A DNA stretch of 64,000 bases from Pelecanus crispus. Lineage: Eukaryota > Chordata > Aves > Pelecaniformes > Pelecanidae. This document shows positions 1 to 64,000 of this stretch, piece after piece (the first letter of the stretch is position 1; each line of letters starts with the position of its first letter). Location of the stretch: assembly GCF_030463565.1 (NCBI RefSeq), contig NC_134646.1, positions 60,715,710 through 60,779,709 on the forward strand, written 5' to 3'. Made by a program: the position numbers and the translations under genes. Below the pieces are notes generated by a model. That model was given only the letters and a program-made list of their open reading frames with translations, had not been told where the DNA came from and ran no database searches.

Positions 1-3000
1 GGCAGATAGATGGCATCTTCAGTGCCAGGGGTTGCCATAGGTGTTCAGGCTTTTCAGATCATGCCTGAACACTGTACCGGTTAGGAATACAGCCTGACAG
101 CTGGCAGAACTGGAGCAGATGTAATGGATATACTGGACATGTATCCAGTGTGCCCTGTGCACAAGGTGAAATGAAGGCTGGCTTCAGCTGGGAATGTCAT
201 CTATCTGAGATCGAGCACCTAGGACATACTGCAAATGATTTCCAAGTTGGAAAATGATGGAGCAGAGGAGCTGTCAAGTTGGGCTTTGGAAAAATGATAT
301 GCACTGAGTGAGTAAAAAAGGAGAAGACATGATGGCTAGAGGGGCTCCCTTAGATGTGTTCTGGAAAGGTAAAGTGGATAAATGCCTCCTTTTTCTTTTT
401 TTTTTTTTTTTTTTAAGAATAATTTTGAATGTTGCCTTTAGATCTTCTTTGGGGACCCTTTTTTTCTAAAGCTGCCCTAGCTTTCACAACGTACTGCCTG
501 AAAAACTGCTTTAAGGTACACCTAAACATCGCATTCATACTCTCTGCTAAAACATAACCCAGCAAAGAGGCTGAGACGCATAACCCCCACAGGCCTGGAC
601 CTGCAGAGAGGAGAGGAGCCTGGGGAGGTCTGGCCCTGGGCTGCAGCCACAGCACCCCAGCAGAGCACACCCAGCACAACCAGAGGCCCTGGCCCCAGCG
701 CCTGAGCTGGGGTACGGTAACGCATCCACACAGCCTTGAACAATTCTTATTTGTATTGCACAGCTGTAAGACCAGGATATGGATTAGCATCTAGCCAATT
801 CATTAGAGCAAGTATGTAAGTACCTACAAAGTGCTTTGAAGGTGGAAAAAACTATGTACTCGTTATCTATTTTTTATGAACCCTCATAAGCATTTCAGGA
901 CTCTCCCATTTAATATAATGGATTGCATCTTGCCTTGTGATCCATATAGCCATGAGCCTACTTTACTGCCTAGTTTTAAACTCATAAGCTACATTTTACA
1001 GGTGCCTCAAATACTCCTGCCTAAAGACAGCACTCCTGGCAGGAAAGGCGAGGCTGCAATACTAGTCCCTAGGGACCCTGCAGCATCAAGAAGAGATAGC
1101 TGAGGCTTGCACACAGCCCTTGGCTGACTGCCTCTGCTGGCAGTGGTCTTCTCTTCTGCATCTGCTCTAGAGAGCTTTCTAAACTTATGTAAGTCTCTAG
1201 CACGCCACCATGACTGACTATCCTGCAAGAGCTCCAGCAAAGCTGCAATGCCACCTTTGCAATGCTACCTTGGCGATGCTGTCCCCAGCGATAAAACACA
1301 GTAGGACCACCTCAGCAAAGATGAGCGGAAGGGGACAGCATACAGAAAGAACAGGGGCAAACGGCTGCTTCTGCACATCCTCCCCACACATGTGCTCCCA
1401 ACAGCTCACAAAAAAGGCCGTTCTGCAGGATTTGGGATTAACTCGGCTCTACCTGCCCTGCTGGACTCTGCCAGTGTGACTTCCAGGAAGAGCAGCAGAG
1501 ACAGCCCCATGCATTTCAGTGCAAGGGAGCAAAGGCCAACCAGGAGTGCCAGATGAAAGGAGCAGGGTGACCCCAGGTTTCTATGAAGACACCCTGGTGC
1601 CAGCTGCTCCTGGTTCCCTCAAACAGGAACAGGTTGGTTTGGGGCACCGGATCCCCTATTTGTACACAGGTGGGGCTTTCAAAAGCAAACCTGACCCTCA
1701 TAAACACCCACTTTCATGAGCGAGTTGTCGGCAGGGGTAGAATGACTGCTCAGCGCTGGCTGGTGCAGCTGTAGGCACCACCACACTATTGCCTTGTTCT
1801 CAGGCTTTGCTCCAATTTCATCAGCCTGGAGATGCTCCTAGCAAAGGCAGAAAGCATAGAGGGAAAACACAAAAGCAACATCATGGTTTCTAGTCTCATG
1901 AAGCAGGGCAAGGTGACTATGCAACACATATTTCAGGGTCAGGTTTACATCTGGCAAAGCTGTTTCTAACATCTGATTGCGCCCCAGTAAAATTAGAGGT
2001 TCCTAACCCAAGTCTGAGATGTCACGGAAAAATTGGATGGAAGTGAACTACAAAGGCAAAATAGTCTTTGTTTATGATGAAACCTCAGAAGAGTAATTAA
2101 TTTAATTAGCAGACTTCAACACTGCCTTTCATAACCTGAGATGCACCAAGAGGTTAAGCTATAAGGCCCAAGTTATCTTTGTGACCTTTACCACCAGGAA
2201 AGTTTACAAACGGCAATTAGTAGATTCAGAGGCTGAAAAAATTAACCCAGATAGAAAGCATGTAATAAACCTCTGGCATTTAACTCAGCCTGGTTGAAGC
2301 AGAAAAGCCAAGACAGAAGCTAGGCTGTGCTACAGGCACTGACTGCAGTGAAAGGAATTTGTATTGATCTTCTCACAGGAGGAAGTTTGCAAAACCTCTC
2401 ATAGCTGTTAAAGACTGAGGTCATAAAACAGAACCCACTTATTTCATGTGGGATCTAGAGCTCGTGGACAGTATTTAAGGGAACAAGAGCAAACTACAAG
2501 TGACTGTATAGATCCCTGATAAGATACTTTTTCACCCAGTTTTGTGGTGAACCTTGGAACTTCTAGCTAGGTACCAGACTGAACCCTTTTCTCTCAATAG
2601 CATGCAATTAGGTGAATTACTTGGTATAGATAAAAATCACTCTTTAGAGAAGTATTACTTACAGGGAGACCGCATAATCCATAGAAGCAATAAAAAAGAG
2701 GGGAGGTTCACGTACCGGGTAAAGAGTAAAGACATTCTAACAAAGCTGGGTTTTGTTGGGCACACCCTCCCTCCCTGTGGCCTTTCCTGGATTAAAATAA
2801 TTCTCTATTCCCTTTCCCTGCAGATTTAATCCATTTTAAGAGAAATCTTTATCTCTGCAATACAAATTGCCTGTGTTTGTTTATTCAAGAGTAACACCTG
2901 GGTGCACCTGAAGGGTCAACACATGAGAACTGCAGAGCTGTAGGTAAGCCCAACACACCTTTGGGACACCTCCAAAGCAGTGGTCCAGCTCCCAGGGCAC

Positions 3001-3118
3001 AAAGCACCCACAGGTGCCAGCAGCTTAGGCAAGATGCAGAGCTTAGCCAAAGCAGCTATTCTAGCACCATGCTTTATTCCTACAAGTGCCATCTCTAAAC
3101 TTGTCAAGAAATGCTTAA

Positions 3119-3150
3119 TTTTTTTTTTTGGGGGGGGGGGAGGGGGGGGA
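3119..3150. repeat. Poly-T / poly-G homopolymer junction
   Basis: About eleven T residues run directly into about twenty G residues broken by a single A. This is a simple low-complexity tract, prone to length errors in sequencing. No gene is associated with it. Confidence 0.9.
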
Positions 3151-5339
3151 GAAGCTTCAGTCATTATAGAAGAAATAGAGAAATAACTAACGATACACAC
3201 TGTCCCAGCTAAGCATCCCCACTAAACATATCAGGCAATGAAAAAAACCCAGTGTCACTCTGGGTTCTGTCTTCTATTCACCCCCATCTAGAGCAATTTA
3301 TTCATACATGCTGCGAGAAAACCACAGTGTGCTTGCTTGCTGCTAGGCAAGCCACAACAGTAGGCCTTAGTCCCAGCAAGACCATCAGTAGTATGACCAT
3401 GGCCCGGAGCCATAATGATATTCTAAGTGCCTCATTTTTAATATCCTAAAGCATCTCATCAAAACTAGATGCCAAACCACTGTGAATCTGCCCATTGTCT
3501 CTCTGGTCTGTGATAAAGCTCCATCATCCATGTGCAAAACCTGCAATTTTAGGTCCCACTGGATCCCTGCAAGGCTTCTTTCTTTTGAGTTCACCACTTG
3601 CAACGTTTCAAATGTCCTGCATGGACAGGAATTTCTGAAATCAGTAATTGTCCCATGCTGCTTCACCATAGGCAGGGCTTGATGTACTTAATGGATTTAA
3701 GCCAATACTCATACAAATCTGGTTAATAATTACCTTCTTTTTCTGGCTGGGGTTTGTGTTTATTTTTTTTTAAAGAAAATACATGCTACAAAATAGCAAT
3801 GTAATAGTCACAGCTGCAGCACAGTGGAAATGAACATGACTTATGTTTTGCTGCTTGCACAAAGATGAAGTCCTGCTCCCCAAACTGACCATATCATCAT
3901 TCAAGCAAATACACCCAGATCGATGACAGAGTCTGGTAGCGTCTGCAGACATTCTGCCTTCTCAGAAACATTGCCTCCTCCCGTCTGCCACATGCAGGGA
4001 GAGCTTCAGGTGTGGGAGAGGGAGGATGGAGAGGGAAGGGGAAGGAGTCACCCACCTAGCTGGGCTCAAGAGGAACACCTCCAAGGAGCAGAAGCAGGTG
4101 CAATGGAAACAGTGTCCTGGGGGAAGGTTAGAGCACAGGCAAGGACCAGGCTGTAATATAAGTGCTGTGGGTCACTTAAACTAGACCAAATTACCTCCAG
4201 CACAGTCTTATTACATCTGTTACCTCATATGAGTTGCACAGTCTCCATGCTCCAGGAATCCTCCAGAGATTTGCAACCTGATGTGACAGTGGAAGTTTAA
4301 GTTGGCATTTCAAGAAGAACCATCATCTCCAGGAGCCAGTGCAGGCTTGGATTACAATAATGAATCAGCCAGAACACTGTTTCTTCTGCCTTCTTCCGAA
4401 GTGTTACAAATTGCATTTACCAATGTGTCCATCTTTTGAAGTGAAAGCCATCTATGGAACTGCCTCAGTGATTTCCCTCTCCCCAGTCTAGCTGGCTGTA
4501 GAGAGTCTCATACACAGAGAGAACCCCCTTTCACATGAATATTATCTGTTTGCAGTGAGCAGGATATGAGATTAGTTGTAAAGTAATAGTGAGAATAAAT
4601 GATCCCTCTTTCTTCCACGTCAGGGATGTTGCCCTATCCAGTCAACATCTGTGGCTACTGAACTCAAGGGGATGATTTGTGGTGCACAGGGAACAGCACC
4701 ATGATGCTAAAGTTGTTTCTTATAGTGGGTATGGTCATAATCTAGGGCATAACAGGATTCTTTCTACTCTCAGAAGAGAGTATAAGGACTAGAAGAGTAA
4801 AAGGGCTGAAGAACTCAGAAGCAACTCAGAGAAGAGCAAGATCAATGGAAGAAAGCCATTTGCATGAAGCTTCTCTTTTTCCAAGCCAATTGAAGTTGGT
4901 CAGAAACCCTAAACTGACACATCTCTGCTAACCTGGCCGAGGGCTCAAGTTCCTCCTGCCATAGCGCCCAAGACCTTCAGCAGGCATTTTTCTCTTGGTA
5001 TCAGCAATATGCCAGACTGCCCTTATTAGGTGTAGTACCAGACTCCATTGCTCATGAAGCCTTCAATCTGCAGTACTTTGGGGACTAACAGACTACCTCA
5101 AATCAGTTCTGTTCATAAGACTATTTGCAGCTGGCTTACACTATAAATTAAAGCACAGCTTCTGAGGAAGTAATGAAACAGCCTTTCAGAACAGTAGTCT
5201 TTGCACTTGCCCATGGGATACAATTCTTCATTTACCTAGACCTTACAAAATATTAGCAGGAACAACCATGTTAACAAGGCACCAAGTCTACATGAGAAGA
5301 GATCTTGGAGAAAACAGAACATTTAGGGTTTAGAGCAGC

Positions 5340-5360
5340 TTTTTTTTTTTTTTTTTTTTT
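5340..5360. repeat. Poly-T tract (21 T)
   Basis: An uninterrupted T run on the plus strand. It could be the A tail of an old minus-strand retro-insertion, but I recognise no element body beside it. Confidence 0.9.
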
Positions 5361-6552
5361 GATCGTTAAATAATTGCCTAGAAGCACTGCCTTGAAGGAC
5401 CCTGGCAACTGAACAGCCCTCGTATGACCCCTAGAGGTCTCAGGATCTAGGTGAGGAACTGTCTCCACAGGAGGAGGTTTTGCAAGACTCTGACATTCAC
5501 AGCAGAGGCGCCTGGGCCCTGGACTCTTTCTCACCACCACCCTTCAACTCTCCACCCCTCCCCTGGGGGCAGGACCTCCAGGCTGGTTTGCTGCTGATGC
5601 CTCAGGAAAGGAGGGTCCCAGTGTAATGCTCCTAGCGACACAAAACTTGCTAGCTTGAAGCACCGCTGAGAATTGATGCAGTTCAAAGTGCTGTGCCAAA
5701 TAAGCACATGTCCAGCCCACTCCACATTGAACCATGGTGTTGAGAAATGCTCTTTGTTACAGTTCAAACAACCTCTGTGGGGTAGTGAACATGACATTCA
5801 AAAGCAGAACTAAGGCAGCTTACCCTGAAGGCGACTAAGTGAAGTTTTGCCTGTATCTGAACTTTACACCCCTGAGCTTGCTTGCACTACACTACTGGTT
5901 GAGCACAAGCGGGTGAGGGGCCAGTTTACTCTTGGGTTTGTGATGTTAGTGTTACATCTTCATGAAAAATTTCCATCCTTTAGCTGTGAGGAAAGAGATT
6001 GTCTCACGATCTCCATTGTGTTTCCAGCTACGCTAAAAACACTAGATAAAAGCAACACAAGTTTCACTCGCCACAGATATCTTATTGGCAGTCACCTAGA
6101 ACATTAACATGCTGAACAAAAGTGGGCACAACATGCAGGACATGACAATACATTTAAACAGCTCTGCGCCATGCCAGGCCTCCTGTGGAGGAAGCACATC
6201 TATCAACTTTCTGTAAGAAAGTGGGTGAGCTGGACAGAAAATTATTTGAATATGCATGGATGCCAGAAGGAACTTAGGGATATGAAATAGCCCAGAGGAA
6301 GCCAACCTTCCAGACCATATGAGTGACAATCTTGACACAGAGGGCCACCAGACACTTAGCTTTGGGAACTGAGCAGAGGAATTAAGTGGGACTAGTTTAC
6401 CAGCAGGTGATGACAGTGGGTCCTCAGGGTCCCACCTTTCCATCAAGCTGGTGCAGCCTTGGACACATCACCGTGACTCAGGGTAAGCTGGCACCCTTGT
6501 CCCTGACTGAGCCAGTAACCCCCACCCCAGAACAGACCCACTGCTGTGATAC

Positions 6553-6557
6553 AACCC
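6553..6557 (+). repeat. Left target-site duplication of solo LTR
   Basis: The five bases AACCC lie directly before the TG that opens the LTR. The same five bases follow its terminal CA at 7115-7119. A 5-bp duplication is usual for class III (ERVL-like) retroviral integration. Confidence 0.85.
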
Positions 6558-6800
6558 TGTCCTGGTTTCGGCTTGGGATAGAGTTAATTTTCTTCCTAGT
6601 AGCAGGCATAGTGCTGTGTTTTGGATTTAGTAGGAGAAGAATGCTGATAACACACTGATGTTTTTAGTTGTTGCTAAGTACTGCTTATGCTAGTCAAGGA
6701 CTTTTCAGCTTCCCATGCTCTGCCAGGCGCACAAGAAACTGGGAGGGGGCACAGCCAGAATAGTTGATCCAAACTGACCAAAGGGCTATTCCATACCATA

Positions 6801-6808
6801 TGACGTCA
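6801..6808 (+). promoter_or_regulatory. CRE/ATF site in the LTR U3 region
   Basis: A perfect TGACGTCA palindrome sits about 25 bases before the TATA-like AGTATAGAAAC. CREB/ATF proteins bind this sequence. Its place just before the putative core promoter fits the U3 enhancer of the LTR. Confidence 0.7.
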
Positions 6809-6842
6809 TGCTCAGTATAGAAACTGGGGGGAGTTGGCCGGG

Positions 6843-6860
6843 GAGCAGCGATCGCTGCTC
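6843..6860. repeat. 18-bp perfect palindrome inside the LTR
   Basis: GAGCAGCGATCGCTGCTC equals its own reverse complement. It lies just downstream of the TATA-like element, so it would fall at the very start of the LTR transcript and could fold as a hairpin. Confidence 0.9.
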
Positions 6861-6987
6861 GGGAACTGTCTGGGTATCGGTCGGCGGGTGGTGAGCAATT
6901 GCATTGTGCATCACTTGTTTTGTATATTATTATTACTATTATTATTATATTGTTGTTATTATTATTTTACTTTATTTTATTTCAATT

Positions 6988-6993
6988 ATTAAA
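6988..6993 (+). terminator. LTR poly(A) signal
   Basis: ATTAAA follows the TTA repeat and is itself followed by a T-rich stretch. This is the expected position for the R-region polyadenylation signal of the LTR. Confidence 0.6.
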
Positions 6994-8882
6994 CTGTTCT
7001 TATCTCAACCCAGGAGTGTTTTCCACTCTTACTCCTCTGATTCTCTCCCCCATCCCATCGGGGTAGGGGGAGTGAGCGAGCAGCTGCGTGGTGCTTAGTT
7101 GCTAAACCACGACAAACCCCAGGGTAGGAGCTGTGTTTAACTTGCTGTCAGTCTACCCCTGGACACAGTGGACACAGGCTGGCCAGTGAAAGGGATGCAA
7201 AACAGAAGTAGCTATACCACAGCAAGAACGTGCTCTAGTGAAGTCACAGGTGCTGAACAACAGTCTCAGTAATTTTACACATTTTGCCTCATTTTTAGTT
7301 ACTTTTTTCCCTCTCTTTCCTCATCCTCATTTTGCAAACACTATGTAGCATTATTTTGCAACACAGATGTGTCTGCTGCCATCCTCTAACCAACTTTGGC
7401 CCTTTGGATGTCACACCATCACTTTTATCACCACTGAACACGGACTCCACATTCTAGCCAAATGCTTTATCTGTGAAGGGCTTTTCTAATTTCTGGAGGC
7501 TATTGCAGATGACTTTACCATTTATTTACCTTTATTGTTAGAGTCCATTTTTTGCTACAGTGAAACACTAACAAAAGCCACTCCTGCCACTGAAATGTAG
7601 TGAGCAGCTTGGTAGCGTTCAGCTAGAATTGAAAATACAGAATGAATAAAAGAGCCAGGTCTATTACTTACCTATGGCACACTAACGACAGAACCACAGA
7701 GGTGTGTGCATTAATCACAGTATCATTCTTTATTTGTTCACTTTATATTGGCTCAATAATTTCCTGCTAGAATGTTCTTAAGCTTGCTAATAGAGAATTC
7801 ACAAGCAAACAAAACCAGAATATGTTATTATACAGTATTTAAGACCACTATTAATCAAAGTTATCTGTTAGTGGTGACACATAGCAAGCAAATACCCAGT
7901 GAATCTCAATTTACTCATTTTATTCACTGAAACACTATGCCTAAAATAATCTGTGTTAGGTTTAAGCAATTTTAAAAAACATGTTATTTTTTGCTCCAAC
8001 ACTCTTCCTTTGCCAGCTCTGTCATTGCATTCAGAGTCACTAAAACCAGTGCATTCTTCAAACCGAAGGGGAGTACGGTCCCCAGCAACTCCCAACACCA
8101 TAGAGAAAATGAAGAGTGATATGAATAAAAATAATGGCACATAAAAATCTGGTTCAAGTTCTTTTGCAACAAAGGTGAAAATTTATTGCAAGTAGCTGTG
8201 TGAATGTCATAAGGCACAGAACCTGGTAAAGAAAAATGCTCAGAATGGCAGAGGAAGCAAACAGCAATACCTGCTCTCCAGAAAAATCCATAATTCTAGA
8301 TGGGTTACTTAGAAGGCAGTACTGAATCACTTTTTAAATAAATGTTTTCAGGAACTAGAATGAAAAATCATCTTTAAAACTGTAGCTGCATTTTTTAATC
8401 TTGATTTGTGTCTTCTGGATGCTCACTAGATTGACATCTACTCTGAAGTAGGAGTGCCGAAGAATAGACCAAGGCATAACAGTTCTGTGCAAAAACTGCA
8501 TCTGGAACTAAGCACAGGCCACTTTCTCCTCCCTGCTATGCTCCCCATCAGCTGATATCCATCCCTCAACAGTTATATTTGGATTATCCTTGGCAAAGTT
8601 CCCCTTGTTGCAATCCACCCCTGGACTGCCTTCTCAAACACAACGGCTAGAACTACACCTGGAGATGTGGCAGTGGCATGGCCAGCCCAAGCAACACAGG
8701 ACCCTGCATGACGGAGAACAGGCATGACTTGGTTCACCACTAGCCTGCTGCAAGGTCAGTCCCCGCACCGCAGGTAGCCAGAAGGCAGGCTGCACTGCCA
8801 GCGAGACTCACCTTTGCAGTAGACAGACAAACTTGAGAACACCTTGTGCTCCTGACAGCTCCAGAGCTGTCTTACATGTCTT

Positions 8883-8912
8883 GTCTTACAAGTCTTACAT
8901 GGCTTGTAAGAC
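8883..8912. repeat. Short inverted repeat (10-bp stem)
   Basis: GTCTTACAAG at 8883-8892 is the exact reverse complement of CTTGTAAGAC at 8903-8912, with a 10-base spacer. The unit TCTTACA also recurs directly nearby, so this may have grown by slippage. Confidence 0.75.
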
Positions 8913-10362
8913 CCAAAGGAGTACTAACACAATAAATGCTTTGATAAATGCACTGCCCTTGTTGTCTACCCAAGTGGCTGAATTGGACAACTTTTGGAGC
9001 TCAGTCTCACAAATCCCAACATGTAGCCACATGGAAGGATGGGTTAAACTAATACAGCTTAATGGAACAATTGCAGTGTATTCCTGGCGGCCTTGCAGAC
9101 CTTCAGTGGTCTGTGGACTACAGCCTAGGAATCAAATGTACAAAAAAGTATTTAGAAAGAAAGAGATAAGAACAAACCTGGGCCGAGTACTTGCAATCTC
9201 AGTTATTCCTTACCGCAAGCAATGTAAAAACAGTATTGTTCACTGCCACCTTACAGAATGGAGTTCTTAAAAGGTGTCTGCAGACAATGAAGCTCTAATT
9301 TGCACGACACAAACTCCTCTGATACCTCTTGTCCCTTCCACGCAGCTGGACTTGTCTTTAACAAAGAAAGATTCTTCCTTTTTAGTGGACTTCAGAAACA
9401 GTGAGAAAAGAGATGTTCAGCTTGATCTCCTCCTTTAACTGAGCTCTAGGTTACTCACTCTGCCTGCAAGTACAAAGGAGGTGGCTGCACACAAACTCCA
9501 GAGGCCACCTTTGATCCTGTATCCTGTCGTTGATGAGAAGATTTTAAGAACGAAAGCAAGAGTCAACATATTCTTTTCTTCAACAAGTAACAGAAGTTTG
9601 TAAGAAGAAAAGATGGATTCTTCCCAGTTTTATAAACAGAATGAAAGGAATTCCCTCTCACCCTACACTCTCCTTCTCCTATCTCCTAAACAATCACATT
9701 ACAGGTCTTCAGTTTCTCAAATTGAGATAGAGACACACAATCAACAGTTCTTGCCACACTCCCACACTTCTTGAACAACTCAGACACTTCCCACACTTCT
9801 GGCAGGGTCAGAGAACCAAGCTTTGCTAACCAGAGGATGAAACGTGTAGATAACTTACGATGTAACATCTGAGTTCCTGAAACACGGGGAAACCCACTTC
9901 TCTATTTCAAGATGTCATTTACTGTCCACGATGACCCTTTTGGGTTTAGCCTAAATACTCAGGCTGCAATTTCCACCATCAGAAACAGATTTCCTGGGGT
10001 AGCTAAGGGCACTCTTACCTTTCTGCACCATTAGAAAGTCAACACCCCAACATCCCATCACACTTCATCTTCAGCTCTGTAATCCTGCTCATGGAAGAGA
10101 GCACAGTGAGGGCATCGCAGGAGATAAAATGAGGAGAAATATAAGCTAACACTGCAATGACTCAATACAAGAGGGGAGAAATTATTTCTCTGCCAAGAGA
10201 TGGTACAACAAAAAACATCTGTCAGCTCATTCCTCAAAGGCTTCTGCAGCACACAGATCTCAAACAGTGTTTTTACAGCATCATTGTCCTCCTCAGTAAA
10301 TATAAAGTCACCCCACTGCCTTCATGTTAAGCCTACAGAGTTACTCAGACAAGTGCATAAAT

Positions 10363-10477
10363 AGTTATTTTTCTATATTAATTTATATTTATTAATTTTA
10401 TTATATTATATTTATTTATATTTATTATATTTATTATATTTATTAATTTCTATATTAATTTATTAATTTATATTAAT
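10363..10477. repeat. AT-only low-complexity tract
   Basis: Roughly 115 bases of almost pure A/T with irregular TTTATTATA and TATTAATTTA units. It is an imperfect microsatellite with no gene in it. Confidence 0.85.
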
Positions 10478-13400
10478 CATAGTCATTCATCATCTCTGGA
10501 TTTAATGTTCCTCAAAGACTACTGGATCTAAGCATGAGACACACAACAGAAAGAGGAAGAGACCAGGACAGAATTAAACATTCCTGTCTCCACTCAACAC
10601 TAGAGTTGTCACATACAGTTCTGACTGCTAACACACTTGATTGATTTAGAACTGTCTTTTTCTTACTGAAATAGTTAAATACAGAGATATACAAACTGAA
10701 CATAAGACCTTGGAGGGACAGTTAAACTACAGCCTCTACACTTTAGCTAGAAACTCCTGAGCTAGGTTTAAACCAGCTAGCCCTTGTATGGCTGCAGTAG
10801 CATGGACCTGGGGTCAGCCTTGTCACCAGAAGCATCACATTATGTTTTTACCCTGGAAAATTATCAAGTCTGAAGATGTGAATCTGAGGGTCCTAGCACG
10901 AGGCTTCACAGTAACAATTCAGGTACCAACTTCTACCAGCTCCCATCATCTGCTGCTCACATTCTTTATTCGATCTGGCTTTTATGAACTAGAAACAGAA
11001 AGGTGTTTGTTACAAGAGCAAGATGAAGAATCACCATATGTAAATAAAGGAAGAGAAACACTTGAGAATGCCTGGTGATCCAAAGAAAAGGATAACAGAA
11101 AATAATAAAAAAAGCAAATGTAGTAGTTAATAAATTCAAAGAGCTAGAAATAATTTTCAAATCATATTCTCATAAGGAAGAGAATTCTTTAGTAGTATCA
11201 CATCTTCACATAAAACATGCTAGGGAAGTGCAAAGTGTGATTTCAGCATCATCATCCAAGCATGCAGCATACTGAGGAGCACCAGCGTGATAAAAAGGCC
11301 CATGATCCACCTACAACTGCAAACTTTCCCTTACACATGGAAAGCCCACAACTGTATGCACACATGCTGCAGCTTGCTTTGAACAGAATGGCAGGAGCAC
11401 AATCTGAATTTCTAAGAAAAATACTGAGTCAGACTAAAGGTCTGTCTAAACCTGGAAGCTGTCTCCAACAGATGCCACCAATGGGATGAAGAGTACAGAA
11501 GAACATACAGTCATGAATCCCTAAAATATTGCTCCACCTTTCAACAGTTCATGGCTGTATTTAGTAGTGTGCCAATAGATTTTTCTTCCATGTTTTTCCC
11601 CAACTCTTTAAATCCATATAATCTTTCAGCATTCACAAATCCTGTTGCAAGGAGTTCCTCAGCCTTCTCACACATTGTACAGACTCCTCCACCGTCACAC
11701 ACTATGTATATTTAATGTACCCGGTTCCTATATTGGAGAGACAGTGAACAGTAACTCTCTCCTTTCTTTATGCCACCCATAAGCCTTGGACAAACCCTTG
11801 TTCATCTGTTTTCCCTGCTGAGGACTCATGTTCTGAATATTTTACCCTTAACTCTAAATACTTTGCTCCCTAGGTTTTTGGGACAATATTATTTTCCACA
11901 GCAAAGAACGAATCAGTTTCCTCAAACAGGCAGCTTAATGCCAAACCCTGAACTCTGTAGCAAATGGGAGCAACCATTTTTCTGCACAGCAAAAGTGAAC
12001 AGCTTGTCTTCTAAAGGAGCTATTCAAAGTTACCCCAGTTGACTGTGAACTGATCATATACAGGGAACACACTTGAGACTTTTTCCACATACTGAGTTTA
12101 TTCTTGGCTAGCCACCCAGTTTAGCTCTACATTAGAACCTGGACTTTAAGGCTTGCATTATGTATGAGAATCCAGATAAGCTTACAGCATTAATTATTCC
12201 ACACAAAAGAAAACCTCTTACTAGCAATTCAATGTATCATCATATCATAATAACAATGATTACAATTCCCTTTCTTCCAATAAATTTGGGCATAACAACC
12301 GCATCACTTCCCCATTTTGACTCCTCGCTCTTAAGTTACAGCTTCACAGGTATGCTCCTGCTGCAACTGCAGCAATTAAGAAAATGAGTTTTATCACACA
12401 AACTTTTGACTGGGATCCATTACAGTGTCATTCTGCCTCTCCCACTGCATCTAGAATAACATGGTTTCAAAGTTCAGGGTGCTTTGTAAAAGCAATTTAT
12501 CTGCTGTGGGCATGCCTGGGGTACTAGCTTCTCGCTTTACTATACGAGACATCTTCCAGAGCTCTATTAGTCTGAGAGGTTAACAGAAATTAACGCACAG
12601 AAGAGGGGTTTTTGGTGTTGTCAGCAACAAACACATTCACATACATATTAGTACTAAGGTGCGGAGCGGGAGTGTTGATTATGGCACTGCTTTAATGAAC
12701 TTGTAAGATCATGCTTTTGTGCTAAGCAATGTACAGAGCAACCTTGGCATTCCTGTAAACAGCTTAAAATTTAAGTATTAAAGAGGATGTAAGAGTGGAC
12801 AAGGGACACATGGGTGAACACTGGTGAAGGTCAACAAAATGAGCAGAGAAAAAGTCACAGCCTCCTATTCTAGCAGTCCTAAAAAGCATTCAAAAGCCCA
12901 TCTTGTACAAATGTCCAGGGGAATGAGACATCTAGGAAGGACAGGAGATGTCCTTCCTATTATTAGGCTCAAGAGAAAGAGAATGAAAGACAGGCCCTCC
13001 AACTTGGTGAGGAAGAAGTCCTGGGAATCTGGCTTACTGAAGCCATGGTGACAATAGGGTAATATTCAGCAGCAGGAAATGATAAAGAGGAAGATCAAGG
13101 TAACCATCATATTCAGTAAGCTCAATAGTATTAGAAGTGAAGGGCACAGCAGTTAGACATGTAGAGCCTATGAAATGATAGGAACTGTGATCAGAAAGAG
13201 CCATAACAAAAAGGTAAGCTAGGAAGACAAGCTAGGGGAAAAAAAAAAAAAAAGGAAAAAAGGGCAATGCCATGAAGGGGTGATTTCCAGGAACTGCCAC
13301 CCTATCACAAATAAACATTTTTTTTTTTGTTAAAGGCTGGTTAAGTTACAAGGTGCAGAGATACAGTCCTGTGAATACAGTGCTCCCTGCTAGGCTGTCT

Positions 13401-13593
13401 GCTCCACCACTCCAATGCTCCACCCCATTCAGCCTGAAGCCATGGCCACCACCCATCAGGATGGAGCACAGAGTGCTGACCCAGCAACCTCATCAGGGCT
13501 GCACTCCCATACTAAAAGGCAAAGACAGTCACTAACAAAGCTTTCAGCTGAGCAATGTCGCAACACGCTGCCACAACCTACAGAATCAAGTTA

Positions 13594-13599
13594 TTTATT
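13594..13599 (-). terminator. Candidate CHRNA9 poly(A) signal
   Basis: The plus strand reads TTTATT, giving AATAAA on the minus strand about 110 bases after the CHRNA9 stop codon. It is the first canonical signal in the direction of transcription. Longer 3' UTR forms are possible. Confidence 0.5.
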
Positions 13600-13708
13600 G
13601 TTACTGAATGCAAGACAAAGATCTCAAAAGCACCCCTGTCCCAGAGCTCCACCGAAAAAACCTCACCCAGTATACTCAGCTTTACAAAATGAATGTGTTC
13701 ATCTTCAG

Positions 13709-14262
13709 TTAAGCTGCTTTCCCAATGATCAGCACGCTCATAAAAAACACCATAATGAAGAAAATCCACATGAAAAACCTGTCCATCACTTTTGCAACTT
13801 TTTTCCACTCAATTCCTTTGGCTCGGTTTGCTTTATGGTCTCGAACACAATTAGCAATATACTCAATATTTTTAATCAGCATTTTGTAACAGGAACAGCA
13901 ATTAACAGTCTCCCTAACATTTTCACCATGAACTCCATAGCTTTTATTCAAATTTCCATTGAGTTTCTCCTTGAGATCACAGTCATCATTCCTATTGCAA
14001 AGGTGACTCCTTGACTCTTTGTGTCTCCTCTGACACCCATCATCTCCCTCTAACTTACGTCCTTCCTTCTCTGTTTTTGGACTTGTGCAATTTTCACCCA
14101 CGTCATAAACAAAAAAGATTTTTGACATGTAGTCCAAAATAACCACCCTGGCCCATTGTGGAACAGGTTTTGCTTCCGAGCCACAGTGGTGGAGATTCAT
14201 TATAATGATTGTCAATGAAGTGGAAGCTGTGATCATGGTCATAGTTGCTATGTAATACTTTC
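13709..14262 (-). CDS. CHRNA9: CHRNA9 coding exon 5 (M3, cytoplasmic loop, M4)
   Basis: Encodes the last 183 residues, starting [13 protein letters not shown] (M3) and ending SVLIIGKAA just after M4. The cytoplasmic loop is rich in Lys, Glu, Asn and Cys and is much less like the human sequence than the rest, as expected for this family. Acceptor is TTCCAG|GAAAG. The stop codon is TAA. Confidence 0.95.
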
Positions 14263-17200
14263 CTGGAACAAAAAACAAAATCATATTAAAGGTGCTACCC
14301 TAATAAAAAAATTCAGTGAAGAAATAACAATGTGACAACATAGTGCTAACAATGTGTGAGTGAAACCAGTTTTTAATCACCCTGATTCTCTACACTTAGA
14401 TCACACTTAATTTACCATTTAAAAACAAAGATTAAAGTCATTAAAGTAAAACCTTGTACTCGTTAGTGGCATGCTTTTATCAGATGAGTAAGTGACTATG
14501 TATTAGCGTGGTAAATATTTGCAAGCCAAAACCTCCAATTTCTCAAAGTACACCCATTCAGAAAACAGCTTAAAAATGTTTATCAGGAGCCTTGCTCTTT
14601 TCCTGGTGTCTGTAAAATCCCAATGTTGATGGCTTCACATGGCACATTAGAAATCCCACTTCCCTATGTATTAACAAAAGGGGTGATAATGTTTTGTAGG
14701 AGCTGTTGACACACCCCACACCAGCAGACAGATGCCTTCACATTCCCACAGGCCCGTGAACATCCAGACCTTGCAGGTGTCCACAAGCAGTGTACTGACA
14801 GCTAAGAGGCAGGCACAGAGCTGAAGGGTGGCTCTGTTGCCTGTTGAGATTTGCTGTCTGGATTTTCTTCAGGCTGTACAAATTTTAGCATAGCTAGTCC
14901 AAACAAGGACAAAGCTCATTCTGGCCAGGAATAGATAGCGAATACAGTGAATGCAAGCTGTGCCCCTCAGCCACTGCTTTTCACAACCGAAGTACACAGC
15001 TGACCAGCTAACCTACTGTGGCTTGTGCCTGTGCGAAGAGGCAGCTCCCAGCCCTGCTGTGCAGCCTCTGCGGGAAAAGCAAGGGCTGGCATCGATGACA
15101 CAGGATGCACCACAGACAAGCATGATGTGATCCCAGTTTTCCAGCCCAAAGGGTTTGGAAATTATGGTGAGGGAGAGTGAGAGAATAGAGAAAGCAGACG
15201 GAGTTTAGGTCCTGGCTCCTTAATTTAGAGAGTGTGATAGGAGAGTATGGAAGGTACTCCAGTACAGCAAGCCCATATTCTAGGCAGGAATAGTTCCTGC
15301 TGGTGTGAGAAATGCATTCAACTTTCCTATTCATTGACCAGTGTTTTGTCTCAGTTAAGCCATGCAGTTTTTCATATAAACAATAATAATGAGAATAAAA
15401 ATAATGAGCTTTGAATTATCTTAATGAAGCTGGAAGTCAGTGTGGAGGCAACTGTGTTCCTGGTCCTCCAGAAATCCCACCAGGGCAGCCGGGCAACCTC
15501 CTGCCCCAGGGGTGGATCAGCCAGGGCCAGGAGGGTCTTGGCAGAAGGCAGACGGGACAGCGCTGAACACAACCCTTCTCCCTACACATCAGCTCTTCTG
15601 AACTCTCAGGTGTAGATTAAAATTCAGCATAATGGTTTGCCAGGCATTACAATTCAATGTAACAATTCTCAGATACGAAGTCAACCTGAGTGTCCCAGTC
15701 AGGCCATCCAGACATCTGGATCCGACAGAAACATATCTTGAAACAGTCTGACCTTGTGTGTACAGCTCTTGCTTACACTTTGTATGCTGGTTCTAAAATT
15801 GTTTTCCATTACTAGCTTTATTACAATATGTGATCAAATAATTCTGAATGTCTAATTATATAAGTACAAAATAGCTAGCTAATATATAATTTAAAATAAA
15901 CACAAAATAACTTTGAAGAGCTTCAGCATACCTGTACAAATTCCACGTACATTTTAAGTATTTCACTATGTTTTAAAAATGCAACACCTTTATCTTCCCA
16001 GAAGTTACAGACTGCATATGGTCTCCCTGACATAAAGCCCTGCTATTAATAAGCCATGTTTAAAGACAAAGCATGTGAAGCTCACCTATCAAAGGTACAT
16101 TTTCAGAGGGAGGCATGATCTCTGCAACCATCAGCTGAAACACGGTCAGAGCAAGAAGAACCGTAACACCAAGAGACACTTTTTCCCCAGAGTCTGCAGG
16201 GAGATAGAATCCCAGTGGGGCCAGGAAAGAGATCAAAATGCAAGGCAGCAACAGGTTAAATATGTAGAATGAAGACTTCCTTTTCAAAATCAATGTGAAG
16301 GTCACATCTGGATAAGGCTCAGAGCAGCAGCCGTAAGTGATGACATTCTTAACTGCTGGCATACCATGAATTTCCCATTCCACATCTTCTACAAAGTCAG
16401 AGAGGTCACCACTATCAAGAGAATTGATGATGTCTACCTGATTACCATTATAGGTCCAGGACCCAAATGTAAGGTTGCACTGCTGGCTGTCAAAAGGAAA
16501 ATAAGATACATCCACTACACATGAGCTCTTTGTGATAGCAGGTGCATCCCAAGTGATTTTTCCATCATATCTCAATACAACATTAGTATTCACTGGTTCT
16601 GAAAAGTCATCATCGGCCCTAAAAGACAGAAAAAGTGACAGTCAAGATCAACAGTCAACAACTTAATGTGTGGGCCAGGGAAGGGGAGGGGGAAGGGGGA
16701 TGGAAGACCCTTGCTTCACACCATTATAAGCATGCTTCTGAAATCATATTATTTATGTATTCTGACTTTTATTAGGAACTTACTATTAACTATTATTTAC
16801 AGGTACCAGTGTCCATTAATGCCAAACATCAGTGCCGCTAAATTATGTTGTATTTGTTGGCCATAGCTTCTTCAAACTTGATCTCAGACAGGATACAGTA
16901 GGATAAGAATCCATTCAAAGATTAAAATAATCTCCTGGTCACTACTGGCCTGGGAGAGCAGACAAGGAGTGCAGCCTTTGTGTACCACCTTTCTGTGGAC
17001 ACACAGTCTTCCAGAGCTCTTCAGCAGCCTCAGCAGAAAGCACTTTAGACTTCCAGGGTATTCAATTCCCAGTGCAGAGAAATTCAGAACAGCATTGCTG
17101 TGTAGCATAATCAATTGCTGAATCCTGTCTATGGCTTTATTGCAAAATATTTAGATGATCAACAATAAATGTTAAGACAACAAACAAACCCCTTGCTAAG

Positions 17201-19564
17201 GTAAGGTGATGAAAGTTCAGACTCTGTGGGTCAATTCCTCCTTCAGCCCCCTCCCTCCCTCATACAAATATTCAAGCTGATTTTCTCCAGCCATACTCAC
17301 TTGTTATATAGGACAATATCTGGTCTCCAAACCAAATTGCTTGGAATCCTGATAGAATCCAACCCATCATATTTATCTTTGTCCCATTTGAGGTATGCAT
17401 CATACCAGCTTTGTCGAATCCATAAGTAAGCTGACAAAATTTGGTTCCTTTCATCCTGCATAAACACATAGAAATATTTCTAGCTGAAGATGACAAAATC
17501 ACATCTTAGATGCCGACAGCAGTTGTTGTATAACTTTAAAGTAGCACCCAAAACAGGCCAGAATGCTGACAGGCCACAAGAGCACTTCTCAGACATGTAC
17601 ATATGCCCATACACTGTACAGGGAGCTTATTTATTTGGACTTTCTCTTGTCCAAACCTTCTTCCCCCTGCACCCTCTCTAGCTTTAATCAGTTGTCTAAG
17701 GCTCCCAGTATCTTAAGAATTTCCTTTTGTGAGCTTCAGAATACCAAACAGCTAAGAGATTCAGTCTAACAAATTCTCCAAAAGCTTGGTGAGTCCTTGA
17801 AGTTGTAATTCAGAAGTCACAAAAGTGATTTTCCATTTTCCTTCCATACATATTTTCTTTTGCCTTAGAAGTATCTCTGGCTGAACAAAGTTTATTAAAA
17901 AGTTACTAAAAGCTAAAATAGGAAGTTTATGTAGAAATTAATTGCATCTTAGCAAAAGCATTTGCTCTATTTAAAACTCAGGAAAAGTTGCCTGGAGGGT
18001 GCGATACCAACACCTAACTACAAAAGAAGTCTTAACAATTCAGCAGCTGTAAATTTGCAGACTTATAATGGAAGTCTTAGTGTTGCAATCAGATAAGAGT
18101 CTATGAAGACTGGAGAACATGACCCTCATGAGGAAGCATTACTGAAGTTATCACAACAAAATGCAAGTTGCTTTTCCTACTCCAAGCAAAAGCTTTACAG
18201 CTAGTACATTTTCTGCACATCTTTAGAAAAACAGAACTGTACTCTTACTCACCATGTCTTTAATTTGGGACAATGTGATCTGAAGGGTGACATTCAGTAC
18301 TTTATCTGTGTCTTCCACTGGTCTTAGAGCATTTGAGTAGTCTTCAAACAGTTCATTAAACAGCATGTGAGCATATTTTCCTTTGGCTGATTCTACAGCT
18401 AGATAACATGGATTTGTTCAGTACATCAGATTAAGCACTGAGCAGTATCAGAAGATATCCTCTTTCTACAGCTTCAAGTAGTATTTGCTATAATTATAAT
18501 TATCATTCATACGCTGTAGAATACCATTTAGTGCAGAAACAGAGGTATACCTGATGAAGTTATTCAAATAAGGACAGCATTCATCTGTAGTGAATGAACA
18601 GCTAACTCCAGCTTTTCACACCCACTGAAAAGAAAACCTCTCCATCCAGAGATTCCTGCCTTTTTTGAAGGTAAATATTGTTACCCTTTATTTTACTGAT
18701 GTGTTTCATAGGCATAGAGATTATTGATTTACAGTCACACATCTGCCTGGCTAAAATTAGAAGCAAAGTCTGAAGTGCAACCTGCTCCCAAGGTAATGAC
18801 TTGTGATATCTCCCTAAATGCAGCACCAATAGATTCATGCTACTTTCAGAATTTACTCTTTTTCCTTTTTAACTACCACCTGGAAAAAGTCTGAGCTGCT
18901 TTTCTTCACAAATTGGCAATTGCATGACATGTGAACACATCCTTGCACTAACACCTTTTCCAAACCATGTATTTGGAGATGCTTCTTGCTATCCAGACTT
19001 AGTCACTAAGGATAATTCACTGCAACTTTAGGTTTTAAATGACACTTTGGCCGTTCCACACTGTTTTGTGCATCACAGTTTCTGTAGGCAGTCTCTGTAT
19101 TACCTTTAGATAGATTCACACATTTCTGCAAGCAAAGGGCAAGGACAGTAACACGGACAGACTTGCACAAATGCCAGCTGGCACTACGTAGGAAGCAAGT
19201 GCTTTGGAGTACATCACTCTCTGGTGACTCACAGTGACTTCCTGGACTAATAAGAGTTCAAAGCAAACCTTCCTGATTAAAAGAAATCCTAACAAATCAA
19301 ACCTTCACAAAGAGCATTTAAGTTCTGGCTGTACATGATCATTCATTTTGTCTATGCATCAGTGAGACAAAGTAAAATGAAACAGATGAAAGACTTCTGG
19401 AGCTCAACCGTGTAAGAGACACATCAGGACACCAGCTCCTATCTGAGTAAAATAAACCTCAACACAACATTTAGCTATCAAGCAGTATTCTCACCTTGAA
19501 GCATCACTGCTGTAAACAGCAACCAGAGAGAGACTGAAAAGGAGGACAGGCTATTTCTCTTCAT
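13709..19564 (-). CDS. CHRNA9: Nicotinic acetylcholine receptor subunit alpha-9 (five coding exons)
   Basis: Joining 19564-19495, 18398-18253, 17455-17301, 16618-16086 and 14262-13709 gives an uninterrupted 485-residue protein (human form 479). All four introns have GT-AG ends and consistent phases. Seen in order: a hydrophobic signal peptide (about 1-28), the extracellular ligand-binding domain with a Cys157-Cys171 loop of 13 residues, the alpha-type vicinal pair Cys221-Cys222, M1 (about 241-264), the pore-lining M2 (about 270-292), M3 (about 303-327), a variable cytoplasmic loop and M4 at the C-terminus. From family knowledge, alpha-9 forms homomeric or alpha9/alpha10 calcium-permeable cation channels in the plasma membrane, best known at efferent synapses on inner-ear hair cells. 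No frameshift, stop or missing key residue is visible. The match runs through every exon, so the identity is firm. Confidence 0.97.
16086..16618 (-). CDS. CHRNA9: CHRNA9 coding exon 4 (Cys loop to M2)
   Basis: Encodes residues 125-301, the largest exon. It carries the Cys loop, an NLT glycosylation site at the second loop cysteine (Asn172), the vicinal Cys221-Cys222 that mark an alpha subunit, and M1 and M2. Acceptor is TTTTAG|GGCC and donor is ATAG|GTGAGC, phase 1. Confidence 0.97.
17301..17455 (-). CDS. CHRNA9: CHRNA9 coding exon 3
   Basis: Encodes residues 73-123, including [19 protein letters not shown] and [17 protein letters not shown], the early beta strands of the ligand-binding domain. 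Acceptor is TGCAG|GATG and donor is ACAA|GTGAGT. The Lys codon is split with exon 4. Confidence 0.95.
18253..18398 (-). CDS. CHRNA9: CHRNA9 coding exon 2
   Basis: Encodes residues 25-72, including [19 protein letters not shown], which is nearly the same as the human N-terminal segment. Acceptor is ATCTAG|CTG and donor is GACATG|GTGAGT. The exon ends in phase 0. Confidence 0.93.
19495..19564 (-). CDS. CHRNA9: CHRNA9 coding exon 1 (signal peptide)
   Basis: Encodes residues 1-23, beginning [17 protein letters not shown], with a basic start and hydrophobic core typical of a signal peptide. The exon ends with a consensus donor (CAAG|GTGAG) in phase 1. The split Ala codon is completed by exon 2. 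Confidence 0.9.
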
Positions 19565-19920
19565 TTCTGGACCTTAAATAAAACTGTTCACTCAAGGGCA
19601 CAGAAACGTTTATCACCATCCAAAACTAACGAACAAACAAACAAACAAAAAAAATCAAGTTGCACAGCAACATAAAGATGCTGAGGCACTGATGAGCTGC
19701 TAAAAGCAGCTTAGTCCTCCCCTGAGCAGCTGTCAGGGTCCCAGAGCGATCGATGGTCTTTGTCCCTGCCACCAGCTGGGGCTCTGACCAACCCTCCCTT
19801 TCTCCGTAACCCGAGAGCTGCCTGCTCTGAAGCTAATGCTGAGGGAGAAGACAAACGGATGGGATAGCAGAAGGAAAACTATATTCCATTACATTTTTTA
19901 CTACAAATGTAAGATTTTGA

Positions 19921-20655
19921 CCAATTTATGAAGAACCCTTTTACATTTCTTTGGTGGGCCACTTTTTACTGCCCCTATGTTCAGCAATAGCTTGCTCAGA
20001 ACCAGTTCTGTGGAACCTGTGGACCCTCACAAAAAAAGCGATCTGCCTCAGTACTTTAATTGGTATCGTCACGCTGTACATCACACATCCAATATGTCAC
20101 ACAGCAAAAAACCCACAGCCTACCAGCTCCCACGCTGACAAAACAATGTTTTCACCTACCCAGGCAGTGCCACATGGAAGAGATGCAGCTACACCAAAGT
20201 CGGGCAACACAGGCAACATTTGCAGTAGCGCAATATTGCTGTGCAAACAAGAACTTCCACGGGTGCAGACAACTCTGAGACCAGTACTCAGCACAGTAAA
20301 TCAGGAGCAAAACTGGACTCTGCAGATAAAATGCCATTTCCCAATACAGTTCCCAGGTGAACTTGACAAGACTTTACAAAGAACTACAGAGTTACTGGAC
20401 AGCTCTTGCATTTATCCAAAAGACTTACAGGAGGGAAATACGAATATGAAACAATACCACACCTGGCCTCCCATCTACCCAGACAGTCAGAAGTTCATTA
20501 GCTCCGTCTACATTACTCATGTTGCCAAGTTAGTTTCCGAGTACTGCAGGCATTTTCTTACAAGTTTCTCACAGACAAGAGGAGATGACTTCCTCCTTTC
20601 CATAGACCAATCCATCCTTCCTGATACACTGCAGTCTATTTTGCCATCCTTTTAG
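19921..20655 (+). other. Unrecognised long open frame upstream of CHRNA9
   Basis: A stop-free run of 244 codons in only moderately GC-rich DNA, longer than chance would usually give. There is no ATG near its start; the first in-frame ATG comes about 65 codons after 19951. I see no known domain, no repeats and no clear hydrophobic pattern beyond one early segment (about 24-46 from 19951). It lies about 360 bases upstream of the CHRNA9 start and runs in the opposite direction. It could be a chance frame, an old transposon fragment or an exon of a divergent transcript. I do not call it a gene. Confidence 0.2.
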
Positions 20656-21532
20656 AACAGGTAACAGAAAACAGTCACTAAAACAGAAAGGTGAAAATAC
20701 AGAATGAACTACCAGCAAAAAGAATTGGTCCAGAATAGTTCTGATCCACACAAAATATAAAATATTATACTTTGGTTTTTGTTACTGTTGGTTTACTCTT
20801 GTGTAGTCTTTTGGCTAGAAGGAAACTGATCCCTCCTTACACATAATTTCTATATAGTAGCACTCCTGGCACTCACTGGTTACTGTTTGTGCTTTCATAG
20901 GGATCTATAAATCAATGACATTTATGGCCAGGTTTAATAGGTAAGCAATAAATAATTTCAGTCAAAGCACCTGTAATGAAATCCATCTCCGTCACTTCAT
21001 TTGCTGAATTGTCAAAGGGGAAAAAAGTAGAAAATGGTTTAGAAGTCAAAAAGGTCAGAGCAGCCCACAGGCAGTGTGTAACAACCTGCTTTTTCTGTGG
21101 GAAAAAGGTATATGCTGTTAGAGACAACAAAAATCAGAGACAAAAGGTTTTTGGATACAGTTAGACCAGTGCATTCTCATGGAATACCTTTAGTCCACAG
21201 TGCATTGCCATTATGTCAGCAAGTAGCTACTGCTTCATTTCTCTTACTGTAATTACAAGAGTGACCAGGAGTACTGCTTTAAGTGTGCTGCTGCAAACAC
21301 TACTGGAACCAAGGCTAAGCTTGCTTTGTCACAGGCTTGAGACAATCTTGTGACCCATTACACCAGCAATACATATCGGCCAAGTAGTGCAGACTGAGGT
21401 ACTTTAATGTGCATAAGATCATGTATATTAAAGAACTCTGCACCTTTATTGAAATGACATCTTCTTGAAGGAAAACTGCACGTTCTCAAAAGACAAAAAC
21501 AAGAAGCATGCTTACATGTGGTGTTTACTCAG

Positions 21533-21538
21533 TTTATT
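21533..21538 (-). terminator. Candidate minus-strand poly(A) signal
   Basis: TTTATT on the plus strand reads AATAAA on the minus strand, followed after about 30 bases by a T-rich stretch (TTCTTGTTTTTGTC). This is a well-formed polyadenylation site about 9 kb beyond the minus-strand recombinase-like gene. No coding sequence is close to it. Confidence 0.4.
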
Positions 21539-21587
21539 CTTATACCTACATATATTCCATATGTCATTCATTATAAACTTGCAAAGG

Positions 21588-21619
21588 GATAGATCATAAC
21601 CTCTCAGTTATGATCTATC
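21588..21619. repeat. Perfect 13-bp inverted repeat with 6-base loop
   Basis: GATAGATCATAAC (21588-21600) and GTTATGATCTATC (21607-21619) are exact reverse complements separated by CTCTCA. It would form a stable hairpin in RNA from either strand. It lies about 50 bases upstream, in the sense of transcription, of the minus-strand AATAAA at 21533-21538. Confidence 0.9.
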
Positions 21620-24600
21620 ATATTTCCAGTCATCAAATGTATCCAATAGTTGCCACATATTGGAGATACAGACAAACATAAGCACACATACACAAAAACA
21701 AGCTTGTTATGTTTGAGATGCTGCATTGATTACACAGCGCTTGTAAAAATAAAACTAAAATCCATCCAAAAGCCTTTTCAATATTAACGATACGAGACTT
21801 TTAACAATCTTAGTATGCCAAACCATTTGGCTTCTTTACATTTGTTCACAAGAAATCTGTTCTGTAATTTTAATCAAAATGTCCCTGATGCAGACATTTT
21901 GTGTGAAGAGAGAGTATTAACATTAATCGTTGTTCATTGATCCGAGAGACTGATCTACAAAACCATGTCTTCTTGGAATATAGTTTTAAGTTGTGGCATA
22001 ATCTATGACAATACGACTCCCAGATCAAACATCCCATTTAACATTTGAATGAAGCTTAAATTTATAGTTAAGCAGTTGTCTATTTTTAGAGTAAGAAATT
22101 CTGCTACGAAGTCGGGAATTAATATTAAGTACGAAGCAGCTTACAAAGATAATTCAAGAAGAGTCGCGGGTGTTTGGAAGTTAGAATCAAGCCATTAACC
22201 TCTCCCAGAACTAGGCTCGTTCCCAGCAAATTTAAAGTTACCTTGTTAGAGTACATCTGCCAGCAGATGGCCCCGTTAGCCAGCCTACTGATCTACCCAG
22301 AAAGTCAGGACGATTTTTGTTTATCACACAAAAATCACATCGCATTTTAATCTACTTCGATTCATTTCGTTGATTATTTGCCTCACATTTGATATAAGAC
22401 AAGTATGGACAAGATGTTCTTTTAGAGAAAAAAAGATAAGCAGAAGGAACAAAACCACTTAGCGGCTGAATCCAGCTCTTGGGTCTGCCTACTATACACG
22501 AGACCAGTCATGAGAGGGTTTCAGGGAGAGCAAATATATATCATTGTCAACAACTGTACGATATGAAACCATATTTAGAGCACAGGCCGCTTCTGCTGAT
22601 GCAGAGAGTGGTTAAGGCCGATGGCACGATATCCAACCCTGCTTCTACATATTTTGTTCAAACATTTGACTTTTTGAGAATGCGTATGGGCTATTAACAG
22701 AGCAGAACATTGCGTTCATGCTTACATTCAGTGGAACAAGAATGTAATGCACTGGTGCACTGAGCTTGTACAACACTCACATGACACATGTAACTTTTTA
22801 CGGTTCTAGACAAACACACATGCTGTTATCAAGACAACATAAAAACCTGAATTGAGTGTACCGCCACGTAAGGGAAGTTTGACTTTGCATGCACTTTAAG
22901 GACAGACTGAAGCGGAGATGACATGGGAGGGATCTCTTTCATATGAAAACTTCCAACTTTAGACATTTATCTTAGCCAAACTATAAGCAAAACAGGAAAG
23001 AAGTGTAAAATAATTTATTTAAAATTTTGTTCTTTCAATTAAATAAATCTTTCCTCTCCTGCCTAAAATAATAATTTGCTCCTGAGGCTGAGGTTTTGAC
23101 ATGTATATTTTTAAAATTTTTTTGTAATGGATTCTTACCCTTTTTTGCATAAAAAGCATTAAGAGTTTTTAAGCCTCCAACTGGAAAAGCTACAGATACT
23201 GTATTATCACAGGCCTTAAGGCCGTCTGTACCATTTATAATCCATCCCTTCATCAGAGAACAATAAAGAAGAACAGATTGGTTTCTAAGCACAGTTTGTA
23301 AGAAGTGTCTCACAGTCTGCTTCTACTTGCCTTCCTGCCAATTTTTCTCCCCAGAAGCTGTTGCATTCACATTCTTCGCAGCATTTGCTACAGAATATTA
23401 TCTTGTGATGGGGTCAAGCAGCACACTAACTCTTCGGAGTCAGACTTCTCTTCTTAGACTGACTGAAGTCTTAACAGCACGGGTAACAACAGCTCTTCTT
23501 GCCGATGGAATAGCCTCACTGTGCCTGCTCTGGAGAAGGAGAATACAGCACTTCATTTAGATGCAGCGTGTTTCTCTCCACCTCATTTTTTCTCACCCAC
23601 TTACTGCCTCCTCCTTCCTTCTCTCTAAAAATCCCCTACCACCTGAAACCAGCACACTCATTCATATTTTCTTCCACCCTGTTGTACACATGGAAGATAG
23701 GAAATACATTAGGAAGCATTCACAATGTCAGGTCATGAGATAATGTAGAATATTAGCCACATTTTCCAGAGATGGGAAATGCTATTTTCCATGTTACAGT
23801 TGGGAGTTTTTCTCAACATAAATTTTATTTGGGTCCACTTACACAGGCAGCTCTGCTGACTACCTCCCAGCACCTGAAGTAGAGAAACCTTTTACCCCTA
23901 GAAGCCTTGTATTATTTAATGTGATCTAAAACACAGCATGTTCATCCTTTTTCACCAGAATGCTTGCAAGCTGACTGGTATTTTATCTGTCCTTGAGAAG
24001 CATTCAGTATCTGGCAGGGTTAAGAACAAAGCTATTTTATAATTTTAGCTATCAGAAAGCTATTTTATACGCAGCTCTTTCTCATTGGGATCATTTCCAG
24101 CTTTGTACCATGCCTTTGAACGGCTGTTCAGAGGATCTGTGCTCTCAACAAGGACAACTTCTGGGCCTAGACACTGTTCCACATCACAGGTTTGCTCTAA
24201 CAGGCAGCCTGATGCTCCAAAACAAACGGGATTAGACAAATACAAGGGTGCAGACAGACTCAAGCATCTTCCTCTTTGTGATCACTCTTGAGCCATGGAA
24301 GACAGCACACTACCTCAGCTTTTGGAAGTAGAAGGAAGCCCCCCAGCTACCACGGCAGGCTGAAGACAACTCTAGGTTCCCCAGAAAGCAATCCCTTCAG
24401 CTTGCGTGCACACCACAAAGAACTGAGATTAAACCGATATCTGAAGAAGCAAGACTGAAGGAGAACAGTTTAGATACTAACTCAAAACTAAAGTTTCACT
24501 CCCTCCAAAATTCAAAAGGGGGTTGGGAACTTACCTTTAAAACACTACCAAAACTCATCATGTTCACAAGAGCATCTGCAAACAGGGTCTAGCATCCCCT

Positions 24601-27600
24601 GAAAACATCCGCTTTCCTGGTAAGCTCACATCCACCTTGCAACACAGAATATGGTGCATCTAAACTTCTGTGTTCTTATCTGAATTCCTCAGAGTTTAAG
24701 AGTTCCCTACAAAGAGCTAGACTAATGCTTTGCACTAATACAGTGCAGCTGGCTGAAAAGGCAGCATGCCAAAAGATGATGAAGACAAGAAAAAAAAAAA
24801 ATGCAGACCATAATGTATCAACCGAAACTTTAACTGTGTTTTCAAGAAATTCACAGAACTCCAATCGCAAGATGACTGCTAAAACACTATTCATACATGC
24901 TACTTCACCAGTGTTGTATACAATTTTACTTACAGTGTAATACAAATCTCTTTGAAAAAGACACTAAGCAAACATTTATATTGCAAAATTTGGAATTATC
25001 CAATTGTTTCTACTCCATCCAATCACACACATCAATCTACCCAAGTGATTTCTCCATGTTCCCAGAATTTCGAGGAACAAAACAAAAATACTGCTTTACT
25101 CAGAGTGCAAAATACCCACCTTGGCAAACCACTCCAAGGGCAAGTTTTTTCTAAACCAAATAAACTAGCTTCCAAGCTTACAAATATTGCAGAGCTGCCC
25201 ACTTTAAAAATATCAGAGCAACTACATGGGGGAGGACAACACTAAATTATCACAATGCATTTGTGCCTGAACAAAGCTCCCTGTGGGATAAAGCAAGCAG
25301 CAGCTACTCATCTCAAGGGAAAATAAATTTTGATAAATCATGGTTTTAGCTACTGAAACATCTTATGGTATGTGGGTACTGACATTCTTTGGAATGCCCT
25401 TGCACAAACACAGCTACATTATGCTAAGGACTGAGCAAAAAAATTTCCTCTTGAGCAAAATACAGTAGTAAACTTGCAGTTTTATTCAAACTCTGCAACA
25501 ACAACATTCTGGCACCACAGAATCATTTAGATCCTGGGGACAAAGCACCCCCATCTCAGCTGAAGACAGCATCCCTTGTCTTAAGCATCTCTGAGCACAG
25601 TGGCTGCAGATCGGTCAAGGGAGGCAATATTCATACCCTTGGTTTTCATTTGCAAAATTCTAAGCGATTGTCCAATGCCAAGATATTGGTTCCTTCTTTT
25701 CAACCCACAACAAATGCATTGAAATGAAGGCTTAGTACTTCCAAGGGAAAAAAGTTTAAGTGTTAATATAGGGAGTCACCACCAAGAAACACCCTTTTCT
25801 TCGGTTAACTGGGCTGAAAAAAAAAAAAAAAACAAACACCCAACTTATTTTGCCCATAAAGACAAAGGATTTGCCATCTGGAAGTGTTAGCCTACAACAC
25901 TGATCTGAATTTTACAGGCTTAATAGCTGCTATTTTTCAAGTTCTGTGGAAGGTGATATGAGGTATAAAAGCTGTTAAGGCCAAAAAAAAATTGTGCTTT
26001 AACATTAAAACGCTACTACGACCACACATTATACCGGGTTGGTTTGTGTGCTTTGGAAAATGTTTGCTGCTTGCCTGCCAACAATTGGCAGGGGGCTGTG
26101 AAGTATCTTTGCCAATTGCTCGGCTGCCTTTAGCTTAAGAAAGGGCATTTTATTCCGAAACAGAACCAAGATGTTGGGGAAAAGGCAAGAGGGACTAGTG
26201 CGCAGCTTATAGCTATAGCAGAGCTATGAGAAGACAGACTATCCTACAATCATCCTGTGGTTATAGCTTTTGGGAAATGTATATAGAAGTGCAAAAGCCA
26301 GTTCCTCAAACTGATGTCAAAGAGCTAGTATAAGAACATTGCTAGAACTTGGAACGATTTTAGCAACAAATTCCATATTGGCTTTACTCCTGGGCTCTAG
26401 CAAAAAGCAGCTTATTACATTGCCATTTCAGAGAGCTGCTCCTAATCCAATGGTATTAATGACCAAGGTACAGTCAGGTCTGGACTCCAATGGATAATTC
26501 ATTTTTTCTTAGTGGGAAGCTATACATAAGGAAAAAAGTATGGGATGTGGTACATGTTGCTCTCTAACTCCTTCCCTTCTGCCAGTACTTCAAGGCAATG
26601 TAAGTAGCAAATAATACACTGTTACGGTTAAGAAACATGTTGCAGAGAATGTCTTGGAGAATGAGATGGCAACACGTTATGACATCTCACTGGAAGAGAT
26701 GATTCAATGAGCCAGTAGCATTGGGTGCATTCGGCACTATATTAATGCTTCTAGCCAAACTTGCATCACAACATGTAAAACAGAGCCTTCTTCACTTTGA
26801 AAAACATTGCTTTTCCTTTAGATACCTTAAAATAAATGTACTTTTAATGGCTATACATCTTCCAAGTTTGCAACATTAGTAGTTACAAACCTCCTGAGGA
26901 GGTATGACTTAAGAATATGAAATGAAACACCTTCAACAGAAAGCCAGAGCAGGGTAAACAGAGCATTGGCATGTTGTGCCCAGCATGTGGCTATTAGAGC
27001 TGCTGCAGAATGTCAGTGTCCTCCTTGCTATGGAGTAAAACAATCAAGTCTCCTCAACGTACGAGTAAACACCACAACTGATGGATATACATAGGTAGAA
27101 GAAAGAAGTCAAGGTGACTAAAAAAGACTTTTAAGTACCCAAAATGCACTTTGGGGATGTTTCAAGTAATAAATCAATGGAACCCATCAATCTTTAAGGT
27201 CTTCTTTTGCTAGTTACTTCCCATCCAGGTGCTGGTTGCAAACAAGAAACAAAAGTATGGGAGATGCAATTGCTTGCATTTGCAGATTGTTTCAGAAGGT
27301 CTCCTCAGCACTTCTTATAGCACAAATAATTCTCTATATTAACCACTGAAAAGACAACCCTAAGAGGTTTAAACGCATTTGCCTATTTATCCTTAGTTTT
27401 CTGGATTTGGGTCTTCGTTACCAAAGGACATTGAATGCTGCTTAGACTAGCAGGGGATGGTTTCATTCTACAAGCAAGAAGTATTCATGGATCTTGGTGT
27501 GAAACCTGACAAATACCTGATTCAGTTACCTACTTCACTTTCAGTAGATGTGGAAGGAAGGCATTTCTTGCAAATTTTGCCCATTTCAGGAACATGAACT

Positions 27601-30600
27601 CCAAGGTACAATCTCAACAATGAAAATTTTAGCTGTGTAAAGGCATACACTTTATACTTGATTAATTCGTACTGTAGTACTTAATGGATAACATTATTTC
27701 TGTCATTCTAAGGAATATGTATTTGATATAAGCATTACAATCAGAATAGAATCAAATGCATACCAATCAGGTATACAAAGAAAGTTTTGGGTTTTTTCTA
27801 ATAAAAAAATACAACTAATCACTTCCCCTTTATTCTTGAAGAGTATAATCACTTAAATTCAACAATTACACATTGTAGAAACTGTAAGAGTTCAAGCTTC
27901 CACATGAATAATGATTCACCAGTATCTCCACATAATACAGCAAGTTCCCACAGCAATGATCAGTATTACAAGAGTAATTTAGCTCTTTCTGGAGTCAGTA
28001 TGCTTAGCCTTTCACCCTTAGCATGACAAAAATGTGTGAAATCATTAATTAACATTGTAAGAAATAATTGTGAGTTGAAAAAATTCCCTATTTTGCTTCT
28101 TAAAGTGAATACCGTTCTTATATCCCCTTCTGCTTCTATTCAGGATCTTTAAAACAGTTAGCTGGAAAAAAACTTGCAAATATTAATTTGTTATAAAGAT
28201 AACCATTTTGGGATTCTGAGCTGATGAGATGTGAAACTCCTAACATTCAGGAGAAAACGGGTCTCACTTACTTACCAACTGTCTCAGTTTTATTTCCCGG
28301 TAAAAGACCTATGACTCCAACAAGTAATTATAGATCAAGCACTGCATTTATAACCTTGTTATCTGAAAATATGCCAGCCTATCAAAACAGGGCTTTTTAA
28401 AAAGCTAATTACCTCTGTGATGGCTGTTCCTTAAAACCAAATCGTCTCTTATTCTCAATGCTGGGATCACAATTCAGTGAAGTTGAATAATTACAGCTGA
28501 TTCTTCATCATCTCTCCAGCTACTTCCTAGATTTTACTTCCACTTAGGGGGTACAAGACCAAAATCTCTGGCTACAGCTACAGAACGTAGGTAGAAATAA
28601 GAACAAAGGTAATTCTCTTCTGCTTCATGTATCATACACAGAAATTACAGATAAGACAGACATCCATTTTCCCAGTATAGCAGAGCAATCATCATGGCAT
28701 TTATTTGCCAGATACCAGGTTCCCCAGAAGACAGACTTACCTCTAAGCTTTAAAAACAGCACACATATTAAAGGTGCTAGCATTAATACAGCCATTCCTG
28801 TCTTACTAGAATATCCATTTACACTCTAAACCTATTTGCAAGCCTTTCCTGTCTCCCCATTTGGGAAGCACAATTTATTGCTGAAATCAGTTAAGTGGGA
28901 GAGATCTAGCAGGGAGTTAAATGGTCAGGCACATCCACTGACCTGTTCTTGTACTGCGTTCATTTTGATACCTCTCAGGTCTGTAATGCTGGTGCAGCTA
29001 CATTGATCTACTTGTATAGAGGGCTAAAGACAGGGAGGGCACTTAATCACTGTCACAGGTAAACAGACTCAACTTGGGAAAAAATAATTTATTGCTAATT
29101 AAAATATTTGGGTACTGGGAAACAAAAATATGAACTGGGCAGCCCCTTACCTCTTCCTACAGAGGCCACCCCTGCAGCCCCCTCTCCCTCCACTACCAAA
29201 ACCACACCACACATAGCCAACACAGACCTTCCACAGCAAAGCAACAGACAGTACTAGAAGCCGGCATGCCTGGGTACAGCACAAGCCAGCAAGCAGACAC
29301 ATCACATACACAGGGGACAGCAAAAATCCATCAAAGCTTCCACAGAGCAGTTCCTTTTGCAGGTATGTTCCAAGTGTCTGCTCAGCCTAACCAGCAGCAG
29401 CAGCTGGTGGGCACCTCTGGGTAAGTTCCTGGGCAGATGCTACATTTACATCACCTTAGCTCTATTTACACTTTGATTTCATGCACAGAAACAGAAATTA
29501 CTATACAAACAAGCATTTCTAGTGAACAAAGCCACACAATGAAAAAAGACAGCTTTTAGCTGCACTGCAGTTAAAACAGAGATCTCAGATATGGTCATAA
29601 CCACAGAAGTCTTGCTGCACTGTAGTTAATTCCCACAGTGAGCACAACACCACTCTCGTAGTAAAGAGTAGCAGATTGGTGCTGCCCTACATAGACAGTG
29701 TTAATTTCTACTCAACAGAAGTCTCAGAAATCATGGCTAATTATCCACATGGAGATCAAGCCAGCATTAAATTTCAGCTAGCTCCCACATTTCTGTAACC
29801 CTTAGTTTTGTTAGAAAAGGGCACAGGCCAGAGTGAGATACAAAACTAGCCTGTTTAACAATAATCATGGTCCAGGTTTGGAGCAGTGATTGTCATCAGG
29901 GTGATCAAAAGGCTTCCTCACCACAATTCTCAGCCAGAGGACTGTCTGACTCACCAACTCCCTTCCCAGTCCAGCCATATGGTGAAAAATACATTCCACC
30001 ACATGCTATCAAAGTACTACAAATGCTATAATAACAAAGTTAGAAGTACTCAAGCCACTGTACTTTATGATTATGGTTGAAAACTCCTCAATTTTAAAAA
30101 GTAGTTTAAAATTTGGGAAAAAAGAACAGGTTGAATTAAGGACAGCAAGTATCACACCCTAAGGAAATCATTAACTGTTAAGTGAACCTGTGCTATTTGT
30201 TATTTAAAATACTGATTAGGCTAATTATGCTCAGAGGTAATTGGGTCTAGAGGATTAAATGAAAAATTTTCAGAGGCAGAGTTTGCCGAATAGAAAAGCT
30301 GCTGTCCCCCATTTAAACAGTACAAGATATCACTTTTAACATTTTATGAATATCAGTGTTTTAAAAAGCTCATCCTTTGGTGCCTGCTTTGGGGTTAATA
30401 ATGTAGCTTGTATTTCCCTTTTAACCTTAGTGACATATGTTAGTGTTAAAAAGTGTACAGCTACACCAAAAAGATACTACAATTTAACCACCTCCTGGTT
30501 TACAATGATTACCTTAAAGTCTCAAGAGTTTTCCTTCAAAACTTCAGAGTCTGCTTGTAATTCATGGCTCTCAAAGCCAAGACTGCAATTTCTTCTGGGT

Positions 30601-30651
30601 AAAGAGCAACAATATTACTAGTAGGCAGAGACTGTTTTTAAAAAGGAAACA

Positions 30652-30657
30652 TTTATT
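30652..30657 (-). terminator. Candidate poly(A) signal of the minus recombinase-like gene
   Basis: TTTATT on the plus strand gives AATAAA on the minus strand about 275 bases after the stop codon at 30932-30934. It is the nearest canonical signal downstream. Confidence 0.5.
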
Positions 30658-30931
30658 AATTCACACTATATAAAACTGCAGCCTCGCTCTGTCAAGACAG
30701 ACAGGCAAGGTCCACACACAGCAGATTTGATACTCCCCCACTCTCAACGCTACGGACAGCACAAGTGGCAACTGTGAGTGAACTTCAGAGATCACCCCAC
30801 TGTGAGGCAGAAAATTCACTACAGGTGTTAATACTAAATTACTGTCAAAGACTAGGAACTACACAGTTAGAAGCCAACTCTACAGAAAGAAGGTAATTCA
30901 TTAGCTTCTCTTGTCACATTGGTCTCCATGC

Positions 30932-31848
30932 CTATGGTCTCTCTGGGATCATACAGGGCCATCTTGCCAGGCGAGTGATGTCTTCCCCAGGATAGCCGCA
31001 GCGTGCAGCGGTGACGGCAGTCCCCAGCCAGAAGGAATGCACACCATACAGCTCCGGGCACAGCCCCAGCAGCTGCAGGGCCCATCGGAGGACAGCCAGG
31101 AACTCCCTCTTCGTTACAGCTGTATTATCTGAGTGCATAAAGAGTGGCCCTTCCAGCTGTGAACGAACTATCACATAGCTCCGGAGGGCCAGAACAGGGC
31201 ACACCCATGGCTCTCCAGACAGCCCAAGGCTGATGACATGTCTCTCCTGATCCAGAGAAGAGTTGTGCAGACAAAACACCACTCTCCTCTCCATCAGCTG
31301 GAGGTCACTCAGGTACAGCAGCTCAGGCTGCAGTATATCACAGTGCTTCACCACCATCTCACCTATTCGAAGTGCCCCAAAAAAAGCTACAGTAAATAAT
31401 GCATGAAACAGTAAGCGTTCATAATGAGTTATACATACAGACTCCAGAGTTCCTAAGAGAGATCGCAACACTTCAATTGTTATAGGCAAGTATTTATCCC
31501 TCAGGATGCCGGCTCGACGTTTCAACCCTATCACCATGCAACAGGTTACAGGATCTTCCAGAGGATCAGGGTTACCAGTCAATTTTGATAAATAAGACAG
31601 TGCTGCCACATACATCAGTGTCTTTGAGGATGAATAAAGGGATTCCACAGCCAAAAACCCTCTAACTTGCTCCTCTGGAATTGGCCAGGCTGCAGGCATT
31701 CCCATGCTTTTCCTAAAGACAAGGAATTTCTTCAGTCCTTCGAGGTAGGCTTGCCAAAGCCTAGTATCCCCTGAGCACTCCAACAACGACAAAGTCTTCA
31801 GAGGCCAAGGTCCCAAAGAATGTTTCCAAGGACAACTAAACTCCCTTC
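30932..31848 (-). CDS. Minus recombinase-like gene, exon 2
   Basis: The acceptor TTTTTGTAG|GAAGG follows a T-rich tract, and its two leading bases complete the Gly73 codon. The exon encodes residues 74-377, all of the recombinase-like domain, and stops at TAG (30934-30932). The exon is far less GC-rich than exon 1. Confidence 0.88.
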
Positions 31849-32594
31849 CTACAAAAAGAGGATCCACATTAGCACATGTTGACAACAAGCACAAGCATGC
31901 CACTTAAGTAGGAGTAAAGACAGCGTTTCTCAGTGCTCTGCTAGTTTATCCCATTAAAGGCACACAGCTACACCCAGAGCTGTTAAAGAACCGAGATATT
32001 TTTCAAATGGGAAACTGCAAGCAGCATACCAGGCCCATTTCAGGCACTAGATCTGGCAACAATCTGGGAATTTACTAGTTTGTGGAGTAGCAACAGAGAA
32101 GACAAGCAAAAAAGCAATTTTAGAACCAAGTTTTTCTGGCATGGCTTACAGAAATTACACCTGCAGAGGGCACAGAGCATGCTCCCGCCGGAAGGCAGCG
32201 TATTTCCCAGCCCAGGAAGAGGAATTCCTTCGAGGCCTCCCTCCAAAAGCTCCGGCCTCACACAAGAACTCGAGCAAAGCCAAGGAAACGCTGCCCGGCA
32301 GGAGCCACGGCCGCCAGCGATCCGCTCGCCCCCCGCCCAGAGCCAGAGGCCAGCCCCCGGCCACCGCCCGCACTCACCAGCCGCCGCCGCGCCGCGCTCC
32401 CCGCAGCTGCTGGGGCACGCCACCGCCTCCGTCCTACGCGCTGCTCCTCGACTGGAATGCGAGAAGGCGGCTGCTCGCCTAGCAAGGCCCAGCTCCAGCC
32501 ACTCCATGCCTGGCTCCCGGGCCAGCAGCGCCAGCATCTCCCAAAAAGGCGCGGCGGCGACCGGCTGGGCCGCAGCACAGGCACTGCGGGCCAT
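30932..32594 (-). CDS. Domesticated tyrosine-recombinase-like protein, minus copy (two exons)
   Basis: Exon 1 (32594-32378) and exon 2 (31848-30932) join in phase 1 into a 377-residue frame. Residues 1-72 are an N-terminal part with the motif FWEMLALLAREPGMEWL (17-33). Residues from about 94 on follow a phage-integrase/tyrosine-recombinase plan closest, by recall, to the C-terminal recombinase of DIRS/Ngaro retroelements. A SAM-like core-binding region (about 100-190) is followed by the catalytic domain, with box-I Arg233 in FFGALRIGE, His343 of HxxR, and the ARW motif ending at Trp369. The second catalytic Arg is Trp346 (HSFW), and the protein ends eight residues after Trp369, before any catalytic tyrosine. 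Strand exchange should therefore be impossible; DNA binding may remain. A paralogue lies head to head at 33890-35436. Splicing is predicted, not observed. Confidence 0.85.
32378..32594 (-). CDS. Minus recombinase-like gene, exon 1
   Basis: The start ATG at 32594-32592 has a strong context (GCCATGG) and lies 46 bases after the TATA box, so I chose it although the frame stays open upstream. The exon encodes 72 residues plus one base and ends at a consensus donor (GCTG|GTGAGTG). Base composition is very GC-rich, as part of the CpG island. Confidence 0.75.
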
Positions 32595-32639
32595 GGCAGG
32601 AGGTCGCCACAAAAGCAGCCAGCGCTGTCCCACGGGCCC

Positions 32640-32722
32640 TTTTATAGCCGCGAGCCGCTCGCAACGCCCTCCTCCCATTGGGTATCGGGAGCAGCCCCGG
32701 CGCCCCGAAGCGCTGCCATTGG
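32640..32722 (-). promoter_or_regulatory. TATA and CCAAT promoter of the minus recombinase-like gene
   Basis: On the minus strand CTATAAAAGGGCCC gives a TATA box at 32646-32640, 46 bases before the ATG. Two CCAAT boxes lie upstream at 32681-32677 and 32722-32718, with GC-rich motifs beyond. The predicted 5' UTR would be very short. Confidence 0.65.
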
Positions 32723-33745
32723 CTGCCCGGCCGGGCAGGGGTGGGCCCCTGCCGGCGGGGCGCGGCGGCGGGTGTGAAGCGGCCGGTAGGGAGGGGCGGC
32801 GCCGAGAGCAGAGGGCGAGGAGCCGGGCCTGGCCCCCGAAGTGGCGGGCGTGAACCTTACGGGCGTTTCTTACACCGTCTTCCGCCAAAGCCTGAAACAT
32901 GACTGGATTTACTGATGAGGTTAGAAGAGAGAAGGACTTGTGTCACCTGGCTGTCGCTCTCCCGGGCTGAGGAATGCTTCCTAGAAAGCTGCCTATACCA
33001 AATAGCTCAGGGCAGCTGACTCCATTCTGATTTACTCATCAGTCCTTCTTTGCTGTTAATTACAGATAACCCACCTAGATATTTTGTGCACAGTTTAACG
33101 AGATAGCCACCCTTCCGCGGCAGCTCTCCCTGCTGAATCCCAAGGTGCAATAAAGCAAGCAGGCTCCACAACCAACAACTCAACCTTTTGGCTTGGTACT
33201 TCCCTGTGCGCCCTCATCTCCTTTGGGGTGCCTTCAGAGCCCACTTGCTCCACGGAGAAGGGAGCCCCGTACCCCGAGGGCTCCTGGCCGCACCGGGCAG
33301 CAGCCGCCCCTGCTCGCTGGCAGCCCTGGGGCCCGGCCTGGTCTCCCTCTGACCAAAGCTGTGCAGGGACCCCTGGCCCTCATCCGGTCCTGTACCGCGT
33401 TCGTACCTCCGCCTGCTGCAGGTTGTCTCATTTTAGCAACAAAACGGCGCAGGTTTGAGGCGGGGGCGAAAGAACACGGCCAGGGCCTAAGGCGGTTAAG
33501 TCACACAGCAGAGGCGCACCCGCGGGCACGCCCTCTGTCACCGCCTGCTCCTTCTTTAGCCCCTAATTGCAGCGCAATGAAGGCGATAACGGGCCGTTTA
33601 GCTCCAGGCAGTGAAATCCCATCTTCCGGGCGACTCCCGGCCCTGCCCGCGGGCGGCCCCGGCGGAGGCGGCCCCGCTGCCTCCCTCAGGCACCGGCTCC
33701 GCCGCCGGGCGGGGCGGGGCGCAGAGCCACGCGGCTCGCTCCGCG

Positions 33746-33817
33746 ATTGGATAAGAGCGGGGCGCGGGCGGGCGGAGGACGCTCCGATTGGGTAGAAGGA
33801 AGGGCCAGCCAATAAAA
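33746..33817 (+). promoter_or_regulatory. CCAAT and TATA-like promoter of the plus recombinase-like gene
   Basis: Inverted CCAAT boxes (ATTGG) at 33746-33750 and 33787-33791, GC boxes around 33760-33775, a direct CCAAT at 33809-33813 and an overlapping TATA-like AATAAAAGGG at 33811-33820 lie 75 bases or more before the ATG. The layout mirrors the minus gene, including two inverted CCAATs about 40 bases apart and AAAAGGGC after the TATA, which suggests both promoters descend from one. Confidence 0.6.
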
Positions 33818-33889
33818 GGGCAGCACGGGGGCACTTTTGAGGAGTTGGCGCTTCGCACGTCTGGGTGTGCGGGCGCCATTTTGTTGGCG

Positions 33890-34055
33890 ATGCAAAGCAG
33901 TGGGGTCGAGCTGTCCGCACCCCCTTCGCACTTCTGGGCGTTGCTGGAGCTACTACAGCGGGAGCCGGGTATGAAGTGGTTGCTGCGTGGTCCGACTGAC
34001 TGTGCTGAACTGTGGGGTCCCGGTGGAGTGGAAGCTGGCAGCAGGGGAGGAGCTG
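33890..34055 (+). CDS. Plus recombinase-like gene, exon 1
   Basis: Starts at the ATG in GGCGATGC, the first in frame after the promoter. It encodes 55 residues plus one base and ends at a consensus donor (GCTG|GTGAGC). The phase is the same as in the minus gene, and the Asp56 codon is completed by the next exon. Confidence 0.7.
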
Positions 34056-35436
34056 GTGAGCGTGGCCCAGAGGGGTCGGCTGCATGGTGGGGGAGCTTGG
34101 CAGAGGCTTGGCAGGTTCTTCTGTGGGATCTGATCTCTGTGCTGAAATACTTCTGGGATCTGTGTGCACTGCTGAATCTATATTGCTGTTGTGTAGCTTT
34201 GTTCCTCTCAATCCCATGTGCCCCTTGGTGGAGGTCTGGGGTTGCAGAAAACCTTGATGTAGTCTGCTGGGTCTGTCACTAGGCTTGAGGTGTTGCTTTA
34301 AAGAGAAAAATCACTGGGGTTTTTATGTTTTTTGAGGTTTTAATTCTTTTCCTGTGCTCTGGCTGTTGGAAGCTGTGCAGGTGAGCATCATAAGCATGCA
34401 AGGGACAGGCTTTTTTCAGAGAAGTTCAAGCAAAAACTGAAGCATGTTGAAAGGGAGGAAACTTTTGTCTGATTATTGTCTGTGAAACTGCCTTGTTTGC
34501 CACTGCTAATGTAGATTTCTTTTAGCAGATGAACTCAACCAGGTTCCTGAGAAGCATCCCTTGGGCCCGTGCCCCCTGAAGGCTCTGCTCTTACTGGAGG
34601 ACTCAGGAGACAGCCACTTATGGCAGGTCTACCATGAGGGCCTGAAGAATTTCCTTGCCTTTAGAGAGGGCATGGCTCTCTCTGCAGCCTGGCCAATTCC
34701 AGTGGATCAAGTGAGAGAGTTCTTGGTCATCATGGAGTCTCAGGATCTGCCTCCCACAAAAATAATAATGTATATGGAAGGACTGTCCTTCATCTCCAGA
34801 ATGGTAGATCATCCTGATCCTCTTCAAGATCCTGTTATCTGTCACATGATATCAAGGCTGAAACATAGGACTAGCCCTTCAAATGATAAATACTCTCCCG
34901 TAACTATTGAAGTGTTAAGATCTCTCCTGGGGACTCTGGAATCTGTGTGTAGCTCTCCTTATGAGTGTGTATTGTTTCGTGCCATGTTTAATGTAGCTTT
35001 TTTTGGGGCACTCCGTATAGAAGAGATGGTGGCAAATCACAAAAATACAGTACAGCCAGAGCTGCTGTACTTGAGTGACCTCCAGCTGACTGAAGGGGGT
35101 GCAAACCTTTGTTTGCATACATCTCATATGGGCTGGGAGAGGTTTTTGATCCAACTGAGACTATCTAAAGAGATGTGGGTATGTCCTGTTGAAGCTCTCC
35201 GTATCTATGTGGCAGCACGGCCACAGGGAGAGGGCCCTCTCTTTGTGCACTCAGACAATACGGCTGTGACAAAGAGGGAGTTCCTAACTGTCTTCCGCCA
35301 TGCTCTTGGGCTTGCTGGACTTCCTCCAAACCAGTATGGTGTGCATTCCTTCTGGTTGGGGACTGTTGTAACAGCAATATGTCATGGGTATTCTGATGAA
35401 GCTATTAACAGAATAGCAAGGTGGTGGAGATCCTGA
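33890..35436 (+). CDS. Domesticated tyrosine-recombinase-like protein, plus copy (two exons)
   Basis: Exons 33890-34055 and 34529-35436 join in phase 1 into a 357-residue frame, by eye some 55-60% identical to the minus copy over the recombinase-like domain. The N-terminus has FWALLELLQREPGMKWL (15-31), matching the other gene. The domain shows Arg218 in FFGALRIEE (the usual Gly after the Arg-hydrophobic pair is Glu), His328 and Trp331 in HSFW in place of HxxR, and the ARW motif at 353-355. The frame stops three residues later, so no catalytic tyrosine is present. The shared Trp means the loss of the Arg came before the duplication. Family by recall: phage-integrase fold, DIRS/Ngaro type. A function as a DNA-binding or regulatory protein is a guess; loss of recombination activity is a firm inference. 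Confidence 0.85.
34529..35436 (+). CDS. Plus recombinase-like gene, exon 2
   Basis: The acceptor TTCTTTTAGCAG|ATG has a good pyrimidine tract. The exon encodes residues 57-357, starting ELNQVPEKHPLG, aligned to REFSCPWKHSLG in the other gene, and stops at TGA (35434-35436). No frameshift or internal stop is present. Confidence 0.88.
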
Positions 35437-35702
35437 AGAAGACATAGTTCCATCTACCTGTTGGGCTTCCATAGTAAGGGGTATCTTCTGCAATGCAGAA
35501 ATTTTATACTTTACACAGACTAAAGTTTCAATGCTCTGTAAAGTTACAGAGAAGGGGAGTAACTAGTACAAATGATTTTTCCTGCCTGGAATGGTTTTGA
35601 GACTGGAGTGTCATCATTTTAAAACTGCTGTGACTTGTGGGTCAGTTTGCATGCTATTCAGCATGTCTGTTCTAATTGTATTTTGACCTTGTGTAATCTT
35701 AT

Positions 35703-35708
35703 ATTAAA
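35703..35708 (+). terminator. Candidate poly(A) signal of the plus recombinase-like gene
   Basis: ATTAAA about 270 bases after the stop codon, followed by T-rich and GT-containing sequence. The distance matches that of the candidate signal of the minus copy. Confidence 0.45.
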
Positions 35709-38700
35709 CTGCATTTTCTTTCAAAACTTCTCTAGTCTTTCTGTTATGCCCTGGTCAAAGGCTTTTCGTCACAGTGGTGACAAGATAACTTGATACAAGC
35801 ATGCATCCTTTTTACTGTCTAATGGAATGAGAAGTAAAGCTAGCTGATGGCTGGTGATTGGAAGCTGCAAATGTGGAGGGAATTTAGCTGCTGAGTGTGA
35901 CACTGGCAGGGAAGTTGACCCAGTTGTCCAAGTTGAGGTTCCATAGCAGCTGCATTCAACCTCAGTCTCCTTACGTATAGAAGCCTTCCCGTTGATGGGA
36001 ATCCCTAAGGATCCTTTGCTGATCCCTCTTCAAAGGATGTACCAAACCTGGATACTGACCAGAAGTAGCCTTTAATTGAAATGTGGCTAATGCATCAAAG
36101 ATGACACTGCTCAGTTCAAAGAGTCCTTTGTAGCAGAGAACACAAGAGATAGCTAACACAAATAATCCTCATTCTGTAATTGGAGCACTTGTTAAAACAA
36201 AGACTCTTAATACAGATAAAATAACTACTATCTAAGAAGCAGGATCATAAGAAGGTTGAGTGTCAACTTTTGTAACAAGGGTGTCTGAAGTAATGGCATC
36301 CTCCATAGTACATAACATCAGTGTGTTCAGGCGCTACCAAGGTGGCAACTAGGTATACAGGAAACAGGCAGCATCATACTGCACTTTTCAATACTCAATC
36401 TAGTTTCCCAAAAGGCTCTTTAGTTACAGAAAGTTCTTGCTCTGCTCTCCATGCAGAGCATGCTGCAAAGACAGAGCTGTGATAGTAGACAACAATCTGT
36501 TAACTCCCTGGCACAGATTTGGTAGCTCCCCTTCTACAGCTTTACTACAAGCTGTTGCAGTATTAGCATGCTGTGATGCTGATACAGAGTCCCAGTCATC
36601 TTGCTCATGTTCATGAATGTGAAGTGGTATGTCGGAGTGGCTAGAACTCTCTCTGTGACTGCAAGGTAATCGGTTTAGTTAAAATATGCACATGCAAAGC
36701 ATGCCAGAGGAAGCAGAGGTCTTAGGCTGGGTGATGAGGGAGAGAAGGTAGAGTTTGGCTCACCAGCCTTGGTTATTGAGAGAAGGCGGGGAAAAGGCTC
36801 GCTTCATGAAGACTTTGGTTTATTGTGAGAACGTAGGGGGTCTTCTAGGTCACTATTAAATGCTTTACTCAAGAGGGAAAGGGGATCTGTTAGAGGAGGA
36901 GAAGCAGGATTCTGCTTTGTGCATGATGGTGGGGATGGAGCTGACTGCACTGGCTCAAGTGTTTGTGGGCATGACTGCTCGGCCTTACACTGTGTGATCA
37001 CACATGGAGTCCTGGACTGCTCTTTCGTCCTGCAACTCGGGTGTTGGCATGTGGCAATGGCAGGTTGGAGGAAGGCAGCCGGAGGACCTGTTTTACTGTC
37101 TCTTGTGCTACCAGAAAAGAAGTAATTACATCAGAGAAGTGTAGCAGGCTGCAGTAACCGAGACAGCATAGGGAACAGCAACCTTGAGGCTGTCCATGGG
37201 TGTGCAGTTGAAAGTTCATTCCATCCCTGCCCAGCAGGTCTCTGTTAAAATCCAAGTGTGAATTGATGATCTTTTCAAGACATGAGAAGAGTGCTTTTAG
37301 CTACAATGATGGCAAATGCTCTCATTCTACTGTTCTTTAGTTTTCTGAGAGGGAAGGGGATGCTGGCCTGTCTCAGGTAGGAACCAGGGTATTCATGGCG
37401 GTAACAGTGATGATTTCACACTAAGAATCAAAAAGAGAAATGCGCTGTCTCTCTGTATTGATGTAATTACAATTCACCTAAGAGATGGGCCAAGAAAGTT
37501 TACAGAGCTCACTATAGCCAACTCAAAGTCAGGAAAGCATCTCTGGGTGTCCCCAGTGGTGATCTCCGTGATGCCAAGCAAGCAGGGAAGAACAGCGTGG
37601 AACTCACAAAAATTGGCTGAATGCCACTGTGCAGAGCAGCTGTCCCACCGTGGTTCCTGGTCAGCTCTGTAAGCAGTTCCAAATGGCCATGGTTACTTTT
37701 CTCCCAACAGGGGAAAGAGCTCCTGAACAAATGCTTAAGGCTGTGCTGCACCTACAGGTTCACAAGTCTTTTCTCAGGAGCAATCCCAGCTTACCATAAG
37801 CCCTTTCTCATCCACTGCTGTTGATTCCCTCCCTGTGCCATCTCCCTCAGACAGCATGCTTTGCTTGGCTAAACCTGAAGCAAATATAGAAACAAACATA
37901 GATTAAAAATAATCAGATTAACTTTATCGTGTAGATCTACAAAAAGCTGTCTGTACTGACCCAGCTGAGGCCAAATAAGAAAATGGCATAGGTTGGTTCT
38001 CCTGCCAGAAAGTTTTCATCAAATTACATCCTGAAAACACCTCTGTGAAATAGCCTTCCTGGGGCACTATCTTCCTACAGTGCAACCACCCATAGTTTTA
38101 ATTGCTGTGTATCCCGAGGCTAAGTTACTGCAGCAACAACTCCTGGATAACAAAGCCAGGCAAGGGAAAGGAAATTACATCAATTTAACTGATGTGTTGT
38201 TAAAACTTCCAAGGAGCTTTCCCTGCTGGGTTGCTAAGCGTTGTGCACATCATAGGGACAAATCTTTGCATCACAGCTTAAAAAATTCTGTAATCCATTG
38301 GGTACAACAGCACTGAAATGCAGCCACTTCCTAATGAAAGGGAATCAATTGACAACTTAAACAGCCAAATTTAAGCTTGTTTTACCCTAGCAATGTGACC
38401 AGATAGATGCAGGTAGATACTTTACTGATAGATACTTGTCTTTTCTTTCCAGGCTCAGTCTGTAGTGGAGTGGGGCAAAATCATACATAAACATGATCTG
38501 CAAAAAAAGTCAAGGTAAACTAATGTAAAGACTGGAGGTAGCAAGCAAACTCCTTATGGAGATCAAGTCTTAGACACCATATCCTACCAGTTTGGACTTG
38601 GAGAGCTCAGACCTTAAAATTATTAAAGCCTTTTGTGTTATTTCACACTTGCATTTTGCACTGAGTATTTATAAAGATACCTAATACTCTTGAGCCACAA

Positions 38701-41700
38701 ATTTCAACAGTGTTATGTAGACTGGACCCCAATATCCAGTACAAGCCACTCATTTAGATTTACTCAGCTCTTTACTTCCTGGCACGTTCCCCTCATTCCT
38801 TTGGAAACTCAGGTTTACTTTAAGACTAGATCAATTTGAAACCATCTCAGCTTGGCTTTCACAACAGCACACTGTGGCATTAGCTGCCCGGTCACTTCAT
38901 GGCACACCCCATCCTCTCACCCCCAGTTGCTTGGCAGCGTGTGCTCTCCATCCTCACGCTACAGGCACTTTGTACAGTTTGTTTGTTACTAACCTTTGGG
39001 ATGAAAGCCTTTAGGGGGTTAAACAGCAAAAATCATAGAGGATTTTTGTGAAAATGCACTGTTGTTGGTCATGCAATAGAATAAACCAGCAATGTAATAT
39101 TAGTGACCGGTATACCCCATGCGCAATGTCTAAGAGAAATTTAGCAGTAAGTTAGTAGGTCACAGAGTGGGTTCTGCAAGTGCCCAGACTGCACCCTTTT
39201 GACGTAATTGGGCAGCTTCACAAAAGCCCACTTACTACAAACCAAAATGCTAAAGGACATTTAGGAGACACATCCACTGTGTCCTGAGAGCCGCTCTGCA
39301 CTGGCTGGCGCTCACAACGAGCGGCAGCGTGAGCCATTCAGGGTATGGGAGCTTGTAAGCCAATGCCATCCTCCTGCCTCAAGCAGGCTCAGCCCTCAGA
39401 GCCATCACTTTCTGCAAGACTTGCTAACTGCAGTTGCCCGTACAGACACCTGAAGGGAACTAGGGATGAGGCCAAGTGACAGTGCAGAGCACTCCAGACC
39501 CTGCTGCAGCCACGCAGGTCACCTGCTGCTTTCACGGTCAGGACGGAACCGGTGGGCTTGGTGCACTGCAGACCAATATCCATCCGTGCATCCATATGTG
39601 CATTCACACATGCATTCATTCATCTATGTATCTGTGCATCAACCCAGAGGGGTGGGTAGGAGATGACATTTGGAGGGTTAAGAGCTGTCAGACTCAGCTG
39701 GGCTTGCAAGACTCAAGGGATGGCTTTCATGGGCCACCGGTATTGTTCCCACCAGGGTCGCCAGTGCTAGAACTCAGACCTGCTTATTGGGCAAACAGGA
39801 TGCATGGAAAATGTACCAGATTTAGGCAGCTTGCCAAAAGTTGCCTGTGCTTTTACTGGGCCTGTTACAGAGAAATTTAAAAGAGGCAGGACAACTTTTT
39901 CTGAGATCATGACGTTTAAATGTGCCCCAGTTTGGCAAGCTGGCATTTTGTTGGAGGAGAAGAGCTGATGAGTGAGGCACAGGCAGTGAACCATGCGCAG
40001 TGGGTAGCTGCTGAAAGGAGGAGGAGGCAAAAACGTTTAACTGCTTGTCCGATCAGGCATTACGGGCTGCCCCTCTTGGGCTGGCTGCACTTGGCTAGGC
40101 ACGGGTGCAGAGCCTGCACGTTCCTGGTTCCTGTGCTCGGGTGTTGACCTGCCCTGGGCTTTTGTCATGCAAACCACATGTCAAAGAGTGCAGAGGGTAC
40201 AAAAGCAGCCAACTGCTCCTCCTCATGAAGCACTACCAAGCTATCCCTTCAAATTAGAGAAATGCAAGGTCACCGTTTCAGCCAAAGACGTGCTAGCACG
40301 CCGTGCCTCCACACCGAGGCCAACAGCCCCACGGCCAGTGCCTTGCGGTATGGGGTACGAATCACACACAGTCGTTCTGTTGCAAGTTATTTTTTCCAAA
40401 TTCTTGTCGGCCAGTAAACGAAATGCACCTCCCAGTGAGCTGGCAGCGCACAGCCGGTTGCAAAAAATGCATTTCACAGCAGCCTGCCACCCCACGCCCC
40501 TATCTTGGCCATGCACCTGGTGAAATGACACAGTGAGTTGACTTGAATTTAAACCGGTGTACTGAATATCACCTCCTGACCTGTTGCTATATGGCTGGAA
40601 ATTTAATTTGGGGCTTTTCTTCGTACAGCCCGAGTGAACACAGCCTTTTTGGCAGGTGTTTCCGGCACAGAAAGAAAACAGGCCCCTGTGGTTAAGCCGC
40701 GTAGTTTACTTCAGCTCGCTCGCCAATTGGCGCCGAGCGCAAGCGGCTCCCCCACCTTATCTGAGCCCTTGTGAAAAAACTCCAGAACCAGGAGAGGATT
40801 TTAACACCCAGCGCTAACCTCAGTACTTGATGTTACCCAAAGAAGGTAACTTTAAAAAAAAAAAAAAATTTACTTGGTTTTCTGTGTTAGTGGCTGCAAA
40901 AGCTGAGCTAGGGCAGTGGTGTGGCGGGAGCCGCCAGCGGCTCCCATGCCCAGGAGAAGCTTCCCAGCCTCCCCTGGCCCCTTGTGCCCATCCCCATCGC
41001 TGGAGTTGCTCATCCCAACCTGAAAGGAAGTGTAGCTACCTGCCTCCTTTCCACCAGGGAGACTGAGGAAAAACAAAGACCTCTGAAGGCTCCTGAAGGA
41101 AAATTGCAGAGCAAAATTAAGCTGAAAAATCCAGTGATGGAGTGTGTGGTGATACACCCATGGCCAGAGCACAGCCAAGGCCAACGTGAGTGCAGGAAGC
41201 AAAGAAAGGCTTCCGGGGCCAAAGATTCAGGGTCATGCCTATTTCCACACCTCCAACAATACAACAAGCACTGAAGGTAGTTCAGCTTTTTTCTTCCACA
41301 AAATTTCCCCACCAGGTCCTGAAGAAGCAAGCAATAATCTTTTTTCTTGTTTTTGTGTTTGTGGCTACAAAGCCCTATAAAAGGGGTTTGGGTGCCTACT
41401 GATTTTAATTGAGGTATTGGCCCCTAGTTGAAGATGTCACCTTGAACACGCCAGCTCCCGTGTCTGCCAGTGGTCCCTTCCCCTTGCGGTTCTCCAGGGC
41501 AGACCCAGTGTGCTGCCTCTGAGTCAGCCTGAGATGGCCAGGACTGTGGGGAAGCCTGCAGGCACACGGTTTGTGGCTGTAAGGTTTCTCAGCCACTTGA
41601 TTTTCCTATTACATATGCACAGAAACAGCTTTGTTTTGACAGCGTAGGTATCTTCCTCACACCTCTCCTCAGCCACCATCCAGAAACAGGGTGTTCCTCT

Positions 41701-43149
41701 GTCTAAGAGCATGGGTGCATGAAGAAATTAATTGATGGTGTGAATTTACAGCATGTCATTTATTCCATGGTAACTACCCATGCGTACACACTCCTATTCA
41801 GCAAAACACAAAGTAAAAAGGTGTCAATGACTTCACCCTTCATCAAAGAGCAGGAGCATTCACACAGAGGTATTTTAACCGAGCACCTTCCTCCACCCAT
41901 AATCTTTGCCTTACTTCTGACCTAATCCACTCAAGGAGTGCATCTCTTCTTTTCAGGCAATTAGCTCCCTGGCAAAGATAAAGCTTTCATGTGTCCTTTA
42001 ATCAAATGATCTGTCCCTAGTTTGGAATGTCATGTTTGTGTTCTGCAGTATAGGACAGAGAAGAGCTTCACTCCTTTCAAATGGGAGCATGGTCAGGGTG
42101 CCATTGAACAGGACCTGTTATCTCCCACTTAACAGGACATAAAAGGACCCAGCAGCCAAATGCTTTTTAGTGTAGGACTCAGACTTTCACAGACTTATCC
42201 AGTGGCTTTATTTATATGATGGTGTTTCTCCACATCGTAGGTAGGAACCAGCATTTAAAATTCAGAAGAGAGTGAGATTACACGGCCAAGAGCTCTCGTT
42301 TTATCTTTAGACTTAGAGTTGTACACTTGCAGTTGATCAGGCTGGCTGAGTCAAAAACTTCCTGGTCACATTAATTTATGTGAAACAGCCAATTATCGGT
42401 CACCTTGAGCCCAATGGCATCTCATCAGCTTCCCAGTGGCATTTATTTGTGAAGGGAGGTGACAAATGCTGGGAATGCCAATGATAAACTTCTCAGTGAA
42501 ATATTTTTTGTCCTGAAATCTCCATCCAAGGAATACTCCAGGTGAAGTTTTACCTAAGGACTAGTGAATGTTAAAGGGAGAAAGTACTGTTTGCTGTATG
42601 AGGATATGCTGCATTGCCTCCCAACAGGGCTGGAGACCACAGAACAGGGGAGGTGTCCAGTAGGCAGAAGCCAGTGACTGTCATTTGTTACTTCTTGGTA
42701 TAGCTAATTAAGATGCCAAAATTAGTATAATTTGTAACTGCATACTGGACATACTTTATAATTAAAAGCATTCCCAAATCATAGCGGTGGCACAGCACAG
42801 TGGTCTACAGATGTGCACAGTAAGGGAGGGGGAGGTCCGTCTGATACCAAAGGAGGGACCATGCAACTGAGAGCTTCTCCCTCTTCTCTCATTACATCAT
42901 TCTGATGAAACACAGGAGTGTGCCCTAATCTCACCAAACATTTTATATAATAAACATGGTCTGGCACGCAGACAGCAGAGGCCTTCTTATTTCACTGCAG
43001 TCTCCTTGAACGGTTTCTTATGTGTGTGGACCTCAGAGGACAAGACCTAGGCCTTTCTGTATGCACCTCCCTTTTCTCCTCCATGAAGGGGATAACAGAG
43101 TGTGTGGGAGAGCTCAGCTCCTCTCTGAAGGCACTAAGGACTGAATATA
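35709..43149. other. Non-coding interval
   Basis: No recognisable gene. GC-rich patches near 39.3-40.5 kb and 40.9-41.2 kb give overlapping short frames on both strands with no family resemblance. A short segment near 42.0 kb resembles one near 46.8 kb. Confidence 0.55.
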
Positions 43150-43669
43150 CCCCACCTGGTGTACTGTGTTCAGCTCTGGGGCCCCCAACATAGGGAGGAC
43201 ATGACCCTGTTGGAGTGAGGCCAGAGGAGGGCCACAGAGGTGATCAGAGGGCTGGGGCACCTCTTCTATGAAGACAGGCTGGGAGAGTTGGGGTTGTTCA
43301 GCCTGGAGAAGAGAAGGCTGCAGGGAGACCTTATAGCAGCCTTCCAGTAGCTGAACAGGGCCTACAGGAAAGCTGGAGAGGGACTTTACAAGGGCATGTA
43401 GTGATAGGACAGGGGGTAATAGCTTTAAATTGAAAGAGGGTAGATTTAGATTAGATATAAGGAAGAAATTCTTCACTATGAGGGTGGTGAGGCACTGGAA
43501 CAAGTTGCCGAAAGAAGCTGTGGATGCCCCATCCCTGGAAGTGTTCAAGGCTGGGCTAGATGGAGCTTTGAGCAACCTGTTCTAGTGGAAGGTGTCCCTG
43601 CCCATGGCAGGGGGTTTGGAACTAGATGATCTTTAAGGTCCTTTCCAACCCAAACCATTCTACGATTAT
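43150..43669 (+). mobile_element. CR1 LINE 3' fragment
   Basis: About 520 bases closely resembling the 3' part of chicken repeat 1. Diagnostic segments are TGTTCAGCCTGGAGAAGAGA, GATTTAGATTAGATATAAGG, a CACTGGAACAAGTTGCC block and the 3' end ACTAGATGATCTTTAAGGTC leading to CCATTCTACGATTAT. The element is 5'-truncated, as nearly all CR1 copies are. It keeps no intact protein frame and has many substitutions, so it is old and immobile. Confidence 0.95.
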
Positions 43670-46600
43670 TGCTTGAATTGTGGGTACAACGCCCACTGAA
43701 GCATCTTCTGCTCTCCTCCCCCAGAACCTCAAGTAAAATTACCAAGTGCTTAGCCAGGTGGAAGGAATAGTATTTCATCGTGATAATTCAGCTGGCATAC
43801 ACTTCTGTAACGAGACCACATCAAAAAGTGAAACTGCAGTCTCATGCGGTTGTTTGCAGAGTAGATGAGTCAGAGCCTCTCTCTCTTTCCATGCTGCAGC
43901 TCACTAAACCTGTGCCGAGTTTAATAATTTCCATTCCCTTCAGGAGAGAGGGCCATGTTCATGCTGGGGGATCACCCAAACACCCTCCACCGTGTAGTGA
44001 AAGATTTTAAGGTCTTAACCTTAATGTGTAATTGATGAACAATACTTCATTTAAATTGTTAGATTTAACACACATCTGTTTTGGCAGAAAACCTCATGGC
44101 TAAAAATCCAAGAACAGACAAGTTTCACTGTTAATCCAGTGTCAAAACGAATGTCTGGATTCCTCTCTGGATTTAATTCCAGCTGCAAAATTAATGGGGA
44201 CCATTTTATGATTGAGGATGGCTGAAAAGGGAGGGCTCTACCCGTTGCATTAGCATCAGGCCATGCATTCACGCTGCACATCCCTCACACCCCATCGGTG
44301 TCCATCCCTGTCTCAATAAATCCTAAGCCTGACATCAAGTCATCACAGCTGACTTTATACCCTGTCCGATGGAAAGCCTCTGAAGTGGCTGCCATGAGAT
44401 GAAATGCCTCAAATCTACAGGGTAGAATAAGCCTGTCTTGATCTTGACGCAGAAGTTGAACTTCAAACATTCAGGCCCATAAGCTTACCTTTGTCTCTAA
44501 TTCCTCTGATTTTTATTTGATTCTACATCAAATATAGATGATCGTACCTTTATGCCGCTTTGTTGCACAAAGTCATTCCTGGCAGTTTCTTCTGCCTCTG
44601 GTGCGACAGGTGGGGAAAAACACCTTTAAAGTGCAATTAACTTCAGAAAGACAATATCTGTGACAAGTGCCTCCATCTCTCTCATTGGCATTGTAATATA
44701 AAATAAGGTTTAAATGCAAGTAGAAATCTGTTTTGTTATATCTCCACTCACAGTTTCAACAGCAACGTCTCGATCATGTGCATTATGTAGCTGAATATGC
44801 TGTTTGTTTGGAAGGATTTTTCCCTAGGGATCAGACTAACCACAGAAATAAGGCAATCACTCTAGTTGCCTCAATTCCTAAGAAAACAAGGATTATGTGA
44901 TTGCTGTCTGCTTGTCTCTCTCCTCTCCAGCAACTTGTTAATGCGTTGGCAAATTTCCATTAAATTCAGTGGAGGAGCAAAAACCTCAGAGATACTCAGT
45001 TCTTAAAAATGTCATGGAAATATGCAAACAACTTAAGTGGCAATGCTGCAATCTGAGCTGAACCCATCCACCTTTGAGACACACACCCCTGGGAAAGACA
45101 GCTTCACCCATTCTGCTGCGACGTACAGGCCCCACAGCGGTGATAGGTGCAGCAGGACTCACCGGAGCAGTATCAGAAAGGGCACAGAAGGGTCCCAGGA
45201 GCTGTGCTAACTGTGGTCTGTGCACAGTGCCTGTAGACAAGGGTGGAATGAATCTCCGCGTCTGCAGATGTCACAGCATAGGCACCTATGGCAGAGCGAG
45301 CTGTCGAGACTCCTTTTACAGCTGAGAGAGAGAAACATGCTTTTCTGGGGCACAGGTCACCTTGTCAATGTCTGGAATAGACCAAATTAATTGTATGCCA
45401 GAAGTACCTATTTCTCTCTGCTACATTTCTGGGCTTGTTGTTTGGGAGAGTGGGTGGGAGGCAGAAGCTGACTCCTGCCCGCACCGTTGCACATCTGCAA
45501 ACGGCTGGCACCAATGGAGCCTGTGAGCAAGCTCTTGCAAGATGAGGATAGAAAAATACAGCCCAGGACCACGTTACCTACAGCTGCTGATTACTAATCT
45601 TTCATCTCTGTTCCATTCTGTGAATGCTCCTTTCCTGACAATTCTTCTGAAGTGCTGTGCAGATGGGCACGTGGATCTGAAACACTTTGAAATACCAGCT
45701 GTGGGGCCAGCAGCTCTGCTCTAAGCTATGCTCAGAGTAGTGATGTTGTTCCAAAAGCAAACCCTGACAAAACCCACCAGTATGTAGAGCTCATATCCCA
45801 AGAGGACCATGCTTCATCACAAGCCACCTGGTCTCTCAAGCATCTGCAGGACTTCACAGCAGAGCACTGGTTCCACAGCACACGCTCTGAAGGCTTTCTG
45901 TGTTGCTTCATCTTAGCCACAAGGTGATTTTTTTTACCCTGATCACTCAACTGGCAAATGAGATTGTTTGTGCAAACTGCTGCATGCTTGGCAGGCCTGC
46001 TCCCCAGCGGTCTGCAGCAAACCCGGGCCAGATCAGTGCCACAGCTTGAGTCCCAGCAGAGTGAAAAGCTCCTAAGTCAGATGCAAAAGTTGTTTAGGGT
46101 GAGCCTGTATCTCAGAAACCGTTTCTTTAGCACCCCAAAGTCACCAAGCTTTGGGTTTCCCTACAAGTTGCATGGTCTGCAGTAAGTCTGCAGGCACTGA
46201 GCAACAAGGAAAATATCAGCCCTAGGTTTCAGACCCACAAACACTATTGCATACTGGCTGCTACCACTTGGTGTCACTGGGTGTCACAGATCTGGTGCCT
46301 CCTTGCACCGCAGGGCATTCACAGATGCTCTGTCCTCTTGCCAAGGTCCCCCTGGCCCCAGCACCTCCAAAATAGCCACCCCACTCACTCCTGAGCTCAG
46401 GCTTCTTCCCATGGGATCAAGCTCCTGGCCCTGGGCAACGCTGGGCTGGCCAAGGGACAGCCTTCCCGTCCCCTGTGCTGCAGTCCCCTGAGCCGGGGAC
46501 ATGCGCCCTGAGCCCCGGGCAAGGTTTGGGAGAGGAGCAGGTGGCAGGGAGGCGAGTGTGGGGCCACACGCGAGTGTCACAACCTGCTGCAGCACAGGTA

Positions 46601-49600
46601 CAAAGCAAATTTGCTTTTCTAAGGGAGTGTATTAGGCTTTGCCTCTAACTCTGCCTCAGAGAGCTGGGTTGGGGGTGGCCTTAGCCACCCTTCCACGCTC
46701 TCCTGCATGGCAGAGGCTGACCTCGCAGGAGAGCCCTTCCATTTGACCAGCAAATTCAGGTCATTCCTCATGTTGCCCTTTGATCAATGAATTCCTAGTT
46801 TGGGATGTCACGTTTGTTGCTCTTCCACCGGCAGAAGAATGAGAGTAAATTGTCCAAATACCCTCTTGTGCTGCAAACCACAGCGAGTGAACAGCTTGTG
46901 AAAACAGGAGTGCAGAGCTGAGGAAAAGCTCCCTTCAGCCACCTTGTCTCTTCTCCAATTTCTTCACTTCTCAGTAACCTTTTTCACGTTTTACAGCCTC
47001 AGCTATTTCCTTTCGCTATGCGTTAGCTCATACTGTTGTGCTTACAGCAGCCCACCTCTCTCTCCTCCTTCCCCCTCCTACCTTCTTTCAAGACTTTCTT
47101 GAGAGCAAACCACATCCTTACGTTCCTCTCATTGTTAGAGCCTCCACCACTGCTGCTGTTACTCTTCACTACTTTTTGATCAAGTGGTCTAGCACAGCTC
47201 TGAACCTAAACTGCTCTTCAGATGTTCCCACCTGCAGGTGTGCAGACCATCCCAGTAAGCTATATTTTACATGTTTGAACTAAGTTCCCCTGAACTACAC
47301 CATATACACCTCAAAACTGTAAATTATTCCTTGCAATAAGTGCAAGCTCTCCATGAATTTGAAACTTAAGGCAGGTTTGTGGTCCTGTAAAAATAGTTTG
47401 CTAAACAAATGGACTCTGAATCACACTTCAGAGAAAGAAAGAAAAAACATGATTCCTCTTTGTGCCGTTTACCATGGGCTTAATTTTGTGACCATTAATG
47501 CTAAATCTGTGCGTTGTTGGATCATTCAGTGATTGACTCAGACTTGAGCTAACCGAAGCACAGGTATGTGACTGAATTCTCATTGCAGCCCTGGCAGCGT
47601 TTGCACTTACCCACAAAGAGCATGGAGCAGTAATTACAAAATCCAGCTGGTGCCAGCTCTTGCAGACTGCATCATCTCCATCCCTTGGCCTGCCAATATT
47701 TTTCATTCTGTGACCCCAACCCCTTTTGCACTGTAGAAATGTTTGGTTTTATATTTGTCTTAAGGGATTTGCCTTGCTGTGTCCAAGGAGCATCTCCGTC
47801 ACAGTCATTCAAGGGGTTTTGCAGCTTGATCAACATTTGCTACATTGGGAGGGAGCTTTCTTACTGACCCAGGACCACACTGAGAGGAGGCACAAGATGC
47901 AGACCTGCTTCTCAATGACCTGTTACATGCACACACTCAGCCTGTGAAAAGAAAATTGTTTTACAAAGGTTGTACTGCACATGTGGGAACATCAACAGTG
48001 GAGGCCTCTGGACTGAAAAAGATGGGAATCTGCTGTGCTAAACTAGCCAGATAGGGAGCAATGAGAGAGACACATTGCTCTTTTGACATCTGGCAACTGG
48101 CAGCCTGTAATTCCTTCACTGTGTTGCCAATGGGTTCAAACCTGAGAATGTGGTCATCGCATCAGGAGGTGACATTTCCATTCCTGCAGGTCTTGTCCCA
48201 AACAAACTTCAGATGGATGCAGAGGAATTCACAGGGGAGTTTTGCTGCCCAAGCATTTGGCATGGTCAACGGGAAGCATGCTCCTACAGGCTGAGTCCCT
48301 TGGCCAAGCTCTCAGTTCCTCATAGGGAAGCAGAAATATGACTGCATTGTCAAACACCATGGATGCTTTACACCTCCAGTTGGTCTGATGAGGCACATGA
48401 CAACTGTACTTCCCACATCTCCTGCCTCTTTGATGAGTTCAAACAGGTCTGGACCTGGCCTTGGCCCCGGCCTCGACCCCTGATCCTCAGTCCACAGAGA
48501 AAAATGGAGTCCCTGCACCACCCTCCATAAGTGGCAGTCCTACCTACCTAGCTGATGTTTTGAAGCCATTACCAGATCTCATCAATTACTTCCATATGGC
48601 CAGTGAATGTCCATAAAAAGTACTAACAGAAAACCTATTTTTGCAGACTGGAGTCTGACAGTGCTTGACTCCGATTCTGTCTCCTGTTTGCCCTCTGTGT
48701 CCTGCATGGCATTTGTGAGATCAAGGAGGAGCAGACCTCAGTCCATCACAGCCACTGCCTGCTCCAGCTGTGGCTCCTTCACTCACATCCCACTGGGAGC
48801 ACCAAATCACAAGGTGCTTGCAGGGATGCCAAGTCCCTCACAGCTGCTTGCTGTCATGTAAAGCTGTGCATGTCTGGAGGCACACAATGAACTTGTCATT
48901 GTTTTACTTTAATTTTATTTTTTGCACCACTTGCTCCCAACTGCTGTATTACCCTGGCAAGCTTCTCTTGCAAATTCTGGTGCTCCAACTACTCTCAGTG
49001 TCTTGCAACCCACTCCTGAAGCCCATTGCGCCCTGTTAAACCCAGGTCAAAGTGGGGCTTGGCATTGTGGTGAACCGGTCTCTTGGTGCCACATCAACAC
49101 AGGCACACGCTTCCCACTTTGGGGAGTAGTGGCTTTAGCTCGGGCACCTCTGTGTGTCCTCCCTCAGAGGCCAGTCTCCTATGTCTCTCATCCCCATCCC
49201 AGCCAAGCCAGTGAATGGGAAGAGTTAGACTCAGCCTTGTCGTCAGACATGGTCCTGCCACAGCCCCCGGGACGTCCATGTGGCCTTGCAGACCCATCAC
49301 TGCCACCCCAGGTGTCGACATGGCGCCTCTCTTTCATTTTGGCTGTGGCTCAGCTTTCTCAGGCTGCTGTCTCTTGGAGACCTTTTCAGCAAAATGGCTG
49401 ATTCATTGCCTCCTTCCCTTTGGGCTTCAGAGAAAGCATGGCTCATTTCTCTGTAATGTGTACCTGCCAGGGCAACACCAGCGTGGGGCCGCACTTCACA
49501 GTCCCCGTTGTCCGTGTTTCCCACCAGAAAAGCACAGCATCACCTTCACAAAGCAGTAGCAGCTGTGGGAGCCCCAGGTCCGATCAAAGCTTTTATCTCC

Positions 49601-52499
49601 CTATCTTTTCATATACCTGCAAGTCCTCAGAGATGCTGGCACAGCTTTTTTTCCACAGTCCAGGGACTTTTTTAAGTGTTACATAATTATCTTTAGCACC
49701 ACAGTTGCTTACATACCTCTGCCCTGTACAGAAATGAAAGTAATTTCCATTCACATTCGTGCTGACTCTGCCCATCTCCTGCTGCAGCTTTGTCCATTGC
49801 TCTTGTGAAGGGCACCTCTGAGCTCCCAGGCTTTTGTGTTCTCTTCCTGCCCTGCGTGTCTTCTCCTGGTGCTTGCAGACTCCTGTGACATGACGTGGTC
49901 CGCTCCTGCTTCTGCATTTCGCTCCTCATGCCTGGCACACTCGTAGCTTCTCTTGTTTGTCACAGCCCGTACAGCTCAGCAAACTGATTTTGTGGAGTTA
50001 AAGGTAGGGTTTTTTCAAGCCACCCCACCTCACATTTCAGTTTTCCCACTGTTTTGGTTCTTCTGTCATATGCACAACATCAGAGCACTACCCTGCAGAC
50101 ATCTAAGCTCCTCTGCTCGGTGAATGCCCTGTTAATTCTGGATAGTTCAATAGCATCCCTGAGCAACTTGTCCCAGATCCCAATCAGAAATCAGTCTCTT
50201 TTCAGGAACCCAGTTAACCAACCCATTCTGCCTTAGATCTTTCCAGAACACATCTCTGTTTTCATATGCTATTTGTAGTCTCTGCTTAAAGCCGTATTAC
50301 TCATGTATTTAATATGTAACGCAATGATATCCCTCCAGTCTCTGCTGTGCAGTTTCACAGAGAGTTAACTCCACGAGAATTGGCTGACACCTATTGCAAA
50401 GGATGAGTCCACCAGAACTAGCTATTCTCAGGGGGGCAAAGCAACTTCCCAGCTAATCTTCTTTTTGCTAGGCAAGGCTCATAGTATTTCTTTCATCTGT
50501 AAATTAAAAGTTAAATTGTGACATCTCAGCAATGGAAGTCATAAGCATGTGTCAGCTATGAAAGCAGGAGGAGAATTTCTTGGGCAAAGATGCCTCTTTT
50601 TCTTTAAGAGCGTCTGGATAGTCAGGGACAAATAGCAAAGCTGTGGCCCTGCACATGAGAGCGCCAAAAACTTGAGGATGCTCCAGAGCAAGGGCAGTGC
50701 ATCAGTTGTCTTGGCAGCTAGGTGAAAAGTTGTGGAAGACATGGAGCAGAGTCAGAAGTTCCTCTCCTTGAGTTAATCTCCTTGAGTTATGTCTTGTACT
50801 GCATCGGGAGCCTGACACTCCATATGGGTACCCCTGACCATTCCCACTCCAGAAAAAAAATCTTTCCCATCATGAAGGAACAATTTGGGAAACATTGGAA
50901 ATTTCTCCCCAGTATTTTATCATGGAAGGGTGAAATTCTAAGGGTGAAAAGACCATAGTTGCTCACATCACGGCTACTCTCCCTGGTTGTCCTAAACATA
51001 AATTCTTGGTCAGGTTGTGTTCAGTCTCTTCTGTTCACCCATAAAGGAAACGGGAACGTTTTCAAGGTGATGACATTTCAGTGAGACCTGTTGATTGGGC
51101 ACTAAATCCTTACTGTCAGAATGTCCCTATTGCACACATCAAGATCAGTCCAGCCCAGAGTCCAGTCACTACAGAGAATGCAAGAGCATGTTCCTGAAAG
51201 AGCGGGTAAGGGTAAGTGTGGAGCGACCTTCCCTCTGCTTTACCCTCCCGGCACTCAGCGTAACTCCCTCAGGGAGAATTTGATTTCTAAACATGTCACT
51301 GATGAATCAGATGTTAGCTCAGCCCGTACCCATGTTTTGTACAATTAAAAAGGGCATTGTGTTGACAGTCGTGATTACGATCTGTTAAAATAGTAATTAA
51401 TGCATCGTTATATGCTGTCCCTTCTCTTTCTGTCCTTTATGCTTACCTACTCCCTATGCCCTCAGTGAATTGAAATGCTGGAAAGCCCTAATCCCACAAA
51501 GTTGTGTTACAAATCTATTCAGAGCAAATTCTGCAGGGCAAACGCATCAGCAGAAACGTTTCTCAGAAGGGGAGCTAGGAGCCGGCAAACTCAAAAGTAC
51601 CCACCAGCACCAAGATCTTTCATGACTGATTTGAAAGTACTTTTAAAAAAGGTCACTGCCATCTCCCCATTTTACGTGGGGGGCAGGCGGAGCCATGGCT
51701 TGCCTGGTGTCACACAGCTGCGGCAGCAGGGCCGGGGACACCCGGGGTGTCTGTGCAGTAGCGTTTCATGTCTGCAGTTCATCCTCCTGCCATTCACCAG
51801 CCAGCCACGGAGAGCAGGATCAGGCAAGGTGAATCCATTTGGGTCAAGCTGATCCTGAACAGGTTGGTTACGCCAGCAGTCAGTCTGGAGTTGTGTATCT
51901 AACAGTTACTCGTGCAGGCTTACACAGGCCTGGTCTGGAGCCTGGTTAAACTTAAAAAGCTCCCCATTGTCCTGACCTGGCTTTGGCCAAGCTCTGCATG
52001 ATGGGAGAGGGATTAAACAGCAATGTTCATTGCCTAAGCCAATGCCCTAATCATGAGCCAAGGCTGCAGCTCTGGTTTAGTCGGTCGATAATTCTATGAC
52101 AGATCAGATACCAGCACAAAGTCCACATACTACATAGTAATTTAAAATATATGTATATATTTTAATGCCTAAGATCCATTAGAAGTCCTAAAGCAGTCGC
52201 TTATGAAATCCTGTGACCTTCAACCCTTACTCGGGCGCGTGCTGTGCTGAACACTGCATGGTTCACAGCAGGATGGTGCTGACACCGGCTTTTAAGAAGC
52301 AGATCTGGTGTCACAGTGGCAGATAAATGCAAGCGTTTAGTCAAGGTAATAGCCAGAAAGTCACTTAGCATTTTATGTATTAAAACCCCAGAGTTTTCTG
52401 AGAAAAATTCAGCAGTTGCTTATGTGTTATAAGAGGTTTGGCATAAAAGACACATAAGTCTCCCTCCAGTTGCTTCTACATAATTAATTTATCTACCAA
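43670..52499. other. Non-coding interval
   Basis: I see no credible gene. The longest frame (48922-49401, 159 codons, plus) has no family resemblance. There are no tandem arrays or recognisable transposons apart from the CR1 at its left edge. Confidence 0.55.
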
Positions 52500-53760
52500 G
52501 TTGAGAAGTATCAGTCCTGGGCCTCTCCCCTCACACCCTGGGGCTGGCCGCCCGCCTTCGGCCACTGCAACCCTGCCTGTGGCCAGCGGATGCACTCAAC
52601 CACCTCTGGGGCAGTCAGCATTTGCAAGGGATCTTGATTTTCAAAGCAAAGCCTGCTCTTTTGAAAAATCTCACCCTTTTGTGGTACCTGAACAGCCATG
52701 GAGCATTTTGGGAAGGCAGCCCAGGAGGTCGGGGGAGACACCCGGTCTCAGCACGAGAGCCACCCCGGGTCAGCTCGCATCCTCCAAGGCACGGCCGGGA
52801 GCTGCTGGGGTGCCCGCAGGAGCCGGCGCTCACCGGAGGCTTCTTGGAAACGCTGCAGACGCGGGTGAGCGAGCACCTCACACCATGCGGAGGCATCGGT
52901 CGTCGTTTCCTTCCTCTTTTCCAGAGACAGAAACAACCACCGCTGCACACAGGCCTGCGCCCTTCTACTCCGCCCCTGCATGAATCATAGCGGCGGCTGC
53001 TCAAGGTAAGGGGAGTAATGACAGAAATCCTCCCAGCCAGCCCTGCGTGGGGCGGTTGTGAAAGATGTGAAACAGGCACGCCGCTCATTCACTTCTTCGT
53101 AACCAGAAAGGCAGCAGCAGCTGTTATTTTGTTCGCTAATAACCAATTCACGGTTCACGCGAGGCTGGAGGCCAGCTCCCCGCGCTCGGGAGGGGATGTG
53201 CCACAGGGTTTGGCTCAGTGCTCCCCCCAAAACGCAGCGGCTGGAGCCCAGCAAAGCTGAGACGCATCCTCCGGCCCATGCTGCCAGTACGACAGCGCCC
53301 GCAGAAACCAGTCCTGGGTAATGACTTCGAGAGACGCTGATTTTAGAAATGGCACACAAAATAGATCTGTCACTGCGAGGGCGCCTGCGGGTGACAGAAG
53401 TCTGGCTGAGGCAGGGCCAGCTCCGTTTGTGGAGTAGGGCAATCGGCGCCTGGCAAGGGGGAGCCCTGAGGAGCATCGCTTCTGTCCTGCTTAAAACCCA
53501 TCTCCCTCGGGCTGCATGGGCAGGACTGCCTGCTGGCGATGCTCTCCTCCCGCCTCCCGAGCAACGCGGACCACGCCGGCACACAGCAGCTGCGTGGTCG
53601 CGCCGCGATGGAGCGAGAGGTCCAGGGTGGGGGAAAGACCACCATAGCTATAGTTAAGCAGTTACGGCAATATAAACACCTAGGTATGCACCAAGGTTGT
53701 TCTCTCCCTGAATTTTGTTTGCAACAGCTGGCCGCGCAGAGCATGACGTGAAGGGCGCAG
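52500..53760. other. GC-rich patch with a candidate non-coding exon
   Basis: A CpG-containing GC-rich stretch between AT-rich flanks, with long overlapping frames on both strands (up to 199 codons) that look like composition artefacts. On the plus strand a strong acceptor (TTCCTTCCTCTTTTCCAG, ending 52924) and a strong donor (CTCAAG|GTAAGG, GT at 53006) bracket a possible 81-base exon, 52925-53005. It could be an unannotated promoter or non-coding transcript between the recombinase-like pair and RHOH. Confidence 0.3.
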
Positions 53761-56700
53761 GTCAGCTAGGACAGGTACACAGTGGATTTTTTGGTCAGGA
53801 TTTTTTACACTTAACAGCTGTGAAGGAAATCTCTGAGACATAAAATGTGTTTCCTCGCATCCAGAGACAGAAGTTCATTACTGTTGTTTCTAACAAGGGA
53901 GTTTGGCTAACCCGATTGTGCTCATATTTTGCTTTTTTCAGAGGCTGAAACATCTTTTAATTAAGTCAAGGTAGTTAACTTGCTCACAAAGGCAAGAACG
54001 GACAAGCCGTTATCACATTCTGAAATGAAGCTTTTTATTCTTTGTATATTAACCTGAGCCCTGTGTAGCAGAGGCATTAGGACAAAGTGCTAAGAGACAT
54101 GAATTACCCCATTTATTTGAAATTATTTTAATGGCTGTATTCACTCGAATGCAACAGTAATACAGGAAAGGCTGAGATGTCAGAGTGCTGACATTTCTTT
54201 TTTTTTCGTGTCTGATCCCTGTGGTGATTTATTTCATTGTGGTGCCATGTATAAAAAGACTGCTTTAAATGCATTTTCTTTATCAATACAAGCATTAGCT
54301 AGTGTGTGTTCAGACACCTTAGCAATCGCAGAGTACCCACAAAAATTACACAAATATTTGCAAACTGTTAATTGCAAATATCAGGCAAACCAGTATCAAT
54401 TATATCTAAGAAGCTTGAATAACTTCCCGTTTGAAAAAGGGGGGGGGGGTATTTGAAACATATTTTTATTATTTATTCTTAGAAAATATTCTTATTGTAT
54501 GCTACAGACCAAGTAAGTATAAAAAGGCTGGGAAATCTGTATTTAAAATAATGTAACATGTACTCACCAGATTTTGCAAATTACTAAAGGAAAATGCTTT
54601 TTTTTTTCCTGCTGAAAGAGTAGTTTCTGATTTAAATCACAATTGCATATCTATTCAACTTTTTATCTGACTTGCAGAATTCAGTAAAACAATTAGTGAC
54701 CCAACATTACTTTTTCTGTCAAAATGAGAAGTCAGACGCTGATGAAAGTAACAGTGCTATTGCTGTTCTTGTTTTAAGTTCCAAGTATTTTCTCTTTTTT
54801 TCTTTTTTTTATAATTTTTAACCTATTTTAATAGCAAGTGAAAGTAAAATTAGCAATGGAATAACAAACTGAAAGGGATCGGTTTGAGAAGATAGAAAGG
54901 GAGCATTTGGGCAAGGTCTCTTCCCTTAGCTGAACAGCTCGACCCGACTGAGGCAAGGCAGCACATCGTTTCGGTCTCCCCCAACCTGCTGTTTTTCAGA
55001 GCAAAAGAAGTTGAAACCTAACATGTGTGCCCGGCTGTCGTTTGAACGTATTTTGAATATTAGAGCCAGATTTTTACTGCCGAGCCGTACCCAAGGACCC
55101 TGTTGCCCAAGTAACGCTAGCAAAACCACCCTGGCAGGGTTTCACGGGAGACCTCAGCGGTCCCTCGCCGCTCACCCACGGGCAGCACAGCTGCAGCTGT
55201 GCAAGCACACACGCACCCCCCCACACACCCCCACACACACCCCCACACACCCCCACACACACCCCCACACACCCCCAATAAGCCATTTGGCTGAGTCTTC
55301 TGCTGAGTTCTGCTATGTCCAGATTTCACTCTCTGCATTTGAGGGGCCACACTTTTTGAGCACATCAGTTCTACAGCTCACAGAAAGCTGCATAATTACG
55401 GACACTAAAATACCGTGTGTCACGGTTTGTTCCCGGTGAAAAGCGCCCTGTAGCTTTGAGAGTCTGAAAATAACCAGGCTGTGAAAATTGGAACCATTTT
55501 TTCACATAGCACCAAACCAAAATCCCCTGTTACTTTATCCTCTCCCCAACTGTATTTTAAAATCAGCCAGCTTTTGGTGGCCTCACACTTTGCACTGGTT
55601 CTAGGATGCACAAGCAGGAGTATGTCAAGCCACCCCAAAATTCCCTGTGCATCCCGTATCGTCAGCTCAGGTGCCTCAGGGAAGTCTATCCACTTTGCTT
55701 CACTGAATTGCAAGCAAACCTTGAATTCTTCATTTTGTAATACACCATAACAAGCCTTGTGAAGCAAATATGGATGAGATGGGATTTGCAGTTATGATGT
55801 GATTCTGGAGCGCATCTTCACCTGGCTTTGCCTGACACAACTCTCTGGAGCCTTCTGGTCCCTGAATACCAGCATCCTCTGGCAGATACCACAACACAGC
55901 ATCCTGGCCTAGCAGTTACTGTTCTCCAGCACATCAAAACAGCAGCATGAACAATTGTAAACAAAGCTTAACCCACAGAGAAAAAAGACCATTTAATAGA
56001 ATGTGCTGGCAAAAGCACGTCTCAAAAAAAGCTGAAACCAGGTAGTTGAAACCGTTAGTGGAGTGGGGACCATAACAAAAATGGCCACAGTTGTAACAGA
56101 TTTGAATATTCACAACGTGACATTTTGCATGTAATCTTTAATGTTCAAACAGTAGAAATGACTAATTTTAAATTAGGGTTACAAAAAAAAAACCTTTCAG
56201 TGAAGAAGCATTGCAAGAGTTGAGACGTAGAAACATCTTTCTTCCAAAAGCCAAAAGATTTTTAACCGAGCACTGCAAATACTTAGCCACTTGTGTAACT
56301 CTGCGTAAGTATCACACCATTCAGGTTCTTTTACAAATATGTCAGTTAGTGTTTCAGGGGGCAAAGGATTTGCAATCAACACTTGAAGAGAAAGAGAAGT
56401 AGGAAAGAGAAGTGTACAAAAAAGAAGGGCAGTGATGGGAGCCCTCATCTTGTGTGCTCAGGTGCAGAAGCTTGTAAAGATTTAAAGCTGATATGAAAAC
56501 TTCACGAGAGACCAGTCTGGTTTTATGACCAGACAATCCTCCCTTATAATCAGGTTGATGAGTGGTAAATATTCACCAGCCTGGGGGAGCTGGCGGGGTG
56601 ATCACAACATCAAGTGTCCTGCGCGCCACTGCTGTTCAAGGTGCTCGCAGTGCAAATACTTGCTCACCTACATCACAAGTGAGATATCGCTGGGATTCAT

Positions 56701-58539
56701 AGGAGGGGAATGATTTAATTTGGAATTTCTCTTTATAAAAAATCTCAGAGATAGAACAGAGTATGGAAAAGAGTACCCAACCAGTTTTTCAGGGACAAAG
56801 TATGGACAGATAAGATCTGAGCTATAGCTTATTTGCTTAGTAGGGTAACTCCTGAAGTCCCACCTTGGATTTGAATCAGACAAGCCACTGCATCCATTCC
56901 TGTGGAAACACATGAGTTGGGGCTCGGTCAAAACAGACACAGGTCATTATCTCGGGATCCATGTGGAGAGAGAATCATCCTACTGTGCTATGTGCCATCT
57001 TGTATGGCACCATACTATAAGCCCCTCAAAGGTCAGTTCTGAGCTAGCTGAAGGACAGGGAAAGGGAGAATAAAAATCTTGCTGCACTAAGAAATCCCCC
57101 AGGGGATTTCCTCTATGGGCAGCAGAAACTGTGGGATGAGACAGATCTGCAAGACCTGAGATGGTGCAGGGCAGAGGGGACAGATAACCTGAGGAGGAGG
57201 GGAGCACCACAACTCAGGAGGAATGTACAGCAGTGCGTGTTGACCCCGCTCTGTCTTCCAGCACACCTTCTTCTTACACACCTGGAGTGTCCACCTCCTT
57301 AGCCTGGCTTTCTGTGCAGGAGGGTAACTTGGCCCAAGTAGATACGTCAGGATTTGACTCTTAGAATTGCCAGGCTCCCTAGGACGCAAAGCCTGTTTCA
57401 GTCTTATTTTGATACAACCCAGGCAGTTATACTTAGTATGCAAACTCAAAAAAAAAAGTTATTTAGCCATTCTAAACACTCAGATTCAACATTGCCATGT
57501 ACTTAATTTTTTACTATAGTAGGTGACTGGTTTCACAAAAAACACTGTTTAGAAAAGAAGTGTACTAAAAATACTTTGAGAATTTTAGTGCTCATGAAAA
57601 AATACCTTTCATCCCTGCAGACTGAAATCTTTTGCCTCCAGAATTATGGCAGGGACAACAGAGGTGATGATAGCACAGACTCATCTCTGCCACCCCAACT
57701 GCGTGTCTCAACCAGCCCTGACTGCAAGCCAGCCCTTCTGGGGCTATAACTAGGTGAGGTCTAGGAAGAATCAGGTTAGTTTCTTCCTGATTCGTCCCAT
57801 ATTTGACCATATTGCTGGGGAACAAGATTAAGATAATAAATCTCACAAAGCCACAGCATGGCTGTCCCAATTTCACTAAGTTTTGATCACTCCTATGCTG
57901 GACATACTGGATTTGATTACTGTTATGCAGTGACTCAAGCATGTCTAAGAAGTGCTAGGCTTGCCTGCAGGCCATGTATTATATGGATAGGACGATTTGC
58001 TTCTGTGGTTAGCTAGAGGAAGAACTTCCAAAATATGCAAACAAAATGTCAGGATTTTACAACATATACAAGAGCCTTTTAAATAGAATACACAGTAGTC
58101 AGATTTTATACATGAAGTTCTTAAAGTAAAAAAAAACCTCCACATGGACAGACATTTCAAGAGGTGGGGGTTGACCCAGGCAGAAGTTTGTCTTTAAATA
58201 AATGCAGACAAACCAACAACTGAGGAACATCATCAACAGCAACAAAATCAGGAGAGCTGTTATCTGCAGATCTCCAGGCTAGGCCCACTCCAGTCCCGGC
58301 TAGCAAAGTCCAAAGATAGGCTTGTGAATAAGGGCATGTACCTGCACCTTTCTTTTTTCAAGATAGCGCCCATGTGTGTTGAGGGGGAGCAGATCAGGTA
58401 GAGTGCACATCTCTCACTAGGGGCACCTGCACTGTGGTCCTGCCAGGAGTCCTTTGATTCAGCTCCTATTCTCTCTGCCGCAGTATCTTTGTGCAAAGAC
58501 AGAAAGAACGAACGCGGGCAAAACCACTGCTGATGGTCC
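53761..58539. other. Non-coding interval, with RHOH 3' UTR at its right end
   Basis: No recognisable gene. It contains a G run (about 54438-54449) and the C-rich minisatellite at 55205-55276. The right part, just below 58540, should be RHOH 3' UTR, but I found no clear AATAAA close to the stop codon. Confidence 0.5.
55205..55276. repeat. C-rich ACACACCCCC minisatellite, G-quadruplex-prone
   Basis: Six runs of at least five C separated by short ACACA/ACACACA spacers, with a weak 22-base higher-order period. The minus strand has matching G5 runs with short TGTGT loops, the form that can fold into a G-quadruplex. Confidence 0.9.
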
Positions 58540-59115
58540 TCAAAAGATCTTGCACTCGTTAATGGAGAAGAGCTTCCTCCTGTTCTGCCTCTTGGCTTGA
58601 TTGACTGCTGTCCGCACGGCGTACTCAAACACCTGCTGCACCCCTCGGTTGCTGAGGGCAGAGCACTCCAAATAGCCTTTGGCTCGCACTTCCTGGGCGA
58701 GCCGCTTCCCATCTATCGGGCTGATGCAGGAGGAATGGTAGGGCCCCATGTCGCGCTGGTCAGTCTGAGTAGCCACTACCAACACGGGGATGCGGGGCAA
58801 ATGGCTGCGGATCTCGCCAATCCATTTGTTCCTCAGGTTCAGAAAGGAATTGTGGTTTGCCACCGAGTAGCACATTAATACCACGTCTGCCTGTTGGTAT
58901 GAGAGGGGGCGAATGCTTTTGAAGGCATCGCTGCCAGATGTGTCCCAAAGACCTAGGCTAATCTGTACACCATCCATGAAGACATCCACTCCGGTATTTT
59001 CGTATACGGTGGGTCTGTAGTCGTCTGGAAAAGTCTCGGAGGTGAAACGTACCAAAAGAGATGTTTTCCCCACCGCGGAGTCTCCCACCAGGACACACTT
59101 GATTGAATCCAGCAT
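58540..59115 (-). CDS. RHOH: Rho-related GTP-binding protein RhoH
   Basis: A single coding exon for 191 residues, exactly the human length, and nearly the human sequence. Visible are the P-loop GDSAVGKTS (11-19), effector region [11 protein letters not shown] (36-46), switch [11 protein letters not shown] (57-65), the TQTD guanine-binding motif and the C-terminal prenylation box CKIF. RhoH is a GTPase-defective Rho protein of blood cells that stays GTP-bound, binds ZAP70 and LCK in T-cell receptor signalling and opposes Rac. Ser13 is the usual RhoH residue; position 62 is Ser where human has Asn and active Rho proteins have Gln. I chose the Met at 59115 because it matches the family length. 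The frame is open 38 codons further upstream, but a pyrimidine-rich acceptor just before 59145 suggests that this part is intron. Confidence 0.97.
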
Positions 59116-59145
59116 TTTATTAACGTCCAGGGCCGAGAGCACTGC
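59116..59145 (-). other. RHOH: RHOH 5' UTR part of the coding exon (predicted)
   Basis: On the minus strand a pyrimidine-rich tract ends CTGTGCTGAG at 59146. This is a plausible splice acceptor 30 bases upstream of the start codon. Human RHOH also has non-coding upstream exons, so further exons are expected to the right. Confidence 0.45.
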
Positions 59146-59229
59146 CTCAGCACAGCAGGAGTGGGATGGAGAGATGTAGTGGTCTTGGGGGCTCTCTAGA
59201 TAACTTCCATTTGGTGAGAAACCATTCAA

Positions 59230-62200
59230 GTCCCTTTACTTCTCAAGGCTTGATTGTGTCACTCGAGCCTAAAATCCCCTTTTCTCTCACACGGCTCTGT
59301 GGTGCTGTCAGTTTTAATTCTTCCGTGAGTCAAATAATGTTTCTGGAAAAGTAAAATTAAAATGTAACATTTATAACCCACAGAGAACAGACCATTCTTC
59401 ATCAAGATAAAGCCACCTGGACATGTCTTTGAACAGCCATGGGGAGTACCCCACATTGAGGATGCTGAACCTTGCCATTCCCTCCCAACCAGCTGTGTGT
59501 GTAGCAGCCATTCACTTAAATAACCTTCTTGCTGCTCCACAGGGGCTAACAGTCCCATCACCTCTGCCATTCTCCACTGACACCAACTATTTTTTCCCTC
59601 CAATTGTCAAAAAAACTAATAAAATCAATTTAACTTTGGTATAACTGCTACTAACCTGCTTTTAGTGAGACATTTCCTGCCCCTGACTTTCACCAAACTG
59701 CCAAAATCCTGAATCCCTCTTAACTGATCAGTTCACATTCCCTTGGAAAAGTACCCATGCTCTCCAGAGGTAGTCAAGAGAAAAAAAAGCCCTTCACTAA
59801 CTGATTTGACTATTTAAGTAATCCTATAATGAACAGTAACACAGAACTACTTGTGACAATGAGGAAGCAAAGACTTCAGGTGTGAATGTTGAGCGACATG
59901 AACCTTAACAGTTTTCAAAAGCAATGAAGTATTCACAGCAAAAATACAAAAAAGTTCAAATTGTTTCTTACAAATCACTTTGAGCAAGCAAGAAGCACAA
60001 GCCAAAGAAAGCCACACCACCAGCGCTTGCCTCAGTCAAACAATTTCATTTGAAGGGGATACAGCTGCCCTGACATTTACTCTGTTGTAAAACTGAACTG
60101 AGAGTACCTCTTCAGAGTATGTAATTGCTTTTGAGCTCCTGCCAGCATTCAGTCAAATTTTCCTATTTTGAAAGCATTTTCCTCTTCCCCACTAGCTGTG
60201 TGCAGGATTCACCGCTCACAAGATGCTATGAAAATCAGTAACTGCAAAACTGAAGGCAAATTAGTTCTGCTCAACAAAAGTAATTTTAAAAAGTATCACT
60301 GCATAATTTCAAAATGTCCTGTGTATGTTACACTAATAATATATTTCTGCCTCCTTCATGTACGAAGAGAGAAGTCACAGCTTAAGGTTAGTTGCATAGA
60401 AATGAATGGTGGCCACAAAAAGCGTATACTCTATGTTCCTGTAATGCTCTCCAGTTTCATTACCCTAGCCCCCGCTACCACCACTCCACCGCCCAATTTC
60501 TAGTACGCTCAAAGCTTTGGCTTACTCCACAAAGGGGAAAAACAAAGGAAAAGAAGAGAAAAGCGCTAGGTGAGCTTAGAACATTTTACAGGCACCGACA
60601 GCTGCTACTGGCAAATGCCCCGCTTTCATTTTGTAGTGAGGCAGTGCCCTACCTCCTCTCGTGCTGCCGGGACACCTGCATCTGTCCCACCCGATGCACC
60701 AGCCGAAAGAAGAGTGTCAATGGCTTGGCCGGAGCACGTTTTATAGAGGTGGCACCAAGCGGGGCAGTCCTCATGCGTACTCGAGTTACGGGTATCTAGA
60801 GAAGTCATTGCAACAGACGGTGCTTCCTGGTCTGCCAGCGCAACCTCAGCTCGCTTCTAGGAAGTGGGATGGAGGCCGAGGCCGAGGCCACTTCACGGCA
60901 TTCCTGGCTGCCGGGAAACAGGCTGCTCTGTGAATTTAAGTTTTGCTGGCAGCAGCTGGAAATTTCCTTTCCAAGGTTCAGCAGGTCTAACTCCACTGTC
61001 TCGCCTTCTCCAATCCCCAAGCAAACTCTCAAGGGAATTAAACAAGACATTTACAAAATACATCTACGAAAAATTTGAAAAGTGTATGCAGGATACGCAG
61101 CCCAATTACTTAAATGCATCATCATCATCTTTCCTTCAGGGTATTCTACTTCAAAATTGTGTCAGCAGTACAGTTTTAAGACACCACAATTCACCACAAG
61201 CCTGTAGCGTATGATTCAGGCAAAACTGCGTGCTCCCAGGAGAAAGTTAGCAGGTACCAAGTCTTGTTTTCAGAACAAGCATTTCTTTGGCACAAGTAGT
61301 CCTTAATGCCTTCAGGCTCATTGTTTTGTGTGTATTTGAATGTGGGGGAAAATAAGGATGTCCGAAGCATGACTTTTCCTATTTCACAAATGCCAGAACA
61401 GAGAAAGACAGATAAGAGGATTGTTCCACTTCTCAGTTTGTTGATTACCAGGTCTGATTACATTGGCTATTTTCAAAGAAAGTATGTAAATGATTAAAGA
61501 CTAAAAAAGATACTAAGGACTAGTGAATATGGCCAGTCGACACACACAATAACAAGCTGAAATATTCTACATGACAGGGCGGAATTGTTTTCAAAGCAAA
61601 TTATATTGCTCTACAATCCATTGATGAATAAAAATGAACAGTATATAACAAGGTACATATTCTGGTCCTGTGGACAGATTGCTGTCAGTGGTCTTGATCT
61701 CGCTTTTGTTCACAGCCATTTGGAGTTCATCTGCCTCCATAAATAGTTGGAACTACATATGTGCATATTGAAGATACATTTTTAACTATGCACATAGCCT
61801 GTCATTGATGCAGCCTCAGGCTAAGAGCCGTATTAGTGTATTAAAATAATTACGCAAGTTCACCTTAATTGATGGCAAACTCTTTAGATTAAACATCAAC
61901 AGAAAACAATGTCCTTTAAAGGACACGCCAGTACTGGCCACTTCTACACATCAGTATACAACCAGTTGTGTAAATATTTGCAAACACTTTGTTTCCTTTC
62001 TCTCATATTATATACTACAGTCGTGGTCCGACAGCATGGCATGCTACACCTATTAAAAGACTGCACAAAATCTTCTGATCACAGGGAGCTGAATCTAAGC
62101 TGCTGACACATTTTTTTTCCCTCCAACAATTTGGTTTTCCAAATTTTACTAACTTTATCAAGTCCATTTTGGATCTGGAAATCCAGATATAAACCTGTAT

Positions 62201-64000
62201 CTTCTTTTACACTACTTTGGTTTATGCTTTCATCACTCGTAACAATAGAAGATTTTATTTGAATAATGTGAGAGCTTTTATAATATTATTAAGTATAAGA
62301 ATATATGTCTAATTCTGATGCAGTCATTCGAAATAGTGACTTTTAATAAACTTTAGGATTAACCTCAAAGAAAATTCTTCCACTGTGTTAGGTAGAGCAC
62401 TGTTTTTTCAACTGTATCATATTGTCTGTGTAACTAATGCAACATTTGTTTTCTTTGCTTTCCTATTTTTGTTCCCTCTGTCTTTGGAATACAGAGCCTT
62501 GGCACTGGTGTGTGGTTATAGAGCCCTCGGACTTCACTGGTGATGTGAGCACAAGAAAGCGTACAACAGCCACTCTCCGGCACACGCTCGTCCTGCACCT
62601 CAGCGGTCCTATGCAAGTAAATGCCTCACACTTGATCACGGCTGAATATGATACGGAGAAGGTGAGCGGTGTTATCAACCCGCAATGCGATGGGATGGGA
62701 CGAGGAGCACAGCAGCACCAAGCCCTTTGCAAGTGGAGGATTCAGTCATGAAAATCATGGAGGATTTCAATTTCATGAAAAACTAATCTAATATTTGTTG
62801 AAACAATTCTACCAACAGAGGAAAGTGGGACTGCTTGTGTCAGAAGGGGTAAGTTTATCAGCTGAACCGAATGGGATTTTCATTTATGCCAGGAATGCCT
62901 CTGGCATCTACTATAAGATCATTGTGAGCATGGCTCACTATGGCTAAACATCTGCAGGGGATGGACAGTATCTTATGATAGGGGAAAATAAGAAGAGTCA
63001 GGAATTCCTAATTTCAAAACCTATCTTGGATATTGATAGGGCACCCTGGGGTAGGCTGGGATTTGGAAAGAATTAGCTCATACGTAAACAAACCAGGCAG
63101 GCAAGACAACAGGCTTTTTAGAGCAGGCAGTCACAAAATGCTTCAGAGAGTTAAAGCAATTAACATGCTATCTATTATTGCCATTATCCGGTCCCTACCA
63201 CAATTATATCTCAATGCAGTTCCTGTTGATATCAGGATAAGAGCAGGCTAATTTTTCAGTTTGAGCACTGTGTACGCTAGCTCTTGAAGAGAACTGACAT
63301 TGCGAGGAAATAAAAATAATTATACTAATAAAAAAAGTTGAAAACCACTGGAGAGACTTCCACTTGCTGTACAATGCTTGAATGCACATATTGTCTTTGC
63401 CTGCCCACATTGCTCCTGTAAGTCCCACCCCATGTGTGGGGCGGGGGGGGGTCTGCAAAACAGCGTCTGCAGTTCTCCGTCATGTTGATTATAATCACTG
63501 CTCCTTCTAACTGCACCGCAGATACATAAAAACTCTCCTTGCATCTGTTAGTTAGAGGCTCTCGAGGAGAGGAAGGAGACACGGAGACTACCCTTACTGA
63601 CCAGAACAGCGCGCAGCTTTACACCTTCACCTCCACGGGTGCAGTGGGTGCTGCAGGGCACGGATGGGGCCTGAGAACAACTCCTGTGAGCAGAGGGGGA
63701 GGAGGAGGAGGGCTGGCAGGAAATCAAGACAGGGCAGAGATGCTGTTGCCTGGTTAGGGGCAGCACCCAGAAGAAACAGCAGGGAGATAATGGGCCCCCC
63801 ATGGTAGAGACACCACGGCCGTTGAGGGTCCAGTCCGGATGCTCAGCTACATCACCAGGTTGCCAAGGTCATGCTACCTTGTTTTCAGCTCTGTGGGTGA
63901 GTTGTACTTGCTCCATTCAGATACAAACCTCCAGACTGCTGCACAGGCCTTTGCTGCTATGGCATGGGGCTACTGAAAATTAATACATCGGCTGTAGTCT
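59230..64000. other. Non-coding right flank, possible RHOH upstream region
   Basis: No protein-coding gene is recognised. The 60640-60950 stretch is GC-richer and has CpGs and ETS-like core motifs (for example AGGAAGTG near 60858), compatible with a blood-cell promoter for RHOH. This is inference only. A 16-bp palindrome lies at 61910-61925 and a G run near 63443-63450. Confidence 0.4.
61910..61925. repeat. 16-bp perfect palindrome
   Basis: TGTCCTTTAAAGGACA equals its own reverse complement, with no spacer. No gene or element is evident around it. Confidence 0.85.

What the first reader, a model, noticed from the sequence alone, without database searches (positions are those of the whole stretch)
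30932..35436. Head-to-head pair of domesticated tyrosine-recombinase-like genes
Two intact two-exon genes encode proteins with a phage-integrase/tyrosine-recombinase plan, in inverted orientation around a CpG-rich region between CHRNA9 and RHOH. No reverse transcriptase, terminal repeats or other mobile-element parts adjoin them. Full-length frames, matching intron position and phase, and organised promoters point to host genes taken from a DIRS/Ngaro-like element and then duplicated. I know of no named vertebrate gene with this description at this locus.
Basis: partly seen in the sequence, partly recalled or inferred. Interest (0 to 1): 0.9.

Follow-up and report, generated by a model that had tools for sequence, protein, structure and literature searches.

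The report
Paired genes from a dead recombinase
Two neighbouring bird genes descend from a mobile-DNA enzyme that lost its cutting residues and appears to have been kept as an ordinary gene by birds, crocodiles, turtles and lizards.

Summary
Two intact two-exon genes lie head to head around a CpG-rich stretch between CHRNA9 and RHOH: A (minus, 377 aa) and B (plus, 357 aa), both with phase-1 GT-AG introns at the predicted junctions.

They belong to an unnamed family: 91 database proteins; the named ones are from birds, a crocodile, turtles, geckos, python and bearded dragon. They are tyrosine-recombinase (YR) homologues: a family profile hits a canonical YR (P0094) at E=1.8e-25; profile comparison with XerD/XerC/P0095 gives 2.3e-11, against 0.19 at best in 30 shuffles.

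The active site is dead: Lys in 0 of 87 rows, second Arg in 1 of 83 (Trp 77), Tyr in 0 of 36. A versus B exon 2: dN/dS 0.29 (0.20-0.40), so the protein is constrained. The tree fits one sauropsid gene duplicated on the bird stem.

A DIRS/Ngaro source is plausible but unproven; Pfam's Crypton-type model does not match, but neither does any Pfam YR model. Transcription and structure were not tested. Most likely function (inferred): a non-catalytic nuclear DNA- or protein-binding factor.

The parts
32378..32594 (-). Gene A exon 1, starts ATG, carries the FWxxLxLLxxEPGMxWL motif
   Evidence: GT donor after 32378, phase 1; motif shared with crocodile, turtle, gecko and python proteins
31849..32377 (-). 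Gene A intron
   Evidence: GT...AG, phase 1
30932..31848 (-). Gene A exon 2: degenerate tyrosine recombinase (core-binding part plus catalytic-fold part), stop included
   Evidence: homology
30652..30657 (-). Candidate polyadenylation signal AATAAA of gene A, 275 nt after the stop
   Evidence: consensus match only
32639..32646 (-). TATAAAAG upstream of gene A
   Evidence: consensus match only
32677..32722 (-). Two CCAAT words 41 nt apart upstream of gene A (32677-32681, 32718-32722)
   Evidence: consensus match only
32000..33999 (.). CpG-rich region with exon 1 of A, the shared intergenic stretch and most of exon 1 of B
   Evidence: CpG obs/exp 0.58-0.93 in 400-base windows
33746..33818 (+). 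Upstream words of gene B: ATTGG 33746-33750 and 33787-33791 (41 nt apart), CCAAT 33809-33813, AATAAAAG 33811-33818
   Evidence: consensus match only
33890..34055 (+). Gene B exon 1, starts ATG, same motif as gene A exon 1
34056..34528 (+). Gene B intron
   Evidence: GT...AG, phase 1
34529..35436 (+). Gene B exon 2: degenerate tyrosine recombinase, stop included
   Evidence: homology
35703..35708 (+). Candidate polyadenylation signal ATTAAA of gene B, 267 nt after the stop
   Evidence: consensus match only

Best explanation
A and B are paralogous host genes of a sauropsid family made from the tyrosine recombinase of a mobile element. The YR frame became one large exon 2 behind a small exon 1 and a CpG-rich promoter region. 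The recombinase lost the catalytic lysine, the second arginine (now tryptophan) and the tyrosine nucleophile, so it should not cut and rejoin DNA, while the rest of the protein was kept under purifying selection. On the bird stem the gene was copied in inverted orientation. How it works (inferred): the two-domain YR fold acts without catalysis, as a nuclear DNA-binding and self- or partner-associating factor, with the exon-1 FW...EPGMxWL stretch as a recruiting motif; A and B may pair. Shown: gene structure, homology, loss of catalytic residues, constraint, spread. Inferred: expression, DNA binding, partners, source element.
For: Gene structure. YR homology: profile hit to P0094 at 1.8e-25; hhalign 1.4e-19 with P0094 and 2.3e-11 with XerD/XerC/P0095 against 0.058 and 0.19 at best in 30 column shuffles each; with P0094 in the profile, the 16 PDB sequences at E<=10 are Cre (15) or Tre (1), best E 0.15, weak. 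Active site on one alignment of 93 family rows, gaps set aside: Lys 0 of 87, second Arg 1 of 83 (Trp 77, Cys 4, Gln 1), Tyr 0 of 36; kept: first Arg 63 of 89, His 74 of 84, Trp at the third position 48 of 53. Constraint: dN/dS 0.29, bootstrap 0.20-0.40. Spread. Tree of 28 rows rooted on squamates: birds A+B 96/95, A 100/100, B 100/100. Exon-1 motif: 7 invariant columns in 10 sequences that I picked, gecko to bird. No reverse transcriptase, YR or other mobile-element Pfam domain in 10 flanking frames taken from the 30 (four have only matches below the Pfam cut-offs, to unrelated families).
Against: No transcript was seen. Exon 1 is recognisable in 37 of 91 database proteins and in none of the unannotated (lgn, jgi, ena) ones, which are single open frames. 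The profile that found P0094 (A3) was chosen by me from five sequences; the earlier, larger profile A1 found no outside YR. Without P0094 the family finds no YR in the PDB, and Pfam gives no YR domain in the window proteins, 7 relatives or 17 alignment members. DNA binding is doubtful for B: its exon-2 product has net charge -5 (gull B -5, hummingbird B +5), Pogona -2, python -10 (untrimmed), while window A is +2 and six YRs compared are +2 to +18. One gull A copy has Arg at the Trp column. B loses its C-terminus in several passerines, guineafowl and a parrot and the first Arg is His or Cys in 23 of 89 rows, so B may be relaxing in some lineages.
Confidence: 0.82

Rival explanations
1. The genes are a fast-evolving branch of the Crypton-derived (DUF3504) genes rather than of a DIRS/Ngaro or other YR.
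For: Crypton-derived genes are the YR domesticates that Kojima and Jurka describe in animals; they too lost the tyrosine and second arginine (PMC3212892 section 10). The only recognisable domain of animal Cryptons is the YR (same section), which would explain the lack of RT or GAG beside the genes.
Against: No DUF3504 match in the two window proteins at E<=5, in 7 relatives at E<=1 or in 17 members at E<=10, though these do not match PF00589 either. The nearest outside relative, P0094, matches PF00589 and no DUF3504. No DUF3504 sequence was compared directly.
Confidence: 0.2
2. The proteins are still active site-specific recombinases.
For: First Arg, His and the third-position Trp are mostly kept.
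Against: Tyr in 0 of 36 rows that reach the column, second Arg in 1 of 83, Lys in 0 of 87; B of the window ends before the Tyr position.
Confidence: 0.02
3. A recent mobile copy or a decaying remnant that only looks like a gene.
For: B is truncated at its C-terminus in several passerines, guineafowl and a parrot; a 17-nt direct repeat lies outside the pair.
Against: Relatives from geckos to birds, intact frames, dN/dS 0.29, no long terminal repeats in 29500-37000.
Confidence: 0.04
4. The A/B duplication is older than birds and one copy was lost separately in crocodiles, turtles and squamates.
For: Geckos also have two copies (Paroedura, Gekko kuhli), and the long outgroup P0094 roots inside bird A.
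Against: The gecko copies fall inside a squamate clade at 100/100, not with A or B. With the squamate root birds A+B form a clade at 96/95. The P0094 root rests on an end branch of 3.59 changes per column.
Confidence: 0.12

Closest known systems
Crypton-derived DUF3504 genes (KCTD1, KIAA1958, ZMYM2/3/4, QRICH1, WOC)
   Same: Domesticated YR in vertebrates; catalytic Tyr and second Arg lost (PMC3212892 section 10).
   Different: There the YR is part of much longer proteins in jawed vertebrates or bilaterians; here it makes up most of a small gene whose named members are all sauropsid, with no DUF3504 match, His mostly kept and Trp nearly fixed at the second Arg.
LAP2alpha domain of TMPO and ZNF451
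   Same: Vertebrate gene part taken from a tyrosine-recombinase retrotransposon (DIRS1-like) and carried on one large exon (PMC4495291, passages).
   Different: Derived from ORF1/GAG, mammal-specific and fused to existing genes; here the YR itself was kept.
Active YRs: XerC/XerD, Cre, and P0094
   Same: Collinear core-binding and catalytic-fold parts.
   Different: Those have the R-K-H-R-H/W-Y site; this family lost K, second R and Y.
ATF7IP intronic Crypton of birds
   Same: YR-derived frame conserved in birds (PMC3212892, passages).
   Different: Different locus, inside an intron of ATF7IP, frameshifted in chicken and turkey.

Membership tests
Tyrosine recombinase superfamily (by descent) | Significant profile similarity over core-binding and catalytic parts | tested here: met
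   shuffle control
Tyrosine recombinase superfamily (as an enzyme) | Catalytic R-K-H-R-H/W-Y residues | tested here: not met
   Lys 0 of 87, second Arg 1 of 83, Tyr 0 of 36
Pfam Phage_integrase PF00589 | Match above the curated cut-off | tested here: not met
   No hit for A, B, 7 relatives or 17 members of A5; P0094 itself passes
Crypton-derived DUF3504 genes | DUF3504 domain match | tested here: not met
   No hit; a very diverged member is not excluded
DIRS/Ngaro retrotransposon | Reverse transcriptase, RNase H or GAG frames beside the YR | tested here: not met
   10 flanking frames (of the 30) without such Pfam domains; no [FY]xDD word in stop-free frames of 80+ codons at 20000-30900 and 35450-50000
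DIRS/Ngaro retrotransposon | Inverted terminal repeats with internal complementary region, or split direct repeats | tested here: not met
   Repeat search 29500-37000, 16 nt and longer; only a 17-nt direct repeat, 30529-30545/35714-35730, lies outside both genes
DIRS/Ngaro-derived gene (by descent) | YR groups with DIRS or Ngaro YRs in a tree | not tested
Host gene | Relatives in distant lineages and purifying selection | tested here: met
Host gene | Spliced transcripts | not testable with these tools
   No RNA data; 37 of 91 database proteins carry exon-1 sequence joined to exon 2 in gene models

The most novel reading that the evidence does not exclude
This is a domestication, in the sauropsid ancestor, of the recombinase of a non-Crypton YR element (DIRS- or Ngaro-like), kept in birds, where such elements are reported absent today. 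It became a stand-alone, catalytically dead DNA-binding factor whose two bird paralogues form a regulatory pair from one CpG-rich divergent promoter region.
Probability: 0.35. Interest if true: 0.75.

Novelty: new variant of a known kind. Interest (0 to 1): 0.62.

Why it matters
The domesticated YRs of vertebrates that I found in print are Crypton-derived parts of larger proteins (PMC3212892), and the DIRS-derived vertebrate protein domains that I found in print are GAG-derived (LAP2alpha and ZNF451; PMC4495291, PMC5753468 passages). A sauropsid, stand-alone, YR-only gene family with a near-fixed Arg-to-Trp change would be a further and different case. Because birds carry two divergent copies, while one was found per crocodile or turtle species, it can be tested genetically in chicken or zebra finch. 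It would also record an element type that bird genomes no longer hold. In the named genomes it sits unnamed, as LOC entries or hypothetical proteins.

Tried and rejected
Rejected: active recombinase (catalytic columns); recent mobile copy (spread and repeats); chance frames. Led nowhere: two degenerate DNA patterns for HSFRxGxAT-type YRs (motif recalled) in viral contigs, 0 matches each; tblastn of the crocodile protein in phages, 2 matches at E=10 to tape-measure proteins; P0094 in viral contigs and genome contigs, no relatives, which fits a eukaryotic origin of P0094 but does not show it; PHROGs, one match at 0.46 to a family of unknown function, and NCBIfam, none; exon-1 profile against the PDB, 0 hits. 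The profile search with long N-termini reached no outside YR; a trimmed five-sequence profile did. The root by P0094 was set aside as a long branch. My regex for the first Arg was wrong and was replaced. In one search the 'A alt isoform' line is meaningless because the searched word is absent from A. In one search the python protein was not trimmed to exon 2.

Literature: 0 papers with 'tyrosine recombinase' and RHOH; 0 with any of six LOC names of the family. No title or abstract start on a bird or sauropsid YR-derived gene among those listed (7 of 7; 25 of 75; 7 of 7; 15 of 27; 15 of 137; 3 of 3; 10 of 66). The library holds only open-licence papers. What I saw: PMC3212892 abstract and outline, sections 10 and 16 and passages; PMC4495291, PMC9004415, PMC9210276, PMC7786948 and PMC5753468 passages only; all others search listings only.
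Full report
What is there. Two genes stand head to head between CHRNA9 (PDB alpha-9 match) and a Ras-family ORF that I recognise as RHOH. Gene A runs on the minus strand from 32594 to 30932, gene B on the plus strand from 33890 to 35436. Each has a short first exon and one long second exon, a GT-AG phase-1 intron, and products of 377 and 357 aa. The starts are 1296 bases apart in a CpG-rich stretch. Both have TATA-like and CCAAT-type words upstream, with two CCAAT or ATTGG words 41 nt apart in each, and a candidate poly(A) signal 275 or 267 nt after the stop. These are consensus matches only. Stop-free frames of 323 and 308 codons exceed 300 simulations per region, whose largest were 213 and 188.

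Surroundings. The repeat search of 29500-37000 shows inverted homology inside the genes and only short pairs elsewhere. One 17-nt direct repeat (16 of 17 identical) lies outside both genes at 30529-30545 and 35714-35730; I take it for chance but cannot exclude a trace of an old event. Ten flanking frames, of the 30 listed, have no mobile-element Pfam domain, and no [FY]xDD word occurs in long stop-free frames of 20000-30900 and 35450-50000.

Family. Three protein searches gave 91 database proteins of the family besides the window's two (81, 2 more, 8 more). Named sources are birds from ptarmigan, guineafowl, hummingbird, owl, parrot and songbirds to gulls; Crocodylus porosus; turtles Macrochelys, Gopherus and Lepidochelys; and squamates Paroedura, Sphaerodactylus, Gekko, Python and Pogona. 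Others come from unnamed assemblies. Labels are mostly 'uncharacterized' or 'hypothetical', with a few 'putative tyrosine recombinase' or 'Tyr recombinase domain-containing'. In the searches with a limit of E=10 no mammal, amphibian or fish name appeared, but only 8000 candidates were scored in each, so absence there is not proved. Models named as Rho-related or RhoH isoforms in Limosa and Pogona suggest that the place beside RHOH is shared by a shorebird and a lizard (inference from names; the proteins listed are YR-like only).

Ancestry. Pfam finds nothing in the window proteins and no YR or DUF3504 domain in 7 relatives or 17 members. A trimmed five-sequence profile finds P0094, a PF00589 protein with the full YR site, at 1.8e-25, P0095 (PF00589) at 3.4e-6, P0096 (SAM-like matches below the Pfam cut-offs only) at 2.1e-5 and P0097 at 0.69. 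hhalign of a 17-member family alignment gives 1.4e-19 with P0094 and 2.3e-11 with XerD/XerC/P0095. Thirty column shuffles of each target gave 0.058 and 0.19 at best. A profile that includes P0094 finds 15 Cre sequences and Tre in the PDB, at weak E-values of 0.15 to 0.6. Profiles or proteins without P0094 find no YR there.

Active site. On one MAFFT alignment of the 93 family rows and P0094, rows with a gap set aside: first Arg in 63 of 89 (His 18, Cys 5, Gln 2, Gly 1); Lys in 0 of 87; His in 74 of 84; second Arg in 1 of 83 (Trp 77, Cys 4, Gln 1); Trp at the third position in 48 of 53; Tyr in 0 of 36. Rows include both paralogues and fragments and are not independent, and the tail columns are the least surely aligned. 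The Trp is also in crocodile, turtles, geckos, python and Pogona, so it was probably there before these lineages split.

Constraint and history. A against B in exon 2: dN 0.30, dS 1.04, dN/dS 0.29 by NG86 (bootstrap 0.20-0.40), 0.31 by LWL85 and 0.36 by YN00. In a tree of 28 of the 93 rows, rooted by me on squamates, birds A+B form a clade at 96/95, A at 100/100 and B at 100/100; the order of crocodile and turtles is open. In the tree of 45 family rows with P0094 the gecko copies fall inside a squamate clade at 100/100, so theirs is a separate duplication. That tree roots inside bird A on an outgroup branch of 3.59 changes per column, and its bootstrap had not settled; I do not trust that root. 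The simplest history is one gene in the sauropsid ancestor and an inverted duplication on the bird stem.

Exon 1. It carries FWxxLxLLxxEPGMxWL, with seven invariant columns in ten picked sequences from geckos to birds. It is recognisable in 37 of 91 database proteins (32 long, 5 short form), all of them annotated gene models; 54 do not show it, many being fragments or single open frames. P0094 aligns with exon 2 only. So exon 1 looks added to the YR, with the whole YR on one exon, as expected of an inserted element frame. No PDB or Pfam relative was found.

How it works. Cutting and rejoining is made very unlikely by the missing Tyr, Arg and Lys. What selection keeps is the rest of the protein. 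Kojima and Jurka argue for DNA binding or protein-protein binding for Crypton-derived YRs (PMC3212892 section 16), and the same argument applies here. Exon-2 net charge is +2 in window A, +6 and +11 in two other A copies, +1 in crocodile, +4 in two turtles, +9 and +8 in two geckos, but -5 in B of the window and of the gull, +5 in a hummingbird B, -2 in Pogona, and -10 in the untrimmed python protein. A is therefore the better DNA-binding candidate, and B may serve as a partner. I put non-catalytic DNA or protein binding in the nucleus at about 0.6 and A-B pairing at about 0.25; both are inference.

Source element. In print, DIRS elements are reported absent from birds (PMC7786948 passage; PMC5753468 passage; PMC9210276 passage), DIRS and Ngaro protein fossils older than the amniotes are reported in human (PMC9004415 passages), and DIRS-derived domains in LAP2alpha and ZNF451 come from GAG (PMC4495291 passages). 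Kojima and Jurka report that DIRS and Ngaro YRs do not match DUF3504. This family does not match DUF3504 either. That leans towards a non-Crypton YR, but without named DIRS or Ngaro sequences I could not test it.

Not done. Structure prediction and genome searches did not complete (calls listed in Tried and rejected). No transcript, synteny in other genomes, or orthologous DNA was available.

Noticed in passing
P0047 (Chroicocephalus ridibundus, A copy): The one family row with Arg (HSFR) at the second catalytic arginine, of 83 with a residue there. Reversal or error not distinguished.
   Followed up: partly
B copies P0011-P0017, P0021-P0023 (named) and P0018, P0020, P0028, P0030, P0032, P0035, P0039 (unnamed): B ends 9-24 residues after the start of the HSF motif in several passerines, guineafowl and a parrot, so the last helices are missing or frameshifted.
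   Followed up: partly
window 33890-34055: B exon 1 holds a second in-frame, phase-1 GT after base 79 (...REP); models of Mycteria and Grus B, and of three A-like proteins, have a short form, though window A has no GT there.
   Followed up: partly
Paroedura picta P0084/P0087, Gekko kuhli P0092/P0093: Geckos have two copies listed with one contig length each, grouping with squamates and apart from bird A and B.
   Followed up: partly
P0094 (329 aa, unnamed 4218-base contig): Canonical YR with HSFRIGAAS...LGRW...YIR, nearest outside relative found; host and element unknown.
   Followed up: partly
window 30529-30545 and 35714-35730: 17-nt direct repeat (16 of 17 identical) just outside both genes; chance or an old trace not distinguished.
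   Followed up: no
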